From the NCBI GenBank assembly GCA_029262455.1, contig JAJCZJ010000031.1, forward strand, positions 124,001 through 188,000: a DNA stretch of 64,000 bases, in the 5' to 3' direction. This stretch comes from Deltaproteobacteria bacterium. Lineage in GTDB: Bacteria > Desulfobacterota > Binatia > HRBIN30 > CADEER01. Position 1 is the first letter of the stretch; every line of letters starts with the position of its first letter. The notes beneath the pieces are model-generated. The model had not been told where the DNA came from, made no database searches, and worked only from the letters and a program-made list of their open reading frames with translations. Both the position numbers and the translations under genes were made by a program. Of this stretch, positions 1 through 64,000 are shown in pieces.

Positions 1-222
1 ATCGCCTTCGAGGGCGATCCGTCATTGCACAACCCCTACACCGTCATGGCCGTAAACCCGTCCCAGCACATCCACACGAAGTCCGCTGCGGCACGGATAT
101 TCATCGACTGGCTGGTCTCGCCCGAAGCCCAAGACTTGATCGCCGCATATCGCATCGGTGGGCATGCCCTCTTCTTCCCAAACGCCCAACAAGCCGCGAA
201 GGCAATCCCCGCCGTCCAATGA
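1..222 (+). CDS. tupA: Tungstate-type ABC transporter, substrate-binding protein (3' end only)
   Basis: The frame is open from the first base, so only the last 73 residues are present. They read as the C-terminal lobe of a TupA-type periplasmic oxyanion-binding protein: a segment beginning HNPYTVMAVNP, then FIDWLVSPEAQDLIAAY, then a terminal LFFPNAQ. In this family the protein captures tungstate (or molybdate) in the periplasm for a permease/ATPase pair. Its stop overlaps the permease start in ATGA, and the ATPase follows, so it is the first gene of a tupABC operon. Substrate choice between tungstate and molybdate is inferred from the family, not from visible residues. Confidence 0.85.
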   Translation: MAFEGDPSLHNPYTVMAVNPSQHIHTKSAAARIFIDWLVSPEAQDLIAAYRIGGHALFFPNAQQAAKAIPAVQ

Positions 223-926
223 GCCTGATCGAGGCGCTTACCGCTGCCCTCAACCTGATCATCACACTCGACCCGCAAGTTCTGGCGGCTGTCGCAACGT
301 CCTTAAAGGTCTCGCTGGTTGCGATCGCCCTCGCCACCGCCGCCGGTGCCCCACTCGGATTTCTAATCGCCATGAGCACCTTTCGTGGTAAGCGCCTAGT
401 CGACGTCCTCCTCAACACTTCGACAGCGATCCCCACAGTCGTCATCGGCCTTGTCACCTACGCCTTGCTCTCTCGCCGCGGCCCGCTCGGCCCGCTCGGG
501 TTGCTCTACACTCCAACCGCGATGATCATCGGCCAGGCACTGCTCGTCGCGCCACTCATGGCGGCTCTCACGAGCGCTGTCATCGGCGGTGCCGATCCAC
601 GCATCCACGAAACTGCGCTTACGCTCGGTGCAACCCGCTGGCGCGCCGCGTGGACCGTCTGTGTCGAGACCCGCCGCGGCATTCTTGCGGCAGTCGCTAC
701 CGGATTCGGTCGATTGATCTCAGAGCTCGGCATCGCCCTCATGGTCGGCGGCAACATCCGCGGTTCCACTCGCACGATGACGACCTCCATCGCCATGGAA
801 ACCAGCAAAGGCGACTTCGCGCTGGGTTTCGCGCTCGGGCTGATCTTGCTTGCCGTCGCGCTCGGCGCCAACGTCGCCGTCGCACTCGCCGGCAACACCG
901 TCGTTCAGCGCGGGAGCCTACGGTAA
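219..926 (+). CDS. tupB: Tungstate-type ABC transporter, permease
   Basis: A 235-residue inner-membrane protein of BPD_transp_1 type, with about five hydrophobic segments. The cytoplasmic loop reads ETALTLGATRWRAAW, the EAA-like motif that docks on the ATPase (E-x2-x-LGA). Length fits the TupB family. It overlaps the upstream binding-protein gene by 4 bp (ATGA), which implies translational coupling, and is followed within 5 bp by the ATPase. It should move oxyanion delivered by the binding protein across the inner membrane. Molybdate cannot be excluded as substrate. Confidence 0.88.
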   Translation: MSLIEALTAALNLIITLDPQVLAAVATSLKVSLVAIALATAAGAPLGFLIAMSTFRGKRLVDVLLNTSTAIPTVVIGLVTYALLSRRGPLGPLGLLYTPTAMIIGQALLVAPLMAALTSAVIGGADPRIHETALTLGATRWRAAWTVCVETRRGILAAVATGFGRLISELGIALMVGGNIRGSTRTMTTSIAMETSKGDFALGFALGLILLAVALGANVAVALAGNTVVQRGSLR

Positions 927-930
927 TTCG

Positions 931-1599
931 ATGTACTCACTCGAAAAGGTGCGTGCCATCCGCGGCGGCCGGCTCAATCTCGATATCGAGCAACTGACGA
1001 TCCCGAGAGGCCAGATCACAGCGGTTGTCGGCCCCAACGGCAGCGGCAAATCGACTCTCTTGCGTCTCTTGGCGTTCCTCGACCAACCCAGCGACGGGAT
1101 GATTACTTTCGCCGGAGAACACGTCACCGGTGCGCCCGAGCAGGCCCATCGTCTTCGCCAACAGGCTACGCTCGTCGCGCAAGACCCACTGCTCTTCGAC
1201 CGATCCGTCCGCGCCAACGTCGCGTACGGATTGCGCCACCGCGGCATTTCCGAGACAGCCGTTGGTTTAGCCCTCGCACGGGTTGGTCTCCCAGAGTTCG
1301 CCGAGCGCCGTGCCCGCCAATTGTCCGGAGGAGAACGCCAGCGAGTCGCGCTCGCTCGGGCAATCGCGTTTAGGCCCGACGTTCTGCTGCTCGACGAACC
1401 AACGTCCAACGTCGACGAAAAGACGAAGCGGCCGATCGAGACGTTGATCGGTGAACTGGCAGAAGAAGGCTGCTGCGTCGTGGTCACTACGCACGATCTC
1501 CGCCAGGCGCGAGCATTTGGGAACAACCTCGTCGCCCTCGATTGCGGACAGATACGCCCCTTCGGAGCGGAGGATGACGCGTCGGTCGTCCTGCGATAG
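931..1599 (+). CDS. tupC: Tungstate-type ABC transporter, ATP-binding protein
   Basis: A 222-residue ABC ATPase with all motifs: Walker A GPNGSGKST, signature LSGGERQRVALARA, Walker B VLLLDEPT and the H-loop in VVVTTHD. I chose the ATG at 931, 5 bp after the permease stop. An open frame upstream to 850 would only add residues inside the permease gene. It powers the TupB channel as third gene of the operon and ends in TAG, which shows that TAG is an ordinary stop in this genome. Confidence 0.9.
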   Translation: MYSLEKVRAIRGGRLNLDIEQLTIPRGQITAVVGPNGSGKSTLLRLLAFLDQPSDGMITFAGEHVTGAPEQAHRLRQQATLVAQDPLLFDRSVRANVAYGLRHRGISETAVGLALARVGLPEFAERRARQLSGGERQRVALARAIAFRPDVLLLDEPTSNVDEKTKRPIETLIGELAEEGCCVVVTTHDLRQARAFGNNLVALDCGQIRPFGAEDDASVVLR

Positions 1600-1608
1600 C
1601 ATCCCCGC

Positions 1609-2754
1609 ATGTCGCCACTCGCCCGAATCGCAGCCGCCGCGCTCTTCTTAGTCACCGGGTGCACCGCAGCGAAGCCTCAAGCGCCAATCCTACCCGTTAC
1701 GAAGAGCGTGTCTCTCGTCGGCGACTTCACAACCAACGCATGGGCCTACGGCCGGGATGCCGGCAACTCGGTCCGCATGGGCAACGAAATCCTTTGGGCT
1801 TTCGGCGACACATTCACTTGGACCGGATTCGAATGCGCCACGGCCGCCTGGTCATCGGTGGACAGTCCACTGGAGTTGAGTGAGCCTGTAGGTCCTTGGT
1901 TCGAGTCTCTGCCTTTTTACGAGCTTTCGAGCACGGAAACCCAGTTCAACAAGGAACGGAAGCCGCCGCGATGCTGCAAGCAAACCAAGGCATGTAGCGC
2001 CGACCAGAAGTACTGCCATTGCCCGACCGGAACGGACTGCCGAACCCGCATCGCCATCTGGCCGGGAGACATGATCAGTATCGACGGCCAGCTTGGCATT
2101 CACTACTACGAGAAAGTCGAAGTCGGCTCCGCTCCGTACGACTTCCGCCATCTTGGTACGGGAATCGCGATCGTCCGTGACGGTGACACAAAAGCGACTC
2201 GACCGAGCGGCGACGACGGAGAGCCCCTGCTCATTTTCGGACCGGACGAGCCGAATTTCCTGCGCGGCCTACTGGTCGAAGAAGGACCGCGGCTCGTCGT
2301 CTATCTCTACGCGGCAAGCAATCGGCGGAAGTGCCAAGTCGACATTCTGCTCGCGAGAGTCGATCTTTCCAATGTATTCCGTCAAGGCGAGTATCGATTT
2401 TGGACCGGTTCCGCTTGGTCGCCTTCACTCGCTGACGCGGCCCCTGTGCTGGACACCATCCGTGGCGGTCTCGGTTCCGTCACATGGAATCGTCATCTCA
2501 ACCGATATCTCTCCGCCTTCAGCGACATTTGCTCTGGCGGTGGGGCGCTACAGCTCAGAACCGCGCCACTCCCGCAGGGCCCCTGGACCGACGCCGTCGC
2601 CGTCGACCTGAGCTCCCTCGGCGCCACTCCAGACTCCTATGCCGGGCAAATTCATTCATCCTTAGGAATCGACGCGGAGCTATTCTTCAGTTTTTACCAG
2701 CCGCTCGAACTCGGAGTCGGACGCCTTCGCCTCGGGCGAATGGTACTCGAGTGA
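1609..2754 (+). CDS. DUF4185-type beta-propeller lipoprotein
   Basis: 381 residues starting with a lipoprotein signal whose lipobox is LVTGC (Cys at about residue 18). The body begins with the pattern NAWAYGRDAGNSVRMGN followed by LWAFGDTF, which is characteristic of DUF4185, a five-bladed propeller family related to glycoside hydrolases. A Cys-rich insert (CCKQTKAC, CHCPTGTDC) lies near residues 122-145. The biochemical role is unknown. The start lies 9 bp after tupC, so it may be co-transcribed, but there is no functional link I can see. Confidence 0.7.
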   Translation: MSPLARIAAAALFLVTGCTAAKPQAPILPVTKSVSLVGDFTTNAWAYGRDAGNSVRMGNEILWAFGDTFTWTGFECATAAWSSVDSPLELSEPVGPWFESLPFYELSSTETQFNKERKPPRCCKQTKACSADQKYCHCPTGTDCRTRIAIWPGDMISIDGQLGIHYYEKVEVGSAPYDFRHLGTGIAIVRDGDTKATRPSGDDGEPLLIFGPDEPNFLRGLLVEEGPRLVVYLYAASNRRKCQVDILLARVDLSNVFRQGEYRFWTGSAWSPSLADAAPVLDTIRGGLGSVTWNRHLNRYLSAFSDICSGGGALQLRTAPLPQGPWTDAVAVDLSSLGATPDSYAGQIHSSLGIDAELFFSFYQPLELGVGRLRLGRMVLE

Positions 2755-2822
2755 AGCTTTGACACGAGTCCGCCCAAACCGCACGGTGAACGCAACATAC
2801 CGCCGGCCCGCTGGCGCACCCG

Positions 2823-3722
2823 ATGTTTGATTTCTATCTACGTAACGAATTCGCCTTCGCGGCTGCTCAGCTCGCACTCGCCATGCTCGGCATGGGCGCC
2901 AAGCTAGCCCTCCGGGATTTCGTGCAAGTCTTCCGCATGCCCAAGAGCTTCATCATTGGCCTTACCATCCAACTGCTAGCTGTTCCGGCGCTCGCAATCT
3001 TCGTCGCACACCTGCTCGGGGTCAACGCCGGAGTCGCAACGGGGCTGATTCTGATTGCAGCGGTTCCCGGCGGCACGATCTCGAATGTCGTCACCTACAT
3101 CGGACGAGGAAACATTGCTCTTTCAATTGCCCTGACGGCGATCACCTCGATCGCCTGCTTGGTCACAACACCAGCCATCCTACAACTCCTGGCTTCGCAG
3201 TCACTGCCCGCCGACTTCGTGATGCCGCGCGAGCGAATCGCATTCGAGATTGCCTTGTGCCTGCTCGCGCCACTGGCTCTGGGGATGATTCTTGGAGCGC
3301 AGCTCCCGACGTGGCGAGATCTGATTTCGACAAGGGCCATTCAGCTGAGCCTCTTCGTGATTCTGCTCATGGTCATCGGTGCGGCAGGCGCCGGCCGCGT
3401 CGATCCGCTGCAACAAGGTATCTCGGCAATTCTTGCCATCCTGTTGCTGGCGTTGTTCTCACAAATCACAGCCCTAGCGATTACTACGGCAACCGGACTG
3501 CCCAACGAAGATCGAACTGCGGTTGCAATCGAAGTCACGGTTCGCAACGCCAATTTGGCGATCATGCTCAAGGCGTCAATCTTTCCGTCGGTGCCGGGTG
3601 TCGCCGACCCGTTCGCCGACGGTGTGCTCTACATCGCACTGATGTACGGCGGTCTTGCCATGTTGGTCGCTTCCCCGCTCGTCACCTACGAGAGACGGCG
3701 CGCGCCAGTCCCAGCACAATAA
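2823..3722 (+). CDS. Bile acid:sodium symporter (BASS/SBF) family transporter
   Basis: 299 residues with eight to ten hydrophobic segments. The stretch VPGGTISNVVTYIGRGNIALS matches the conserved crossover region of the SBF family (usually PGG-x2-SN-x6-G-x3-LS), and a second conserved region near residue 240 reads VTVRNANLAIMLK. These are secondary transporters of the inner membrane that couple sodium to uptake of organic anions. The substrate cannot be deduced. It is the last + strand gene before the convergent pilin operon and is followed by a strong hairpin. Confidence 0.85.
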   Translation: MFDFYLRNEFAFAAAQLALAMLGMGAKLALRDFVQVFRMPKSFIIGLTIQLLAVPALAIFVAHLLGVNAGVATGLILIAAVPGGTISNVVTYIGRGNIALSIALTAITSIACLVTTPAILQLLASQSLPADFVMPRERIAFEIALCLLAPLALGMILGAQLPTWRDLISTRAIQLSLFVILLMVIGAAGAGRVDPLQQGISAILAILLLALFSQITALAITTATGLPNEDRTAVAIEVTVRNANLAIMLKASIFPSVPGVADPFADGVLYIALMYGGLAMLVASPLVTYERRRAPVPAQ

Positions 3723-3726
3723 AAAA

Positions 3727-3754
3727 CCCCCTCTCGCTGTGAAGCGAGAGGGGG
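3727..3754 (-). terminator. Rho-independent terminator of the minor-pilin operon
   Basis: A perfect 12-bp stem (CCCCCTCTCGCT / AGCGAGAGGGGG) encloses a 4-base loop. Read on the - strand, the stem is followed at once by a run of T residues (the six A at 3721-3726 on +). This is the classic layout of an intrinsic terminator for leftward transcripts, placed 103 bp beyond the pilW-like stop. It may also slow rightward transcripts from the symporter gene, although no T run follows on +. Confidence 0.9.
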
Positions 3755-3856
3755 CTGTGTCCGTGGATCGACCAGGGAGGTTGCCGATCCGTCGGGCTGG
3801 GTGATGGAGGTTTCTCTGAAGGATGAAGGAAGGCTCCCTTGGCGGTCTGCTACAGG

Positions 3857-4678
3857 TTAGATGAGATTGCGTGGTTTGATGGTTGTGCGTTCTTCGACGA
3901 CGTGGACAGAGCCGCCCTGCATCGGCCGGTCGGTCTGCGCGGCCACGGTCAATTCGACTTCGCGGACGATCCGCCACTCGGCGTTGTCAGCCGGCAGGTC
4001 AACGGTCACACAAGGCTCACAAGGATCGAGGCGGTAGCGAACGTTGAAGACCTCGATGCCCTTCGCAAGCGGCTCCGGATCGCCATCGTCCACCGCGACT
4101 GTCAAGATCGGGCTAGGACCAGAATCGTCGATCGAATAGGTTCGCTCCTCGATCGCGTAGACACCGCTACCAGTGAGGTAGTCGGCATCGAGCGCCCCTT
4201 CAACGGTAATCGACTCAACTCCCACGGCGGCCACGATGAAAGTGCTGCCCTGTCCCGCGATGCGCGTCAGGTACACATACTGACCGACTTCGAAACCGGA
4301 GGAGTTCAACACCGTTAGACTAGACGAACCCGCAAGTGAGGGAGCGGTCGATACGGTTCGGATACACACCAGCGAACCAGGATCGGTCTTGCCAATGCGG
4401 AGAGTTATCGAGTCACGATTCCCGGAGTCCACTCCGCCGAGGGCGGTAAAGTCACCGAGCTGAGGCAGGCATGCACCTGCTTGCCGCAACTCTTGCGAAA
4501 CGAAGGTGAGTGCAGCGCTGACCGCTTGTTGCGTCTCCGCAACCTGCTCCATGTCGAAACGTTGATGGACCGTATGTGAGAAGTCCGTTGCCACGACGCT
4601 GAGGGCAATGCCGGAAAGCATCATTGCCACCAGCAGTTCGATCATCGTGTAACCCGCGTTTGTTTTCGTCATCTTCAT
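3857..4678 (-). CDS. PilW-like minor pilin
   Basis: 273 residues. The N terminus reads MKMTKTNAGYTMIELLVAMM: a short basic leader, a Gly for prepilin peptidase cleavage, an aromatic (Tyr rather than the usual Phe) at mature position 1, Glu at +5, and a hydrophobic helix. I chose the ATG at 4678 over an open frame reaching 4816, because GGAG lies 7 bases upstream and the start gives a proper prepilin leader. PilW-type minor pilins help prime assembly of type IV pili. Four hundred bases and a hairpin separate it from the upstream pilX-like gene, so it may have its own promoter. Confidence 0.82.
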   Translation of the reverse strand: MKMTKTNAGYTMIELLVAMMLSGIALSVVATDFSHTVHQRFDMEQVAETQQAVSAALTFVSQELRQAGACLPQLGDFTALGGVDSGNRDSITLRIGKTDPGSLVCIRTVSTAPSLAGSSSLTVLNSSGFEVGQYVYLTRIAGQGSTFIVAAVGVESITVEGALDADYLTGSGVYAIEERTYSIDDSGPSPILTVAVDDGDPEPLAKGIEVFNVRYRLDPCEPCVTVDLPADNAEWRIVREVELTVAAQTDRPMQGGSVHVVEERTTIKPRNLI

Positions 4679-5017
4679 TTTTGATCTCCGTCCAGTGAGA
4701 AGAGTTTTACAGCGTCGGGAGATCACACCGAATGAAGGAAAGGTATGATTTTGTGGCCATTGTACGGAAGTCGTACGACCTCGGTCGCAGCCAACAGCAA
4801 GATACTGTTTCAGCAATCAAAAACCGCGCAGAGCCATGGGCAAGCCGCAATGGATTCCACGAAGCGTCGCGACGATTCGCACTTGCCTAGGCAGATGCTC
4901 GCAGACCATCGTCCGAGCGATCGCGAACCAAAAAGCAGAGCGACTGCCGGAACGCGATACCGCCGCACGAAGCTTTCTGCGGAGCACACTCGCGACAGCG
5001 AGGGGTGTCGCGGGCTA

Positions 5018-5059
5018 CTCCCCCCTCGGCGCCTGAGGAGGGCTCAGCCGAGAGGGGAG
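5018..5059 (-). terminator. Long GC-rich hairpin between pilX-like and pilW-like genes
   Basis: CTCCCCCCTCGGC (5018-5030) pairs with GCCGAGAGGGGAG (5047-5059) with one G-T pair, and CTGAG/CTCAG inside extends the stem. It lies about 30 bp beyond the pilX-like stop. A shorter hairpin (CGCGACA/TGTCGCG, 4991-5012) follows. No T run is seen on the - strand, so this may be an attenuator or an RNA-stabilising structure rather than a true terminator. Confidence 0.5.
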
Positions 5060-5091
5060 TGAGGGGTGGGGCCGTCGGTGTAGCCGTGGCC

Positions 5092-7341
5092 TCAGTCGTA
5101 GAGACGGGTGTAGATGCGCTGCTGTACGTACACCACTTTCGGTGTCATCGGCGGAAGGTTCTCCACTGCATTGAAGTCGGTGTCGTAATCGTAGTTGCGA
5201 ATAGGGGGATCATAAATGTTGCACGAATTGCCCGATCCGCAGGCCCACTCCGCCGTCTTGTGCTGGGCGGTCCCCAGGCTGACGAAGGAGCCCCGATAGT
5301 TCAGAGTTCGGCTCGACCAACTCTCCAGAAACTTTGGATAGTTCTCGAGTCCACCGTTGTACCAATCTGGATCGAGTGTACTTGGGCCGAGACCAAAAAG
5401 CAGGGCCGCGTTGACGACGAGAGCGTTCGAACTAGCAAAGGACGCCTGCTTGCCGATCCCACCACCTGGTAGATCCAGACTCCGAATGTTGCGGTGATTC
5501 GAGTTGAGGGAGTGTTGACTCTTGTGGTCGTTCTTCCTTCCGCCAGCCGACTCGACTTCCCAACCTTGCGAAAGAATCCAAATGGCGTCGGCAAGAACCG
5601 CTGCCGGGTATTTGTCTCGCTTGTTGAAGTTGCCCTGAATGATCGCAGCCTGGTCGCTAACGACAGTGACCCCGGTCGGATCTCCTGCGCCCGGAGTAAA
5701 CGTTGTATCCAGCATATCCAAATCGGCAGAGTCAAAGATGCGGACACCGTAGTTGTTCACGGTCGACATCGATGCAGGCCCATCGACACTGAGAAACACA
5801 ACCAGTCCGCCATCACTTCGATCATCGTGCGGGAACAGCGGATCTCCGTTCGTGGAGTTCCACTCGATGAGCGCACGCAGGTTGAGGTTCAACAGATACA
5901 TCCACTGGTTCTCGCGGTGATTGAAGAAGCCGCCGCGGCGATAGTCCATATCGCGATACCAGGAATCAGCGGGAAGGGCTGGGCCACCAAAGGCAGTGCC
6001 GTTCGGCCACGGGCAGTTCGGTGGGGACCACCACGGCTCCGGACCGGGACCTGACGCGCAGGTCGCGGGATTCCCGTCCCAAGTACTGAGGGAGCCATTG
6101 CCACTCGTATCCTCGCCAACTCTTCGATACACACGATCGTCGCCGGCACCACCAAATGCTGGTGAATAGCTGGCCGACTGTCCGGCCAGGCCGGGGTTCG
6201 GGCTTACCGGGTTCACGCCCGCCGGGATGTCATTGTAAAACAAAGCGCCGCGCCGTTCGCACATGAAACGCAGGAGCTGGCGCGTCTTGGCGGCGTCGAC
6301 GGTGCCCCCGGCATCCTGCACCTCGATAGGGAAAAGGGCCGGTTGGGCTGCGACCGGTGGAATTCCAGCGCCACCGAGACAAAGATCGGCGGCTGCGAAG
6401 TCGGTGACAACCGGCGTCGTTCCCAAATCGAGCACAATCCGAAGGTCCGCACGGCCCCAATATTCGCCCGTACCGCGCGCGATGATATCGACCGGCGGCG
6501 TAACGATGTTGCGCACATGCGATCGAATACTACCGTTCCAACCGGCGATGGTAGCGTCATCGAGCGGAGCATTGCCCACCGGGCAAGTCAGCGGCTTCGG
6601 GTCGAGATTGTTCAGCGGAGGAAGAACGTCGGCGAGCCTGTCGATCACCGTCGTGCCCCAGCAACGCCACGAGTTGTTGTATTTGTAGCCGCCCCGGTAA
6701 ATGTCGCCCGCCGAAGTAATCTGAACATTCGGCATCACCGGGGGCTCATCTTCGATCACGAGGGTATTGTCCGGCTGAATATATAGATCGTCGTTCGTGT
6801 GCAATCTGCCATGTAGGGTCATGTTCGGGAGTGGCATGATGAAAAGATGCGAGTCGACAAAAGCTAGGAACTGAAAGATCGGAATGTTGTGAATATCGAA
6901 CTCGCCCGCCACGCGAGCCGTACTGTCACCCGGTGGTACCTGGGACTTCGACTGCACGGTGTAACGGTAGGCGATCGTGTTGAGACCGGCAAAAACTTCG
7001 CCCTCGGGGATCTGTGCCGGCGGACACGGATCGCAGCCAGCCACTTGGTCGAGGTCGACGGTCACACTCTTGTCCGCCACCGAGAGCGATTGTTCGAAGT
7101 CGATGCCCTGCGGAACTCCGCTGTTGCGGAAAATATTGGCGAACGTAGAAACACCAACGTTCAGGCCGGCCTCGGCGGCATAGAACGCCGACCGCCGGAC
7201 ACCGGCCGATCCACGTTGCGAGATCGTCGCCCGGGCATTCATTGCGTAAGCGCCTGCCAAAGCGCCAAGCGCGGTAAGAAACACGAGCGCCGTTACAAGT
7301 GCGGCGCCGTGCTCATTCTTCAAACGGCAGGGCGGATTCAT
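5092..7341 (-). CDS. Large PilX-type pilus assembly protein
   Basis: 749 residues. The N terminus has the PilX pattern: a short charged segment, then HGAALVTALVFLTALGALAG as a membrane helix, then RRSAFYAAEAGLN, the AAEAG motif typical of PilX N-terminal domains. The rest is a large beta-rich exported domain with several Cys pairs (for example CDPCPP) and no recognised catalytic site. PilX proteins are usually near 200 residues, so the extra ~550 residues are notable. They resemble the long PilX-like proteins found beside minor pilins in delta-type bacteria. It starts 16 bp after the pilV-like stop and is clearly co-transcribed. Confidence 0.75.
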   Translation of the reverse strand: MNPPCRLKNEHGAALVTALVFLTALGALAGAYAMNARATISQRGSAGVRRSAFYAAEAGLNVGVSTFANIFRNSGVPQGIDFEQSLSVADKSVTVDLDQVAGCDPCPPAQIPEGEVFAGLNTIAYRYTVQSKSQVPPGDSTARVAGEFDIHNIPIFQFLAFVDSHLFIMPLPNMTLHGRLHTNDDLYIQPDNTLVIEDEPPVMPNVQITSAGDIYRGGYKYNNSWRCWGTTVIDRLADVLPPLNNLDPKPLTCPVGNAPLDDATIAGWNGSIRSHVRNIVTPPVDIIARGTGEYWGRADLRIVLDLGTTPVVTDFAAADLCLGGAGIPPVAAQPALFPIEVQDAGGTVDAAKTRQLLRFMCERRGALFYNDIPAGVNPVSPNPGLAGQSASYSPAFGGAGDDRVYRRVGEDTSGNGSLSTWDGNPATCASGPGPEPWWSPPNCPWPNGTAFGGPALPADSWYRDMDYRRGGFFNHRENQWMYLLNLNLRALIEWNSTNGDPLFPHDDRSDGGLVVFLSVDGPASMSTVNNYGVRIFDSADLDMLDTTFTPGAGDPTGVTVVSDQAAIIQGNFNKRDKYPAAVLADAIWILSQGWEVESAGGRKNDHKSQHSLNSNHRNIRSLDLPGGGIGKQASFASSNALVVNAALLFGLGPSTLDPDWYNGGLENYPKFLESWSSRTLNYRGSFVSLGTAQHKTAEWACGSGNSCNIYDPPIRNYDYDTDFNAVENLPPMTPKVVYVQQRIYTRLYD

Positions 7342-7357
7342 CGCAGCGGCCCGCCCT

Positions 7358-7717
7358 TCAGTTCGGTGTTATCCGCGAATACACAGTGTGCAACGTGTAG
7401 GATTGGCCCATCCCACGCCAATCCCAGGTCGTCGTCGCGGTGATGAACTTCATCCCCGGTCCAGGATTTCCGGCGGCGACTGTCCAATTCGTCGTAAAAT
7501 CGCCATCCACCGAAGACCCGCTCACCATCGAGTCGTAGTCGATCGTTCGGAGGTCTTCGACAGCTTCCTGCGTTAGCGTGATCGCCCGGGCGTGAAGTCC
7601 ATTCGCGCCGAGCAGATTGGTCGTTGCCCGCATTCCGGTCGCTGTCGCTGTCGCCGCCAAACCAACGATGACGATCGCGACTAAAACCTCAATGAGTGTA
7701 AATCCCTTGTCGGTCAT
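7358..7717 (-). CDS. PilV-like type IV prepilin
   Basis: 119 residues beginning MTDKGFTLIEVLVAIVIVG: leader MTDKG, cleavage before Phe, Glu at position 5 of the mature protein, and the conserved hydrophobic N-terminal helix. The ATG at 7717 is preceded by GAGGGGA, a good ribosome binding site. An open frame to 7783 lacks a pilin leader. It lies 25 bp after the fimT-like gene and 16 bp before the pilX-like gene. Minor pilins of this kind are processed by PilD and incorporated at the pilus tip or initiation complex. Confidence 0.88.
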   Translation of the reverse strand: MTDKGFTLIEVLVAIVIVGLAATATATGMRATTNLLGANGLHARAITLTQEAVEDLRTIDYDSMVSGSSVDGDFTTNWTVAAGNPGPGMKFITATTTWDWRGMGQSYTLHTVYSRITPN

Positions 7718-7742
7718 GTTTTCCCCTCTCGATATCGAGGCG

Positions 7743-8273
7743 CTACGCCGACGTCGTGCCCCCGGCATTGGTCGTCGACTCAACTTGCCCAGAAGGCCAG
7801 ATCTGGAGCGCTTCGCTCCTCTCGTTGCCTGCGATCGTCACAGATACGATCGACAAACTGCCGTCGGGTTGCGGAACTAGTAACCCGCGACCATCAAACT
7901 CGGCTGCAGCCGTCGACCCGGCATCGGAGGAGACCGTGTAGCCCGTCGGGAGATTGACAACTTTCGGATTGAACTGCTGGTCAACTTCCCATTGGCCATC
8001 GCCATCCGAGTCCGACAATCGGGTAATCGAGTAGCCGGTGCCCGACACTTCAAAGCGAAAGTGCGCTCCCTTGAGAGTGGCCTGCATTCTGGCGCGGCGT
8101 AAGTCGTTCACCAAGTTCTGGCGGGCCGTCGTGAGGTTCATGAAACCACGATCAAGACTCAGTACGCCGACACCCATGAGACCTGTAACAATCCCTATCG
8201 TCACGAGGACCTCCGCAAGCGTGGATCCACCCTGCGACTAGATCAATCTCATGTGCCTTGCTTGTTTCGACAT
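7743..8273 (-). pseudogene. FimT/GspH-type pseudopilin with in-frame amber codon
   Basis: From the ATG at 8273, preceded by GAGAGG eight bases upstream, the frame reads MSKQARHMRLI, then TAG (8240-8238), then SQGGSTLAEVLVTIGIV and a further ~145 residues in the same frame. The part after the stop carries a prepilin site (GG before STLAEVL, Glu at +5) and a GspH/FimT-like body ending at 7743. A start after the amber is possible only at GTG 8204, which would delete the prepilin site. So the gene is either inactivated by one C-to-T type change (CAG to TAG), read through, or mis-sequenced at one base. It heads the minor-pilin operon. Confidence 0.75.
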
Positions 8274-8834
8274 TCCGGTCACCTCTCAATTTGTCAGAAC
8301 TTTGTGTCTAGACTAACTACAGCAAGGGCCGGGCCACTTCGGATCGGCGCCGCAAATTGCCGCTTCGCCCGCTTGGGAGAACCGCAAGGCGCCGAACCAG
8401 GTGGCGTCATTGTCGCGAACCGTCACATCTTTGAAAAATGCCCGGGAATAAACGAAAATCTTGGCCCAACCGCAGCGTCAGCGGATCACCGATACGCATG
8501 GACTCGTACACACGACGCGGTAGATCAGGTCGCACGACACCTGAGCTCTCGGAACCGAGCAATGCACGACTCGGGGCATCACAGACAACTCCTCTGCGCG
8601 GGAATGTCCTGGGCACTTGCCAGCCGATTGTCTATTGCGGGGCGCGTGGCAGATGGCGGCTTCTTCCCAGCGTCTTCAGCGGAGACGGGCTCGATTCTTC
8701 CGAGCTGAAGCGTGCCCAACCATCGGGCAGCAAGCCGCTGATTTTTCCGCTACTCTCGCGGCGCCGGGACGGATCCAACCGTCCGCCGACACCAATCCAA
8801 TGACTCAAACATCCAACAGAGCGAGCTAGGGGAC
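8274..8834. other. Intergenic region between pilin operon and hydrolase
   Basis: Divergent promoters for the leftward pilin operon and the rightward hydrolase gene should lie here. I see no credible gene: the open frames across it lack ribosome binding sites and resemble no family. No clear -35/-10 pair could be assigned by eye. Confidence 0.5.
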
Positions 8835-10019
8835 ATGATCGAAGGACACATTCACCCAGATTTCTGGCCTGTCGCGAAAACACTGGAGAAACAACTCGCC
8901 AAGGCGCCGGCCGCAGGCGGTGCGGCCGTAGCGGTCTATCACCGCGGCAAACGTGTCGTCGATATTCGCGGTGGCAACCGGGACGCCGACAACCCCTGGA
9001 CGCCGAGTACAGTCTCGGTTTCCTTTTCGACAACCAAGGGCGTCATCTCCACCCTGCTCCACAGGTTGGTCGACAAGGGCCTGCTCGACTACGATGACGT
9101 CGTCGCCAAGTTTTGGCCGGAGTTCGCGCAGAACGGCAAAGACTCCATCACAGTGCGCAACCTACTCTGCCACCAAGCCGGCCTCTACGACATTCGCCAC
9201 CTAATTGATGGCGCGCCCAGGATGCTCGACTGGCAGTACATGACCGAAAAGCTGGCCGCGGCAACACCCGCCCATCCGCCAGGCGAAAAAAGTGCCTATC
9301 ATGCGCTGACCTACGGTTGGCTGGTCGGTGAGGTCATTCAACGCGTGACCAATCGCCAAGTGCCAGACCTCGTGCAAACCGAGATCGCTGAGCCCCTCAA
9401 GCTCGATGGGTTGTTCATCGGCCTACCCGCTAAGAAGCTCAACCGCGTTGCCAAGTTGGTTCTACCCCCAGAACGTCTCGAGCGAATCAATCGCCTGCGA
9501 GGGCCGCTCAAGCAGCTTCAGAAAGCGTTCAACTTCATGCGGGTTCCTCTGGCCCCGGAGAACATGGCCGCGGCTCTCGCGCCGCCTCTGGTCGAATCCT
9601 TCGACTGGTCCGCACCGGAGACAGTCCAGGCCTGTATTCCGGCGGCGAACGGGACCTTTACCGCCAAATCGCTCGCAAAAATGTACGCTGTGCTGGCCGC
9701 CGGCGGCGAACTCGATGGCGTACGGCTTTGGTCCGAGGAGACATTCCGCCGCGCTACAGAGATTCAGACACGAAAAGTCGACGCGGTGATCCCTTTCCCC
9801 ATGCACTGGCGCCTCGGTTACCACCGTGCGGCCACCACCCGCGGAAACCCACCGCGAGGATTCGGTCACTACGGATTCGGCGGATCAGGTGCGTGGGCCG
9901 ATCCCGACCACGACTTGTCGGTGGCACTCGTTCTCAACAGCGGCATCGGAACTCCATTCGGCGACCTCCGGACCGCCCAGATCGGCGGCGCCGCGTTGTA
10001 TTGCGCGAGGAGACGCTAG
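8835..10019 (+). CDS. Serine hydrolase of the class C beta-lactamase / esterase EstB family
   Basis: 394 residues, the usual length for the Beta-lactamase (PF00144) family. The nucleophile motif is STTK at residues 65-68 (S-x-x-K), in the context VSFSTTKGVISTLLHRLVD. A second motif SAYHALTYGWLVGEVIQR carries the conserved Tyr that acts as general base. Late in the protein GHYGFGGSGAWADP corresponds to the region of the third (KTG-like, here HxG) motif. There is no signal peptide, so a cytoplasmic esterase or transesterase is more likely than a true beta-lactamase. GGGG lies just upstream of the ATG. The gene stands alone. Confidence 0.85.
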   Translation: MIEGHIHPDFWPVAKTLEKQLAKAPAAGGAAVAVYHRGKRVVDIRGGNRDADNPWTPSTVSVSFSTTKGVISTLLHRLVDKGLLDYDDVVAKFWPEFAQNGKDSITVRNLLCHQAGLYDIRHLIDGAPRMLDWQYMTEKLAAATPAHPPGEKSAYHALTYGWLVGEVIQRVTNRQVPDLVQTEIAEPLKLDGLFIGLPAKKLNRVAKLVLPPERLERINRLRGPLKQLQKAFNFMRVPLAPENMAAALAPPLVESFDWSAPETVQACIPAANGTFTAKSLAKMYAVLAAGGELDGVRLWSEETFRRATEIQTRKVDAVIPFPMHWRLGYHRAATTRGNPPRGFGHYGFGGSGAWADPDHDLSVALVLNSGIGTPFGDLRTAQIGGAALYCARRR

Positions 10020-10181
10020 TGTCCTGGATCGTTCGTTCGTTGCAATCGGCGGCGAGCAATCGGCGGCCGTGCCAAGGCACCACGACGAAGTCATATCTGG
10101 CATATTTCGAGGAGGAGGAACGCCGGCTGAGGCGTCGAGGGGCGCCGAATATTACGACGAATCAGTGGTTCAGGACACGAG

Positions 10182-12491
10182 CTATCGAGCGACTGCCGTT
10201 GCCGGAGATTCGCGACGTCGAGAGATCTGTTGCGCGAAAACCTGCGCGTCTGTAGTCGGCAGGTCGCAGACCTGCCGCTCGCATACGTACGCTGTCGCTT
10301 TTTCTCCGCGCAGCTTTTTACCGCGAACCAACGGTATCACCTCAGCCGTCGCATTCAGATGCGCCCCCACCCGCACGACCGAAACGACCCGGCTCGGCAC
10401 GAACGCTGCGCGCAGCTGGGTCAAAAACGGCTCGGCCTGAGCCGTCTTGTCCGGCACGACGACAACGATCTCCTTGCCGCCGTCGAGCCAGTAGTCAACG
10501 CCGCACAACATCTTCGGCACACTCGTCGGATTTCTCGACCACACCGGTTCAAAAGCCTTCAGCAGATTCTCGGCCCGTTCGCGGAAGCTGTCGTCGGTCG
10601 TCAGTTCTGCAAGCCGCAGTAGATTCAAGAGCGCGACCGAATTGCCCGACGGCTCGGCGCCATCGTACGAAGGTTTCTCGCGTGCCAAGAGCTTCTCGCC
10701 GGACGATGGCGTTAGGTAGTAACCCCCCACCGCTGAATCCCAAAATCCTTCGTCGAGAACACTCTGCAGCGCGATCGCCTCTTTCAACCACTCGACGTCA
10801 AACGTGACCTCGTAAAGATCGACGAGCGCCGCGATCATGAAGGTGTAGTCGTCGAGAAATCCGTCACCTCCAGCCGATCCCTCCAGCCAGCTCCTCTTCA
10901 GGCGCTTCGACTGTTTCATTTCACTCAGAACGAAGCGCGCGGCCCGCTCGGCGCGACTCACATAGTCTGCGTCGCCCAACACGAACCCGGCGCGCGCTAA
11001 GGCACTGATCATCAGACCGTTCCATGACGGTAAGATCTTGCGATCGGTTAGCGGCGGAATCCTCTTCGCCCGCGCCTCGTACAACTTGTCGCGCGCCGAA
11101 CCAAGGTGCTTCTTGGCCACTTCCAGATCGATACCGATAGTCGACGCGGTGTCCGCCAACCCCCTAGGCGTATGCAGAATGTTCTTACCTTCAAAGTTAC
11201 CGCGGTCGCTGACGCCGAAATGGGCCAACGCCAGCCGTGCTTCTTCGGGACTCAAGAGCGATCGAATTTCACTCGGGGTCCAGACGAAGAAAGTCCCCTC
11301 TTCGCCCTCGCTGTCGGCGTCTGCGGCCGAATAGAACGCGCCTCCAGGCGCCGTCATCTCACGTCCAACGTAACGCAAGATATCGCGAGCCACGGCAGCG
11401 TACGATGGATCGGCCGTTGCCTGATAGGCCTCTAGATAAGCAACCACGAGCTGGCCGTTGTCGTACAACATCTTCTCGAAGTGCGGGACCAACCAACGGG
11501 CATCTGTCGAGTAGCGATGAAAGCCCCCGCCGATCTGGTCATACATACCCCCAGCGGCCATCGCTTCGAGTGTCTTGCGCACCATACGCAGCGCATCGGG
11601 ATTGCCGCTGCGCCTGTGCTCGCGCAACAGGAACTCCAAGCGGGAGCTTCGGGGAAACTTCGGCGCACGACCAAAGCCGCCCAGCTTCTCGTCAAAAGCC
11701 GCCTTTTCCCTGGTCAGCGCGGTTTCGAGAATCGACACAGTCGGCAACCCCTTGCCTCCGCGCGTCTCCATGCTGCTCGCGACTCGTTGCCGCATGTCCG
11801 CCGCGGCCGCGACGATCGAAGCCGGATCCTCGTCGTACTTCTTCTTCAACGTCCCCAGCAATGTCAGAAAGCCGCTCCTCGTGCCCCGATCGCCATCGCG
11901 AGCGGGGAAATAGGTACCGCCAAAAAACGGCTCGCGATCAGGGGTAAGCCACACCGTCATCGGCCAACCACCACGTCGTGTCATCAGCCGAACCGCCATC
12001 ATGTACACGCCATCGACATCCGGTCGGCGTTCGCGATCGACCTTCACCGCGATGTAATTCTCGTTGAGGTACGTCGCTATCTCGACGTCTTCAAAGGACT
12101 CCTCCTCCATCACGTGGCACCAATGGCAGGTAGAGTATCCCACGCTCAGCAAGACTGGCTTCTTTTCGCGCCGCGCGCGCTCAAAGGCCTCGTCGCCCCA
12201 CGGATACCAATTCACCGGATTGTGCGCGTGCTGCTGAAGATACGGCGAGCTCTCGAGAATCAGGCGATTCGTGTACGAGGGCCATCCGTCGGGGTAGCGG
12301 TGGCGGGTACGCGGCTCGTACTCCTCGCCCTTCGCCGCAACGGCGGCGCGAAGGCGCTCCACGACCTGTGCCGGGTAGGCGCTAGCGCCCGGCGGCGGAC
12401 CAATCGGTTGCTCCCCAGCTAAAGAAATCCCTGACGCGCAACCAACACCGAAGAACAAAAGGACGGACCTGACCACTCGCTTGCGAAACAT
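10182..12491 (-). CDS. DUF255 thioredoxin-like / alpha-toroid protein (YyaL, SPATA20 family)
   Basis: 769 residues. An N-terminal signal ([24 protein letters not shown]) suggests export, possibly as a lipoprotein. It is followed by [21 protein letters not shown] and the redox motif [15 protein letters not shown], which are hallmarks of the DUF255 thioredoxin-like domain. The rest is an (alpha/alpha)6 toroid related to N-acylglucosamine epimerase folds. The function of the family is poorly known. I chose ATG 12491 for its signal peptide and the adjacent GGGGGG. Longer frames to 12593 overlap the divergent methyltransferase gene. Confidence 0.85.
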
Positions 12492-12537
12492 CCCCCCAAC
12501 TTGCGCTGCGATCGTCAATCGGTCAAACCACCAACCC

Positions 12538-13173
12538 ATGACGAATTCGGCACCGATGTCCCCCGCCGCCCTCGAAGTTGCTGCAGCTTGCAAGGGATTC
12601 CTCGATCTCGATGAAGGGCTCTGCCTGTTCGCGCTGGCGCGCGATCACGCCCACCTCGGCCCGATCGTCGAAGTCGGTAGCTACTGTGGGAAATCGTCGG
12701 TGTACGTTGGCAGCGGCGCACGCGCCAGCGGCGGAACCCTCGTCTGCGTCGACCACCACCGCGGCAACGAGGAGAATCAACAGGGTCAGCTCTACCACGA
12801 CCCCGAAGTGTTCGATCCGGACGCGGAGCGATTGGACACCCTGCCCTGGCTGCGCGACACCATCCGCAAGGCGAAGCTCGAAGACACCGCAATCCTCTTG
12901 GTCACGACCAGCGCGCGCGCTGCCGAAGTCTGGACGATCCCGCCTGGCATGGTGTTCATCGACGGCGGACACACCCAAGTGGCGGCCGACACCGACTACG
13001 AGTGCTGGGCGCCAAAAGTCGTTTCGGGCGGCATCTTGGCGATTCACGACCTCTTCCCGAACCCGGACGAAGGCGGACAAGCGCCAATCAACATCTACCG
13101 TCGCGCCCTCGCATCGGGCGACTTCGATGAGCTGCCCACAGTCAAAACTTTGGGCGTTCTCCGAAAGAAATAG
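12538..13173 (+). CDS. Class I SAM-dependent methyltransferase (Methyltransf_24 type)
   Basis: 211 residues. The motif I region is [17 protein letters not shown], followed by LVCVDHH (acidic residue binding the ribose), and [19 protein letters not shown] matches the D-G-x-H signature of the Methyltransf_24 family, whose members methylate small or sugar substrates. ATG 12538 is used, and ATG 12556 is an alternative. It is divergent from the DUF255 gene (46 bp) and converges on the alpha-toroid gene. With the next three genes on - it looks like one functional group acting on a glycosylated metabolite, which is inference. Confidence 0.78.
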
Positions 13174-13265
13174 AATCGCCCCAGAGTTCAACGGATAACG
13201 ACTTCGCGCTTCGCGCTCGCGACGGCTAGCGACTTTCGCGACGAAGCCACTTATCGACCAAACCT

Positions 13266-14348
13266 CTAGGAAACGTCGAGGTCGCGAAAGAACGAGCTGG
13301 TCGGCGAGTTCGCGTCTAGAACATCCGAAGCCAGCAATACCGTCGCTGCGGTCCAAGTCGGGCGCTCCGGCGGCCAACGCAGAAGGTCGGGATACGTCAC
13401 GCCCGTCCAGTAGCCGCCGTCTTCCTCACGCAAACTGTGAGTCCACTCAAACAGCCCACGCGCTTGGCTGGTAAGCCCACAGGTGTCGAGCGCCATCACC
13501 AACTCGCAGGTCTCGGCGACGGTGTACCAGGGACGCTCTTGCACGCAGCGGCATCCCATCCCTTCACCGATGAACATCTCGCGACCTTCCTGAAAACGAA
13601 ACCGCGCCGCATCCCCGCGCACCGCACCGCCGAGCACGGGATAGTACCAATCCATGGAGAAACGCTCAGTTCGTTTCGCAGACTCCGCGAAGATCGGATG
13701 GAAGCTGCGCAGCGCTTCGCCCAGCTTGCGGCGTGCTTCGGCCCACCGCGTCCGGTCATGCCCAAGGTGGGCAGCAATTCGCTCAGCACAGATCAGGCTC
13801 CCGTGAACCGAGGAAGAGCCGGTCAACAACGGCCAGTCGTGCCGCTCGCCCTCACCGCTCGTGGCCCATAAAACCGCGCCGGAATCCCCGTCCTGCATGC
13901 TGATGACATACTCGATCGCGCGCTCGACACTAGGCCACATCTCGGCGAGAAAATCCGTATCGCTACGACACAGATGGTGGTACCACAGCCCGGTGGCTAT
14001 ATAAGCGGCGTGATTGGTGTCGCGCGCAGAATCGAGAACTACCGCCGGTGTAAACATAGCCGGCCATGCGTCGAGTTCATCCTGCGTCCGCGCTAGGAAC
14101 CGAAACGCCTCGCGCGATGCCTCCACACGCCCTTCCAGGGCTAGTGACATCGCCGACTGAGTGTGGTCCCACGGATCGAGTTTGCGCCCCGGAAACCAAG
14201 GCAGCGAGCCATCGGAATGCTGCCGTCCGGCAACCCAATCCGCGGTAATCGAGCGCTCTTCAGCCGATAGCGTTCGCAACGTCCACTCCATCAGCCTGAT
14301 CGACCCGCTCAACTCGGCCACCCGCGCCATCCGCGCCATCCGCGCCAT
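13266..14348 (-). CDS. Terpene-cyclase-like alpha-toroid protein (prenyltransferase/squalene oxidase repeat type)
   Basis: 360 residues containing repeated helices with Q-x-x-DGS-x-PW/G-x-W motifs (AGRQHSDGSLPWFPG near residue 40, REEDGGYWTGVTYPDLLRW near 310), as in prenyltransferase and squalene-cyclase repeat proteins. The DxDD acid motif of active class II cyclases is not visible, so catalysis as a cyclase is doubtful. It is followed by no close - strand gene and overlaps the upstream methyltransferase by 89 bp. The start is uncertain, because three ATG codons sit in a 9-bp tandem repeat. GGAAGG precedes the first. Confidence 0.68.
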   Translation of the reverse strand: MARMARMARVAELSGSIRLMEWTLRTLSAEERSITADWVAGRQHSDGSLPWFPGRKLDPWDHTQSAMSLALEGRVEASREAFRFLARTQDELDAWPAMFTPAVVLDSARDTNHAAYIATGLWYHHLCRSDTDFLAEMWPSVERAIEYVISMQDGDSGAVLWATSGEGERHDWPLLTGSSSVHGSLICAERIAAHLGHDRTRWAEARRKLGEALRSFHPIFAESAKRTERFSMDWYYPVLGGAVRGDAARFRFQEGREMFIGEGMGCRCVQERPWYTVAETCELVMALDTCGLTSQARGLFEWTHSLREEDGGYWTGVTYPDLLRWPPERPTWTAATVLLASDVLDANSPTSSFFRDLDVS

Positions 14349-15135
14349 CCGCGCCTTCCGCTAGTTGGGCGACTTGGGCGGCGGCGACCGGTACCAATCT
14401 TTCCTGCGCGACATTCGTCGTGTAAAAAACCAGACTCTTGCCGATCAGGGGGTCCAAGATCGCGGACAGGGCACGCGTGAATAGCGGGTGGTGAAACATG
14501 TCCCACACCAACAGCCGGTGGTACGCCTTGACCAGGAACTGATCCGCATTGTCGACGCCGACCATGCACTTGATCCACCAGTACGGCGAGTGCAAGCCAT
14601 GCTCATGGCTGCTGCCATCGACGCGAAATCCGTGCGCCTCGAGCTTCTTGCGCAGCACACTGCGGCGGTAGATTCTCACGTGGCCACCGGCGCTGTTCGC
14701 ATACTCGTCCGAAAGAGCCCAGCAAACCGCCTCCGGTAGATAGCGCGGTACCGAAACGGCAAGAATCCCGTCCGGCTTCAGGATGCGCCGGATCTCTACC
14801 AACGCATCATCATCTTGATGCAGATGCTCGAGAATCTCAGACGCAATCACGCAATCAAACGAATCGTCGGAGAATGGCAGTCGATACCCGTTACCGCGCA
14901 CCACCATCCATGGTCCCGCCCCCTCTGCCGCGTGCCCTGCAATCGAGTGCCCCTCGTCCATCGCCCGAAGCGACAATGCAGTGTTGGCAACCTCATCCTC
15001 GCCGAGATCGAATCCAACCGCCGCAACACCCACCATGTTCCGGGTCGGGCGCAGATGCCGCCCGTCACCACAACCAAGATCGAGAATGCGACTCCCAGGA
15101 CGCAATCCCAACCGCTTGAGATCAATCGTTTTCAC
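14260..15135 (-). CDS. Class I SAM-dependent methyltransferase (Methyltransf_11 type)
   Basis: 291 residues. Motif I is RILDLGCGDGRHL near residue 20, motif II VGFDLGEDEV, and the post-motif FDCVIASEILEHLHQDD matches UbiE/Coq5-like enzymes. A histidine-rich stretch (SSHEHGLHSPYWW) lies in the second half. The C terminus runs through low-complexity GADGADGADGAGG, encoded by a 9-bp tandem repeat, and reads across the start of the next gene. Its own start overlaps the GT4 stop by 4 bp (ATGA), implying coupled translation and a common pathway. Confidence 0.85.
   Translation of the reverse strand: MKTIDLKRLGLRPGSRILDLGCGDGRHLRPTRNMVGVAAVGFDLGEDEVANTALSLRAMDEGHSIAGHAAEGAGPWMVVRGNGYRLPFSDDSFDCVIASEILEHLHQDDDALVEIRRILKPDGILAVSVPRYLPEAVCWALSDEYANSAGGHVRIYRRSVLRKKLEAHGFRVDGSSHEHGLHSPYWWIKCMVGVDNADQFLVKAYHRLLVWDMFHHPLFTRALSAILDPLIGKSLVFYTTNVAQERLVPVAAAQVAQLAEGADGADGADGAGGRVERVDQADGVDVANAIG
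14322..14357 (-). repeat. 9-bp tandem repeat inside a gene overlap
   Basis: Three perfect copies of CCGCGCCAT (14322-14348) and one imperfect copy (to 14357). On the - strand it encodes Gly-Ala-Asp repeats at the end of the methyltransferase in one frame and Met-Ala-Arg repeats at the start of the toroid protein in another. Copy-number change keeps both frames because the unit is a multiple of three. Confidence 0.9.
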
Positions 15136-16394
15136 TTCCGATTCCGCCGCGCAGCGATCGCTTCATAGTACAAGTCGGCAGTCCGCTCCGCCGTGCGCCG
15201 CCAGGTGAATAAGCTGGTCACTCGCTTGCGACCTTCGACACCCATGTCGAGACGTTTCTGCGGGGCATCGAGCAATGCCGAAATCTCGCGCGCCAGACAC
15301 TCGCTGCTGCCGGGCTTGACCAGTACACCCGCGGCACCGTCATCGCCGACAACTTCCGGCAACGCACCGGCATGTGTGCTAACAACCGGAACCTGGCAGG
15401 CCATGGCTTCTGCCGCCGGCAGGCCGAAGCCCTCGTACAGAGATGGGACGACGGCAATCGTCGATCGCGCATAGCGCCGGATGATCTCTTCGGTCTCGAT
15501 GCGTCCGGTGAACTCGACGGAACCGTTGAGATTCAATTTCTTCATCAGCCGCTGCGTCTGCTGGTGTCCGTCTTTTCCAATCACCGTCAGATTGAGCTCC
15601 GGCCGATCACGCCTCAGCTCGGCGAAAGCCTTCAGCAAGAAAGGCAAACCCTTGAGAGGAGCGTTCGCGGAGATCGTTGCGATCAACCGGTCGGGCCGCC
15701 GTTCGATCTGCTGCATCGGCCTGAACATGTCGAGATCGACTCCGATCTCGACCACACGTACGCGTCCGTTGGCGAGACCAAACTCCTCTTCGATATCCAC
15801 TGCAGACTTTTGCGAAACCGTCAGCAGAACGTCTAGCTGACGCGCAATCTTGATCTGCATCGGAATGAACGTGTACCAGCGCCACAGACCAAACTTCTGG
15901 CGCAACGATTTCGTCGCCGCCAGGGCGATCTTTCGATCCTTCGTGATCGGGTGGTGCACCGTTTCGACAATCGGCACGATCTCTTGCAATGGCAACAACC
16001 CGTCGCCGAGGCACTGATTGTCGTGAACGACGTCGAAGCGCTCGGATGGTGCCAGCTCTTGATACTTGCGCCAAACACGCTGGGTGAAGGTCAACGGTTC
16101 CGGGAAGCCTCCAGTGACAGTCCGGATCCATTCCCGCCGATTGATCGGGTCACGCATCTCATCGAGAGTTGGCAACCGAAAAAACGCGTCCTCGTTCCAG
16201 AGATCCAAGCTTGGAACCTTCTCGAGGCCGACGCTATCGTCCAGATCGGGATACGGCTGTCCGCTCCAAACGTCGACCGAGTGCCCAAGTGCAACCAGCT
16301 CCCTCGTCAAATAATGTGTATAAATACCTTGGCCTCCGCAGTGCGGATTGCCGCGGTACGTCAAAAAACATATTCGCAGAGGTGCTTTGGACAT
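15132..16394 (-). CDS. GT4-family glycosyltransferase
   Basis: 420 residues of GT-B fold. The N-terminal glycine-rich loop is YRGNPHCGGQGIYTHYLTREL, and the C-terminal nucleotide-sugar site has VVPSLYEGFGLPAAEAMACQ, containing the E-x7-E signature of retaining GT4 enzymes. GT4 proteins transfer sugars from NDP-sugars (often to lipids or small metabolites) at the cytoplasmic side. ATG 16394 is preferred over an upstream TTG. It is the first gene of a three-gene - strand operon with the methyltransferase and the alpha-toroid protein. The acceptor is unknown. Confidence 0.87.
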   Translation of the reverse strand: MSKAPLRICFLTYRGNPHCGGQGIYTHYLTRELVALGHSVDVWSGQPYPDLDDSVGLEKVPSLDLWNEDAFFRLPTLDEMRDPINRREWIRTVTGGFPEPLTFTQRVWRKYQELAPSERFDVVHDNQCLGDGLLPLQEIVPIVETVHHPITKDRKIALAATKSLRQKFGLWRWYTFIPMQIKIARQLDVLLTVSQKSAVDIEEEFGLANGRVRVVEIGVDLDMFRPMQQIERRPDRLIATISANAPLKGLPFLLKAFAELRRDRPELNLTVIGKDGHQQTQRLMKKLNLNGSVEFTGRIETEEIIRRYARSTIAVVPSLYEGFGLPAAEAMACQVPVVSTHAGALPEVVGDDGAAGVLVKPGSSECLAREISALLDAPQKRLDMGVEGRKRVTSLFTWRRTAERTADLYYEAIAARRNRK

Positions 16395-16631
16395 AGTTGT
16401 TCTTATGGGGTGTGCGCTGATCTGGAGTTTCAAAACGACACGCGAACGGCGTCATCTCAGGTCTGATGGGGCTGTGAAGGGAAGGGTCGGGGAAACTTAG
16501 AAAGGCAACACATTATGATTACATATCCTACCCGCCGGATGCAACCGAGCCATCAGCTGTTGTCACGATGCGAGTCGGTGGCATAAGTTACCCCTTCTTG
16601 TCGCCTGCCCAGGCAGCGAAAGGAGTAGACC

Positions 16632-17936
16632 GTGCACTCGACGAAAGAAACTTCGGCAGCCACTCCAGTCTCTTCGACGAAAGAGAACCGCTCCCTGCCT
16701 TTGCGCGACCAACTTCGCGCAACCAGGGCAGCGACTCGCAGGGTTACGGCGCCGTTGTCCGCTGAAGACTGCCAACCTCAATCGATGCCCGATGCCAGTC
16801 CGGTCAAGTGGCACCTCGCTCACACGACGTGGTTCTTTGAAACCTTCGTCCTCGAACCATCAGAGGCCGACCACGAAGCAGTCCATCCGGACTACCGGGT
16901 GTTGTTCAACTCCTACTATCAAACCGTCGGCGCGCAGCATCCTCGGCCGCAGCGCGGACTGCTGACCAGACCGAGCCTCGACGAAGTTTGGGACTACCGC
17001 ACGACCGTCGAGCAGCGGGTCGACGAAATGCTCACGTCCGAATCGCTGGACGCCGCCGCTCTCGACATTGTCGAATTGGGAATCCACCACGAACAACAAC
17101 ACCAGGAGCTGCTACTCACCGACGTGAAGCACCTCTTTTCTCAGAGCTGCCTGCAATCACGCTACGCGGATATCCCACCCACCGCGGAGCAACCTATCGG
17201 TGCGGCGCGTTGGACTCCGTTCGAGGGTGGGGTCCAGCGGGTCGGATGCGAAAACGAGGGATTCTCCTTCGACAACGAAATGCCGCGGCACGCGACGATT
17301 CTCGAACCGTACAAACTGGCGAACCGTTTGGTCACCAACGGCGAGTACTTGGAGTTCATCAACGACAACGGCTACAACGACCCTTCTCTTTGGTTGTCGG
17401 ACGGTTGGGCAACGATTCAAGAACTCGGTTGGCAAGCCCCGCTCTACTGGACCAACTGCGACGGCGCCTGGCAGGTGTTTACACTGTCCGGCACCCATCC
17501 ATTGCGATGCGATGAGCCCGTCACGCACCTGAGTTTCTACGAAGCCGACGCTTTCGCACGCTGGGCGGGAGCGCGACTCCCGACCGAGTCGGAATGGGAG
17601 CTCGCCGCGGGAGGCGTACTGAAAGAGGGCAACTTCGTCGAGTCCGGCCTCTTTCATCCCAAGCCGTGCCACGCGACCGGCGCGCCGAACGCCGTCACCC
17701 AACTCTTCGGCGACGTATGGGAGTGGACACAGAGCCCGTACACCCCATACCCCGGCTATAAGGCCACGTCGGGAGCGCTCGGCGAGTACAACGGCAAGTT
17801 CATGGCGAACCAAATCGTGCTCCGGGGCGGGTCGTGCGTAACGCCTCGATCCCATATCCGCGCCACCTACCGGAACTTTTTTCCACCGGACGCACGCTGG
17901 CAGTTTTCCGGCCTGCGCCTAGCGAACTCCGCGTAG
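16632..17936 (+). CDS. egtB: EgtB, hercynine sulfoxide synthase of ergothioneine synthesis
   Basis: 434 residues, as usual for EgtB. An N-terminal DinB-like domain carries the iron site: His in WHLAHTTWFFETF, then HEQQHQE with H153, H157 and E159 (H-x3-H-x-E). The C-terminal FGE-sulfatase domain ends with LRGGSCVTPRSHIRATYRNFF. EgtB is a non-haem iron enzyme that joins a thiol donor (gamma-glutamylcysteine or cysteine) to hercynine with oxygen. It starts at GTG 16632 with AAAGGAG six bases upstream. No EgtD-type histidine methyltransferase is adjacent, so the pathway must be completed elsewhere. Confidence 0.92.
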   Translation: MHSTKETSAATPVSSTKENRSLPLRDQLRATRAATRRVTAPLSAEDCQPQSMPDASPVKWHLAHTTWFFETFVLEPSEADHEAVHPDYRVLFNSYYQTVGAQHPRPQRGLLTRPSLDEVWDYRTTVEQRVDEMLTSESLDAAALDIVELGIHHEQQHQELLLTDVKHLFSQSCLQSRYADIPPTAEQPIGAARWTPFEGGVQRVGCENEGFSFDNEMPRHATILEPYKLANRLVTNGEYLEFINDNGYNDPSLWLSDGWATIQELGWQAPLYWTNCDGAWQVFTLSGTHPLRCDEPVTHLSFYEADAFARWAGARLPTESEWELAAGGVLKEGNFVESGLFHPKPCHATGAPNAVTQLFGDVWEWTQSPYTPYPGYKATSGALGEYNGKFMANQIVLRGGSCVTPRSHIRATYRNFFPPDARWQFSGLRLANSA

Positions 17937-17962
17937 CGCTCTGCGCCCAGCCACGGCCCCCA

Positions 17963-18889
17963 ATGCCCGAGCTGCCGGACCTCGAAGTATACATCTGCTG
18001 CCTCCGCGAACGCATCGTCGGCCAGCCGCTCGAGGGCACTCGCATCAAGAGCCCGTTCTTGTTGCGTTCGGTCGACCCGCCGCTCGCAGACATCCAGGGC
18101 TTGGTCGTCGAAAACATCGAACGGCTCGGCAAACGCATCGTCTTGGCCTTTACTGGGGATCTCTTCGCCATCGTTCATCTCATGATCGCCGGCAGATTTC
18201 GCTGGGCCAAGCGCGGAACTAAGCCGCCCGGGCGAATCGGGCTAGCGGCATTCGACTTCCCCAACGGCACGCTGCTGCTAACCGAGGCCAGCAAAAAGAA
18301 ACGCGCATCCCTACACCTGGCTCGCGGAAAGAACTCCGTTGCACAGCACGACCGCGGAGGTATCGAAGTGCTCTCGTCGAGCATCGCGCACTTTCGTGCT
18401 CAGCTGCGGTGCGAGAACCACACGCTCAAGCGGTCACTGACCGACCCGCGCCTGTTCAGCGGCATCGGCAATGCATACTCCGACGAAATCCTGCACGCCG
18501 CGCGAATGTCTCCTATCCGCCAAACCAGCAAAATGAGCGACGAGGAGGTCGCCCGCCTTCACACAGCGACAGTGACAACCCTCCAGCATTGGACGTCCAC
18601 GCTGCTCCGACACTTCGAAGGCCGCTTTCCCGGCAGTGGTGACATCACCGCATTTCGAGAAGATTTCTCTGTCCACGGACGCTACGGCAAACCATGTCCG
18701 GCATGCGGCGATCCCGTACAGCGAATCCGCTACGCGGAGAACGAGACAAACTACTGCGCCACCTGCCAGACGGACGGACGGTTGCTCGCTGACCGGTCGC
18801 TTTCTCGCTTACTCAAGGCCGACTGGCCCAGATCGCTCGACGAGATGGACGAACATATCTCCCAAAAGCGGCAAGCGGAGCCCAAATAA
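17963..18889 (+). CDS. Fpg/Nei-family DNA glycosylase with divergent zinc finger
   Basis: 308 residues starting MPELPDLEVY, so the catalytic Pro and Glu directly follow Met. The conserved Lys lies in RLGKRIVLAF and the H2TH region in GIGNAYSDEILHAARMSP. The C-terminal zinc finger is C-x2-C...C-x2-C (KPCPACG ... NYCATCQ). The finger segment reads RYAENETNYC, where classic Fpg has an Arg that inserts into DNA. That Arg appears to be Asn here, which marks a distinct subfamily. The role is excision of damaged bases in base excision repair; the substrate range is open. I set the start at MPELP although the frame is open further upstream. Confidence 0.87.
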   Translation: MPELPDLEVYICCLRERIVGQPLEGTRIKSPFLLRSVDPPLADIQGLVVENIERLGKRIVLAFTGDLFAIVHLMIAGRFRWAKRGTKPPGRIGLAAFDFPNGTLLLTEASKKKRASLHLARGKNSVAQHDRGGIEVLSSSIAHFRAQLRCENHTLKRSLTDPRLFSGIGNAYSDEILHAARMSPIRQTSKMSDEEVARLHTATVTTLQHWTSTLLRHFEGRFPGSGDITAFREDFSVHGRYGKPCPACGDPVQRIRYAENETNYCATCQTDGRLLADRSLSRLLKADWPRSLDEMDEHISQKRQAEPK

Positions 18890-19036
18890 CGATAGCTTCG
18901 GTGAGGCGGAGCATCGAATGACTGCGTGCGCGCTCAGAAATCCCCGGTCGCGCCCCCCGTTGAGTTCGTCCAGCAAATCGGATTGATTGTCGATCCTAAC
19001 AGTCTACAAACTGGATTCACCAGAAGGAGCCAGCAA

Positions 19037-19978
19037 ATGCCACTACCCGAGGATCTGCAAAATCGTATTTCGTCGCTCGTCGAGGACAACGACATCGTCT
19101 TGTTCATGAAGGGCAATCGCATGATGCCCCAGTGTGGCTTCTCCGGAAAAGTCGTGCAGATGCTCGACGGCCTCCTGCCCGAGTACCACACGGTCGATGT
19201 TCTCTCCGACCCCGAGATTCGCGACGGCATCAAAGAATTCTCGCAGTGGCCGACGATTCCGCAGCTCTACCTGAAAGGCGAGTTCGTCGGTGGCTGCGAC
19301 ATCATCAGCGATCTCTACAACTCGGGCGAGCTCCACACAAAACTCGGGCTCGAGGCGCCGAGCCGAAGTATTCCAAATATCGAGGTCACGCCGGCTGCGG
19401 CAGAGCGCTTTCGAGAGTTCCTCGAGCGCGCTCCGGACAAAGGCTTGGCCCTATCAATCGATGCCCGCAATGAACCTTCCCTCGGACTCGCGCCTCCACA
19501 GGGCAGCGAGATCGTCGCAGAATCAAACGGCATCAAGGTCTATATGGATGTTGGCACGGCGGCACGCGCCGAGGGAACGCGCATTGATGCGGTCGAACAA
19601 AACGGCGGCGTCGGCTTCAAGGTCGACGTTCCCAGCACCAACGCACCGGCCGGCGCGGCGCCGACCGTCAAGCAAGCCAGCGCGTCCGAAGTCAAGAAGA
19701 TGATCGGCGACGGCGTCAAGATGGCTTTCTTTGATGTTCGATCCCCGGAGGAACAAGCGATCGCGTCGATCGGCGCCCGACTACTCGACGAGGACGCCGC
19801 TCGCGAAATCGAGACCATGCCCCGAGACACCAAGCTGGTCTTCCACTGCCATCACGGCGGGCGCAGCCAGGGCGCGGCCGAACACTTCGCCAGACTCGGC
19901 TTTACCGATGTCACCAATATGGCCGGCGGTATCGATGCGTGGGCCAACGACGTCGACCCCAGTATCCCCCGTTACTAG
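19037..19978 (+). CDS. Monothiol glutaredoxin / IscA-like / rhodanese fusion
   Basis: 313 residues in three domains. Residues 1-105 are a Grx4-type monothiol glutaredoxin with the CGFS site at 33-36 and WPTIPQLYLKGEFVGGCD. Residues 115-205 resemble an A-type iron-sulfur carrier (VTPAAAERFREFLE ... GGVGFKVDVPSTN), but the three Cys that bind the cluster are absent. Residues 215-313 are a rhodanese domain with active-site Cys271 in HCHHGGRS. ATG 19037 has AAGGAG upstream. The bolA gene follows 12 bp later, the known partner of Grx4. Together they suggest iron-sulfur cluster or sulfur trafficking in the cytoplasm. Confidence 0.88.
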   Translation: MPLPEDLQNRISSLVEDNDIVLFMKGNRMMPQCGFSGKVVQMLDGLLPEYHTVDVLSDPEIRDGIKEFSQWPTIPQLYLKGEFVGGCDIISDLYNSGELHTKLGLEAPSRSIPNIEVTPAAAERFREFLERAPDKGLALSIDARNEPSLGLAPPQGSEIVAESNGIKVYMDVGTAARAEGTRIDAVEQNGGVGFKVDVPSTNAPAGAAPTVKQASASEVKKMIGDGVKMAFFDVRSPEEQAIASIGARLLDEDAAREIETMPRDTKLVFHCHHGGRSQGAAEHFARLGFTDVTNMAGGIDAWANDVDPSIPRY

Positions 19979-19990
19979 GGAACGCCCGCA

Positions 19991-20242
19991 ATGTCTGTCG
20001 ACGGTGGAACCGAAATTACAACTCGCATCAAATTAGCCATCGAGGCTGCGATTGACGACGCCCAGGTCATCGTCAAATCTGGCAGCCCCGGACACTTCGA
20101 GATCGATGTCACCTCGCAAGCGTTCGCCGACAAGTCGATGGTCAAGCAACAGCAACTGGTCTACGCAGCAATCAAAGACCTGATGGCCGGGGACAACGCA
20201 CCTCTGCACGCTGTCGACCGCCTGCGAACGAAGACACCCTAG
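19991..20242 (+). CDS. BolA/IbaG-family protein
   Basis: 83 residues with the BolA fold pattern: ITTRIKLAIEAAIDDAQVIVKS, then GHFEIDVTSQAFADKSMVKQQQLVYAAIKDLM. BolA proteins bind monothiol glutaredoxins and share a [2Fe-2S] cluster, through a His and in some members a Cys. Here the His in GHFEI and the late His (PLHAVDRL) are present. It is 12 bp after the glutaredoxin fusion gene, so the two are almost certainly co-expressed partners. Length is typical. Confidence 0.88.
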   Translation: MSVDGGTEITTRIKLAIEAAIDDAQVIVKSGSPGHFEIDVTSQAFADKSMVKQQQLVYAAIKDLMAGDNAPLHAVDRLRTKTP

Positions 20243-20243
20243 G

Positions 20244-20299
20244 ACGCGCTTCGCTCGCAGGCTTGCCGGACGAAGCGCGTGCCGGACGAAGCCGTCCGT
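20244..20299. terminator. Putative bidirectional terminator between convergent genes
   Basis: An inverted repeat ACGCGCTTCG (20244-20253) / CGAAGCGCGT (20271-20280) is followed by GGACG-AAGC-CGTCC and then GTTTCCCC on +. It lies between the bolA stop and the end of the convergent phosphatase gene, the expected position for a shared terminator. The T tract is poor. A short direct repeat (GCCGGACGAAGC) is embedded. Confidence 0.5.
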
Positions 20300-20304
20300 T
20301 TCCC

Positions 20305-21045
20305 CTAAGGCGTGAGGAGCCTCTCGCGCAGGCGCTCGATCTCCGCATCCTTCACGCCGGCGCCGACAACATATTCACGAACCGAGCCGAACTCATCGGC
20401 CATCTTTGCTAGAAAATTGACCATCGTCTCGGGCTCCGCGTGCATCGTGTCGGGGGGTAGCTCTTGGAACATCTTGCGATAACTCCGCGCAGCGGTGAGG
20501 CGCTCGATGATCGCGTCGAGATTGTCGCGTGATGCGGCGTAGTCGGCGACGATGATCGCGTCGGGGACACCGAGGAGACTCAGAAGGATTGCCGAGATGA
20601 CGCCGGTCCGGTCCTTGCCAGCAGCGCAGTGATAGACGACCGGTTCGTCGGAGTCGGCCATGATCCTCAGCACCCGGGAGATCGGCTCTTTCGCGAGATC
20701 CGCGAGAAAGAAGTAGCGTTCCGCCAACGTAATCTGGTTTGGATCGTAGTCGGCGCGCCGCTTCTCCCTGGTATCGCCATCAAAGAGAGGTAGGTGGTGA
20801 AACCGAATCGCTTCCTCGCCCAAACGGCCACGGCCATCCGTGTCGAGTTCGTGCGTCGATCGCAGGTCGACAATATCCCCCAGTCCGACCTCTTCGCGCA
20901 GCTTTGCAACGTCCGCGTCACTCAGCAGATGGAGACCGTCGCTGCGAAACAACTTGCGCCACACAACCGTGCGCCCGTCAGCTGCCGGATAGCCACCTAG
21001 ATCACGGAAGTTGAAACATCCCTCGAGTTCGATCGCTCGCTGCAT
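20305..21045 (-). CDS. Tyrosine phosphatase (Y_phosphatase3 family)
   Basis: 246 residues. The P-loop is HCAAGKDRTG (C-x5-R), preceded by FNFRDLGGYPAADGRTV and LFRSDGLHLLSDAD, the N-terminal signature of the bacterial tyrosine/serine phosphatase family typified by LipA/MptpB. It lacks a signal peptide. Such enzymes remove phosphate from protein tyrosines or, in some members, phosphoinositides. The downstream neighbour on + (bolA) is convergent. Upstream, 13 bp away, lies the nucleoside hydrolase gene on the same strand, so they may be one operon. Confidence 0.87.
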   Translation of the reverse strand: MQRAIELEGCFNFRDLGGYPAADGRTVVWRKLFRSDGLHLLSDADVAKLREEVGLGDIVDLRSTHELDTDGRGRLGEEAIRFHHLPLFDGDTREKRRADYDPNQITLAERYFFLADLAKEPISRVLRIMADSDEPVVYHCAAGKDRTGVISAILLSLLGVPDAIIVADYAASRDNLDAIIERLTAARSYRKMFQELPPDTMHAEPETMVNFLAKMADEFGSVREYVVGAGVKDAEIERLRERLLTP

Positions 21046-21058
21046 CAGCTCGCCTCAC

Positions 21059-22012
21059 TCATGACAGTCCTCGGAGTCGATCGACGAAAAATTCGTGAAA
21101 GCGGCTCGCATCGACAGCGGTTGCGCAGCGCATGTCGAAGGTCTCAGCCCCGGCCCTGCTGCGCTCGAAAGTGCGAAACAACCCCGCGTCGATTCTCGGC
21201 TCGATCTTCAGATCCTCAAAAGTGCAGAAGGATTCATCAAAGACACAGGCAAGCGCCAACGGATCGTGCAGAAAGGCGACATTCGCATCCGGTAGGCTCG
21301 CGTCGCCGCCACCAAATATCCGATACATGATCGGAGTCCATTCATCGATCGCCGCGACCAAAACGTCGAGCAGCGGACTCGAATCAGCGGCGATCTCGTC
21401 GCGTCCTCGCCTCGTCAACCAAGTGCGCAACGTCACGTCCCCGGTGACCAACCGGGTCGGGATGCCGGCCCGCAACACCTCTACCGATGCTTCGGCATCG
21501 GAGCACAAATTGTAATCGACTCCCCACGGTAGAACTCGATCTCCGTAGGCGATCTCGCGAATGTGACCACCCATAATCGTCAGCTGCTTGACTCTGCCCG
21601 CAAACGACGCGTCCCGCTGCAGTGCAAGCGCGACATTCGTCATCGGACCAACCGCGACGAGTTCCAACCCCGGCTCAGCACCAAATAGACGCAACAGCGC
21701 GTCGACGGCCGGCTCCTCTTCGACGCTCGGCACGTCTTCGTCGCCAAGGATGCCCTTTCCTTCATTGCCAAACCAAACAAAGCGCCCGACGTCGGAAGCG
21801 ATCGGATCGATGGCACCCGCAAACACTGGAACGTCCGGCCTTCCAGCGAGGTCCAGCAGCTTGCGCGAGATCTTTGCCCGAAAATGGGTGTCGCGGCTGA
21901 CGTGGGTCACCGCAACCAGCTCGACCTCGGGGGAAGCCAGCGCTAGCGCCAGACAAAGCGCATCGTCGACATCCGTGCCCATGTCTGTGTCGAGTACGAT
22001 TCTTCGCTTCAT
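21059..22012 (-). CDS. Inosine-uridine type nucleoside hydrolase
   Basis: 317 residues. The N-terminal RIVLDTDMGTDVDDALCL is the calcium-binding DTD-x-G-x-D-x-D-D cluster of the IU_nuc_hydro family, and LTIMGGHIREIAYGDRVLPWGVDYN contains the conserved middle region with the Asn of the active site. The enzyme cleaves the N-glycosidic bond of ribonucleosides. I chose ATG 22012, since an upstream TTG at 22039 has no better binding site. The next gene upstream is a broken kinase related to methylthioribose kinase, so this pair might salvage a nucleoside sugar. That is inference. Confidence 0.88.
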   Translation of the reverse strand: MKRRIVLDTDMGTDVDDALCLALALASPEVELVAVTHVSRDTHFRAKISRKLLDLAGRPDVPVFAGAIDPIASDVGRFVWFGNEGKGILGDEDVPSVEEEPAVDALLRLFGAEPGLELVAVGPMTNVALALQRDASFAGRVKQLTIMGGHIREIAYGDRVLPWGVDYNLCSDAEASVEVLRAGIPTRLVTGDVTLRTWLTRRGRDEIAADSSPLLDVLVAAIDEWTPIMYRIFGGGDASLPDANVAFLHDPLALACVFDESFCTFEDLKIEPRIDAGLFRTFERSRAGAETFDMRCATAVDASRFHEFFVDRLRGLS

Positions 22013-22087
22013 ATCGACGCGCAAGCTTTCACGAACCAACGGACTCTCGCAACAGCCCCAGTTTTTCGCGATGGTTTCGCGCCCGGA

Positions 22088-23106
22088 TCAGGCTACGAAA
22101 GACCTCTCGCTGCGAAAAACCGCCAACGCAAGGTCGATACACGCGAGCGCGGCTGAATCTTCTTGCATCACCGGCACACGGGCCGCCCCAATGGTACGCC
22201 GCAACATCTCGACCGCAGCGTAGCGATCGACCTGCACCCGGTCGCCGGCCGCCTTGGCGTTCCTGCTGAGGTAGGCACTCCAAACTTTCCGAGCGGTGCG
22301 TCCTCCACCGGCAACCTCCCCCCGCGCGACCGCCGGTAGAAAAACATGGGCAACCAGCGTTCCGACGTCGAAAGCCCGGTCTCCGACATGCGCGATCTCC
22401 GCGTCGAGCAACACCGGTCCCGAGGCGGCTAGCAGCACGTTGGAACTCTGCACATCCGCATGCACGAGGCTGCCGCGCGGCTCTAGATAGGATCGGTACA
22501 GCTCGTCGATTCCCCTGACCAGTTCGGAATCGGCACGTATCGACTCCGCTCTAGCTTCGACCGCCGGGGACAGGCCGAAGTCGTTGTCGCGAAATGGCAG
22601 TAAGAGAATGTGATCGCCGTGTAGTCGCCGCATCTGGTCATTCGGAAAGAGGCTGGCTTCGATACCCCGAGCCTCCGTCACGCTGTGAACACACGACAGG
22701 AATCGGGCCAACACTTCGAGATCCGCGTCGAGATCTGTGCCGGCCGCGAGGCTCTCGCCCATCCGGGGACATCCCCGATGTCTTGCAGAACCAAGACATG
22801 GTTCGCCTCGTCGAAGTGCAACACAGCCGGCAGCACACCGTCATCCGAAAGTGCCCCGGCGATCTCGAAGTAGCGCGCCTCGCAGCTCAAGCGCGCCGGG
22901 TCGGCCGAGTACTCTGGAAACTTCTCGAGAGCCGAGCGCGCCTGCTTGACGATCACCGACTTCGAGCCCGAACGGACGCGCCGCACCCAATTGATATTGC
23001 CATCCCCGGCGGGCTCGACGGTTAGCGATTCTCCGCGATCAAACAGCCCCGTATCGCCGAGGTACGGGACGACGCTCGTATCGTCCAGCAAGACCGGGCT
23101 GGCCAC
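22088..23106 (-). pseudogene. Methylthioribose-kinase-like phosphotransferase, frameshifted
   Basis: Two frames make one protein-kinase-fold phosphotransferase. The N-lobe (23106 down to about 22765) includes GDGNINWVRRVRSG, SVIVKQARSALE and the hinge VLVLQDIGDVPG. The C-lobe (22762 to 22088, another frame) begins MGESLAAGTDLDADLEVLARF and contains the catalytic SLVHADVQSSNVLL and metal site LLDAEIAHVGDRAFDVG. The pattern resembles MtnK more than typical aminoglycoside kinases. A one-base shift at about 22760-22768 (CCCCGGATGGG) joins them. Each half alone would be inactive. It is either a recent mutation or a sequence error; two coupled subunits is a weaker option because the break falls in the middle of the fold. 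Confidence 0.72.
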
Positions 23107-23118
23107 TTTCTCCCTTCC

Positions 23119-24225
23119 TCACGAAGAGAAGAGCTTGACGCGGGCCAGGTAGGCCTCGCGGACCAGCTCGACGTCCCGCATGAAGAGGTCAAACTCGTCA
23201 AAGACCAGAGCCTGCGGCCCGTCGCACAGAGCCTCTTCTGGCCTCGGATGGAAGTCGACGAGCACCATATTCGCACCCGCCACGACGCCCTGAGCTGTCG
23301 CGTGGTGGATGTCGAGCAGGCCGTCGGGAGCAACCACTTTCTTACCGACTGAGTGCGACGGATCGACGCAAACCGGGAGCCGGGTCAATCGCTTGACCAC
23401 TGGGACGTGCGCGAAATCGACAAAGTTCCGATGCGGATCGCCGAAGTTGGTTTTCATTCCGCGCAAACAAATGACGATCTTGGAATTGCCCCCTGACGCA
23501 ATGTACTCACAGGCGTTTAACGATTCATCGAGCGTGATGCCCATGCCGCGCTTGAACAGCACCGGATACTCCGTCTGCGAGCCGACCACTTTGAGTAGCT
23601 CGAAGTTCTGTGCGTTGCGGGTTCCGATCTGCAGCATGACGCCAGTCGGGTTGCCGGCCGCTGCGAGCGCGTCGTGAATTTCCTCGATATGCCCCTCGCT
23701 GGTGATCTCCATAGAGACGACTTCGATGCCGTATTTTCCGGCCAGCTCAAAAACAAACGGCAGACATTTCTTGCCGTGGCCCTGGAAATCATACGGACTC
23801 GTGCGCGGCTTGTACGCGCCCGCGCGGGTCGTCTTGATACCGCGCTCTTGAAGCAGACGAAACATCCGTTCGACGTTGTCCGCCGAGTCCACGGCACAAA
23901 GGCCGGGAAACACGTGGAACGTGTCCTGACTGAACTCGATTCCGCGGTACTCGAACCCTACGGCTTCCGATTGATCGTCGTGCCGGCCGATCGACCGGTA
24001 CTTCTCCCGAATCCGAATCGCCTTCTCGACGGCGGGGAACTCCTGGAACGGCTCCAGCGGGATCGACGCCGTCGATCCAAGCAAGTACACCTCGGTCAAG
24101 GACCGCGTCGCGCCTTGGATAATCCGGACTTCCGCCCGCACGTCCGGAAACCTCTCGGCCATCCGAACCACCTGCCGAACGTCTTCCGACTTCGGCTCCA
24201 CCTCCGCTTTCATTACAATGATCAT
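23119..24225 (-). CDS. 3-deoxy-7-phosphoheptulonate (DAHP) synthase
   Basis: 368 residues. A short N-terminal ferredoxin-like/ACT-type segment (MIIVMKAEVEP) precedes a type I DAHPS barrel with GAYKPRTSPYDFQGHG, VMLQIGTRN, PVLFKRGMG, VICLRGM and CVDPSHSVGKK, all conserved in the AroF/AroG-like microbial branch. It condenses erythrose-4-phosphate and phosphoenolpyruvate as the first step of aromatic biosynthesis. ATG 24225 has GGGAGG five bases upstream. The nearby cluster uses aromatic precursors, but housekeeping synthesis of aromatic amino acids is the simpler role. It lies 12 bp before the broken kinase gene. Confidence 0.9.
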   Translation of the reverse strand: MIIVMKAEVEPKSEDVRQVVRMAERFPDVRAEVRIIQGATRSLTEVYLLGSTASIPLEPFQEFPAVEKAIRIREKYRSIGRHDDQSEAVGFEYRGIEFSQDTFHVFPGLCAVDSADNVERMFRLLQERGIKTTRAGAYKPRTSPYDFQGHGKKCLPFVFELAGKYGIEVVSMEITSEGHIEEIHDALAAAGNPTGVMLQIGTRNAQNFELLKVVGSQTEYPVLFKRGMGITLDESLNACEYIASGGNSKIVICLRGMKTNFGDPHRNFVDFAHVPVVKRLTRLPVCVDPSHSVGKKVVAPDGLLDIHHATAQGVVAGANMVLVDFHPRPEEALCDGPQALVFDEFDLFMRDVELVREAYLARVKLFSS

Positions 24226-24279
24226 CAAGGCCTCCCGTCGCCGCACGATACCGCGGAAGCCGACGGAGTTCCACGCGAC

Positions 24280-24999
24280 TTATGACAGACCGATCAGACG
24301 CCCCAAGAACGCTGGCACCGCCTGCTCGACGCGCAGGATCCTTGACCCCAGATGAACAGGCTGAAACCCGATCTGCTCCAATGATTCGATCTCGTAGGGA
24401 ATGAATCCGCCCTCCGGACCAACGGCCAAGGTCACCGCTTCGCTCAGATCACAGGGGCAAGCCGTCTCGACCCCGGGCTGCCCAACCAAGCGTACGGCCT
24501 CTCGGCTAAGCTCGCGCAGATCATCCTCAACGAACGGCTTGAACCGCGGACACAGCCGAACCTGTGGCAACCGCGTGTGCCGCCCCTGTTCGAGCCCAAG
24601 GATCAGTTCCTTTTCGATGGCAGCGCGATCGAGCACCGGACTGCCCCAATAACTCTTCTCGACCCGCCAACTATTGATCAAGAAGATCGACTGCACGCCA
24701 AACGCGGCGCAGCATTGGAGTACCCGCCGCAGGACATGGGGGCGCGGCAAGGCCAAAACCAGCCGAAAGTCCGGTAATGCTGCCACCGGCTGATCGAGAA
24801 CGACACGCAGGACAATCTCGTCATTCGCCAGCTGCTCGATGGTCCCCTGACCCATTCCACCACCGATGACGCCGACCTGTACCGACGAGCCCACCTCGAC
24901 CCTCAGCACCTCGCGCAGGTGCGCCGCCCGGCGCCCGCCCACGGCGACCTCCCCCGTGGCGGAGACCCGATCCCGATCTGTGAGTAGGAGCAAATTCAT
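24280..24999 (-). CDS. rsmE: 16S rRNA m3U1498 methyltransferase
   Basis: 239 residues of SPOUT fold. An N-terminal PUA-like domain (GGRRAAHLREVLRVEVGSSV) is followed by the C-terminal knot with LAVGPEGGFIPYEIESLEQIGF and LGSRILRVEQAV, the RsmE signature that forms the deep trefoil knot binding SAM. It methylates N3 of U1498 in 16S rRNA. I chose ATG 24999 (MNLLLLTD) for family length; a longer frame runs to 25074. It is followed by the DAHP synthase gene 54 bp away and diverges from the barrel-fusion gene. Confidence 0.88.
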   Translation of the reverse strand: MNLLLLTDRDRVSATGEVAVGGRRAAHLREVLRVEVGSSVQVGVIGGGMGQGTIEQLANDEIVLRVVLDQPVAALPDFRLVLALPRPHVLRRVLQCCAAFGVQSIFLINSWRVEKSYWGSPVLDRAAIEKELILGLEQGRHTRLPQVRLCPRFKPFVEDDLRELSREAVRLVGQPGVETACPCDLSEAVTLAVGPEGGFIPYEIESLEQIGFQPVHLGSRILRVEQAVPAFLGRLIGLS

Positions 25000-25104
25000 T
25001 CGGCAGGCCACAACTAGGTTGCGACGGCGCGAGCCAATCTCTACGCTGACCCGTCCCCAGCCAACGAATGCCAAGAAACCGCGCCACCCAGCGAGATAGC
25101 CACT

Positions 25105-27795
25105 ATGCCAGAGCCAACTTCGATCATTCGGCGCAGACTTAGCAGTCCGGCCTGCTTCGCCCTAACGCTCGGGCTGATCGCCATCTGCGCGGTCTCAGCC
25201 GGCGCCACCGAGACCACGGTGCGCCCACAATACGACATCAAAGCAACGGTTTCGCTGCAGCCATCAACGGTTTACGGAACGGTCAGCGTTCAGTTCACAA
25301 ACCACAGCGACAAGACTGTCCGCGACGCTGTAATCTTCCTCTATCCAAACCGATTCTCAGCCGACAAACTCACCGACCTCGCCAGGCCCTTCATTCATCC
25401 CGAAGAAGAGTTCGACGAGGGATCCCTAACCATTTCGGAGGTCCTCGACGACGGATACCCGACAACCCAAGAACCAGTCGAGGGACTTCGGCCGGGGATC
25501 GCCATCCGGGTTCGGATCGCCCCTTTGAAACCAGGACAATCGCGACGTCTCGGCCTGGGCTTTCGCACCGAGATACCGCATCGATTCGGCGGCTTCGGGG
25601 AGTTTGAGAACCAACTCACGCTGCTCGGGGGATGGCATCCCTACCTCGCCGCGCTCGGCCAAGACGGCACCTGGCTCACGACCGGTTCGCCACCGATGGC
25701 CGACTACCAAGTCACCATCAGACCGACCACCGTCATGCAGGTTGCGCTCAACGGAACGTTCCGCGCAGGTGCGACGGAGTTCACCCACTCCGTGTCGGGG
25801 ACGCCGTACCTATCTCTCATCGCATCACCGAGGCTTCTCAAAGCAACCCGACAAGTCGGCGCCACCGAAGTGACATTGCTGCTGCGGCCAAAGCGCTTCG
25901 CCTTTCGCTTGGTCCCCGGACCCGACGCGGCCGGCCTCATCATGAATGCCGCCGAGGAAGCTCTTCTCGATGCACCGGCCGGAGTACCCAGCGCACCCCG
26001 GGAACTACTGTTGATCGAGGCCCCACTGCGCATGCACCTGATCGAGCCGAGCGAAGGGATGGTTGTCTTTTCCGATCGCCTCTACAAGACTTTCGGGCCG
26101 CTGCGTGAGTTTCACCGCGCCCATCTAGTCGAAGCGATCTATCAAGAAGTGCTGCGTCCGCGGCTGGCCAAACTCGAAGCTGCAAGCGACTACGGCTGGG
26201 TGGCCGAGGCATACGCACACGAGCTGGCGTCGCGCTACATGGATGCCCGAGAGCCGGAGCGCCGCCTTCTCACCGACTGGCTCGACATGTTTGACTTCCT
26301 GGCGGTCGTTGACCGATTCGAGAAAGTACCGAAGATCCCGTTCGTCAGCTCGTTTTTCCAGCAAACGCCGACCATCGATCCAGGTGACGAACGCATCATG
26401 ACGTTCAACGGTCCGCGCCCACCTGGGCGCATCATCTTGTCGAAGGTCCGTGATCTCGTCGGCGAGGATTCGTTCGACGAGATGCTCAACACCTGTCTGA
26501 CCGCCGATCGCCCGCTGCGCGCCTGCGCCTCCGAGCGATTCCCAGGCCAAGGAATCAACACGTTGCTCGACCAATGGGCAGCCGCTTACCCGACGCTCAA
26601 CTACTGGATCGAGGAAGTCGACTTCAACGAGCCGGATCCAGACAGCAACGGCAATCGCTACAAGACGACCGTGCAGGTTCGCCGCGAGTCCTCGCGGCCC
26701 GTACGAGAGCCAGTGACCGTCCGGCTGCGGACAATCGGGGGGTCTGAGGTCGACGTCAAGTGGAACGCCGAAGGCGAGGTCGCGCTGCTCTCGGAATCGA
26801 CCGACGATCGCGTCTACCAAGTCTACATCGATCCGGAAGAGAAACTGATCGAAACGCGCCGCGACGACAACGCTTGGCTGCCGCGCCTGGAAGTTCTGTT
26901 GGACGGAGCCGATATCGCCGTCAGTTCAACCCAGTTCGGTTTCGGCACCAACATCGTCTCGCGCATCTATCAGGACTACCGCAAAGACCTGGCACTGACA
27001 GCGACTTACACCAACCGCGGCGTCGGCTTCGCAGCCGGGCCACGCTTTCATTTCGGCGAACCCATCGACGTCACTCGCTACCGTCACAACCTGCACATGT
27101 TTTACTCGTACACCGCCCTCGATTCCGATTTCGATCACCTCGCACGGCCGAACTTCATCACCACAGGCAATACCGCCGGGCTCGGTGTCCGCTACGACTA
27201 CACCGACGTCTTCTACGATCAGAACCCAAGCCTGCAGCGCCAGCTGCGTCTCCACGCCGACTGGCACGACCGCAACCTCGGCAGTGACTTCGACTACGTG
27301 AGCTGGGGCTACAACGCTTCGGTCGTGTTCCCTGTCGTCACACCCCGTACCCTCATCGGATTCCAAGCGGTCAACAACTTCAGCCGCGCAGACGGCGACA
27401 GCGTCGTACCGAATCAAGGTCTCTACAGCCTCGGCGGCTCACGGTCGATTCGCGGCATCGGCTTCGGTGACAAGCTCGGCCGCAATTTGTTCGTCCTGCG
27501 CGGCGAGGTACGCCAGTCGATCTACCCCGAGCTCGACCTGAACCTCCTCGACCTCGTAACCCTGCGGCGAACCCAGTTTCGGGTCTTTGCCGACGGTGGA
27601 AACGTGAGTGACTCCGCCGGCAGAGTCTACGACCCGAGCGATTGGGCGGTCGGCGTCGGTCTCGGATTCGGGCTCGTGTACGAGGCGGCCGGGTTCTTCC
27701 CGGCAATCGCCTTCATCGAAGTCGCAACACGCGTCGACAAGAGCGATCAGATCGACGATGTACAGGTGCTCTTCGGCACCAAACAGTCATTCTGA
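25105..27795 (+). CDS. M1-peptidase-like domain fused to an Omp85/D15-type outer-membrane barrel
   Basis: 896 residues with a signal peptide (ALTLGLIAICAVSAGA). Residues 40-250 resemble the N-terminal beta domain of M1 aminopeptidases (YDIKATVSLQPSTVYGTVSVQF). Residues 250-520 match the helical catalytic region, but the zinc motif HExxH is lost: the site reads H340-LVE-AIY, and the later motif is WVAEAYAHELASRY. Residues 620-896 form a beta barrel of BamA/D15 type with LGGSRSIRGIGFGDKLGRN and a terminal aromatic (QSF) for Bam insertion. It is probably anchored in the outer membrane with a periplasmic, non-catalytic domain. Its role is unknown. It stands as a single gene. Confidence 0.75.
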   Translation: MPEPTSIIRRRLSSPACFALTLGLIAICAVSAGATETTVRPQYDIKATVSLQPSTVYGTVSVQFTNHSDKTVRDAVIFLYPNRFSADKLTDLARPFIHPEEEFDEGSLTISEVLDDGYPTTQEPVEGLRPGIAIRVRIAPLKPGQSRRLGLGFRTEIPHRFGGFGEFENQLTLLGGWHPYLAALGQDGTWLTTGSPPMADYQVTIRPTTVMQVALNGTFRAGATEFTHSVSGTPYLSLIASPRLLKATRQVGATEVTLLLRPKRFAFRLVPGPDAAGLIMNAAEEALLDAPAGVPSAPRELLLIEAPLRMHLIEPSEGMVVFSDRLYKTFGPLREFHRAHLVEAIYQEVLRPRLAKLEAASDYGWVAEAYAHELASRYMDAREPERRLLTDWLDMFDFLAVVDRFEKVPKIPFVSSFFQQTPTIDPGDERIMTFNGPRPPGRIILSKVRDLVGEDSFDEMLNTCLTADRPLRACASERFPGQGINTLLDQWAAAYPTLNYWIEEVDFNEPDPDSNGNRYKTTVQVRRESSRPVREPVTVRLRTIGGSEVDVKWNAEGEVALLSESTDDRVYQVYIDPEEKLIETRRDDNAWLPRLEVLLDGADIAVSSTQFGFGTNIVSRIYQDYRKDLALTATYTNRGVGFAAGPRFHFGEPIDVTRYRHNLHMFYSYTALDSDFDHLARPNFITTGNTAGLGVRYDYTDVFYDQNPSLQRQLRLHADWHDRNLGSDFDYVSWGYNASVVFPVVTPRTLIGFQAVNNFSRADGDSVVPNQGLYSLGGSRSIRGIGFGDKLGRNLFVLRGEVRQSIYPELDLNLLDLVTLRRTQFRVFADGGNVSDSAGRVYDPSDWAVGVGLGFGLVYEAAGFFPAIAFIEVATRVDKSDQIDDVQVLFGTKQSF

Positions 27796-27877
27796 AGCTC
27801 CACCGGTCCTTGACACTCCCGAGTATTCCGATTGTGTCGTAATCGCGGCTAATGCCGCGGGAGATTGATTGGAACCC

Positions 27878-28315
27878 ATGGCGTCAACCCGAAGGCCCTC
27901 GACCAAAAAGCGCTCCGCATCTCGACGCAGAGCGTCGACCAAACTACGCAAAACGCTTGCGCTGGTAGCTCACGACGGCAAGAAGGCCGAGATGCTCGCG
28001 TTCGCATTGGACCATTCCAAGGTCCTCGATCGCTACGACCTGGTCGGCACCAACACGACGAGCAAACTTCTCGAGAGCAAAGGCGGACTAAAGATCCGGG
28101 CCATGCTGTCGGGTCCGCTCGGTGGCGACGCACAGATCGCGGCGATGGTCGCGCAAGGAGAAATCGAAGCGGTCTTTTTCTTTATCGATCCGCTCGGAAA
28201 GCACTCACACGACCCTGACATTCACACCCTCATGCGGATCTGCAACGTCCACGAAGTCCCGCTGGCAACAAACCCCGCAACCGCAAGCTTCGTCATTTCC
28301 GAGAAGACCCTATAA
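27878..28315 (+). CDS. mgsA: Methylglyoxal synthase
   Basis: 145 residues with an extra basic N-terminal tail of about 25 residues. The core has LALVAHDGKKAEML, LVGTNTTSKLLES (phosphate-binding GT-x-T-T), MLSGPLGGDAQIAA with the catalytic Asp, and FFIDPLGKHSHDPDIHTLMR and PLATNPATASFVI. It converts dihydroxyacetone phosphate to methylglyoxal and phosphate, a bypass of lower glycolysis. ATG 27878 is chosen over TTG 27869. It lies 16 bp before the ketosynthase gene, so it may be co-transcribed with it, though no pathway link is evident. Confidence 0.9.
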   Translation: MASTRRPSTKKRSASRRRASTKLRKTLALVAHDGKKAEMLAFALDHSKVLDRYDLVGTNTTSKLLESKGGLKIRAMLSGPLGGDAQIAAMVAQGEIEAVFFFIDPLGKHSHDPDIHTLMRICNVHEVPLATNPATASFVISEKTL

Positions 28316-28331
28316 CGGCACAACCAGGCGC

Positions 28332-29534
28332 ATGACTATCAGCTGCAGACTATCGAAGCTTGGGCTGGTCAACGCCCTGGGGACTTCACACGAAGAAGTC
28401 TCCGCCGGGCTCTTTGCAGGCAACCAGGACGGCCTGGTCAAACGAGACGACATTGTCCCAGATCGTTCGTTCTACTTGGGCGAAGTTCAAGGTCGATTGC
28501 CAGAGATTCCGGACACGCTGGTGCGTTTTCGTTGCCGCAATAATCAACTGTCATTGGCCGCTCTTCAAACGATCGAGAAGGAAGTTCGCACCGCCATCGA
28601 AGCCGTCGGCAGGCATCGCGTTGGGGTGGTGTTCGGCACCAGCACATCCGGTGTCTCCGATGCCGAAGTGGCGTTGCGCTACCAACGAGAGCGCGGCGGA
28701 CTCGCGCCCGGATTCGCTTACGACCAGCTCGAGTTCGGCGGCGGCGCCGGCTTTATCGCCGACTACCTAGACATCTGCGGGCCGACATACACCATCTCGA
28801 CAGCATGCTCGTCGGGCGCACGGGCTCTCGCATCGGCGCGGGCACTGCTCGAGCTGGATGTGTGCGACGCCGTCATCGCCGGAGCTACCGACAGCCTATG
28901 TAATCTTACGATCTTCGGCTTCTCTGCTCTGCAAGCTATCTCCGAAGAAATTACCAACCCGTGCAGCGTGAATCGCAAAGGCTTGACCCTCGGCGAAGCC
29001 TCGGCACTGTTCCTGGTCACCCGCGACGCAGGCGGGATTCAGCTCCTCGGAGTAGGCGAATCGAGTGAGGCCCACCATATGTCGGCACCCGATCCGAGCG
29101 GCGGCGGCGCCGAGACAGCAATGCGCGCTGCCCTCGAGGACGCCGGGGCCGATGCGTCGCAAATCGCATATCTGAACCTCCACGGCACTGGCACACCACT
29201 CAACGACAGCATGGAGTGCGCCGCTGTGGCACGGGTCTTCGGCAACGAACTCCCCTGCTCGTCTACAAAGCCATTGGTCGGTCATACACTCGGCGCCGCC
29301 GGCGCTACCGAAGCCGCCTTCTGTTGGCTTGCCTTACAAGCTGCGGATCTCGAGCTACCCCTCATCCCGCATCGATGGGACGGTGCACGCGATCCGGAGC
29401 TCGCACCGATCAACCTCGTCGAGTCCAGCCACAGCTCCAGCCCCAGCCCCAAGGGCGCCTCGCTCGTCGCCACCAACTCCTTCGGCTTCGGCGGCAACAA
29501 CTGTGTCCTCATCTTCGGACGGGAGACCCCGTGA
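28332..29534 (+). CDS. Beta-ketoacyl-ACP synthase (aryl polyene-type KS)
   Basis: 400 residues of FabF/KAS II fold with the full catalytic triad: Cys159 in ISTACSSGA, His284 in NLHGTGTPLND and His318 in STKPLVGHTLGAAG. The C-terminal signature SFGFGGNNCVLIF is intact. It would extend an acyl chain with malonyl-ACP, as the ApeO/ApeR ketosynthases do in aryl polyene clusters. The true start is ATG 28332; the frame is open further upstream but overlaps mgsA. The next gene encodes a second, shorter KS-like protein. Confidence 0.88.
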   Translation: MTISCRLSKLGLVNALGTSHEEVSAGLFAGNQDGLVKRDDIVPDRSFYLGEVQGRLPEIPDTLVRFRCRNNQLSLAALQTIEKEVRTAIEAVGRHRVGVVFGTSTSGVSDAEVALRYQRERGGLAPGFAYDQLEFGGGAGFIADYLDICGPTYTISTACSSGARALASARALLELDVCDAVIAGATDSLCNLTIFGFSALQAISEEITNPCSVNRKGLTLGEASALFLVTRDAGGIQLLGVGESSEAHHMSAPDPSGGGAETAMRAALEDAGADASQIAYLNLHGTGTPLNDSMECAAVARVFGNELPCSSTKPLVGHTLGAAGATEAAFCWLALQAADLELPLIPHRWDGARDPELAPINLVESSHSSSPSPKGASLVATNSFGFGGNNCVLIFGRETP

Positions 29535-29613
29535 GCGAAGCGAGGTCAGCGGCTGGCCCTCAGAAGCCTCGGCGAAGGAGAGAGCGCGAAGCGCGTACGG
29601 GAGCAAGCTCACC

Positions 29614-30339
29614 ATGCTAGGCGCTGTCGTCGTGCGGACATCGGCGTGGGCTCCGGGCATCGAGTCAGCCGCAGCCGTCCGAGCCTGGATCGAAAACCCA
29701 CAGCCCCTCGCGGCAACGGGACATCCGGACGCGAAGTTTCTCCCAGCGATGCTTCGTCGCCGCTGCACGCCGCTGACGAGAATCATGCTCACTGCCGCGC
29801 ACGAATGCTGTGACAATGCTGCGCAAGAGGTGCGCACCGTCTTTGCTTCTCGTCACGGCAGCATCAACGAATCCATCGGACTTCTCGAAGCGATCGCCGC
29901 ATCGGGTCGCCTTTCGGCGGCGACGTTCAGCCACAGCGTTCACAACGCGCAAGCAGGGCTGTTTTCCATTGCTTCCAGCAATCGCCAGGCGTCAAGTTCT
30001 ATAGCGGCGCAGCAAGACAGCTTTCCGACGGGCTTTCTCGAAGCAATGACTCATCTACAACGCGACCCAGACCGTCCGGTACTGCTGGTGATGGGCGATG
30101 TCCCCCTAGCGGAAGCGTTCGCTCCGCTCGTCGACGAACCCGCCGCCTCGTATGCTGTGGCGATGCTATTGGCGAAAAACGGCAACGGTCCGCACATTTC
30201 GCTGCGCATCGAACCCGGGGAAAAGTCGATCGCCTCCCCACCTTGGCCCGCCGCGTTCCAATTTCTGCACTGGCTCGCTTCGACAGACTCAGAGTTGTCG
30301 ATCCCCACCCCCGGCCGGATCTGGCGCTTCTCGCGCTAG
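29614..30339 (+). CDS. Ketosynthase-like partner / chain-length-factor type protein (ApeC-like)
   Basis: 241 residues, well short of a full ketosynthase (~400). It matches the N-terminal Ketoacyl-synt_2 family found in aryl polyene and flexirubin clusters: PAMLRRRCTPLTRIMLTAAHECC, VFASRHGSINESIGLLEAI, and FSHSVHNAQAGLFSIAS, where an active-site Cys would be expected and is absent. Such proteins probably pair with the KS as a chain-length factor. ATG 29614 is preceded by GGGAGC nine bases upstream. It follows the KS by 79 bp and ends 16 bp from the convergent membrane-protein gene. Confidence 0.78.
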   Translation: MLGAVVVRTSAWAPGIESAAAVRAWIENPQPLAATGHPDAKFLPAMLRRRCTPLTRIMLTAAHECCDNAAQEVRTVFASRHGSINESIGLLEAIAASGRLSAATFSHSVHNAQAGLFSIASSNRQASSSIAAQQDSFPTGFLEAMTHLQRDPDRPVLLVMGDVPLAEAFAPLVDEPAASYAVAMLLAKNGNGPHISLRIEPGEKSIASPPWPAAFQFLHWLASTDSELSIPTPGRIWRFSR

Positions 30340-30355
30340 GAAAGTTCCGCACCGC

Positions 30356-31135
30356 TCACGGCGGCGGCATCCCGAGTTCTTCGCGCTTACGGCGGATGTA
30401 CTCCATCGACAGCCGACCCATCCGGGTGTCTTCGGCAGGAAACAATCGCGACCAGATGCGATCGAACAGGTTGTTGTGGAAGTAATAGCGGAACCACCAC
30501 TTGCGAACGACGAAATCGACTGCACAGATCGCACCGATCAGGGCAAATACGATCCACCCCGTGTACGATCGCCACATCTCGACACGCCCGGTAAGAGCCA
30601 ACCACGAAATGACTACTGCGTTGACGGCAAAGAACAGGCTCCAACCAACTGTGCTCTTACGGCAGTACGGCTTAATGAAGTCGGGAGCGAACGGAACGAT
30701 GAACTTCGCGACATGCTCGACCATCGACACTGACTGCTGCAAGGTATCCAAAAACAGTTTGCACAGCATCAAGTAGATCAATGCCGGCACCAGCAGGAGG
30801 TACCGAAGATCCTCGGTGACAGCGGTCACCAGAGCGATACCGAGCATCATCAGGTGCGGAAGAGACAGCAACTGAATCGGAATTCCCATCGCACGCCGCA
30901 CCAATGCAAAGAAGATGCCGTAAACAACCAGTCCCAACGCCCCGGCACGGACCCCGGCGCGGGCAATGAGCCATTCAAAGAGAAACGGGTATGCGAATAT
31001 CCCGACGGTCAGCAACGTACCGAGCCCCACTTGAATCAGAGTCGGCTGGAAGCTGCCCGGCGCGACGACTTCAGCTCCCTGCTTCGGTTCGACGCCAGCT
31101 AACGAATCGCTCGACTCAGGCAAGCGGCTGCTCAC
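30356..31135 (-). CDS. COG4648-type inner-membrane protein of aryl polyene clusters
   Basis: 259 residues with six or seven hydrophobic segments and a charged tail (MGRLSMEYIRRKREELGMPPP). Membrane proteins of this kind recur in aryl polyene and flexirubin gene clusters. The function is not established, but a role in assembly or transport of the lipid-linked polyene is likely. Its start overlaps the end of the flavin enzyme gene by 20 bp, which puts it firmly in the same - strand operon. It is the last gene of that operon and converges with the KS-like gene. Confidence 0.68.
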   Translation of the reverse strand: MSSRLPESSDSLAGVEPKQGAEVVAPGSFQPTLIQVGLGTLLTVGIFAYPFLFEWLIARAGVRAGALGLVVYGIFFALVRRAMGIPIQLLSLPHLMMLGIALVTAVTEDLRYLLLVPALIYLMLCKLFLDTLQQSVSMVEHVAKFIVPFAPDFIKPYCRKSTVGWSLFFAVNAVVISWLALTGRVEMWRSYTGWIVFALIGAICAVDFVVRKWWFRYYFHNNLFDRIWSRLFPAEDTRMGRLSMEYIRRKREELGMPPP

Positions 31136-32675
31136 TCATGAAGGACTGCAATGGACGGTGTACGGTCGCTTCCTCCTCGCCGAGTAACTCATGGGCCCGG
31201 CAAAGAACGCGGTTAAAAATCTGCTCGGTCTTGCGCAGCACATCCCGGCGCGAGCGCGTCGTCCCAACTTGGTCGACGAAATCAATGTTCTCGAGCCCGT
31301 AGGAGAAACCTCCGACATTGGCTCGGTGATACAAGCCTCGGTCGCGCAACGAGGCCTCGACTTGGCGGAACAGCAAGGAGAAATTGCGCAATGCTTGCAG
31401 CACAAACGGTCGCATCCGTTGTTGTCGACGCAAGAAGCGCGCGTCGAGGTGTTGGTCCTGCATGTACGGCGATACCCAGAGGTTGTAATAGCAGCCGATA
31501 TCGAGGTCCCACTTCATGCGCATGAGATCGAAGCTGCCCATCCCTCCGTACAACCCGCGGTAGAGCAGCATCGCCGACTCGTGACGGAAGTGCATGAAGC
31601 CCTCATACAGATCGAGGCGCTCAGCGATCGAGTCGTCACCTTCGCCGGCAAAGTCGCGTTCGATCAGGTCACAAAGAAAGTCGTTCTCCAACGCGATAAA
31701 ATCCGAGCCGGGGCTGTAAAAGGGGTCGGCCGACGTCGCCGCCTCTCCGGTCAGACCCCAACGCTCGGTCGAAAAGAACTGCTTCGTCCCGTACGCAATC
31801 TGCGAGAAGCTCCCACAATCGACGATCTCTGCGTTGCCCAGAAGCTCTTCGATGCCACGATGCTTGCGCAGGAAGGCACGGAACCCGTCGGCTGTGCGAA
31901 CTTCTCTGCCGCGGGCAATATCTCCGACGAGGCCTACGCTGGTAACCCCGCCGCGCAGCGGAATGACCCAGAACCAATAGCCCGGATACCAGAAGTGCAG
32001 CGTCGAAAGCCGGCGCGACGTGTGCCGAACACGGCCGCGCCATTCTTCGGTCCCCAGCTGATCGACATCCGCTACGCCGCGAAAACGCGCCCACACCGAT
32101 CCAACATGGTGCTCCGATTCCGGCAACCGCAGGTCGCGCTGCTTGGCAATCACGCCGGCTCGTCCGCCGGCATCGATCAGCCAACGCGCCTCAACATCCG
32201 ACTTTTCGCCGTCGCGCTCAACGACGAAGCGGTGCTGACGACTCGGATCGAGCTCGACCGCTTCAACGCGCGCCCCTGTGTAGACATCGACACCGATGCC
32301 GGCGACCATCTCGAGCAGATCGGTTTCCAAGCGCGCGCGATCGATCTGGAATGCCGGGTGGAACGGCAAATTGATCGGCCCTATCTCCGACATCTGGGTC
32401 AACGGAGTCTCGCACTCGACGTCGTCGAAGAAATAGCGCAAGCCGTTCTTCGGCACATGGTTCTCGTACAGATAGCCACTCAACTGGTGCCGGCGAATCA
32501 AATGGTTGGAGGCAATCTCAACCAATGATTCGCCAACTTTGTAAGACCGCTCCGTACTCTTCTCAAAGAGACCGATGTCGAGCGAAGGTCTCGCACGCTT
32601 CAGTTGGCGGGCGAGCAATGAGCCCGCCATGCCGCCACCAATAACGGCAACGTCGTAGGTACGCCGCTGCAACAT
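31116..32675 (-). CDS. Flavin-dependent halogenase-like oxidoreductase
   Basis: 519 residues, the usual size of tryptophan-halogenase family enzymes. The FAD site is DVAVIGGGMAGSLLARQL at residues 8-25, followed by SYKVGESLVEIA, and residues 234-239 read WFWVIP, matching the W-x-W-x-I-P motif associated with flavin halogenases and their suppression of monooxygenation. Xanthomonadin and flexirubin clusters carry related enzymes, and xanthomonadins are brominated, so a ring-halogenating role is plausible. I did not identify the catalytic Lys with certainty. The start overlaps the ketoreductase stop (TAATG). Confidence 0.8.
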   Translation of the reverse strand: MLQRRTYDVAVIGGGMAGSLLARQLKRARPSLDIGLFEKSTERSYKVGESLVEIASNHLIRRHQLSGYLYENHVPKNGLRYFFDDVECETPLTQMSEIGPINLPFHPAFQIDRARLETDLLEMVAGIGVDVYTGARVEAVELDPSRQHRFVVERDGEKSDVEARWLIDAGGRAGVIAKQRDLRLPESEHHVGSVWARFRGVADVDQLGTEEWRGRVRHTSRRLSTLHFWYPGYWFWVIPLRGGVTSVGLVGDIARGREVRTADGFRAFLRKHRGIEELLGNAEIVDCGSFSQIAYGTKQFFSTERWGLTGEAATSADPFYSPGSDFIALENDFLCDLIERDFAGEGDDSIAERLDLYEGFMHFRHESAMLLYRGLYGGMGSFDLMRMKWDLDIGCYYNLWVSPYMQDQHLDARFLRRQQRMRPFVLQALRNFSLLFRQVEASLRDRGLYHRANVGGFSYGLENIDFVDQVGTTRSRRDVLRKTEQIFNRVLCRAHELLGEEEATVHRPLQSFMSEQPLA

Positions 32676-33430
32676 TACATCATGCCCCCGTTCACAGAGA
32701 TGGTCTCGCCGGTGATGTAAGCCGCCCCTTCGCTGAAGAGAAACGCCACCACGGCCGCAACCTCTTCAGGTTTGCCAAGACGGCGCATCGGAATCATTGC
32801 GGCCAGACCCTCGACCATCGCGCCATCGAGCATTTCGGTTTCGATCAGGCCCGGGGCCACACAGTTCACGGTAATCTTGCGCTTCGCCAGTTCTTGCGCC
32901 AGCGATTTCGCCGCCCCGATCAGGCCCGCCTTCGAGGCCGCGTAGCTGACCTGGCCGCGATTCCCGGACAAACCGGCGAGCGAGGTCATCGCGACAATCC
33001 GGCCACCGCGGCGGCTTCGGATCATCGGCATCGTCAACGGCTGGAGCACGTTATAGAACGCATCGAGGTTCGTCCGCAGGACACGGTCCCAATCCTCACC
33101 CTTGATCGACGGAAACGCCGCGTCGGCACGAATCCCCGCGTTGCAGACCACTCCGTAGTAGGCACCGTTCACCTCGATGTCCGCTGCGAGCGCCGCAGCA
33201 CTCTTATCGCGATCGGCAACGTCGAACGGAAGCAGGGTCGCCACGCGGCCACGCTCTTCGACTTCGGTAGCCACGGCTTTCGCCGCGTCCGCGTTCGACC
33301 GATAGTTGATCACGACATCGAATCCCGCATCGGCGAGCGACACACACACCGCCTTGCCGATGCCGCGGCTGCCACCAGTCACCAGAACCCGGCGCGGCGC
33401 GTCTGCGTCCACTTTGCTGCGCGGACTCAT
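32675..33430 (-). CDS. 3-oxoacyl-ACP reductase (FabG/ApeQ type)
   Basis: 251 residues of the short-chain dehydrogenase family. The cofactor loop is TGGSRGIGKAV (residues 19-29), then VVCNAGIRADAAF, and the catalytic set is Ser in VAMTSLAG, Tyr and Lys in YAASK. The end VNGGMM is typical of FabG. It reduces 3-ketoacyl-ACP with NADPH in each elongation round. It couples to the flavin enzyme gene by a 1-bp overlap and follows the dehydratase gene by 56 bp. Its placement makes it the cluster's own ketoreductase rather than the housekeeping FabG. Confidence 0.92.
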   Translation of the reverse strand: MSPRSKVDADAPRRVLVTGGSRGIGKAVCVSLADAGFDVVINYRSNADAAKAVATEVEERGRVATLLPFDVADRDKSAAALAADIEVNGAYYGVVCNAGIRADAAFPSIKGEDWDRVLRTNLDAFYNVLQPLTMPMIRSRRGGRIVAMTSLAGLSGNRGQVSYAASKAGLIGAAKSLAQELAKRKITVNCVAPGLIETEMLDGAMVEGLAAMIPMRRLGKPEEVAAVVAFLFSEGAAYITGETISVNGGMM

Positions 33431-33486
33431 TTTGGTTGTGCTCCCGTGCGCGCTGCGCGCTCCGTTGAGCTCGCTTCGCTCATCAA

Positions 33487-33927
33487 TCAGCCCTCCGGCC
33501 CATCGGCGAGAAGATAGACATTGATACGCGCGCTGGCGAGCAGCTCCTTGGTTTGGTCATCGAGAATCTCACAGGCGAACGATAGCATCTGGCTGCCGGC
33601 GTGCACACGACGGGCAGACACCCGCAACTGCTGGCCGGGGCGAAAACAATCGGCCGCCAGCTCCAGCTTGCGCGTGCCGAGCAACAGTCCCGCGCGCGGC
33701 GACTCACCTGCCGCGCGACCGACTAAGCCGCCGTGTACTGCAGCGCATTGCGCCATGTACTCGAGCCCAACCCACGCCGGCACAACGCCATGATCGTCGA
33801 GGAACAGTCGGCTGTCGGTGGGATCTGCTGTACAGGTGGTTTGTTCCGCATCGTGCTCGCACACCTCGCGCAACAACAACATCGGCCCACTGTGCGGGAC
33901 CAGATCTCCGAGTTCAGGATAGCTCAT
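33487..33927 (-). CDS. Hotdog-fold 3-hydroxyacyl-ACP dehydratase (ApeP-like)
   Basis: 146 residues. It begins LGDLVPHSGPMLLLREVCEHD, the PHSGPM-x-LL signature of ApeP-like dehydratases, and continues with PAWVGLEYMAQCAAVHGGL, the central hotdog helix carrying the catalytic acid region. It dehydrates 3-hydroxyacyl-ACP to the enoyl form, giving the conjugated polyene when no enoyl reductase acts. No enoyl reductase is present in the window. It is the first gene of the - strand sub-operon 33927-30356 and diverges from the ABC ATPase gene 151 bp away. Confidence 0.85.
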   Translation of the reverse strand: MSYPELGDLVPHSGPMLLLREVCEHDAEQTTCTADPTDSRLFLDDHGVVPAWVGLEYMAQCAAVHGGLVGRAAGESPRAGLLLGTRKLELAADCFRPGQQLRVSARRVHAGSQMLSFACEILDDQTKELLASARINVYLLADGPEG

Positions 33928-34078
33928 CGGTACAGTCGCCAGACCCTAGCAGCCGACAGCAGTGCCGGCATCCGGGGGAACTCCCTTCGCCAGATTTTCC
34001 CCGAGATTCAATAAATGTCACTTCGGTATCGCTAGTCGACTGTTAGAATTATCCGGATATCTGCCCAAAAGAGAGCTG

Positions 34079-34858
34079 ATGATCGAGATTCGCAACGTCA
34101 CCCAACACTACACCACCCGTCCCGTCCTGCGAGACGTCTCAGTGACCATTGAGCAGGGACAGCTCGTCGCGGTCATGGGTGCCAACGGCATGGGCAAAAG
34201 TACTCTGCTGGGCGTGATCGCTGGCACACTTGCACCCTTCCGCGGTGAAATAGCGATCGACGGAAAGGTCCGCCGGTCGACCCCCGAGCAGGAGCTCGCG
34301 ATCCGCAAGCGGGTCGTCTACCTACCCGACCACCCCTGGCTGCCGAGCGAACAGACTCCCAAGGAGTTTCTTCTAGCCGTCGGCCGGCTCTACGACATCG
34401 AAGAAGCGCGCCTCTTCGATCACGTCGATCGGCTCGTAGACTTGTTCCACCTAGAGGACGTCGCCAATAGTACGATCCACAGCCTCTCGAACGGCCAACG
34501 CAAGAAGACGGCAATCGCCTCGGCCCTGGTAACCGAGGCTCCCTACCTGATCCTCGACGAACCATTCACCGGCGGCCTCGATCCCTCCGGCATCATCGCC
34601 CTCAAGCACGTTCTACGAGGACTCGCCGACCGCGCAGACACGACCGTCGTCATCGCCTCCCAACTCCCCGAAATCGTCGAAGCCCTAGCCCACCGAGTTA
34701 TCGTAATGACCAACGGCAAGGTCGAGCTCGACGAAGAACTATCCAAGCTCACCGAAATCGACGGCAAACAAGTCAGCCTGAGCGAAGCCCTCGACCACAT
34801 CATCCATTCCGAATCCCTGGAACGAATTCGTCGTTACACCGAGGGCCAGTCCAGATGA
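34079..34858 (+). CDS. ABC transporter ATP-binding protein
   Basis: 259 residues with Walker A GANGMGKST, signature LSNGQRKKTAIASAL and Walker B YLILDEPFTGGLDP. The H-loop position reads VVIASQLPE, with Gln in place of the switch His, so hydrolysis may be altered. I chose ATG 34079; the frame is open to 33962. It overlaps the membrane-protein gene by 4 bp (ATGA). The pair sits on + between two halves of the aryl polyene-type operon. It could export a product or be an unrelated insertion. Confidence 0.82.
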   Translation: MIEIRNVTQHYTTRPVLRDVSVTIEQGQLVAVMGANGMGKSTLLGVIAGTLAPFRGEIAIDGKVRRSTPEQELAIRKRVVYLPDHPWLPSEQTPKEFLLAVGRLYDIEEARLFDHVDRLVDLFHLEDVANSTIHSLSNGQRKKTAIASALVTEAPYLILDEPFTGGLDPSGIIALKHVLRGLADRADTTVVIASQLPEIVEALAHRVIVMTNGKVELDEELSKLTEIDGKQVSLSEALDHIIHSESLERIRRYTEGQSR

Positions 34859-36006
34859 GACTGCTACGACGCCTACGCCCGCCAACTCCGCTGGACATCG
34901 GGGTCTCCGTAGCCGTGGTCTTCTACTGTGCAGTCTGGTTCTTCGATTTTTGGCGGGTATCCACTGACGGCTGGATCGCCGTACTGACGCGACCGAGCAA
35001 AGCGTTACTGGGACTCCAAGCGTTTCCCCTAATCGTGGTCTCGTTTCTGTACGGCTTCTTACGCGCCGGGATCGTCCATCCCTTCTTTCGAGCCGAGTAT
35101 CGGAAGTGGCTCGAGCGAACGCACTGGTCGAGGTCCTACCCACTGCCGCTCGGGCCAATCGATCCGACTGTCGCCGACGGTCTGGTCCTCGTGCTAATCA
35201 CCCTGGCCTCGACGCGGACACTCGCTCCGCCGCTACTCCCGGTAAGCATCACGATCCTGGGATACGCGGCAACGGTCATGGCAGCCTCGTTCGCAACCGG
35301 AGGACGCGCAGGCCCGTTCGCGATCGCCGTCCTATTGGGCGCCGTACCCCAGACCCAAGACCACCCGTACGTACTCATCGCAGTCTTCGCGGCGCTATAT
35401 GTAGCACTCAGGCTCGACCTCGAGGCAACGCTCAGTCGCTGGCCCTGGAGAATCTCATTCGACCCATCGTTCAAAATCGACATCGATGACGTTGGAGGGG
35501 TCACCGCCGTCTCGCCCACCACCACAAGTCAACGCCGCCTCGGCTGGCCGTACTCGCGGCTATCCCCAGCGCCGCACTCACCCGTCACGACGAGGGAAGA
35601 CAGAATCTGTCTGACCATCATCTTCGCTTGGTGGGTCACAGCAACCGGCGACGTGAGCGACATCGTCGGTCGATTCCCTCTGGCCCTCGTTGTCCTTCGA
35701 ATCGTACGACTACTCGTATCTCACCGTCCGCCGATTTCCCTTTGGGGCCGGTTGCGCACCGGGCGACTCTTGATCCCCGGATACGACTCAGCATTCATCG
35801 CCCCACTCGTTTCGGCCTGTTGTATCTTCGAGCTCCCAGCCATCGGTACTAGCTTGGGTTGGCCAACTCCAATCGCATTCGGTGTATCCGCCGGAATCGG
35901 ACTGGCGTTACTGTTCACTATCCCGCCGCGCATAGAAGACTGGACACTGTCGGGGTCGTGCAGCATCTCCAGCAGATTCGACAAAAGAGTCTACACGCAA
36001 CTCTAA
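34855..36006 (+). CDS. Multi-spanning membrane protein, presumed ABC permease
   Basis: 383 residues with about nine hydrophobic segments and no recognised family signature. It is translationally coupled (ATGA) to the ABC ATPase gene, so it is the likely membrane partner. A central hydrophilic stretch (residues 200-245, KIDIDDVGGVTAV onward) probably lies in the cytoplasm. No substrate can be assigned. It ends before a 300-bp tract holding a decayed copy of the convergent acyltransferase gene's end. Confidence 0.55.
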   Translation: MRLLRRLRPPTPLDIGVSVAVVFYCAVWFFDFWRVSTDGWIAVLTRPSKALLGLQAFPLIVVSFLYGFLRAGIVHPFFRAEYRKWLERTHWSRSYPLPLGPIDPTVADGLVLVLITLASTRTLAPPLLPVSITILGYAATVMAASFATGGRAGPFAIAVLLGAVPQTQDHPYVLIAVFAALYVALRLDLEATLSRWPWRISFDPSFKIDIDDVGGVTAVSPTTTSQRRLGWPYSRLSPAPHSPVTTREDRICLTIIFAWWVTATGDVSDIVGRFPLALVVLRIVRLLVSHRPPISLWGRLRTGRLLIPGYDSAFIAPLVSACCIFELPAIGTSLGWPTPIAFGVSAGIGLALLFTIPPRIEDWTLSGSCSISSRFDKRVYTQL

Positions 36007-36050
36007 TACCCCCTATCACGCCTGATCTTGCTGCATGCGAAGCATCCGCG

Positions 36051-36114
36051 TTCATCCGTGGCCCCCTCAACGCTCGCCTAGTAGAGGTAGAAATTGAACC
36101 ACTGCAGCGGCCAC
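36051..36114 (-). repeat. Decayed duplicate of the acyltransferase 3' end
   Basis: 64 bases here match 36317-36380, inside the end of the downstream LpxL-like gene, at 60 of 64 positions. The copy on - would encode the same QWFNFYFYW-like ending but is interrupted and has no gene around it. The intervening 200 bp (36115-36316) shows no clear similarity or gene. This looks like the remnant of a tandem duplication of an acyltransferase gene. Confidence 0.85.
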
Positions 36115-36307
36115 GAAACAGTGCAGGGACGATCCGAGAAAACCAGATCCGCTACGCGGCTCGGGCGGAGCCTCCGCCCTCCATTTATCTCGATGCACCT
36201 CCACCGAAATCAAGAACCAGCACAGCGAGCACCACTCTTAGCCTCAGCCTTTCATCTCGATCGGCGTTCACCTCATCAGCGGTTTTGCTCCGGCCATCCG
36301 CCGCGGC

Positions 36308-37276
36308 TCAATCGTGTTCATCCGTGGCCCCATCAACGCTCGCCCAGTAGAAATAGAAATTGAACCACTGCAGCGGCCACTTGCGACAATAGTCCTCGAG
36401 CGTGGCCACGTAGGCCCCCAGCAATTCCACCGCCCGCTCGCGCCGCACCTTCCGCGGAATCACCTCACCTTCGGTCAACACCCGAACAGCAGCACTGTAT
36501 CGACCGTCACCGGTACGCACACACATCGACGTCAGCAACGGGCACCCAAGAGTACACGCCAACAAATACGGACTCAGCGGAAAACGCGCCGGCCGGCCGA
36601 GAAAGTCCACCGTCTCGACCTGCTCTTTGCTACCCGGTGGAACGCGGTCCCCGAGGATACCGACGAACTCGCCGCGATCGAGACATGCCTTGATCGCAAA
36701 CCCGGTCTGCGCGCTGCCAGGATCGAGCCGCAGTACCCGCAAGCTGCTCGACGGATCGAGCCGCTCGAAAAAGGCGGTCACACGCTCGGCCTGATCGGTG
36801 AACATCAACACGTTCATCACCACACCGTGCTCGCCGGCGAGAATCCGCGGCATGTCGAAGCTACCTAGATGTGCCCCGAGCAAGATACCGCCGCGCCCCT
36901 CCTCGGCGAATCGCATGAGAAGCTCACTACCACTGTGATGAAACTCGTATGACCCGAAGCCACCTCCCCAAGCCACCATTCGATCGTAAAGATTCACCGC
37001 GAACTCATAGTTGTGGTGCAGCCCGTCAATGCGCCGCGGCGGTTGTGAAGGAGCCACACCACCTGTCCAAGCCCGTAGAGTATTCAGGTAGTCGACTGTC
37101 GAGTCGGCTGCACGCGGGTGCGTCAAGTGGAAGTATGCCGCGATCGGGTACAGCAGCAGGCGCGCCACACGCGGTCCAGCCACACGATGAAGCGTCGCCA
37201 TGAATCGCATCGCCGCCATCGAACCAACTTCGGCAAGGTTCTCCCAATGCCTCCGATCGCTCACCTCCCACTCCAT
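36308..37276 (-). CDS. LpxL/LpxM-like acyltransferase of the aryl polyene-type cluster
   Basis: 322 residues. The N terminus has HWENLAEVGS, typical of this family. The catalytic motif is H-x4-D in GAHLGSFDMPR, followed by VGILGDRVPPGS and the end QWFNFYFYW. LpxL-type enzymes acylate lipid A; relatives in aryl polyene clusters are thought to place the polyene acyl chain on its lipid anchor. The start overlaps the GT2 gene end by 16 bp, so it is the last gene of the - strand sub-operon 40884-36308. Part of its 3' end is duplicated downstream. Confidence 0.85.
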   Translation of the reverse strand: MEWEVSDRRHWENLAEVGSMAAMRFMATLHRVAGPRVARLLLYPIAAYFHLTHPRAADSTVDYLNTLRAWTGGVAPSQPPRRIDGLHHNYEFAVNLYDRMVAWGGGFGSYEFHHSGSELLMRFAEEGRGGILLGAHLGSFDMPRILAGEHGVVMNVLMFTDQAERVTAFFERLDPSSSLRVLRLDPGSAQTGFAIKACLDRGEFVGILGDRVPPGSKEQVETVDFLGRPARFPLSPYLLACTLGCPLLTSMCVRTGDGRYSAAVRVLTEGEVIPRKVRRERAVELLGAYVATLEDYCRKWPLQWFNFYFYWASVDGATDEHD

Positions 37277-38004
37277 GCACGCACCAGGAGACCCGGCATC
37301 CGCGGCACGCTACGGGCCAGCAACCGGGTGTACAAGCGCGCCATCCGCAACGTGTCACGCAACCCGTCGAAGTGGGACAAGCCGCCAGGCAGGTAGCGAA
37401 CGCGGGTCGGCAAGTTGCGCACCGGCACGCCGGCCCAATACAGAGTGACAGCCAACCCCGGTTCGAACTCCATCCGGTCGCCGAGTGATTCCTTCTCCAA
37501 CAGGGCTAACGTCGACGCCAGTGGAACCGCTCTATATCCGCAAAGCGGATCGTCGATCGCGAACGAGTACGTGCAAAGCCAGACGATCGCGCGCGACACT
37601 TGCCGTGCATACAGACGCGCACGATCAACGCTATCGTCAAAGATCGGCTTTCCGAGAATCAGCGCTTCCGGCTCGGCGCGAATCGCCTCAATGAATCGCG
37701 GCAAGTCCGCAAGCTCGTGCTGCCCGTCGGCGTCGAGATGAATCACGTGTGTCGCGCCGCCCTCGCAGGCAAGACGGAACCCGCAGCGCAACGCCGCACC
37801 CTTGCCCCCATTCGGGTCGACGCGATGAACTTCGACACCCGCATTCGATTCCGCCAGCTGCTCGAGAACGACCCGCGTCGCAGCGCCACTTCCATCGTCG
37901 ACGATCAGACACGGCGCAATTCCGTCGATCTGATCGACGATCGCAGTGATCGTATCACCGTGGTCGAAGATCGGGATCAAGATCCACGGTCGGAGTTCAG
38001 TCAC
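37261..38004 (-). CDS. GT2-family glycosyltransferase (dolichol-phosphate mannosyltransferase-like)
   Basis: 247 residues. The GT-A nucleotide-binding start is ILIPIFDHGDTITAIVDQI, then CLIVDDGS, and the metal site HLDADGQHELADLP (D-x-D). A late VRYLPGGLSHFD matches the small cytoplasmic GT2 proteins common in aryl polyene clusters. It would add a sugar from an NDP or polyprenyl donor to the cluster product or its lipid anchor. It overlaps both neighbours (4 bp upstream, 16 bp downstream), so it is tightly co-expressed. Confidence 0.87.
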   Translation of the reverse strand: MTELRPWILIPIFDHGDTITAIVDQIDGIAPCLIVDDGSGAATRVVLEQLAESNAGVEVHRVDPNGGKGAALRCGFRLACEGGATHVIHLDADGQHELADLPRFIEAIRAEPEALILGKPIFDDSVDRARLYARQVSRAIVWLCTYSFAIDDPLCGYRAVPLASTLALLEKESLGDRMEFEPGLAVTLYWAGVPVRNLPTRVRYLPGGLSHFDGLRDTLRMARLYTRLLARSVPRMPGLLVRAWSGR

Positions 38005-39767
38005 TCTGGAGCCTCGCCGACATTCAGCCGGCCGGACGACAGCTCGACAGAACCACGCATGAGGCGAAAGCGGACCCGACCGCGAGCCTCATCCACTTCC
38101 GCGAAGATCTCGAAACGATTCCCCGGCAACAACGGCTCCTTGAACTTGAGCGCCTCCACCGATCGGATCGCCCTACCTACGAATCCCAATCGCGCCACTG
38201 CGGCAACCACCCATCGCACTTGAACAACCCCAGCGACGACCGGAGCACCGTCGAAGTGCCCTTCAAAGTAAGCGAGTCGATCCGGCACGACGCACCGCAA
38301 CCGTAGTGAAGTTTCGCTCAGCGATTCCTCTTCGACGATCGGATCGACGAGCGGCCGATCTTCATCGGTCGAAAACAGCGCATGCAGGGCCGCCGCCGGC
38401 AACTTCCCCTGCGCATTGCGCGGTAGGCTGTCGACAAAACGCCAAGTCTTGGGGAGCAGAACCCGATCAAAAAATGGACTCAACTTCGCCGCCAGCTCGC
38501 GCCCGAGATCGCCACGTCCTAGCTCGGACAGGAAGTGTTGCCCCACCGGAGCCAACACGACCGCGGCGCAAACGCGCTGCTCGGCGCCGCGGCGCACCGC
38601 AATCAGCGCGACATCCTCGACCGTCGGCAAACGCGCCAACTCTGCTTCCATGTCCGGTAAAGACAGCCTCTTGGCCCCTATCTTGACGGTGCGATCGACC
38701 CGGCCGCGCAGCCGAAACGACCCGTCGGTCGCAAACTCCACCCGATCGCCCATGACGAAACGGGTCAGGCCACCGTCCGGCTCACCCACACTGGCGAACG
38801 GTGATCGCACAACGAGTGTGCCGGCCGCGTCTGCACTGACATCAACGTTCGGAAACGGTCTCCACGGCACGTCTCCACCAGCCGGTCGCTGCCGCCACGC
38901 GACGCCGCCAGTTTCGGTCGAGCCAAAGACCTCAAAAGCCGCCTCGCCCACTTGCTCAGCCAGACCCACAGCCGCTTGCTCATCGAGCGGCGCGCCGGAA
39001 GTGAACACTGCGCCCACTCCAGTACCGCGCAGCACTTCCGTCTCGACCATCATTTTTACTTGCACGGGCGATGATACCAGAACCGATGTGCGCTCGCGCA
39101 ATCGTGCCGCAACTTCTTCGCCATGCAGCAAGGTACGCGTTGCGAACTCCCTCCCAGCAGCTAGCGGCCACAGGACCCGAAAGAGACTCCCGTAAATGTG
39201 ATGCGGGGCAACCGTGGCAACGACGCGCGCATCACCGACCGCAGCGCCAAAGACGCGCTCGAGGACGACCACTTCATCATCCAAGTGACGCAATCGTTTG
39301 GCCACACCCTTATTGTCGCCACTGCTTCCCGAGGTATAGAACTCAACGAAGGGAGCATCGCGGTCGAGCTCGCTAAACCCCAACGGCAAATCTTCGGCGA
39401 CTTCGACAGGCACGGCGAGATCGAGATGCTGAAGCCGGTTGTCGGCCGGTTGCCAATCGATGTCGATCAGACATCCGTCAGCCGTCTCCGAGAGCCGCTC
39501 GAGTGTGCCTCGTCCTCCGTTGGGCGGAAGCACCGCAACGCCACCGGCATGAGCGACGGCAAAGAGGCCAACCGCAAGCGATAGGGCGTCCTCGGAAAAC
39601 ACCAGCCACCGGCTTCCGCCGGTGGCTCGAATCTGATCGCGCAGCGCCGCAACCCTGGCGCCGAACTCGGACCACCGAACGACCGTGTCCGCGTCAAAAG
39701 CCACGACCGCCCGATCGTCGTGACCGTTCGCCAGCAGCGATCCGAGCCGGACGAGTTGCCGTTGCAT
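38001..39767 (-). CDS. Acyl-AMP ligase fused to an ApeI-type dehydratase
   Basis: 588 residues. Residues 1-455 are an ANL-family adenylating enzyme: P-loop FYTSGSSGDNKGVAK, FEVFGSTETGGVAWR, GRVDRTVKIGAKRLS and terminal Lys in LPRNAQGKL. Residues 470-588 are a hotdog dehydratase (LAYFEGHFDGAPVVAGVVQ, the H-F-x-G-x-P-V-x-x-G pattern of FabA/FabZ-like proteins). In aryl polyene clusters the ligase (ApeH) loads an aromatic acid on the ACP and ApeI dehydrates; here they are one chain. The ACP gene lies 24 bp upstream, which supports ACP loading. Confidence 0.88.
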   Translation of the reverse strand: MQRQLVRLGSLLANGHDDRAVVAFDADTVVRWSEFGARVAALRDQIRATGGSRWLVFSEDALSLAVGLFAVAHAGGVAVLPPNGGRGTLERLSETADGCLIDIDWQPADNRLQHLDLAVPVEVAEDLPLGFSELDRDAPFVEFYTSGSSGDNKGVAKRLRHLDDEVVVLERVFGAAVGDARVVATVAPHHIYGSLFRVLWPLAAGREFATRTLLHGEEVAARLRERTSVLVSSPVQVKMMVETEVLRGTGVGAVFTSGAPLDEQAAVGLAEQVGEAAFEVFGSTETGGVAWRQRPAGGDVPWRPFPNVDVSADAAGTLVVRSPFASVGEPDGGLTRFVMGDRVEFATDGSFRLRGRVDRTVKIGAKRLSLPDMEAELARLPTVEDVALIAVRRGAEQRVCAAVVLAPVGQHFLSELGRGDLGRELAAKLSPFFDRVLLPKTWRFVDSLPRNAQGKLPAAALHALFSTDEDRPLVDPIVEEESLSETSLRLRCVVPDRLAYFEGHFDGAPVVAGVVQVRWVVAAVARLGFVGRAIRSVEALKFKEPLLPGNRFEIFAEVDEARGRVRFRLMRGSVELSSGRLNVGEAPE

Positions 39768-39791
39768 ACCGCTACCGAGAATCGTGGGCTG

Positions 39792-40061
39792 CTATTTGAC
39801 TCGGTGCTCTCGCACAAAATCCGCGAGGTTGCGCACGGAGGCAAAGATCACCTGATTGCGATCGGGGTCGTCCTCGATTTTGACGCCATAGCTCTCTTCC
39901 AGAACCACCGCTAACTCCAGAGCGTCGATCGAATCCAACCCGAGACCCTCGACGAACAGCGGGGCGTCGGTTTCGATCTCGGCTGGCTCGATATCCTCCA
40001 GCGCAAGCGCGTCCACGATCAATGATTTCAGGTCGATCTCGATAGTATCAGACATCTGCAT
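39792..40061 (-). CDS. Acyl carrier protein
   Basis: 89 residues, acidic. The phosphopantetheine site is Ser in GLGLDSIDALELAVVLEE (the D-S-I/L motif, at about residue 43). It carries the growing chain for the ketosynthase, reductase and dehydratases of the cluster. The start lies inside the end of the PlsC-like gene (14-bp overlap); ATG 40061 or ATG 40055 could be used. Only one ACP is visible, while known aryl polyene clusters usually have two, so a second may lie outside the window. Confidence 0.92.
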   Translation of the reverse strand: MQMSDTIEIDLKSLIVDALALEDIEPAEIETDAPLFVEGLGLDSIDALELAVVLEESYGVKIEDDPDRNQVIFASVRNLADFVREHRVK

Positions 40062-40884
40062 AGCCTAGCTCTCGAAGGAAATATTCCCGCATCACCTGAT
40101 TGACTTTGCGGGCGGCAAGACCGCGGCTCTCCGTTCCATCAACACATTCTTTCGCGGAGATCGGCTCGCCAACGGTAAACGACATTCTCGGTGTTCCCTC
40201 CGGTATGTCGTACCAGGCCCGCCCCTTCAACCCGAAGGGGGGGGTGCAACGAATCACGATCGGCAGCATGTCGCATCCACTGGCCAGAGCAATCCGCGCC
40301 GCGCCGCGATGGAACGGATGCAGGGCCGCTTCCGGCGAGCGCGTCCCTTCCGGAAAAATCAATACCCGCCGGCCCGCAGCCAGACGCCGCGCACTCTCTT
40401 CGATCACCCGTCGTGGATCGTCATTGCTGAGATGACCACCCTCGACTATCGCCCGACCGATAATCGGCTGACCGATCCAGCTGACCTCGGCGATGTTGTC
40501 CACCTGCTCCATCATCGAGACCAAAAACGTCGCATCGAGGGCCGTCGGGTGATTCGCCACCATTAGCAGCGGGCCCGGCTGCAGCAGCCTATCGATTCCG
40601 TAGAAACGCACATCAATCACGCGCAGAACGCCCACGACTCGACGCACGACCCGCGCCGCCCGGTGCAGCGCCCACTGCGTCAAGTCACCGCGCGATTCCG
40701 ACCGTCGCAGCCTGGACGCAATCGGCACGACAACCCAGGTCGCCACTGCGATCGTGGCTCCAAACGTGAAGTAGACCAGCCCAACCCGCACCAGCCGAAA
40801 CAGACGTAGCGCCAATCGAAGCGGCGAAACAACGCAAGCACGGCCCTCCAGCCCGCTTGCCCGGGTGGTTTCCTTCGCGTTCAC
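40048..40884 (-). CDS. PlsC-like 1-acylglycerol-3-phosphate acyltransferase
   Basis: 278 residues with one or two N-terminal membrane segments (VGLVYFTFGATIAVATWVV). The acyltransferase motif is NHPTALDATF (H-x4-D), followed by LIFPEGTRSPEAALHPF, the second conserved block that binds the phosphate. Members of this family in aryl polyene clusters are believed to build the lipid anchor. It is the first gene of the - strand sub-operon. The intergenic region upstream (40885-41082) should hold the promoter. Confidence 0.87.
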   Translation of the reverse strand: MNAKETTRASGLEGRACVVSPLRLALRLFRLVRVGLVYFTFGATIAVATWVVVPIASRLRRSESRGDLTQWALHRAARVVRRVVGVLRVIDVRFYGIDRLLQPGPLLMVANHPTALDATFLVSMMEQVDNIAEVSWIGQPIIGRAIVEGGHLSNDDPRRVIEESARRLAAGRRVLIFPEGTRSPEAALHPFHRGAARIALASGCDMLPIVIRCTPPFGLKGRAWYDIPEGTPRMSFTVGEPISAKECVDGTESRGLAARKVNQVMREYFLRELGYADV

Positions 40885-41082
40885 AGTCTTGGACTAGCCT
40901 GGATCGCCGGTCTATTCCATGCGGGGACCGGACTCAGTGACTCAGTTGCGCCCATTGCCCCATCGCAAAGGAGCCGCTGGGGAGCGACGATATTTACGAA
41001 TTTACGAAGCTAGTGGCCTACAACTTCTCAGAGTAGTACACGGTCTTTGGAACCCAGAGTCGAGAACGAGGTATAGCAACCA

Positions 41083-41286
41083 ATGATCGTGTTATTGTGC
41101 TACGCGGCTCTGGCATTAGTCGGATGGCAGATTGGCTGGACGACCGGTACCGAGCCGTCGATCTTGATGAATCCGTTTGGCGTGCTGGCAGCACCGGTTG
41201 GTGCTGCCGTTGGCCTGGTGCTTGCGGCCCTGCTGCACATCGGCTGGATTTTGGTACAACGGTTGGCACGCTCTGACGCTCGGTGA
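41083..41286 (+). CDS. Small two-helix membrane protein, unknown
   Basis: 67 residues with two hydrophobic helices (IVLLCYAALALVGWQIGW and PVGAAVGLVLAALLHIGWILV) and a short charged tail. A GAGG about ten bases upstream of the ATG supports translation. It resembles no family I can name. It is divergent from the PlsC-like gene and could be a minor inner-membrane component. Confidence 0.45.
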   Translation: MIVLLCYAALALVGWQIGWTTGTEPSILMNPFGVLAAPVGAAVGLVLAALLHIGWILVQRLARSDAR

Positions 41287-41294
41287 TCACCATT

Positions 41295-41330
41295 CAGAAG
41301 GCTCGCGCCGGGCAGAAGGCTCGCGCCGGG
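41295..41330. repeat. 18-bp direct tandem repeat
   Basis: Two identical 18-mers (unit CAGAAGGCTCGCGCCGGG) lie head to tail just after the small membrane-protein gene. No gene spans them on + beyond that stop. Probably a local slippage product. Confidence 0.85.
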
Positions 41331-41410
41331 CGCGGGTGGATGAATCGAAACCGCACGGTCCGGAATGGGGCGTCCCCGGTTGGCAATCTGAGCCCACAAG
41401 AACGTCAAGC

Positions 41411-42026
41411 CTATCGATCCGCCCCGAGGCGGATCCCGATCCTGACCGTCGTAGAGACAAACTCCAAACCGCCGAGGGCATCGAAGGCGTTATGGTAACG
41501 CGCCGCGATGCCGAGAACCAAGCGCTCACTCACAGCGAAGTCGATTCCACCTCCTGCGTTGATGCCGAAGCTGTCGTCAGCAAGCTTGATGTTGTCATCG
41601 AAGACACCCACCTCGGCTTCGGCCCTGTACCAGCCGACCTCGCCGCCCAGCCAAGGCCGGATCCGGCTCGGAGGAAGCGGGTAGAGGCGGGCGCCGCCGG
41701 TAAGGGAAAGCGCGTAGAACGTGTCACTGGCAATGCCAATATCGACGCCGGCAAAATTGCCTTGAAAGCGTCCGGTCAGGTCGACGTATTCATGGATCGA
41801 GTACCCGGCTCCAAGCGCGAACGAGCCCCCGAGATCGAGATCGCTCTGCACCGAAAGGCTATCTCGTTCCAGCTCGATGTCTTGCAGGTTGAACATCGTG
41901 CCAGCTTCGATCTCCAACTGCCATTGCGCGTTTGCCATCTGCACCGGCCCGCCACAAAGAGATTGCCACCAGCGTGCAGATACCCGCCAGGCGACCGATT
42001 GCGTTCCCGCGACTGCTGCTGTCCAT
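41411..42026 (-). pseudogene. Outer-membrane beta-barrel protein with frameshift in its signal peptide
   Basis: The mature part (41411 to about 41945) starts QWQLEIEAGTMFNLQ and is a ~180-residue OmpW/OmpA-like eight-stranded barrel with alternating hydrophobic strands (YALSLTGGARLYPLP). Upstream in the same frame is no signal peptide. In a neighbouring frame, ATG 42026 begins MDSSSRGNAIGRLAGICTLVAISL, a good signal. Joining it by a one-base shift near 41955-41970 gives CGGPVQMANA before QWQ, a normal signal-peptidase site. So the gene is frameshifted within the signal peptide, by mutation or sequence error. As read, export would fail. Confidence 0.68.
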
Positions 42027-42082
42027 CCTAAACCCTTTCTTTGCATCGAGGTTTGCTTGGGCATTCGTTGCATTTGTGGTGC

Positions 42083-42117
42083 CTGCTGGCGGAAGGCCGA
42101 AAGGCCCCCGCCAGCAG
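42083..42117 (-). terminator. Strong hairpin between two exported-protein genes
   Basis: CTGCTGGCGG (42083-42092) pairs with CCGCCAGCAG (42108-42117), and GGCC-GAAA-GGCC forms the inner stem and a stable tetraloop. It lies 18 bp downstream of the - strand gene ending at 42136. No T tract follows, so it may be an RNA-stabilising or attenuating element rather than a strict terminator. Confidence 0.55.
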
Positions 42118-42135
42118 CGCTTTGGTAGAAGAGCT

Positions 42136-42756
42136 TCAGGTCGTCACGCGGCGCAAGAACAACAGACCGACCCCGAGGAGGAACGACAGGCTGCCGTGCA
42201 TATTCATCTGCTTCGGGGGGACGACGGCGCAGCCGTCGAGCTTGATGTCGTCCTGGGAGATGTTCTCGAAGCTGTAGAACTCGGACAGCGGCGCCTCCTC
42301 TGGGCCTCCGTAAACCGTGCTTACACCGCTGAAGGTGAGCACCGGCTTGACGCTGGCCTCGATCGTTCCCATGGGTTGAAACACTTCACTAGGGCCATAG
42401 GCGCCTACCGGATCAGGCGTTCCGTAAGCCGCCCACGCCACATAGACTGCATTCGGCACGACGCCCTCACCGACATGGCCCGGACCTACGGACGCGCAGA
42501 CCTGGGACAAACACGAGAATGTATCGGAGATGTCCTCGTGAGGCGTGAAGCTGGTGGCGTTGACGACTCCGACGGCTCCGTGGCCGAGGGGGACGCTGGA
42601 CTTGATCTGGAGCGTCCAGGTCCCGGGTGCTTGCGGAACCTTCTTGGTCTTGATTGCGACCAGGGGTGGCTCAGCACCGAGGGTTGTCGAGGCCGAGAAC
42701 GTGCATCCGAGCATGGCGAGAAGTGCGAAATGTCGGATCGTTGTGAAAGTGGTCAT
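42136..42756 (-). CDS. Exported protein with PEP-CTERM-like sorting tail
   Basis: 206 residues with an N-terminal signal (HFALLAMLGCTFSASTTLGA) and a C-terminal tripartite tail: a short VVPPKQMNMHG segment, a hydrophobic helix SLSFLLGVGLLFL and a terminal RR. This is the layout of PEP-CTERM-type sorting signals, here with VPP rather than PEP. The middle domain is unknown, with two Cys in SCLSQVCAS. AAAGGAG lies six bases upstream of ATG 42756. No exosortase gene is present in the window, so the sorting assignment is inference. Confidence 0.6.
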   Translation of the reverse strand: MTTFTTIRHFALLAMLGCTFSASTTLGAEPPLVAIKTKKVPQAPGTWTLQIKSSVPLGHGAVGVVNATSFTPHEDISDTFSCLSQVCASVGPGHVGEGVVPNAVYVAWAAYGTPDPVGAYGPSEVFQPMGTIEASVKPVLTFSGVSTVYGGPEEAPLSEFYSFENISQDDIKLDGCAVVPPKQMNMHGSLSFLLGVGLLFLRRVTT

Positions 42757-42801
42757 ATCATTCTCCTTTGATCGCTTTTTGGAGGGATCGAACGACAATC
42801 C

Positions 42802-44217
42802 CTATGGACAGGCAGGTCCGTCACAAAGCAGCGGGCACGCGTTGCACTTGGGTCCGACCTCTTTACCGAAGAGCTGACGGGCGCGGGTCATGTCGGGCGG
42901 CCCGACGAAATCCCCGTTGCCATCCAGGTCGTATCTGGCACAGGCCTCAGCTCCTGAGGTGCCACAGTTACTTCCGGAGCGAGCTTTGTTGAACGAGGCG
43001 CGCATGTGGGTGACATCGGCGCCGCCGACGAAAACGCCGCCGGCAACGAACTTGGCGTCGCACTGATTGCCGAAGCCGTCGGCGTCGTCGTCTAACTGTT
43101 CGCCGGTCGTCGACTGAAACGTTTCAGGCTCGGGCGCACCGAGGGTGCCAAGGCGGGGGTTGTACGTCTCGGAGCAGTTGTCGCAGGCATCAGACACTCG
43201 GTCTCCATCAGCGTCACATCGAGGTGCAACGACGGTCAATCCATGCTGTCCGGTGGTAATCGCAGTCACTTGGCCCGCGCTTGACGTCTCGTAAAGCCAC
43301 GCCCCGTCGCCGGCGTTCGACGATGCATAGCCGAGCTCGCCCGACGCCAGGATCGACACGTCGAGGCCGAAGGAATTGGCGCTACCCGGGAGCTCGAGGG
43401 TGCAAAGGTTCGTGCGGGTGGCGACGTCGATCATCTGAATGTCGGCAAACCATGTGTTGACGAAGACGGTCGTGCAGTCGGGGTCGACGTCGACACCGTA
43501 CGCACCGGCGGAAACGCCGACGGAATCGATCAGGGTGTTGAAAACAGGGTCGAAGAAGTGGACGTACCCGCCGATCTCGGAGACCACGAACAAGCTGCCA
43601 TCGGCACACGATGCCGCATCGACGAAGGCAGCCGAGGGGATGGTGACGTTTGCGACTAACTCTAGACTGGCGGCGTCAAACACCCTGATCGCTCCGCCGC
43701 CGACTACGAACATGTGTTCGCCCGAGGGCGTGTTCACGCTGGTGATACTGGCCGCGGCGGCACCGGCGAGCACCAAAGACACGGTGCGAGACACCGGGTC
43801 GTTGAGATTGTCGATCGTATAGATCCCGTCGACCGTACCAACCCAGAGAGTCTCGCCGTCTTGCGTGAGCTCGATCCCGTGCACCGAGGCTGGCAATTCG
43901 ATTTCATCGACCTCGACATGTTGCTCATTGTCGATGACGAAGACCTTCGGGCCCTCGGCGGCATAGGCGGACGAGCCACTGCAACTCAAGGCCAACCGAT
44001 CGGCTGTCAGCGCATGGTTCTCGACCGAATCGCCGATGACGACTACAGGTGAGGTCGCGGTGTGATCCAGATTGTCGATCAAAGCAACGGCGAGCTCGCC
44101 GGTGATGACGTCTTGCTGCAGGGCGACCGCCTTGCACGAGGCGCGGGCGACGACGGGCGTCACCGCGAGCCCTGCCACCAGCACAGCTGAGAGCAAACTT
44201 CGACTACGTTTGTTCAT
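42802..44217 (-). CDS. Exported beta-propeller with thrombospondin-3-like and dockerin-like tail
   Basis: 471 residues with a signal peptide (LLSAVLVAGLAVTPVVARA). The first 330 residues form YncE-like propeller blades (GIELTQDGETLWVGTVDGIYTI). A C-terminal part has calcium-binding patterns: DADGDRVSDACDNCSETYN, DDDADGFGNQCDAKF, then YDLDGNGDFVGPPDM. This matches secreted proteins common in delta-type and Binatota-like genomes. AAGGAG precedes ATG 44217. The function is unknown; attachment or extracellular matrix is possible. Confidence 0.7.
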   Translation of the reverse strand: MNKRSRSLLSAVLVAGLAVTPVVARASCKAVALQQDVITGELAVALIDNLDHTATSPVVVIGDSVENHALTADRLALSCSGSSAYAAEGPKVFVIDNEQHVEVDEIELPASVHGIELTQDGETLWVGTVDGIYTIDNLNDPVSRTVSLVLAGAAAASITSVNTPSGEHMFVVGGGAIRVFDAASLELVANVTIPSAAFVDAASCADGSLFVVSEIGGYVHFFDPVFNTLIDSVGVSAGAYGVDVDPDCTTVFVNTWFADIQMIDVATRTNLCTLELPGSANSFGLDVSILASGELGYASSNAGDGAWLYETSSAGQVTAITTGQHGLTVVAPRCDADGDRVSDACDNCSETYNPRLGTLGAPEPETFQSTTGEQLDDDADGFGNQCDAKFVAGGVFVGGADVTHMRASFNKARSGSNCGTSGAEACARYDLDGNGDFVGPPDMTRARQLFGKEVGPKCNACPLLCDGPACP

Positions 44218-45120
44218 GATGGTCTCCTTCGTGCCCCGAAGTGCAGGGGCGGTTGGGCCCGCCGGAATCGAGCGGGCAGTCATGGCGTAGGGGAACCGAA
44301 AAAGCGCCGGAGAACGCCACACACGACTCATGTCGGCGCCGTCGATGGCCAACCGCCGCGAGCTTGTGATCCCTAGCCGCCAGCAAACCACCGGCTTGGA
44401 CGGCCGGCGACGGACCGACCGACGCCTGCATTGAGGTTGCGTTCAGTAGCCCAACCTCAATGCAGGCGAAGCAACACAAGGCGACCAGGGCGAGTCCGAC
44501 GTGGGCTAGTTGCGCTGCCCTGCACCGGCCCAGTGCCGCCGATTCAGCCATCGCTCGCGGTGTAGCCGAGCGCGATCCCGTGAAGTTTGCCTGCGATGTC
44601 ATGGTCCTCTCTCCGCGTATCGTTGGCCGGTAACGTTTTGTGGTCCTTGCCCCGGCGCGTTTCGGGTCTCAGTGTATTGGTCTGCATTGCGCCGCAATCT
44701 GGATCACTCGCGTGGAGAAATCGGCGGTAGAGATCGCACAATCGTGGTCCCCAGTGCCCGATGGTTCAGCGATTTCAACGCGATCCAGGGTCTACGCGTC
44801 AGCAGACGGTCAGAGCGTTCAGCGGGAAGTCACCCCGGTTCGAGCTCTGTGAGAACCTGGAGTGGGCCATCCAACATCAGGGTCCGGAGGGGTTGCACCG
44901 AACTCACCAATGTTGTGAAGAGGTCGAGTCTCAGTCGAGTGGAGGACGATTGTGATGGTCGATGCGCTTTCCTATCACTTGGACGAGATCGTCACGCAGG
45001 CGGAAACCCCGGCGACCGCACGAGCCAATCGGCGCAGGGAGTTCATGCGCAGTGGCGGTGAGGGGCGACGAAGCACGCTTGGATCGCACTATGCACCGTC
45101 GAGTGTACACCTCGTTCGCC
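44218..45120. other. 900-bp region without a firm gene
   Basis: Two weak candidates exist. On -, a 132-codon frame from ATG 44602 has GAGAGAGGA just upstream and one hydrophobic segment, but it runs through a perfect inverted repeat and into the start of the next gene. On +, a 57-codon frame (44955-45128, starting MVDALSYHLDE) has GGAGG ten bases upstream and overlaps the caspase-like gene's end. Neither resembles a family, and I would not annotate either as a gene without further support. Confidence 0.4.
44423..44468. repeat. Perfect 17-bp inverted repeat
   Basis: CGCCTGCATTGAGGTTG (44423-44439) and its exact reverse complement (44452-44468) are separated by 12 bases. It lies about 200 bp upstream of the - strand propeller gene, in its probable 5' leader or promoter region. 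It could be an RNA hairpin (attenuator or terminator) or a protein-binding operator. No T tract follows on either strand. Confidence 0.9.
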
Positions 45121-47058
45121 TTAGTTGACTGGGAGCGACGATTTCCTGGTCAGCTGCCAGTCCCCATCTTGCCAGACAACAGAGTTCTCCATCCGAATCT
45201 CAATATCCACTCTCTCGCCAGTGCTACGATCGGCAAATCGATCCCTCCGTCGATACGATACGGCGAAGATCGTCGGCTCGACTTGTCGTAAGTCGAAGTC
45301 GAAGAAGTCGATCTGAAGGTCCGAAGCGTTCGCGAAATAGGTCTCGAGGCCCTGCCGTTGTCGGGTGGTGAGGCCTCCTCGGATTCGAACGATCGCCTCG
45401 AAATCGTTTTCCTCCAGCGCGGCGCGGTATCTCTCTAGAACGTTCATGACTTGGTCGGCCTGAGAGACCTCCTCGGCTGACGCGGCTGCGACGAGCAATC
45501 GCGGCAACCAGGATTTGACAATGTGCGGTGACTGATCGAGCAGATGTCGTGGGGCCTTGGCCTGCGGTTCCGCCCCCTCCGTCTTCTCCATCTCGGCAGC
45601 GTCGTCGATCCCCTCGCTTTGCAGAAGAAGCCGGTAGGCGTCGATCGCTAGTTCTTGGTTCTCACTTCTGTTGCTCTCGGCGATCGCCGAGAGCTCCGAA
45701 TTCGACGCACCGATTTCCAGCTTGCCGAGAATATCGAGGACGAGCTTCTTCTGTAGCTGGAAGAACTCAGCCGGGTTCCCTTCGACACTGGTGGCTCCAC
45801 GAATCATCCCGGTGGGAACGTCGACGACCCGGGCGTCAATGCGAATCGTTTCGCCAACGACTACGAATGAGCCACTGATGAGCGTTGCCGCACCGAGCGA
45901 CCGAGCGACATGGATCCCGACGGTTCCCGCTTCCTCGACCGCCTCGGGCGAGTACACCTCTACCGCCTCGACTCTCGTGATCTCGGTGGCGAAGGCCGTT
46001 TGTAGAGCGGTCCGGAACCAATCGTGGTCGCTATCGTTCCGCCGCTCGTTGCGGAAGGTGCTGACAGCGATGGCGTTGGCTCGCAGTTCCTTCGGGGCGA
46101 TTGTGGGCGAAACTAGCGGTGCCAAGGAGGTGGGTCGCGTGCCCAAGAGCTGCGATTCGACCGCGGCGAACACCAGGTCGGTCCCCTCCATTCTCGAGTA
46201 CGGGTGCTGCCGTCCCTCCGTGAGGCGGGGTACCGTTCGCGCCACGTAGCCGAAAAGATCGGCGAGCGACAACAGGCCGTCGCTGTTCGAATCTGCAGCA
46301 CCCCGCAGACCTTCGAGGAGGGCGTAGGTAAACACGCCCTGCTCCAGCTCGGAATCTTCCTGTGATTGCTCGCCGGGTTTGGCGGCTGCCAGCACGTAAA
46401 GCCCTTCCGCGGCCGAGATGTCGCGCGCGAGATCGACCGCCGACGGCACGGCACGCTTGTCGATTTCGAAGGCTCCCGAGTAGCAGGTGTCGAGGAGCAG
46501 GACCACGCGCCCGACGTTCTGACGCAGGACGAGGATCACTTCGTTGAAGTCTGACATCCGAAGACCAGTCGTGACGAGGTTCTCGGGCGTCGCGGAGTAC
46601 GGAAGAAAGTAGTAGGTCCCAGTTGCACCGTCGCGCACACCATGGCCGGCCATGAAGATAGCCACCACGTCCTCTGGCCCCGCCTGCCCCAAGAAGCTCT
46701 GCATTTCCTGAAGAACGCTCTCCCGAGTTACACCGTCGTTCGTAAGCACACGCGTATGGACGTCGGCGTATATTCGTTGGTGCACACTTTGGCCGAAGGC
46801 TTTTGCGATCTCCTGCGCATCTACATCCGCGTAGCGAAGCTCCAGCCGCCGATCCTCATAGTCACTGATCCCAACCGACAAGAGCCATAACGTAGGACGC
46901 CCCTCCCTTGCCTGCGCGGCCTTCGAACCAGGTGCAAATACCAATGGATCCAACGAAGTATCGTCACCGGCCAGCCCAGTAAGAAAAAGCGCAACAAGTC
47001 CGGCGCCAATGAGAATCGCGCAGCCAGAGATGATCCTTGAGCGAGATCGAGAGTGCAT
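45121..47058 (-). CDS. Caspase-family (C14) protein with FlgO-like and SnoaL-like domains
   Basis: 645 residues. An N-terminal hydrophobic segment (GCAILIGAGLVALFLTGLAG) acts as a signal or anchor. Residues 55-290 are a caspase-like domain with the dyad His139 in FMAGHGVRD and Cys192 in LLLDTCYSGAF, both intact. Residues 335-440 resemble FlgO/TolB N-terminal domains (TLISGSFVVVGETIRIDARVVD). The last ~110 residues look like a SnoaL/DUF4440 fold. Bacterial caspase homologues cut after Arg/Lys or Asp and can act in stress or cell death. Located in the envelope by its signal. I chose ATG 47058. Confidence 0.78.
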   Translation of the reverse strand: MHSRSRSRIISGCAILIGAGLVALFLTGLAGDDTSLDPLVFAPGSKAAQAREGRPTLWLLSVGISDYEDRRLELRYADVDAQEIAKAFGQSVHQRIYADVHTRVLTNDGVTRESVLQEMQSFLGQAGPEDVVAIFMAGHGVRDGATGTYYFLPYSATPENLVTTGLRMSDFNEVILVLRQNVGRVVLLLDTCYSGAFEIDKRAVPSAVDLARDISAAEGLYVLAAAKPGEQSQEDSELEQGVFTYALLEGLRGAADSNSDGLLSLADLFGYVARTVPRLTEGRQHPYSRMEGTDLVFAAVESQLLGTRPTSLAPLVSPTIAPKELRANAIAVSTFRNERRNDSDHDWFRTALQTAFATEITRVEAVEVYSPEAVEEAGTVGIHVARSLGAATLISGSFVVVGETIRIDARVVDVPTGMIRGATSVEGNPAEFFQLQKKLVLDILGKLEIGASNSELSAIAESNRSENQELAIDAYRLLLQSEGIDDAAEMEKTEGAEPQAKAPRHLLDQSPHIVKSWLPRLLVAAASAEEVSQADQVMNVLERYRAALEENDFEAIVRIRGGLTTRQRQGLETYFANASDLQIDFFDFDLRQVEPTIFAVSYRRRDRFADRSTGERVDIEIRMENSVVWQDGDWQLTRKSSLPVN

Positions 47059-47295
47059 AAGAACCGCAGCGTAAGATGATAGCGCAGGATGAATCCCCAG
47101 TTGCAACCCAGGTAGGGAAGGGCGTTGACTCGCTCGGATTTGGTCAGCCGGATCTCTCCCGCCGGCGAAGAGCTCGTCATGTCCTCACACAAACCGCACA
47201 CAGCGGCTTGCTTCGAGCGTTGGGGCGACGGAGCAGGCAATCGATCCTGCCGAAAGCTTACACCCTCGACCCTTCTCTCAGTCGGGAGAGTCGGT

Positions 47296-50200
47296 CTAGT
47301 TCGCAGCTCGCCGAAAGACCGCAATAGCGTTGTCTCCGAGACTCGCAACGTAGAGATTCATCGCATCGGGGCTCACAGCGACGGCTCTGGCCCTAGCCAG
47401 GCCATCGACTCCCGGGTCAGTGTCACTGACAACCTCGACGAACTCCAGACGCCCACCGAGGACACGGCGGAAGACCGCGATCGCATGGTCGAACTCGCCC
47501 ACGGCGTACACATTCTGCCCATCGGCACTGGCAAGAAGTGAGACCGTGCTGCCGATCGCGTCGTCCCCTTGTCCTGCAACCTCGACGAAACTTAGGTCGC
47601 CCCCCGGCAGGCGCCCGAAGACGGCGACCTCACCAAACTTACCGCCAGCGTAGAGGTACTCTCCCCTGTAGCCCATCGTAATGAATGTCGCACTATCCAA
47701 GCCCCTCACACGTGGACCGGTGTCTTTTACAACCCCGACAAACCTCAGGCGCCCTGCCTCGACACGCTGGAAAATCGCAAGCGCATCGTCACCCTCTCCT
47801 AAGACATAAACATTCTCACCGTCCGCGGTCAGAACAACGGATCTGGCACCACTCAGGCCATCGACACCATCCTCGTCATCTTTGACGGATTGCAAAAATT
47901 CCAGCAGGCCGTCATCGATGCGGTTGAAGACGAGGACCGTACTAGCACTGGGGCTCGCGAGGTACAGATTGTTCCCGTCGGCACTGGCGACGAGAGGGGG
48001 ATCCCCACCGAACTCAAAACCCGGATCGGTGACCTCTATGAAGTCTACGAATCGTAGTCGGCCATCGGCTGCCTTCCCGAAGATGGCAATTCCATTCCTG
48101 AGCGGACTCGCTACGTACAGATTCTCGCCATCCTGACTCACAACGATGGAGCTAAACCCGAACAACGTACCCAGATCCAGGTCAATGCCTTTCACAACCT
48201 CGACGGTCTCCAGACGACCGTCTTCGGAGCGTCGGAAAACAGCAACGGAATCGTCCAGCCAGCCGACGACATACACGTACTGTCCATCGGGGGTTACGGC
48301 AACCGCACCTGCTCCGAACAACCCGTCTATCGGGTCCTGGAAATCCACCTGGTCGACACGATCCAGACGACCGTCTTCACCACGCACAAAGACCACTACC
48401 GCATCATCAGAAATCGTCCCCCTAGTATCGCTCGTCACATACACGTTCACATTGTCACCACTCGGAGCGAGAGTGGTGTTTCGGGACACGGATAGTTCAG
48501 TCTCCACTTCGACGAACTCTAGACGTCCATCCACGGTGCGCGCTAAGACCGCAATCGCACCGTCACGACCGCTTCTCACGTACACGTTCCGCCCATCGGT
48601 ACTCACGCTCACGGAGGTCGCATCGAACCTGCCGTCCACGCCTAATTCCGTGTCTGGCACAGCGCCAACAGGGTTCAAGCCACCGCGGCTCAAACGCTCA
48701 AAGATCACAATCTCTTTCTGCCGGGGCAACCGCTCGTGCACGGCGTAAACGTTCGACCCGTCGGGACTAACAGCTAGGGAACTCACATTTTCAGCGCCGC
48801 CTACCATCTCGATCCACCGGAGGCGCCCGCCCTCGATGCGCCGGAAGACCGCGATTCGGCTACCGCTGACATATACGTTGTCCCCGTCAGCGCTTACAGC
48901 CGCGAATTTGGCGTCGAACAGGCCGTCCACCCCCTGGTCGCTATCTTTCGTTGCTTCGACGAACTCCAAGCGACCATCCTCGACACGCCGGAATACCGTG
49001 ATGGCGTGATCTCCATCGCTCGTAACGTACACGTTCTCCCCATCAGGGCTGGCGACGACAGAGGTCACACCCGCCAAACCATCGACGCCCGTGTCGGTGT
49101 GTCTCACGACCTCGACGAATTTTAGACGCCCCCCCTCAACACGCCGAAATACCGCAATCGCGCCCTCGAGACTCCCGGAGTTTCCGCTCCCCACGTATAC
49201 GCTCAGTCCGTCGGCGCTCGCGGCGACAGAGTTTACTCCGCTAGTCAATCCACTAACGCCGTCTTCACCTTCGCTCAGCGTCTGAATCCATTCCAGTTCC
49301 TGCCCGCGACGATAGACCGCAATCTGTCGATCGTCAGCCAAGTACACGTCCGAATCGGTGACCGCGATGGCCTGCGGAGAGAAGAGACCCTGCGCTCTAC
49401 GAACCTGCACGGGCACCAGCGAGGGAGCGCGACCGATTGCAGCGGTGTGCACTTCCGCGCTCAACACCTGGCCAGTTCCGCATCTCCCCGTCGAGTGGGC
49501 GCCACTGGCGCCGAAACCAGCAACTCCCAACTCATACGATTCTCGCCCCGGCCGATGAAGAAAGACAACCGCCTCACCGGGATCAAGAAGAAGGCCTCTC
49601 GAGAGCTTTAGGTTGCACACCTTCGTCGCCGTCAGCGGCAATACTGCGCCCGTACAGCGATCCCCCCCATCAAGGCCCAGCGCAATTGCTTGGCCAAGAT
49701 CCCCGCAGTTGGCATCTGCGGCAATCGTAGCGCGACATACCGGACCGACCCCTCCACCGGTCTCGTCGAGAACAAATAGCGGCGTCTCGGTATCACAAGC
49801 CCCCGGATCAACACATATCTCCAATTCTCCCGCGTTCGCCCCAAGTCGCAATCTGCCGCTCCCGTTCGACTCGAAACGCGTCGCGTTATCCCCAAAGGCG
49901 TTCGGCCGCAGCAGGCCCGTACGTTGAACGCTTCCGAGCCCGACTAGCTCGTTTGTACCGACAGCGGCACGAACAACGGTCTCTGCGCCACCTCCCCGTG
50001 TCGTTCCGACATCTCCGCAAGTCTCGAGGTTACCCAGCGTACCGGCGAGTGTCGTGATGGTATAGCTCCCGACATCCGAAGCGACTGCACGGGGCACCGC
50101 ACGCACGATCTGGTAGACCGTTCCGTCGTCCGACCGGAAGACTTGCTGCTCCAGCTCGACGCCGACGACCTCGAGCGACGTCGCGATCGCCAGGGCACCT

Positions 50201-51240
50201 CCCGAATCGACCGCAGCCACCACGAACACATCACCGTCCGCCACCAACGGGACCGCCAGTGGCGTGGTTGCATTGCAGGTGATCGACTCCTGCGCGGCTA
50301 GCCCCGAGATGTCGCACGCGGAAGAGGTATTTCCCAAGCGGCCCGAGAGCGTCCCGTCGCGGCTGTAGAAGAACTCCACCCGAAGCGGTCCAGACTCACC
50401 GTCTCCCTGGTTTTGAATGACCGCCGAGGCCACAACCGACGTACCGGCATTCGCTGGCGGCACGGGTGCTACGCTTTTGACCACCAGGTCGGGCTTGCGT
50501 CTGTGAATCAACAGCTCGAACGCGCCTCCCTCGGGATCGGTTCCGTCAACGGTGATCGCGATGCGCTGGCCGCGGACGAGTTTAACGACTACTTGCGCCG
50601 CGCGTTCCCCGTTCGCATCATCCCCGCACGCTCGTTCGGGGGCTCCGCTGCTTGCAACCTGCTCCAGCAGCTCATTCCGACAGGTCTCCCGCCGAACAGT
50701 CAGCACCGGACTGAACTCCGCGTTCTTCACCGCGATGTCGTAGACTCCGGCCTCGGGCGCCTCGTACTCGAACCCTCGGTCTGGTGAATCATTGCCACCA
50801 CCCCAGCCGCACGGCGCCTCTCCCATTCGGTTGGCCGCATCGTTCCCGCTCGTGCTGTGCGGAAGTCTGATGTCGTCAAGGCCTTCGAGAGCTTGCGCCT
50901 CGCACGGCTGGTCCAAGCCCGGACTCGGCGTCGGAATCTCCACGGGCCTCGGGGTCAGCGTTGGGGTAGGTGTCTCCGAAGCCGGGCGCGGTGTCACCAA
51001 ACCGAGCGCAGCTCGCACTCCATCGATCAGCTCGTTGACTCCCACCCTTCCGTTGCCGTCGACGTCCGCCGCCGCGCAGGTCTCCACTTCCGCTCTATTG
51101 AGAGCGATTCTGACCGCCGCGATCAGCTCTGCGATCCGTACCACTCCATCGCCGTCACAATCCCCCGCGAGACCCTGCCCAAACGATGACGTTCCCACCG
51201 ATATTGATATCGCTAGAATGATGGCGAGTGCCCGGGCCAT
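47296..51240 (-). CDS. Giant exported dockerin-like / CARDB / twin beta-propeller protein
   Basis: 1314 residues. A signal peptide (IILAISISVGTSSFG) is followed by a dockerin-like pair of calcium repeats (GDCDGDGVVRIAELI, ADVDGNGRVGVNELI), a Thr/Pro linker, a CARDB-like domain (PDLVVKSVAPVPPANAGTS) and a Cys-rich segment. The last ~700 residues hold fourteen blade repeats of the type VASPDGENVYV-x-A-ITVFRR-x-GRLEFVE, enough for two seven-bladed propellers of lactonase/YncE type. AAGGGA precedes ATG 51240. It is probably a surface or extracellular protein; its ligand is unknown. It stands as a single gene. Confidence 0.8.
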   Translation of the reverse strand: MARALAIILAISISVGTSSFGQGLAGDCDGDGVVRIAELIAAVRIALNRAEVETCAAADVDGNGRVGVNELIDGVRAALGLVTPRPASETPTPTLTPRPVEIPTPSPGLDQPCEAQALEGLDDIRLPHSTSGNDAANRMGEAPCGWGGGNDSPDRGFEYEAPEAGVYDIAVKNAEFSPVLTVRRETCRNELLEQVASSGAPERACGDDANGERAAQVVVKLVRGQRIAITVDGTDPEGGAFELLIHRRKPDLVVKSVAPVPPANAGTSVVASAVIQNQGDGESGPLRVEFFYSRDGTLSGRLGNTSSACDISGLAAQESITCNATTPLAVPLVADGDVFVVAAVDSGGALAIATSLEVVGVELEQQVFRSDDGTVYQIVRAVPRAVASDVGSYTITTLAGTLGNLETCGDVGTTRGGGAETVVRAAVGTNELVGLGSVQRTGLLRPNAFGDNATRFESNGSGRLRLGANAGELEICVDPGACDTETPLFVLDETGGGVGPVCRATIAADANCGDLGQAIALGLDGGDRCTGAVLPLTATKVCNLKLSRGLLLDPGEAVVFLHRPGRESYELGVAGFGASGAHSTGRCGTGQVLSAEVHTAAIGRAPSLVPVQVRRAQGLFSPQAIAVTDSDVYLADDRQIAVYRRGQELEWIQTLSEGEDGVSGLTSGVNSVAASADGLSVYVGSGNSGSLEGAIAVFRRVEGGRLKFVEVVRHTDTGVDGLAGVTSVVASPDGENVYVTSDGDHAITVFRRVEDGRLEFVEATKDSDQGVDGLFDAKFAAVSADGDNVYVSGSRIAVFRRIEGGRLRWIEMVGGAENVSSLAVSPDGSNVYAVHERLPRQKEIVIFERLSRGGLNPVGAVPDTELGVDGRFDATSVSVSTDGRNVYVRSGRDGAIAVLARTVDGRLEFVEVETELSVSRNTTLAPSGDNVNVYVTSDTRGTISDDAVVVFVRGEDGRLDRVDQVDFQDPIDGLFGAGAVAVTPDGQYVYVVGWLDDSVAVFRRSEDGRLETVEVVKGIDLDLGTLFGFSSIVVSQDGENLYVASPLRNGIAIFGKAADGRLRFVDFIEVTDPGFEFGGDPPLVASADGNNLYLASPSASTVLVFNRIDDGLLEFLQSVKDDEDGVDGLSGARSVVLTADGENVYVLGEGDDALAIFQRVEAGRLRFVGVVKDTGPRVRGLDSATFITMGYRGEYLYAGGKFGEVAVFGRLPGGDLSFVEVAGQGDDAIGSTVSLLASADGQNVYAVGEFDHAIAVFRRVLGGRLEFVEVVSDTDPGVDGLARARAVAVSPDAMNLYVASLGDNAIAVFRRAAN

Positions 51241-51436
51241 GGGGGATTCCCTTCTCTCGCGAATACCCGGTTGCCGCAAGGGCCTCCCTCTGTTCGTAGA
51301 CTAGACTCGGTGTGCTCGGCGTGGCATAGGCCTGAATACGATGTCACCGCGGCAGCGAAAAGTGACGATCCACCGGAGTATGGTGACCGGCCGTCGTCTA
51401 GCGGAGAGCATCCCTTGTTACCGAAGGGGAGGTGGG

Positions 51437-52771
51437 GTGCGGATCTGGCCGGTTACTTTGCAGTTTTTTTTCGCAGGGTTATTGTCTCTGGCGGCAGACG
51501 CACACGCGCAGGGCCCCCCCAATCAATTCGGCCTGCAGGACCGCGCCAATGCCGCGCGGCGCATGATCGTTTTGGCGGTCCAGCAAGGCATTTCTTCCCT
51601 GCCGCCTGCTGCGGCGCAGTCGTTCTCGTATGAGTATGACGCAGACAGCGATGGTTTGAGGCGTAGCCAACAGCCTGGGCCGACCGTCTTGCGGTCACCG
51701 CGAACCCTTAGGCAGGGTAAGCTGGTCGTGCGTGCGAACGTCTCGTACTTCGAGCTTTCCGATACCTTCGGAGCAATCGACTACCTAGTCGAATTCGAAG
51801 AGCCCTTTGAGGATGGGTCGCAACCGACACTCGTTGCCGGTTTCGGGCTCGGTGTCGGAGCAAATGTGACCCTCATCAATCTGGCGACCAGCTTCGGAAT
51901 CATGCGGGGATCTGAGCTCAGCTTGCACGTACCGATTGTGATCGTTCAGGCCCGGGCGTCCCAGCTGAGCAGTGTCATCTTAGCGAACGCCGATAGCCCG
52001 GTGGGCACAGTGCAGGCGGCGGGCCCATTTTTGCCCAACCCGCTCAGCGGGGATTCCGATACTCGGGCAGCCCAAGTCACGCAGCTCCGTACCGCGTTTT
52101 CGAACAGCCTTGCCCCACCCTATGGGGACTGTAGCGATGGTCCGGACAGGTGCCTCACATTTCGCAGCGATCCTGTCGGTACCTTGGATGTCGATTTCCC
52201 CGACGGAACTCAACTGGGTATCGGCAGGATCGGCCTGGCTGGGAAATCCAGGATCTTCGAAAGTCCGCACTTCCAGCTCGCGCTGGCCGCAGAACTGTTG
52301 CTGCCGAGTCCCAACGAAGATCGGTTTGCTGGAACCGACAGCTTCGCCGTACAACCTCTGCTGATCGGCCAATGGCGGATTCCCGTCGATCTACTGGCCC
52401 ATCTGCTGTTCGATGTCGGGTACGAGCATGATTTCTCTGAGGCTGAACTCCGTCGCGCTGTTTGGCACGTGGGTGCGGCGATCCCGTTCCGGCAGGTGAG
52501 TTTCGACGTGGGTTTGGCGGGGTCGCATTTCGATCGGGCGGTTCGTTGGTCTCCAAACGAGACTCGCGGCGTCGGGCCGGGAGGCTTACCGGTCAAGCTG
52601 ACTGCCCTCGAGGGGACCTCACTTGGCAAGAGCTTCATCGATCTCATCGCAGGGACGAAAGTTGAATTGGTCGACCAGTTGTTGTTGGCCGGAGCCGTGA
52701 CAGTGCCGCTGAGCTCCGACGGGCTACGCCCAGCAGCTTTCGGCACCATCGCATTGGAGTACTCTTTTTAG
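51437..52771 (+). CDS. Outer-membrane barrel of transporter type
   Basis: 444 residues starting at GTG 51437, which directly gives a signal peptide (MRIWPVTLQFFFAGLLSL) cleaved at ADAHA before QGPPN and is preceded by GGGGAGG. Longer frames to 51341 lack this. The mature protein is beta-rich with alternating strands (FGLGVGANVTLINLATSFG) and ends in EYSF, the aromatic terminal residue that directs insertion by Bam. It resembles MetA/TbuX-like outer-membrane transporters, but the family assignment is tentative. The next gene starts 55 bp later on the same strand. Confidence 0.68.
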   Translation: MRIWPVTLQFFFAGLLSLAADAHAQGPPNQFGLQDRANAARRMIVLAVQQGISSLPPAAAQSFSYEYDADSDGLRRSQQPGPTVLRSPRTLRQGKLVVRANVSYFELSDTFGAIDYLVEFEEPFEDGSQPTLVAGFGLGVGANVTLINLATSFGIMRGSELSLHVPIVIVQARASQLSSVILANADSPVGTVQAAGPFLPNPLSGDSDTRAAQVTQLRTAFSNSLAPPYGDCSDGPDRCLTFRSDPVGTLDVDFPDGTQLGIGRIGLAGKSRIFESPHFQLALAAELLLPSPNEDRFAGTDSFAVQPLLIGQWRIPVDLLAHLLFDVGYEHDFSEAELRRAVWHVGAAIPFRQVSFDVGLAGSHFDRAVRWSPNETRGVGPGGLPVKLTALEGTSLGKSFIDLIAGTKVELVDQLLLAGAVTVPLSSDGLRPAAFGTIALEYSF

Positions 52772-52826
52772 GTCGACCTGTAGACAAGAAGTGCCCAGAA
52801 AATCGGGGCAACTTCGGGACAAACTG

Positions 52827-55022
52827 ATGATTCGCTTGAAGAAGACAGTGTGTACTGGTGGGATCCTGGCTCTGTTGGTGGCTCCCGTGCAGCCTGCGCG
52901 GAGTTCTTCGCAGAACCTCAGTGCGGGTATTGTAGGCGACTGCGATGGGGATGGGCGGGTCCGCATCAACGACATCATTGCCGCGGTGGCAATCGCGTTG
53001 AGGATGAGCGTTCTTTCAGTTTGCCCATCGGCTGACCTAAACGGGGACGGCGTAATCGATATAAGCGAACTCGTAACGATGGTTCGTAACTCACTCGGTC
53101 GGCTTCCCGGGACGCCGACTCGAACGCCGGCACCGACTCCTCGAGTGGATGGAAGCGGGACGATCGAAGGTGCGGCGGAGGTCGCGCTGGACAACCAAGA
53201 CGCCATCGGAATCATGGAGTTCGGCTGCATTCGGAATAACGCATGTCAGGGTGACAGGGGCCGGTTAGGACTCGCGTTGCGCCGCGTCTCACTGAGTTCG
53301 ATGCGGGAAGATGCGTCGTCCTCTGGTACCACCGGATCGGAGTCCTGCTCTCAGGGGGGCGAAATCCAAGAAGCGTGCATCGTCAGCGGGAGCACGAGCA
53401 CACTGACGATCGAGTACCGAGACTGCCGGGAAGAGACTGTGTCCGGCAACCTGGTCTTACGTCGGGGCACCGCAATTCAAACAGTGAGCAACCGTGGGTT
53501 CTGTGTAAGTCGAGAAGTCTCCGCGACCGAGGATACTGTCGTTCTCCAGTTGCGGGATTTCGGCCTGGAGGAGATCCTCGATGGAGAGCCTGTGCTGATC
53601 GTAGGTGCGGAACTAACTGATCGCTTCACCCCTTCCGGAGAGATCGGCTGCGCGGGGGAGGCTGAGGGACTTCAGGTCGTCGATGGGATTTTTTCGGTCG
53701 ATTGTTCTGCCGAGGCAGATTCGATTCGCTGCCCGCGGGGCGAAACCGAGCTGTCGCTATTGGCGACTCAACTTTCTCTGGAGCGAACGTCCGGCGGATT
53801 CCCTTGCGAGCGTGGTGTTTTGGCGAACGGAAGTCTGGGGATCGAGGACGGCATCGACGACGTTGGCTACGTCGAAGAGTTCGATGGCTTCCTGCTCACT
53901 GAAGCGGAGGATGACGACAACGTCCGCAGATATACGCACACCGGCCTCGTCATTGTGGATTGCTTGGGCCCCCTGGATTATCGCACCATCATCGACATGC
54001 CCGCGACCCAGTCCGGGGCCATTCTGGTACCAGAGAATGCGATCTGCCCTTCCGGCGGTGTCCTGGAGGTTACCAGACCCGCATTCTTCGACGGAGCTGG
54101 CGTCGGTGCCGATACGAGTGGGCAAGGTACCGTACAGCCGACGGGATTGTTTCAGAGTCTGCTTCGCGGACTGAGGGGTCCGGTCTACCAAGTGCTCCGG
54201 AACGTCGACACTGCGGTGGACTTTGGTTCTGACGCCGTCCAGGTCACCACCCTCGTGGGTGCTGCGGATGGCTCCGTCGCCGCGTGCGAAAATATCGCCG
54301 GCGCGACATCCGACCCGCAAGCTGTCGTGGCCGCAGAGGTTGGGAAATCGTTTCCGCTCACCAGAGTTTTCAAGTCTGGGTTGATTCCCTTTGATTCGCT
54401 GCCTTGCTTCAATCGAAACGCTCGCGCTGGAGACGGGCGTGTTTGTTTAGGGCCAGAATGCAACCCCGGCGACTGCACGTGCCCGCCAGGAGAAGAGTGC
54501 CGAGAGTTTTCGCTTCAGCAAGGGGCTCCGATCGTGGAAGCGACGGAAGGCATTCCAGCGGCGGAGTTGGTGTCATCGCTTCCCGAGCTGAATGATCCGT
54601 GCAGCGGGTTTCGAGAACGATCGACGTATCGGTTCGGCAATACCGGCCCGACGACAGAGATTCGGCAGTGCAGCGCGCTGCCGCCAGCTCCGGTGGGAGA
54701 CGGGTTCCGACTCGAGAATGGATCTAGCGTGATCTTTGCGTACGACACGCCTCTGGCGAGCTTGTTCAACGCTGGAGCTGGCGGCTTCCCGGTCGATTTG
54801 GATCGACAGAATCTACTCCGCTGCGACGGACCGAACAGCGTACTGCATATTGGACGAGCCGCTCTCGATTCTGTTCCGGCGCCCCTCATCCAATTCAGCA
54901 TGGGGGGCGGTGTTCTATTCGATTTTGATGCAGACGGTATTGCCGACAGGACTGTGCCTAGCTGCCGCGACCTTAGCGCCTTGTCTCAGTGTAAGCGCAA
55001 CGATCTATCCCGTAACCACTGA
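52827..55022 (+). CDS. Exported dockerin-like protein, unknown function
   Basis: 731 residues. A signal peptide (TVCTGGILALLVAPVQPARS) is followed by two calcium-type repeats (GDCDGDGRVRINDII, ADLNGDGVIDISELV) like those of the giant propeller protein, then a Thr/Pro-rich linker. The remaining ~600 residues are Cys-rich and beta-rich, including a compact cluster CLGPECNPGDCTCPPGEEC. No catalytic motif is recognised. A GTG at 52791 is an alternative start. It follows the barrel gene closely and may be co-transcribed with it. Confidence 0.68.
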   Translation: MIRLKKTVCTGGILALLVAPVQPARSSSQNLSAGIVGDCDGDGRVRINDIIAAVAIALRMSVLSVCPSADLNGDGVIDISELVTMVRNSLGRLPGTPTRTPAPTPRVDGSGTIEGAAEVALDNQDAIGIMEFGCIRNNACQGDRGRLGLALRRVSLSSMREDASSSGTTGSESCSQGGEIQEACIVSGSTSTLTIEYRDCREETVSGNLVLRRGTAIQTVSNRGFCVSREVSATEDTVVLQLRDFGLEEILDGEPVLIVGAELTDRFTPSGEIGCAGEAEGLQVVDGIFSVDCSAEADSIRCPRGETELSLLATQLSLERTSGGFPCERGVLANGSLGIEDGIDDVGYVEEFDGFLLTEAEDDDNVRRYTHTGLVIVDCLGPLDYRTIIDMPATQSGAILVPENAICPSGGVLEVTRPAFFDGAGVGADTSGQGTVQPTGLFQSLLRGLRGPVYQVLRNVDTAVDFGSDAVQVTTLVGAADGSVAACENIAGATSDPQAVVAAEVGKSFPLTRVFKSGLIPFDSLPCFNRNARAGDGRVCLGPECNPGDCTCPPGEECREFSLQQGAPIVEATEGIPAAELVSSLPELNDPCSGFRERSTYRFGNTGPTTEIRQCSALPPAPVGDGFRLENGSSVIFAYDTPLASLFNAGAGGFPVDLDRQNLLRCDGPNSVLHIGRAALDSVPAPLIQFSMGGGVLFDFDADGIADRTVPSCRDLSALSQCKRNDLSRNH

Positions 55023-55226
55023 CCTGCATGTAGGGCTTCAGCGCACCACTCACTGGAGCTCGAATGGTCAAGCAACGCTGGTTTTGTGTTTAGTCGGGAC
55101 TGTATCGCCCGGTCGCTGGACTGCGACACCTCGCGTTGGCAACATGGCTCTACCGATGCCGGTCTTTCTAGGGTGCCGGACCAATCACGAGATTCGGATT
55201 GACAAGCGGCCGACAAGATTGAAGTT

Positions 55227-56126
55227 CTACGGACTGGATCCCTGGAGCCGAAACTTGAAGCGAGTCCTCGCGACTCTGGCCACCCTCAGGGTTACATCGT
55301 AGGATCCTGGTTGCAGCCACATGTTGGGCAATTGCAGGTCGATGTGATCGGTGCCGGTTGCGATGTCTGGAAAAAGTTCGCGTAGCTCTCGGCGTCCTCC
55401 CTCTTGCGCGACGGTGATCTCCGCTGTGGGGCTTTTCGGGAGGTCCGCAGGGAGCGGGACGCGCAAGGTGATGCCTGCTTGGTTCTGGGGCGGCCCTTTG
55501 ACCTCGACCTGCTGATCGGGTTTCAGGAGCACGATCGACCATTCCGGTGAGGGGATACCCCTTGGCCGGGTTCGCAGTGTTTTCGCGCGCGGGTCGGGCG
55601 TGGCAACGCCGGCGGGTGTTGACGCAGAAGTTCCAGTCCACCGGATGAGGTTGGGGGTCAACGCGAGTAGCAGGAGGGCGTAGGCAAATGCTGGGTGGAG
55701 CGCCAATCCCTTTATGGGTGACAGAACTCGGCGGACGGTTTCGCGCCAGCTTACGCTGTCTTCGCGCTTTGCCTCGGCCGCGGCGTGTTCATCCGCGGCG
55801 GACGGATTTACGGACGGATTCATGCGCCGGAGAGCCGTGATCTCATCGGCGCAGGAGTGGCATTGCGCGAGATGAGTTTCGACCGATGTGCGCTCGGCTT
55901 TGGTCAGGCTCCCAGACTGTTCTTCAAAACGCAGGAGCAGCTCGGGTTCGGGGTGCTCGTCCAACTCGGGTCCAAGCAAGAGTTCTTCGAGCCGTGAATG
56001 TTCGCGGACCTCGGTCGCACATTCTTTGCAAGTCGGGAAGTGCCGGCGAAAGTCGTTCCACCGTTCACCCGTTGGGGCCGCCAGGTACTCCTCGAGATCA
56101 ATCTCGTATGCGCGTCGACATGCCAT
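55227..56126 (-). CDS. Anti-sigma factor with two zinc-finger-like segments
   Basis: 299 residues. Two zf-HC2-like sites are visible: HFPTCKECATEV near residue 30 and THLAQCHSCADEI near residue 90 (H-x3-C-x2-C). A membrane segment (AFAYALLLLALTPNLI) follows near residue 155, then a periplasmic beta-rich domain ending in LQPGSYDVTLRVARVA. This is the layout of membrane anti-sigma factors that hold an ECF sigma. The ECF gene is 23 bp upstream on the same strand, so they are a cognate pair. Confidence 0.78.
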   Translation of the reverse strand: MACRRAYEIDLEEYLAAPTGERWNDFRRHFPTCKECATEVREHSRLEELLLGPELDEHPEPELLLRFEEQSGSLTKAERTSVETHLAQCHSCADEITALRRMNPSVNPSAADEHAAAEAKREDSVSWRETVRRVLSPIKGLALHPAFAYALLLLALTPNLIRWTGTSASTPAGVATPDPRAKTLRTRPRGIPSPEWSIVLLKPDQQVEVKGPPQNQAGITLRVPLPADLPKSPTAEITVAQEGGRRELRELFPDIATGTDHIDLQLPNMWLQPGSYDVTLRVARVARTRFKFRLQGSSP

Positions 56127-56149
56127 CTCTTGCTTTCGAGTCTGATCGC

Positions 56150-56737
56150 TCAGACGATTGCCTCCGCTTCTGAAAACCGGCGTCGCAGGAGGATGAGCGC
56201 ATTGCGCAGCTCGCGCTTCAGTGTTCCCAGGGGAATCTCCAGATCATCGCTCGCCTGTTGGTACGTTTTCCCCTCGCGATAGAGTCCGACCAGGATCCGT
56301 TGTTGTTTTGTCGGCAAATTGCTTACCGCACCCCACAGTTCCTGTCGCAACTCATCGTCGATACCAGGGTTGGCGAAGAGCTTTAAATGGCGGTCCGCGA
56401 TCTCTGTCCAGGAAATCGTCTCGTTCTCATGATAGCGCATGCGGCGCTTCAACCGGTCGGCGAATTTGTTTCGGGTAACGGCACGCGCATAGCCGAGGAT
56501 CGCGTCGGTGTCGCGCAGTCGACCCTGACGAACAGCGTCGACGATGGCCATGACCACCTCTTGCCGAAGATCATCCCACTCGTGCTCGAAATCGTAAGCC
56601 CGGAGTCGCCGAAGGAACGCCGACACGAGTCGGTTGATTTTCAAGAAGGCCAGGCGGTCGCCATCCGCCAGCTGTTTGGCGATCGCAAACCAATCCTCCG
56701 ATTGTTTCGGCGACGGTCGGATGGCCGTGGGTACCAT
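56150..56737 (-). CDS. ECF-type sigma factor
   Basis: 195 residues. Region 2 includes LVSAFLRRLRAYDFEHEWDDLRQEV and YARAVTRNKFADRLKRR; region 4 has LPTKQQRILVGLYREGKTYQQASDDLEIPLGTLKRELRNALILLRRR, a helix-turn-helix for the -35 element (quoted here in parts: KTYQQASDDLEIPLG as the core). It would direct RNA polymerase to a regulon under control of the adjacent anti-sigma. The surrounding exported-protein genes are candidate targets, which is inference. Confidence 0.85.
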   Translation of the reverse strand: MVPTAIRPSPKQSEDWFAIAKQLADGDRLAFLKINRLVSAFLRRLRAYDFEHEWDDLRQEVVMAIVDAVRQGRLRDTDAILGYARAVTRNKFADRLKRRMRYHENETISWTEIADRHLKLFANPGIDDELRQELWGAVSNLPTKQQRILVGLYREGKTYQQASDDLEIPLGTLKRELRNALILLRRRFSEAEAIV

Positions 56738-56961
56738 GAACGCCTCAAGTCACTCGATTCCAGGTCAGCGGTGCCAACTGGGTTGATGCCTTGTGGCCCC
56801 GGTATGAGCGATTCATTCAAGTTGGGAAGATCATACCTCCTCCTTTCTTGCAACGATTGTCCCATCTCCCGCAGGCAGCCGGGCCTCGCCTAGCAGCCCA
56901 TTGAAAACAGAACACGCCGGTCCGGTCGCCAACACATCTCGTTGGTGTCGGTCGCGAGTTC

Positions 56962-57543
56962 CTACCAGCGGGTGGACTTGAGCGGGCCGACGCACGTGGC
57001 GACCTCTTCGCCTGTTGTCGTCTCGACGACGCGAGCACAAAACGAGCGGCGATCGTCGGGACTCGTCGTTCCGTATAGCTCCTCCGTCGAGATCTCGTAT
57101 TCCGCGCCCGCGTCGGCTCGGAGAAGCACCGAGCACTTGCCGCGTCGATGACACTCGTCACCCTTCTGCTCCTCATCCTCAACGCATGCGGATTCGTAAG
57201 CCACTCTGATTTCGTGTTCGCCGGGCAAAATCTCGACCCCACCCTGAAAACTCCCAGTCTGAGTGGGGTCGAACTCTTGGCCGTCAACCGCGTCGACCCA
57301 AGTTTGGCTGATCGAGGGTATGCCGACGAGCAGCCAAACGGGAAATCCTATGATCACCAATAGTGTGTGGCGCACAAGGCCATCGTTGCAGCGAACAACG
57401 GCGACGTCAGTTCCTTGCTCCGGTCCCGGATAGGATCGGATCGTCCGAGCACAACCCGGCAGCGCGAGGATTGCCAACGACAACAGGCTGGCGACGAGAA
57501 GCCGCCGTGACGCCGACCCAAGGTGCGCGCTCATCTCGGACAT
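56962..57543 (-). CDS. Lipoprotein, unknown function
   Basis: 193 residues with a lipoprotein signal: RRLLVASLLSLAILALPGC, lipobox LPGC. A second hydrophobic segment (LLVIIGFPVWLLVGI) lies about 50 residues later. The body has six further Cys in pairs (ESACVEDEEQKGDECHRRGKC region). No family recognised. It precedes the ECF sigma gene by 224 bp on the same strand. ATG 57543 and ATG 57534 are both possible starts. Confidence 0.6.
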   Translation of the reverse strand: MSEMSAHLGSASRRLLVASLLSLAILALPGCARTIRSYPGPEQGTDVAVVRCNDGLVRHTLLVIIGFPVWLLVGIPSISQTWVDAVDGQEFDPTQTGSFQGGVEILPGEHEIRVAYESACVEDEEQKGDECHRRGKCSVLLRADAGAEYEISTEELYGTTSPDDRRSFCARVVETTTGEEVATCVGPLKSTRW

Positions 57544-57842
57544 CGTTTCGTCATCGTGAATCCTCACGGAAGCGTATCGAATGCGCCGGAGGTCTCCAAA
57601 TCGGTGCGCCACAAACAGTCGCGCCGTCAACGATCGTCATGGGCCTGTTGCCGAGTCCATCCTTATCTCCGCGCAGGTCCAGACCTCCGTAGCGTCGCTT
57701 GTTGTCTCGAGCGCAGTGGCTTGAGCAAGGAGTAGTTGCGCCCCGTTGAGCGCGTGTGCGGCTGAGTCTGCGGCGACGACGCGATCATTCAACGCTAAAT
57801 AGACGGTAGAGGAATCCGGAGTCGTCGATCATTCGCATTGAG

Positions 57843-57876
57843 CATGTGTGACGAGACGTGTAGACTCCCACACATG
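57843..57876. promoter_or_regulatory. Candidate operator of the vapBC genes
   Basis: CATGTGTG (57843-57850) and CACACATG (57869-57876) form an 8-bp inverted repeat with a 18-bp spacer. The right arm covers the vapB start codon. VapB/VapBC complexes typically bind palindromes at their own promoter, so this is a reasonable autoregulatory site. Confidence 0.55.
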
Positions 57877-58071
57877 GCATCGAATCTCGCTATCGATCAG
57901 CACCTCCTGGAACGCGCCCTCGAGGTCAGCGGTGAATCGACAAAGAAGGCAGCGGTGACCAAGGCCCTGCAGGAGTTCATCGCCCGCCGAGAGCAGAAGT
58001 TGGTCATCGAGCTCTTCGGCTCGCTCGAGTGGGATCCCGACTTCGATTACAAGACTGAACGTCAGCGGTGA
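57874..58071 (+). CDS. VapB-type antitoxin
   Basis: 65 residues: MASNLAIDQHLLERALEVSG, then KKAAVTKALQEFIARREQ, the ribbon-helix-helix pattern of the VapB_antitoxin (DUF2191) family, then a C-terminal tail LFGSLEWDPDFDYKTER that would wrap the toxin. I chose ATG 57874 because it gives the family length; the frame is open to 57838. The stop overlaps the toxin start in GTGA. Confidence 0.85.
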   Translation: MASNLAIDQHLLERALEVSGESTKKAAVTKALQEFIARREQKLVIELFGSLEWDPDFDYKTERQR

Positions 58072-58472
58072 ATCTGTTCGTCGACACCAGCGTTTGGTCG
58101 ATGGCGTTGCGGCGCGATGCCCCAGCCGATCAGCCGGAAGTCGCGCGGCTGAGACGTGCTCTCGAGCAAGGGGAGAGTGTATTTACGACCGGTCTCGTAT
58201 TGCAGGAGCTAATCCAGGGATTTAGCGGCCCGCAGGCTGCCGACGCCATCATCGGACGCCTCTCCGCGCTGCCGTTCATCACACCGGATCGCGAAGATCA
58301 CATCAATGCTGCACAGCTGCGCAACGCGTGTCGGCGGAGCGGAGTGCAGGTCGGGACGATCGATGCGCTCTTGGCTCAACTTTGCTCTCGCTTTGAACTG
58401 ACGATGCTGACCACCGACCAAGATTTTCGGCACCTAGCTCGCGTCCACCCACTAACCCTCTGGGATAAATGA
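58068..58472 (+). CDS. VapC-type PIN-domain ribonuclease toxin
   Basis: 134 residues. The four acidic residues of a PIN domain are present: Asp in NLFVDTSVW, Glu in LVLQELIQG, Asp in GTIDALLAQL and Asp in LTTDQDF. It starts at GTG 58068, coupled to the antitoxin stop. VapC toxins are Mg-dependent RNases, often cutting initiator tRNA or the 23S sarcin-ricin loop; they are neutralised by the adjacent VapB. No disruption is seen, so it should be active. Confidence 0.88.
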   Translation: MNLFVDTSVWSMALRRDAPADQPEVARLRRALEQGESVFTTGLVLQELIQGFSGPQAADAIIGRLSALPFITPDREDHINAAQLRNACRRSGVQVGTIDALLAQLCSRFELTMLTTDQDFRHLARVHPLTLWDK

Positions 58473-58637
58473 CGGCACTCGCGACGTCAGCTCCCGTGAG
58501 AATGTGGTTCTTCCCTGATGGCGCGTGATATGTGACTTCTGTTCTGAGGTTCGCGTGCGCATCCGGAATCGATGTTGGCTCGTATTGGATTGGCAACGAC
58601 CGGCCACACAAGACAGCGTCAGATAAGGAGGAGAGAA

Positions 58638-59613
58638 GTGCTGGCGACGACGATCACTACCAAGTTCGGCCTAGAATACCCGGTTCTCTCCGCTCCAATG
58701 AGCCGACACAGCGGAGCGGCGGCTCGCCGGAGCTGTCACGCAAGCCGGCGGGTTGGGTTTGTTCGGTGCTACGAACCCCGCTGGTGCCGATTGGCTTCGC
58801 GGAGAGATTGATATTGCGAGAACGAAAAGCGACGGCCGTCCGTTCGGGGTAGGTTTCATTACACACTTGATTCCCGTCATGCCGGCGCTGTTTGACGTCG
58901 CGATCACTGAACGAGTTCCGGTGATCGCATTCTCGTTTGCGGATCCCTCACCGTGGATACCGCGGGCCAAGGACGTGGGCAGCACGGTCATTTGTCAGGT
59001 GCAATCGATAGACGGTGCTGCACAAGCGATGGCCGCCGGAGCCGACATCCTGGTTGTCCAAGGCAACGAGGCAGGCGGGCACACGGGGCGAGCCAATCTG
59101 ATGCCGCTTCTCTTGCGCGTGCTGCGAGACTATCCCGACGTGCCAGTGCTTGCGGCGGGCGGCATCGCCAGTGGCGCCGGCTTGGCTGCAGTCCTTGCCG
59201 CGGGTGCGGCGGGTGCATGGCTGGGTACGGCTCTGATCGCAACTCCTGAATGCGTTGAGGTTTCGGAGGCCTACAAGCAGATGATTGTCGCGGCGCGTAG
59301 TGAACAGACTGTGTTTACGGAAGTCTTCGATATTCTGGACGAGGCCACATTTGGAATACCGCCATGGCCTCGACCGATCGCGGGGCGCGCCGTTGCGAAC
59401 GAATTCATAACAGCCTGGCATGGTCGTGAAGATTCGTTGCGGGCAAAGCTGGCTGATGTCTTGCCATTGTACCAAGAGTCGTTGGGGAAGAGGGACGTCG
59501 CGAATACCGCTGTTTGGGCAGGTGAGTCGGTGGATTTCGTGAACGCGATTCGACCGGTCGCCGACGTTGTCGAGGAAATCTGTCGCGAAGCCGAATGTTT
59601 GCTGCGGACATAA
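58638..59613 (+). pseudogene. Nitronate monooxygenase (2-nitropropane dioxygenase family), frameshifted
   Basis: GTG 58638, with AAGGAGG nine bases upstream, opens MLATTITTKFGLEYPVLSAPMSRHSG, the family N terminus. After about 58710 the family sequence continues in another frame (LAGAVTQAGGLGLFGATN), so one extra base or two missing bases lie in the GC-rich tract 58706-58722. The rest is intact to 59613, with GNEAGGHTGRAN carrying the His of the active site and VLAAGGIASGAGLAAVLAAG binding FMN phosphate. As read, only a 57-residue peptide or a truncated protein from TTG 58753 could be made. Confidence 0.82.
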
Positions 59614-60561
59614 TATCGCCGGTCGGCCACTACTCGCCATTGCTGTTTCGACAACTTTACCCAAGCCGCCGCTTCGTCCTGTTGTCCGTAGGGTTGCTGC
59701 TCCTCCTGGCGGTCGGGTGCACGGAACAACCGTAACGCCCGCCCAACAACCTGATCCTGATCTCGCTCGACACGCTGCGTGCAGACCGACTGGGTTGTTA
59801 CGGGTATGGGCGCGCGACCAGCCCCGCGGTGGATCGACTGGCAGATCAGTCGGTGCGGTTCTCCGAGTTCCTGGCTGAATCGTCTTGGACTCTGCCGTCG
59901 CACCTGACGATGATGAACGGCTTGTATCCGTCGACGCACGGCGTCACGCACAAGGACGACCAACTCCGCGAGTCGGACCCAATGCTCGCACAAGTGACTT
60001 CGTAGCGCCGGCTTTCGGACCTTCGGTGCTACCGGAGGCGGATTCGTCGGACGCAATTGGGCTTCGCCCGTGGCTTCGAGACATACTTGGACAACAGTTC
60101 CCGGCGGCTGAAAACTGTACTGCAGGACGCACGCCGACAGATCGAGCGCTTCGATGACGACGAACGCTACTTCTTGTTCCTGCACGCGTACGACGTCCAC
60201 GCGCCGTTCGATCCGCCGCAGCGACTCCGTCAGATGTTCGAGACGCGGCCGAGAGAGGATCGCGTCGCCGGGTTCGAGACGATGGCCCGGTTCAGCAAGC
60301 GCAAGCTGAAGCCGGGGCAGATCCATTTCTTTTCAGATTTGTACGATGCAGAGATCCGCGCCGCCGACGAGAAGCTCGGCAGCTTCTTCGACTGGTTGGA
60401 GGAACGGGCGAGCTGGACGACACCATCGTAGTGCTCGTTTCGGACCATGGGGAGGAGTTCGGAGAACACGGCAGCGTCGGACACGGCAAGGGCCTGTACA
60501 TCGAAACCTGCGCATTCCAATCATCGTAAGCGCCCTTCGGCAGCTCACCAACTGGCGCTAG
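59595..60561 (+). pseudogene. Sulfatase (arylsulfatase family lipoprotein), multiply disrupted and truncated
   Basis: ATG 59595 opens a lipoprotein signal (LLSVGLLLLLAVGC) and, after TAA at 59733-59735 in the same frame, continues as a sulfatase: LILISLDTLRADRLGCYGYG, WTLPSHLTMMNGLYPSTHG, then frame changes near 59990-60004 and 60045-60056, GFARGFETYLDN, YFLFLHAYDVHAPFDPP, another shift near 60405 (VLVSDHGEEFGEHGSVGHG), and a last shift near 60510 (LRIPIIVSAL). It ends at 60561, well before a normal sulfatase C terminus. The activating Cys/Ser motif (C/S-x-P-x-R) reads SWTLPSH, so it is also altered. Clearly inactive. Confidence 0.85.
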
Positions 60562-60832
60562 GGGTTGTCGCCAACGGCGGCACTCTATCGCTCTGCCCAG
60601 TACCGGCTGGAGAAATACCGATCTCGATGACCCAGTGCGCGCTCAAAGGAGTCAAACTGCTCGCCCAGGCGGTTGCTACGCGGCAAGACCTCGCCGACGC
60701 ACAGCACTCGATCTAGCCGCGGCGGGCAACGTCAAATGCGAAGTCCAGACCCGCCCCTTGTCCACTGGTCCACAGACCATTGCCGATCTCCGCGCCGACG
60801 CAATCGTCGGCAGAGTCGTCCTGGTACCCTGA
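60531..60832 (+). pseudogene. C-terminal remnant of a zinc-type alcohol dehydrogenase (MDR family)
   Basis: In two frames this segment matches the end of medium-chain alcohol dehydrogenases: LGVVANGGTLSLCPVPAGEI and ALKGVKLLAQAVATRQDLAD in one frame, then, after a shift near 60700, ALDLAAAGNVKCEVQTRPL and LRADAIVGRVVLVP to the stop at 60832. No Rossmann fold or zinc ligands precede it. It abuts the truncated sulfatase directly, so a deletion seems to have joined the two. Confidence 0.72.
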
Positions 60833-60842
60833 CGAGAAGGAA

Positions 60843-62495
60843 CTAGTTCGCTGGCGCCGGATTGTCACAATCGATAACCAAAGAAGTACTCCTGCCGGCG
60901 CCGGCTCCCGGTGAAGGTAGCCCGGTCAGGCGGATGTTCGCCCAGTCATTGAAGTCACTCAGCGACGAGAGGGTGCCGCCACAGAAAAGCTCCTGATCGT
61001 CATCTGCCGAGTTGACGTCGAAGACCACGCTACTCTCGATCGTCGAGTTGCCGTTCCAGTCCCAAAAGTCGGGCGCGCCACACGTGCCGTCGTTCTCGTC
61101 GAGATCGTTTTCGTCCAACGTAATTCGATCGCCAATCGAATAGTCCAACACCAAGTTGCCAGGCGGCGTACAATCGTTGTCGACGCCCGGAAATTGATAC
61201 AGATAGTTCATGATGGAGTTGTAGTTCGGCTTGTAGTTGCAGAGCACATTGCCACCGTGAAACAGGAACAAATTGTGGCCAAGCTCGTGGGCGATCGTAT
61301 GCGCAACGTTCCGATCGGAGAAGGCACAATACAGCGAAACGATCATGTCGTCGCCGTGGATCTCAGCCTGTCCCGAGCTGCTACTCGACGTGTTGTAGCG
61401 ATGAGGAAGAATCGTGTAGTGAAAGTAGCCGAACCGGTTCGTCGCGAAGTTCGCCGTCTTGTAATTCTGGAACTCGGCGTTAGAGACGCCACCGACCAAC
61501 ACTCCGTCCCCGTCCGCGATGAAATTCCCCCCGTTCAGCAATCCGCCCTGTCCTACGTCATGAATGAAGTTGATCCCCGTCGATCCGTCGGGATTGACCG
61601 TCGGCGCGTTGGCAAACATCGTAGTCACCATATTGAGTGTCGCGGTCGTTGGTTGGTGCGAATGTGCCGCGCAATCGAGACTGTCGTCAAACCAGTCGTA
61701 CTCGATCAGAATGTCCTGGCGCAGCGGGTTGACCCCGAGGCCGGGTAGGTCGAGACCAGCGGTGGTTCCCAGAACTTCGTCGCCATCGCGGATATCGTCG
61801 TCGTCGGTATCCGCATCCAGCGGATCCGTACCGGTGTCCACGCCACTGACAAAGATCCCTGTATTGGTCTCGAAGCAATCGTCGAGCCGATCGCCGTCGC
61901 TATCGGTTCCAATCACACAGCTCGTGCCACAGGACGTCGGCGCCGACTGATTTTTCGCCTTGATCAACTTGCCGTCCACTTCCTTGAGATGCGGAGCCGT
62001 CGCCGCCGTGCAATAGCGCTCGGCGTCTACACCGATGACCATGCTGATATCGCCGTTTGGCGCTACGGGCACCGGCATCGACCCGACACCCTTGGCAATC
62101 ACTTTGAGCACTCGCTGTTTGACGATCAGCACCTTGACCGCACCGCCGGTCGGAGCGTCCTTGTTCTTGTACTTCCAACCCTTGCTGCCGACCGGATTTC
62201 CCAAGCCCTTCCAGACCCCCGCGGTCAGAGAATCGGCGATCGCCCCACCGTCACGCTGGACGAAAACGGAGTTGGCTGTGCCGACAGGGTTGCCCGGCAG
62301 CGTGAAGGCCGCCGGGTTGCCACTTGAGCCGGCTTTGGCAATCAGCTTGAACAACCGACCGGTCGCCGGAACCCCGGAGTATTTCGATATCGACGTCTTA
62401 TGCCCAATCAGCTGCTCTGCGGCCCCCGCGAAACCTGGCACCAGGAACATGAAAACCAAGAAAGCAATCAATGTCGATCGTCGGTGGCTATTCAT
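60843..62495 (-). CDS. Exported metzincin-type zinc metalloprotease with calcium repeats
   Basis: 550 residues with a signal peptide (LIAFLVFMFLVPGFAGA). Residues 205-250 hold thrombospondin-3-like calcium repeats (GTDSDGDRLDDCFETNTG, DPLDADTDDDDIRDGDE). The zinc site is H403-E-LG-H407-NLFLF-H413, followed by NSIMNYLY, a Met-turn. This is the metzincin H-E-x2-H-x2-G-x2-H layout, with Phe in place of the Gly. It should be a secreted endopeptidase, structurally near pappalysins or snapalysins; the exact family is unclear. ATG 62495 is chosen. It is convergent with the dehydrogenase remnant. Confidence 0.8.
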   Translation of the reverse strand: MNSHRRSTLIAFLVFMFLVPGFAGAAEQLIGHKTSISKYSGVPATGRLFKLIAKAGSSGNPAAFTLPGNPVGTANSVFVQRDGGAIADSLTAGVWKGLGNPVGSKGWKYKNKDAPTGGAVKVLIVKQRVLKVIAKGVGSMPVPVAPNGDISMVIGVDAERYCTAATAPHLKEVDGKLIKAKNQSAPTSCGTSCVIGTDSDGDRLDDCFETNTGIFVSGVDTGTDPLDADTDDDDIRDGDEVLGTTAGLDLPGLGVNPLRQDILIEYDWFDDSLDCAAHSHQPTTATLNMVTTMFANAPTVNPDGSTGINFIHDVGQGGLLNGGNFIADGDGVLVGGVSNAEFQNYKTANFATNRFGYFHYTILPHRYNTSSSSSGQAEIHGDDMIVSLYCAFSDRNVAHTIAHELGHNLFLFHGGNVLCNYKPNYNSIMNYLYQFPGVDNDCTPPGNLVLDYSIGDRITLDENDLDENDGTCGAPDFWDWNGNSTIESSVVFDVNSADDDQELFCGGTLSSLSDFNDWANIRLTGLPSPGAGAGRSTSLVIDCDNPAPAN

Positions 62496-62764
62496 AAGAA
62501 TCGAACATCTCACTTCAGGGCAGCCAGTCAAGCCACAATGGGCAGCCAGTCAAGCCAAAGTAGTCGCGCCTACCCACCCCTTGCGCCGGCAGGTCGCCGC
62601 CAGTGAGCCCCGACGGGCGCTGTTTGAAGCCAACAACGCACGGGCGATCACCATACGCCGGCGCTGTCCAACCGCTGGGCAGACCACCAGCGTTGGAAAT
62701 GCCTTCGAGACTCCGGTAACGGGTGGGAGATGGTCCCAACTCGGACACCGACAAACCGAATATT

Positions 62765-64000
62765 ATGACTACAGCTCCGTTGCCAGACGCGCCCGCCATC
62801 TCATCGCACAGCGACGCCCTCAGGGTCGGCACTGATCCGATCACGATCGAGGAGATCGTCGCCGTTGCCAGAGGTCACCGCGGTGTCGCGCTCGACACTT
62901 CGCCCGCTTTTCTTGCCCGCATTACCGCATCGCGCGAAGCTCTCGAAGACAGGTTGGGCAAAGACGGCGCCGTTTATGGCGTTACTACCGGCGTAGGCGC
63001 ATCCGTGACGAACGAGATCCCCGCGGCACTGCGCGACACGATGCCGCAGAACCTGTTCCGGTTTCACGGCTGCGGAACCGGAGCAATCCTCGAGGACGAA
63101 GCGGCTGCGGCTGTCGTCGTCATCCGCTTGATCTCGTTGGCGTGCGGACAATCGGGTGTCCGACTCGAACTGATCGAACGGTTGGCCGCCATGGTCAACC
63201 TCCGACTCTTGCCCCAGATCCCGAGTGAAGGCTCGGTTGGCGCCTCCGGTGACCTGACGCCGCTCTCCTATCTCGCCGCACTAGTCAGCGGCGAGCGCGA
63301 AGCAAGCCTCGCCGGTGGGGTCATGCCCGCCTCCGAAGCCCTCCAACGGTGCGGACTCGAACCATTGCAACTCGCCCCGAAGGAAAGTCTGGCTCTGATG
63401 AACGGCACCAGCGTAATGACCGCGCTGGCATCGATCGGTCACTACCGAGCCATGCGCCTGAGCCGCCTCTGCGCGGCGATCACCGCGATGGCCTGCGATG
63501 TCACGCACGGCAACCCCGAGCACTTCGACGCTCGCCTGCTGGGGGCCAAACCCCACCCCGGCCAGGTCAGGTGCGGCGCCTGGATCCGCAGCGATCTTAC
63601 GTCCAAGCGCAACACCAAGCCCGCTCGGCTGCAGGATCGGTACTCACTGCGTTGCGCCCCTCACGTGATAGGAGCCCTGATCGACGCACTCGAGTTCTCA
63701 CGCAACAGTCTCGAAATCGAGATCAACGGCGTGGACGATAATCCAATCATCAGCGACGACGGCGCGATCCTCCACGGCGGCAATTTCTACGGTGGACATG
63801 TCGCAATGGCTTGTGACTTGCTCAAGACTGCAGTCGCCAACACCGCGGATCTCCTCGACCGACAACTCGTACTGCTGTGTGTCCCTGAAACCAGCGATGG
63901 GCTACCGGCGAACCTCGTCGCCAGCGACGAGGTCGTGCACCACGGATTCAAGGCCATGCAGATCTCGGCTTCGGCTCTCACCGCCGAAGCCCTCAAAGGA
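62765..64000 (+). CDS. Aromatic amino acid ammonia-lyase (HAL/PAL/TAL family), 3' end beyond window
   Basis: 412 codons are open from ATG 62765 to the window edge; the family runs to about 510-540. The MIO cofactor triad is Ala160-Ser161-Gly162 in GSVGASGDLTPLSYLAA. The catalytic Tyr is Tyr71 in YGVTTGVGASV. Further motifs are LMNGTSVMTALAS, AKPHPGQ, QDRYSLRCAPHVIGAL and NGVDDNP. The substrate-selectivity pair is Phe100-His101 (NLFRFHGCG), neither the Ser-His of histidine lyases nor the His-Leu of tyrosine lyases. In aryl polyene and flexirubin clusters such a lyase supplies a cinnamic-type starter. No hut genes are near. Confidence 0.87.
   Translation, partial: MTTAPLPDAPAISSHSDALRVGTDPITIEEIVAVARGHRGVALDTSPAFLARITASREALEDRLGKDGAVYGVTTGVGASVTNEIPAALRDTMPQNLFRFHGCGTGAILEDEAAAAVVVIRLISLACGQSGVRLELIERLAAMVNLRLLPQIPSEGSVGASGDLTPLSYLAALVSGEREASLAGGVMPASEALQRCGLEPLQLAPKESLALMNGTSVMTALASIGHYRAMRLSRLCAAITAMACDVTHGNPEHFDARLLGAKPHPGQVRCGAWIRSDLTSKRNTKPARLQDRYSLRCAPHVIGALIDALEFSRNSLEIEINGVDDNPIISDDGAILHGGNFYGGHVAMACDLLKTAVANTADLLDRQLVLLCVPETSDGLPANLVASDEVVHHGFKAMQISASALTAEALKG

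Follow-up and report, generated by a model that had tools for sequence, protein, structure and literature searches.

Our analysis of the window, that is, the whole 64,000-nucleotide stretch of DNA studied here, revealed a gene whose product joins an M1-aminopeptidase-like N-terminal part, deprived of its zinc site, to an Omp85-type beta-barrel. With an M1-like part in front of such a barrel, the Omp85 superfamily gains an architecture, and in several families of a single bacterial class a peptidase fold has apparently been kept as a non-catalytic part. As the gene lies in an operon of aryl-polyene-like lipid synthesis and export in several relatives, the fusion may be the missing outer-membrane export step, and the family offers a concrete, genetically testable candidate for the outer-membrane step of lipid transport.

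Domain organization of the fusion protein

The open reading frame, which occupies exactly positions 25105-27795 of the forward strand, begins with ATG and contains no internal stop, and the complementary strand in register with it has many stops. The order of the encoded parts is well supported: a signal peptide is followed by an M1-aminopeptidase fold with its Ig-like domain, and then by an Omp85-type barrel ending in Phe (Table 1). Judging from the sequence, the protein is probably secreted.

Table 1. Features of the fusion gene and of its surroundings in the window
Feature	Position	Strand	Basis and remarks
Predicted M1-pseudopeptidase/Omp85 fusion gene	25105..27795	+	896 aa; ORF and homologues
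Putative Sec-type signal peptide, residues 1-33 (RRR, hydrophobic core, AVSAGA)	25105..25203	+	Sequence and hydropathy
M1 N-terminal beta domain, residues ~42-260	25228..25884	+	AF2; hhalign to active M1; profile
M1-like helical domain at the catalytic-domain position, residues ~275-492, zinc site lost	25927..26580	+	AF2, Foldseek, hhalign, alignment
Replacement of HExxH-x18-E: helix, invariant H337, aliphatic 341, W365-x-x-E368	26095..26211	+	Alignment, hhalign
Family-specific motif A-x-VDRFE-x-x-P-x-IPF, residues 400-413	26302..26343	+	Alignment
Ig-like beta domain, residues 498-576	26596..26832	+	AF2, hhalign; common to active M1 relatives
Omp85-type beta-barrel, residues 595-896	26887..27792	+	PF01103/NF047779 matches, AF2 models, Foldseek
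L6 loop motif LGGSRSIRGI (BamA-type GG..(V/I/L)RG), residues 776-785; R783 invariant	27430..27459	+	Alignment
FADGGNV, residues 828-834, conserved; Omp85 FxDxGxV-type motif	27586..27606	+	Alignment
C-terminal Phe (F896), invariant, beta-signal-like end	27790..27792	+	Alignment
MGS-like domain protein	27869..28315	+	Next downstream gene; also in G001 and G002
Beta-ketoacyl synthase	28122..29534	+	True start probably near 28330
Ketoacyl-synt_2 protein	29329..30339	+	Coding part from ~29680
FAD-dependent oxidoreductase, Trp-halogenase-like	31116..32675	-	
FabG-like ketoreductase	32675..33430	-	
ApeP-like dehydratase (PF22817)	33487..33927	-	
Lipid A acyltransferase-like protein	36308..37276	-	
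Glycosyltransferase family 2	37261..38004	-	
AMP-binding enzyme with C-terminal ApeI-like dehydratase	38001..39767	-	
Acyltransferase (PF01553)	40048..40884	-	
Aromatic amino acid lyase (PF00221)	62727..64000	+	LolA_3 and MMPL directly beyond the window end

With the window protein alone (P0001) as query, neither half found anything usable in Pfam, NCBIfam or the PDB sequences; the assignments come from structure models and family profiles. For the full-chain AF2 model (pLDDT 75, pTM 0.68), the top 50 Foldseek matches were exclusively M1 aminopeptidases and M1-type enzymes, led by IRAP (E 4.8e-16) and including ERAP1, APN, LTA4H and a Deinococcus M1 enzyme, with the common fold extending over residues 42-576. 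When the family profile was compared by hhalign with six active M1 relatives from the same order, the alignment covered 507 columns and residues 38-584 of P0001 (probability 99.8, E 5.5e-30); profile hits to active M1 proteins within the N-terminal beta domain reached E values down to 1.4e-28. Homology to M1, the Ig-like domain included, is thus evident in sequence as well as in fold, which bears out the M1 layout that the initial annotation had read in the N-terminal ~500 residues. That annotation missed the Ig-like domain between the two halves and the absence of POTRA domains.

The active relatives, a second set of proteins found by the family profile, are peptidases of ~669 aa from G004, G006, G008, G010, G012 and G013 (L082:1338-3479, L083:3527-5593, L084:4800-6806, L085:4783-6771, L086:4884-6890 and L087:3938-5944); they retain HE(F/T)GH-x18-E and have no barrel. 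They carry an Ig-like domain, end in a conserved aromatic tail (RWGFWFQNLLHLLTGL) and are sister to the pseudoenzyme.

HExxH is found in all six of these active enzymes and in none of 21 fusion family members, nor does an intact copy occur anywhere in the chain of the window protein. In the alignment of 20 members, H337 and W365 do not vary, and position 341 holds Leu, Val or Ile throughout, so that the second zinc His is missing; in addition, the position of the GxMEN Glu holds Val, Ala or Ile, and that of the catalytic Tyr is not Tyr. The fusion gave no PF01433 match above the cut-off, and a search of the window genome with PF01433 gave no match. The loss of the zinc site had already been recognized from the letters HLVEA, a reading that holds for the loss itself and fails for the motif: H340 is His in just 4/20 members, and the His that never varies, H337, lies three positions before it. 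The register relative to the HExxH helix is uncertain, since the residue aligned with the first zinc His is H337 in hhalign and E343 in MAFFT, six residues apart, yet on these alignments no register yields a zinc site. The M1 half is therefore a predicted non-catalytic pseudoenzyme. The fusion family has invariant motifs of its own, namely PLR (307-309), SD (323-324) and VDRFE (402-406), the last of which is absent from the active relatives, and these new motifs suggest that the M1-like domain has been re-purposed and is not decaying. The reading that metal binding persists in the domain, or that it works as an atypical hydrolase through H337 and other conserved residues, tailoring or releasing lipid at the outer membrane, would agree with the invariance of H337 and with the Glu retained at 338 (13/20) and 368 (12/20), but we regard it as very improbable, given a second zinc His in 0/20 members, the replaced GxMEN Glu and catalytic Tyr, and Asp, Gln or Ala at position 368 in 8/20.

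For the C-terminal half, PF01103 (Omp85) matched 10 of 16 homologues over their last ~300 residues (best 3.2e-11), P0001 itself giving no match, and NF047779 (Omp85_fam) matched 14 of the 16 (best 6.6e-5). Foldseek placed a barrel-only AF2 model (pLDDT 72, pTM 0.75) closest to TamA (E 5.4e-8) and BamA (E 6.1e-8). Like the Omp85/TpsB family, the fusions conserve an L6 signature (GGxRxIRG), an FxDxGxV motif and a Phe at the C terminus, and R783 and F896 are invariant among them; the residue after the L6 RG is Ile or Val, not the Phe/Tyr of (V/I)RG(F/Y). The RGIG-type BamA/D15 signature noted from the sequence at the outset, SIRGIG at residues 781-786, belongs to this Omp85-type barrel. Both models contain 14 long strands, nine before L6 and five after it, against 16 in Omp85/TpsB proteins, a low-confidence number at pLDDT 72-75 from an alignment of 13 sequences. 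BamA likewise has five strands after L6. Unlike BamA and TamA, the fusion contains no POTRA domain, a lack that it shares with some Omp85 subfamilies; the possibility of a misread POTRA was rejected, because the domain adjoining the barrel is the all-beta Ig-like domain common to M1 enzymes, and the family f9 members of the fusion are without even that.

Heinz and Lithgow 2014 (PMC4104836) distinguish ten Omp85 architectures or subfamilies, none of them named with M1 in the part of that paper considered here, and the same part identifies its 'Metallo' group, a candidate that we rejected, with PF00149. The nearest precedent is PlpD, a patatin-Omp85 protein in which an enzyme-fold domain also stands N-terminal to the barrel and whose periplasmic enzyme domain affects membrane lipids (PMC11116518). 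PlpD combines an active patatin lipase with a POTRA domain (PMC11116518), whereas the fusion combines a dead M1 fold with an Ig-like domain. No M1-Omp85 fusion was found in the open-access literature, subscription journals being outside the scope of the search, nor did the open literature yield a described function for this unusual arrangement, in keeping with the earlier remark that none was known.

A fusion family in Binatia

After a first search that gave matches in 22 of 58 relatives, the fusion family was detected in 23 of 148 Binatia-class genomes, at 32-65% identity, once genomes with mere partial matches to other proteins had been removed. Nearly all homologues are intact frames of 800-990 codons, which, with their presence in 23 genomes, indicates that the fusion frame did not arise by chance. 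The same homologues rule out an assembly error joining two unrelated genes, or a decaying pseudogene, explanations to which we assign a negligible probability: one copy (G046) is split over two frames (L035/L047), by a frameshift or a sequencing error, but the intact fusion recurs in ~20 genomes that come from independent studies, and both of its halves contain residues that never vary.

Relatives in genome_contigs came solely from Binatia-type MAGs (named Deltaproteobacteria, bacterium, Polyangiaceae or Candidatus Binatia), in a scan based on two family motifs that remote relatives would escape; the window itself thus most likely belongs to class Binatia. Plasmids and viral contigs contained no relative of the fusion. 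A subfamily of ~800-830 aa (L036, L037, L049, L050, L051 and L053) has no Ig-like domain and bears an HxSVH motif past the W365 position. In G045, a short stretch (G045:C1:146404-146499, L020) matches the C-terminal 34 residues of the family at 69% identity and is probably the remnant of a lost copy; its contig also bears an MMPL homologue.

Gene neighbourhoods

In five genera of three families, across which the fusion is retained at ~42-47% identity, the gene heads a same-strand set encoding an ACP, LolA, a LolB-like lipoprotein and MMPL; by a simple positional estimate, chance would account for this adjacency in ~0.01 genomes in ten. The ACP and LolA genes directly follow the fusion gene in G004, G006, G008 and G010, with those for the LolB-like lipoprotein and MMPL next in order. 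A FabA-like dehydratase was confirmed between LolA and the LolB-like protein in G006, G008 and G010, and an AMP-ligase belongs to the cassette in G004, G008 and G010. In G012 the cassette lies 1-12 kb downstream, interleaved with genes for ketosynthases, FabG and radical SAM. In gene content, the ACP-LolA-LolB-like-MMPL cassette matches the transport set of aryl-polyene clusters. An MMPL homologue occurs in 17 of the 23 family genomes and in 5 of the 125 others (Fisher 2.5e-13, a statistic that ignores phylogeny), and of the seven genomes of family f4, two have the fusion and these are also the two with the MMPL homologue.

Linked ketosynthase, dehydratase, ketoreductase, ACP and AMP-ligase genes form extensive sets in the window region and in both G012 and G026, and partial ones in G006 and G008, where no ketosynthase was found in the flank searched. 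The fusion gene adjoins ketosynthases in G000-G002, with ApeP/ApeI-like dehydratases nearby in G000 and a lyase-LolA-MMPL group on the same contig. In the window, the genes at 28122-40884 and 62727-64000 constitute a candidate aryl-polyene-like cluster, for which the aromatic amino acid lyase could possibly supply a coumarate or cinnamate starter. The lyase-LolA_3-MMPL group occupies contig positions 186726-191358 (L097), with the lyase partly within the window, 35-40 kb from the fusion gene; the LolA-MMPL pair, at a distance of 36 kb, is divergent, with scores of 48 and 95 bits. Gene calls in GC-rich loci were checked by codon position, the longest frames often being shadow frames.

Gene context varies by lineage. 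In f9 the neighbours encode a lipid A acyltransferase-like protein, an acyltransferase, a GT2 and an AMP-ligase; in f10 a Polysacc_synt_3 flippase follows the fusion, with a polysaccharide deacetylase nearby and an AMP-ligase. The cargo may therefore differ, or be a broader glycolipid. Across the class, ApeP tracks the fusion family poorly (17 genomes, four of them shared), and for this reason we make no claim that every cargo is an aryl polyene. A factor for the export or assembly of an envelope polysaccharide or LPS-like glycolipid, with the aryl-polyene neighbours as one context among several, would suit the f10 genes and the GT2 and lipid A acyltransferase-like genes of f9 and the window; we hold it to be rather unlikely, because the tightest conserved cassette, ACP-LolA-FabA-LolB-MMPL, is a set for acyl or polyene lipids.

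A putative outer-membrane step in lipid export

The initial annotation had proposed a substrate-binding chaperone or a secretion device and named no cargo. The fusion may be a secretion device, and the neighbours (LolA, LolB-like protein, MMPL, ACP, dehydratase, ketosynthase and lipid acyltransferases) point to a lipid or polyene cargo. Of the explanations considered, we hold it most likely, at about even odds, that the fusion forms the outer-membrane terminus of an export route for lipids of the aryl-polyene type. In such a route, the MMPL/RND protein would extract the lipid from the inner membrane, and the LolA-like carrier would move it across the periplasm to the LolB-like lipoprotein. The non-catalytic cleft of the M1-like part, assumed to be periplasmic, would then receive the lipid head or chain and deliver it, via the barrel wall or a lateral gate, to the outer leaflet or the surface. 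The M1 fold of LTA4H is able to hold a conjugated polyene acid.

The ApeA-R cluster of E. coli shares with the loci described here an ACP, dehydratase, ketosynthase, ketoreductase, AMP-ligase, acyltransferase, LolA-like and LolB-like proteins and RND/MMPL (PMC8253772). E. coli aryl-polyene clusters contain a LolA-like, LolB-like and RND set, and the study describing them makes no protein responsible for the last step, in which the lipid flips into the outer leaflet (PMC8253772). However, the E. coli cluster includes no barrel, and several of our loci have no nearby ketosynthases or ApeP. The production of aryl polyene lipids by E. coli without such a barrel in the cluster counts against our proposal (PMC8253772), as do the lineage-varying contexts (f10, f9 and G006/G008) and the 36 kb that separate the LolA-MMPL pair from the fusion gene in the window. 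A further claim, that with the fusion a candidate for the outer-membrane translocation of aryl-polyene-type lipids is at hand for the first time, a peptidase fold serving as lipid receptor on an Omp85 barrel, is put forward as a less probable reading; if true, it would describe an Omp85 protein that moves lipid, not protein.

Alternatively, in line with the chaperone of the initial annotation, the fusion could be an accessory factor of protein assembly, in which the dead M1 cleft and the Ig-like domain stand in for POTRA domains and hand a specific outer-membrane protein over to a BamA/TamA-like barrel. Protein assembly is the general function of the Omp85 superfamily in the part of the classification considered here (PMC4104836), the barrel is nearest to TamA and BamA, M1 folds bind peptides, and, with four further Omp85 proteins encoded in the genome, the fusion is an extra one. 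Nevertheless, no outer-membrane protein or autotransporter client adjoins the gene in the annotated flanks, lipid and polyketide genes are what recurs next to it, and POTRA domains are lacking, and we consider this function unlikely.

Other genes of the window were recorded as well. An ABC transporter ATPase and a permease-like protein are encoded inside the aryl-polyene-like region (33962-36006). The published survey of Binatota genomes reports carotenoids and, by a text search, does not mention polyketides. Further downstream, positions 45121-51279 encode a caspase-domain (Peptidase_C14) protein and a 1327-aa lactonase/CARDB protein.

Follow-up and report, generated by a model that had tools for sequence, protein, structure and literature searches.

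A dispersed aryl polyene-type gene cluster with a halogenase-like flavoenzyme in a Binatia bacterium

The DNA analysed here (64,000 nucleotides, referred to as the window) carries a set of genes resembling those of pigment clusters, divided by an ABC ATPase gene and a membrane protein gene on the opposite strand. This arrangement raises the question of whether the genes form an aryl polyene (APE) cluster at all and, if so, whether the ABC pair replaces its exporter. The reading favoured here, with considerable confidence, is that of a dispersed, functional-looking APE pathway on one contig, with the ABC/membrane pair as a private insertion outside the pathway.

Gene content and cluster class

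Gene identities in the window were set by Pfam and NCBIfam profiles together with open reading frame (ORF) calls, and every gene listed in the initial annotation was recovered (Table 1). The ketoreductase (KR) is accompanied by two dehydratases of the ApeI and ApeP types, the ApeI-like match lying slightly below its family cut-off. The COG4648-like protein, whose name is taken from the initial annotation and from excerpts of PMC8253772, matches no Pfam or NCBIfam family. It has syntenic homologues in three same-genus genomes (59-65% identity) and shares 27-28% identity with the hypothetical gene preceding the ligase in the Pseudoalteromonas and E. coli clusters.

Table 1. Features of the two blocks in window coordinates. 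For the second block, positions on contig C31 (L143) were converted by adding 61000.
Feature	Position	Strand	Basis
APE-type ketosynthase (KS, ApeO-like)	28332-29534	+	NF006618 above cut-off; KS tree; 6qsp_A; alignment
Chain-length-factor-like partner (CLF), start codon uncertain	~29611-30339	+	PF13723; 6qsp_B
COG4648-like membrane protein (ApeG-like)	30356-31135	-	position and weak similarity
Flavin-dependent halogenase-like enzyme, xanthomonadin-cluster type	31116-32675	-	PF04820, CmlS-like; tree; K and WxWxIP motifs
Ketoreductase (KR, ApeQ-like)	32675-33430	-	FabG-family models; synteny
ApeP-like hotdog dehydratase	33487-33927	-	PF22817; 6qsr_B
ABC ATPase, inserted	34079-34858	+	absence from same-genus ApeP-LpxL junction; other-genome matches at most 37%
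Orphan membrane protein, inserted	34855-36006	+	found in 1/58 genomes
Partial lpxL 3' end copy, 68 bp	36047-36114	-	93% identical to 36313-36380
LpxL-like acyltransferase	36308-37276	-	PF03279; synteny
GT2 glycosyltransferase	37261-38004	-	PF00535; synteny
AMP ligase (ApeH-like) fused to ApeI-like dehydratase	38001-39767	-	PF00501 and PF13193 over cut-off; PF22818 27.7 bits (cut-off 28.5); fused homologues
Acyl carrier protein (ACP), GLDSID site	39792-40061	-	NF006617 above cut-off; motif
PlsC-like acyltransferase (ApeD-like)	40048-40884	-	PF01553
Aromatic amino acid ammonia-lyase	62765-64321 (window ends 64000)	+	PF00221
LolA-like carrier	64321-65013, past window		PF19574/PF03548
MMPL exporter	65016-67361, past window		PF03176
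DUF3261 protein	~67358-67870, past window		PF11659
PEMT-type methyltransferase, small	~67816-68403, past window		PF04191

The class assignment is carried by the KS. A quick tree without bootstraps, in which several inner forks have support in the 80s, was built from 73 of the 148 extracted KS sequences, hand-picked to cover the groups (L108 was not among them); the group names (APE, xan, flex) had been set beforehand from gene order and organism. The APE clade (34 rows, support 97) contains the window KS, which is separate from the seven FabF-type rows, falls outside the xanthomonadin-type clade and stands apart from the flexirubin-type KSs of Bacteroidota. Grouping of the KS with fatty acid enzymes, part of the outcome that had been named as speaking against the assignment, is not what the tree gives. 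Among solved structures the KS matches 6qsp_A with 316 bits, while the best FabF-type chain reaches 154 bits. The best structure match of the CLF is 6qsp_B, so that the pair corresponds to chains A and B of a single solved complex, and the ApeP-like dehydratase matches 6qsr_B. In a six-row alignment of the KS, Cys159, His284, Lys313 and His318 are invariant. That ordinary fatty acid genes were mistaken for a pigment cluster is hardly conceivable: the KR does score above the cut-off of a FabG model, but the KS tree and the 6qsp and 6qsr matches favour APE, and the genome's own FabF-type KS is encoded separately on contig C86 and groups with FabF. Tree, structure matches and family models agree in supporting an APE-type cluster, as initially annotated. 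By analogy, its product would be yellow and bound to the membrane, a protective pigment whose kind is widespread among bacteria.

According to excerpts of PMC8253772, APE clusters of the E. coli/Xenorhabdus type have in common with this locus the KS-CLF pair, KR, two hotdog dehydratases, AMP ligase, ACP and COG4648-like protein, as well as the PlsC/LpxL/GT2 group, MMPL, LolA-like and DUF3261 genes; their KSs fall in the same clade. The present cluster differs from them in its halogenase-like group, its ammonia-lyase, its fused ligase-dehydratase and its separate blocks, and by the absent parts considered below. With the xanthomonadin and arcuflavin clusters, as far as excerpts of PMC3691225 and PMC3949708 describe them, it shares an adjoining KS-CLF pair and a nearby halogenase-like flavoenzyme, and Azoarcus likewise has unlinked loci. 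Unlike these clusters, it has a KS outside their clade, and an ammonia-lyase instead of a clear XanB2-type chorismatase, for which the genome holds one match on another contig (35.5 bits, cut-off 325). The cluster of the Bpl_16 MAG (L049), compared over an 11.3-kb stretch ending within PlsC, has its genes in the same order and a halogenase of the same subfamily (59% for the KS, 57% for the halogenase). It differs in having retained a second ACP as well as an ApeR-like KS, and in lacking the ABC insertion.

The ligase and dehydratase do form one chain, as had been noted, but this is not unusual: 24 of 47 scored loci share the fusion, which rules it out as a novelty. The 47 are those among 82 loci (L049-L130) in which the ligase match reaches the end of the ligase part; as the contig scan kept the best 80 of 595 stretches, the loci are no census. 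The fusion was scored in 28 loci, four of which (L073, L093, L098, L107), having tails outside 111-123 aa, are not counted among the 24.

The inserted pair and the second block

The ABC ATPase and membrane protein genes indeed divide the operon. They lie within it and overlap by four bases, an arrangement compatible with a new APE subtype in which the pair would serve in place of MMPL/LolA export, as the initial annotation had considered. Three observations led us to reject this role for the pair and make such a subtype very improbable. None of the 57 other genomes of the class, cluster-bearing ones included, contains a match to the membrane protein, and plasmids gave none either; for the ATPase, matches in 29 other genomes are all at most 37% identical. 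The ApeP-LpxL junction is uninterrupted in L030, L031, L032 and L049, one same-genus genome being among these cases. Finally, the contig itself carries MMPL, LolA-like and DUF3261 genes at a distance of 23-27 kb from PlsC. The pair is thus best regarded as a lineage-private insertion at the LpxL/ApeP junction, not as a conserved part of the cluster, and the 68-bp copy of the lpxL 3' end beside it as a rearrangement scar. AlphaFold predicted the membrane protein with a mean pLDDT of 40.7, too low for a fold search.

The export genes belong to a second block, which starts about 22 kb beyond the first. The earlier statement that no MMPL exporter, LolA-like carrier or methyltransferase is visible holds for the first block. 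It does not hold for the contig, where a search of the surroundings revealed all three kinds of gene about 23-27 kb downstream of PlsC, beyond the window edge. As export and starter genes are located further along the contig, the cluster is broken into pieces and not exporter-less. In two relatives of the class (L031 and L032), lyase, LolA-like and MMPL genes follow close behind PlsC. Among solved chains, the ammonia-lyase comes closest to ones annotated as histidine ammonia-lyase and tyrosine aminomutase, followed by histidine- and phenylalanine-lyases.

The flavoenzyme and a proposed pathway

The halogenase-like flavoenzyme noted earlier is present in the first block. In a tree of 44 rows, from which the duplicate copies L150-L155 were omitted, it groups with homologues near the KS-CLF pairs of xanthomonadin-type clusters. 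It contains a K and a WxWxIP motif; the former is presumably the catalytic lysine, and the two together are taken here as motifs of flavin-dependent halogenases. As proof of halogenation these motifs are ruled out, since all rows listed in the motif comparison carry them. No relative was found in viral contigs searched with the flavoenzyme.

Alternatively, the enzyme may be an oxidoreductase that modifies the polyene or the ring without halide chemistry, a possibility that we rate only slightly below an even chance. The motifs are also retained in a separate group of FAD enzymes from other APE clusters, and a halogenase label alone does not prove a halogenated product. Furthermore, no such match is present in the E. 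coli stretch or in a number of other APE stretches, so the core pathway can do without the flavoenzyme. Against this stand the closest homologues beyond its own subfamily among the matches listed (37-38%), which are encoded near KS-CLF pairs in Luteimonas and a Pseudomonadales MAG. In addition, excerpts of PMC3691225 report that most of the clusters shown combine the KS-CLF pair with halogenase genes, and that Xanthomonas pigments are brominated. A halogenated product is a plausible prediction.

Combined with the gene identities, phylogeny, synteny and second block observed here, the APE literature (excerpts of PMC8253772 for gene roles and export model) suggests a pathway by analogy, which applies to all of its biochemical steps. 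The ammonia-lyase would provide a cinnamate- or coumarate-type aryl acid, which the ligase-dehydratase protein would activate and load onto the ACP. Iterative extension by KS-CLF, with KR and both hotdog dehydratases acting on the chain, would yield the polyene, whose aryl ring might be halogenated by the flavoenzyme. Enzymes of the LpxL, PlsC and GT2 types could join the chain to a lipid, and the MMPL exporter could, together with the LolA-like and DUF3261 proteins, transport it to the outer membrane, where the polyene may act as a shield against light and oxidants.

Reduced gene set and distribution in the class

Three components of related systems were not found, which weighs against the preferred reading. 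The best match in the genome to an ApeR-like KS is the FabF-type KS (42%). ApeR is not taken as APE-defining here, because it is a possible exception among the genes required in E. coli according to excerpts of PMC8253772. For a second ACP, the neighbourhood of the first was inspected in the window, L029 and L030, and gave none. The cluster contains no thioesterase; the best match in the genome (35%) is on another contig, and no close thioesterase was found in the four genomes of the genus. In E. coli, a thioesterase is needed for full assembly, as stated in excerpts of PMC8253772.

These absences, together with the separated blocks, breakpoints that differ between congeners and the partial lpxL duplication adjoining the insert, could indicate that the split cluster is decaying and its product no longer made. 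We consider this unlikely, as the cluster ORFs in the window are uninterrupted across the full length of their homologues, the active-site motifs of KS and ACP are intact, and same-genus homologues of the cluster proteins are conserved at 36-87% identity. The dispersed, functional-looking pathway remains the preferred reading.

The APE variant occurs in 7 of 58 class genomes (KS at least 54%), namely in the window genus, G017, G020 and G057. The operon gene order is common to L030, L031, L032 and L049. The G020 cluster lies on a 17.7-kb contig where matches to ApeP, the ligase and PlsC were not found, a point against the preferred reading. A wider proposal is put forward tentatively, and we hold it to be less probable than not: this subfamily, comprising the seven genomes and Bpl_16, would use a starter supplied by the ammonia-lyase to make halogenated aryl polyene lipids. 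The window genus would represent a reduced line without ApeR, second ACP and thioesterase, its cluster dispersing over the chromosome with breakpoints that differ between sister species, yet intact.

A pigment cluster may thus seem exporter-less merely owing to the edge of a window or contig. The flavoenzymes of this group represent a candidate halogenase subfamily coupled to an APE-type, not a xanthomonadin-type, ketosynthase. With their varied breakpoints, the congeneric genomes are suited to studying how a cluster breaks up while remaining intact.

Gene content and ketosynthase phylogeny

The main block carries the genes listed for it in the initial annotation, as borne out by Pfam and NCBIfam searches. 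Specifically, the ketosynthase (KS) and the ACP exceed the NCBIfam cut-offs of NF006618 and NF006617, respectively. They are accompanied by a KS-like chain-length-factor partner (CLF), a halogenase-like flavoenzyme, a ketoreductase (KR), an ApeP-like dehydratase, LpxL-, PlsC- and GT2-type enzymes, and an AMP ligase fused to an ApeI-like dehydratase, whose match lies slightly below the cut-off (27.7 vs 28.5). A COG4648-like protein, with no family match in Pfam or NCBIfam, is putatively assigned from its position and weak similarity.

The aryl polyene (APE) assignment survives the refutation test proposed with it, as the KS groups away from ordinary fatty-acid enzymes. A quick tree was built from 73 of 148 ketosynthases; in it the window KS forms one clade (100*) with six class relatives and the KS of L049, a cluster of the MAG 'bacterium isolate Bpl_16'. 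This clade is nested in a larger starred set (34 rows, 97*) containing all 23 APE-labelled rows, while seven FabF-type rows, six second KSs and six flexirubin-type KSs fall outside. Among solved structures, chain A of PDB entry 6qsp is closest in sequence to the KS (316 bits; best FabF-type chain 154), chain B of this entry to its partner, and 6qsr_B to the ApeP-like protein; we take 6qsp to be an APE KS:CLF complex and 6qsr an APE dehydratase complex. The KS subfamily (at least 54%) occurs in 7 of 58 class genomes.

A methylglyoxal-synthase-like (MGS) gene ends 16 bases upstream of the KS start. KS-CLF may be cotranscribed with it, since MGS closely and directly precedes KS in all four genus genomes examined. 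Elsewhere in the window, one ORF combines glutaredoxin and a rhodanese domain with a weak match for iron-sulphur assembly.

Export and starter genes in a second block

The MMPL exporter, LolA-like carrier and methyltransferase reported as not visible are encoded just beyond the window end on the same contig. Searching the genome with a class relative's MMPL gave a 47% match 1 kb past that end, within a closely packed, single-strand run of five genes from an ammonia-lyase to a PEMT-type methyltransferase. PlsC and the lyase are 21.9 kb apart; the gap holds a caspase-domain protein and a 1327-aa lactonase/CARDB protein.

Coordinates of the features (genes on L143, the own-contig stretch with the second block, are given in window coordinates, which equal the L143 position + 61000)
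Feature	Position	Stretch
Glutaredoxin/rhodanese ORF	18926-19978	window
MGS gene	27869-28315	window
Main block	28332-40884	window
68-bp lpxL copy	36047-36114	window
Caspase-domain protein	45121-47106	window
Lactonase/CARDB protein	47296-51279	window
Aromatic amino acid ammonia-lyase	62765-64321	L143
LolA-like protein	64321-65013	L143
MMPL	65016-67361	L143
DUF3261 protein	about 67358-67870	L143
PEMT-type methyltransferase	about 67816-68403	L143
MMPL search match	189043-191118	contig C31
Second halogenase-like flavoenzyme	7697-8638	L159 (own contig C20)
Second KS/KS/ACP/ligase group	13844-17507	L043 (class genome G020)

The two blocks were probably formerly together, because in two class relatives (loci L031 and L032) the match to the lyase starts 0.3-0.4 kb past the PlsC match, with a thioesterase-like gene next and LolA-like and MMPL genes after it; neither locus showed a match to DUF3261 or PEMT. 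This reading is qualified by the class genome G017, in which some 4 kb separates CLF from the COG4648-like gene. In the same-genus genome G002, both contigs stop where PlsC would meet the lyase, which suits adjacency but is no proof of it. DUF3261 has a PEMT match behind it in G001, another genus genome, but not in G002. G020 is arranged differently: LolA-like and MMPL genes adjoin the ACP, and the 17.7-kb cluster contig lacks matches to ApeP, the ligase and PlsC. A second KS/KS/ACP/ligase group adjoins its aryl polyene genes; the single KS of this group included in the tree lies outside the APE set.

Interruption and breakpoints

The described split of the operon by an opposite-strand ABC ATPase and membrane protein was confirmed, and this interruption is private to the window genome. 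G002 reads COG4648-halogenase-KR-ApeP-LpxL-GT2-ligase-ACP-PlsC, with ApeP directly next to LpxL, and the junction is likewise uninterrupted in L031, L032 and L049. Of 58 genomes searched, only the window genome gave a match to the membrane protein, and plasmids gave none; for the ABC ATPase, 29 genomes were searched and the matches listed from other genomes reach at most 37%. Between lpxL and the insert sits a scar left by rearrangement: 68 bp that duplicate the 3' end of lpxL at 93% identity and contain an internal stop.

In G001 the junction is broken differently: the contig extends 8.4 kb past LpxL without ApeP, which lies on a separate contig. KS-CLF and the COG4648 operon are on different contigs in G001 and G002, where KS-CLF has the same neighbours as in the window (MGS, 896-aa, RsmE and DAHP-synthase genes). 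In the third genus genome, G003, KS-CLF is convergent with COG4648-halogenase-KR-ApeP, as in the window.

Absent parts, fusion and halogenase-like flavoenzyme

An ApeR-type KS was not found in the genome, the best match being a FabF-type KS (42%). According to excerpts of PMC8253772, full assembly in E. coli seems to need all ape genes 'except for perhaps apeR', so the lack of ApeR would be tolerable by analogy. A second ACP was not found adjoining the first in the window or the genus loci L029 and L030, whereas L031, L032 and L049 do have one. Neither a close thioesterase (best own-genome match 35%) nor a clear chorismatase (35.5 bits vs 325) was found in the genome. Pigmented intermediates were still formed upon apeF deletion in E. 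coli (same excerpts). The lack of a thioesterase in the cluster leaves product release without an explanation, which speaks against the APE pathway reading.

The ligase-dehydratase fusion, thought unusual, proved common: 24 of 47 scored loci have both in one ORF (tail 111-123 aa), while four of the other 23 have odd tails and in 19 the ligase ORF ends ahead of the dehydratase. Caballeronia, Cupriavidus, Burkholderia and Acinetobacter records show a single continuous match.

CmlS is the best match of the flavoenzyme among solved structures. The lysine and WxWxIP motif cannot separate halogenases from relatives, because both occur in every row printed of the alignment. A quick 44-row tree places the flavoenzyme, its class relatives and that of L049 in a single starred set (12 rows, 100*), together with KS-CLF-neighbouring enzymes of Luteimonas, Variovorax, a Pseudomonadales MAG and locus L066, and apart from FAD enzymes of Pseudomonas-, Shewanella- and Cupriavidus-type clusters, albeit with a program warning of long branches meeting at the split of this set. 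Homologues (at least 55%) occur in the same seven class genomes as the KS subfamily (nine searched). A second halogenase-like flavoenzyme, on contig C20, groups with FAD enzymes from Azonexus, Chromatiaceae and related stretches.

Halogenase and splitting had both been considered unusual, but are known themes from xanthomonadin-type and arcuflavin reports. PMC3691225 describes Xanthomonas pigments with 0-2 bromines; in the selection of clusters that it shows, the ORF16-ORF17 pair comes with a halogenase gene in all but L. enzymogenes and Xylella. PMC3949708 counts arcA, a halogenase gene, as one of the arcuflavin genes, which form physically unlinked clusters. The less usual part is the pairing of a halogenase-like enzyme with an APE-type KS and an ammonia-lyase, a variant not found named in titles or abstract openings of the open-licence papers listed by aryl polyene searches. 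The locus is thus a genuine, fragmented APE gene cluster of an ordinary kind, whose parts are combined in a modestly unusual way.
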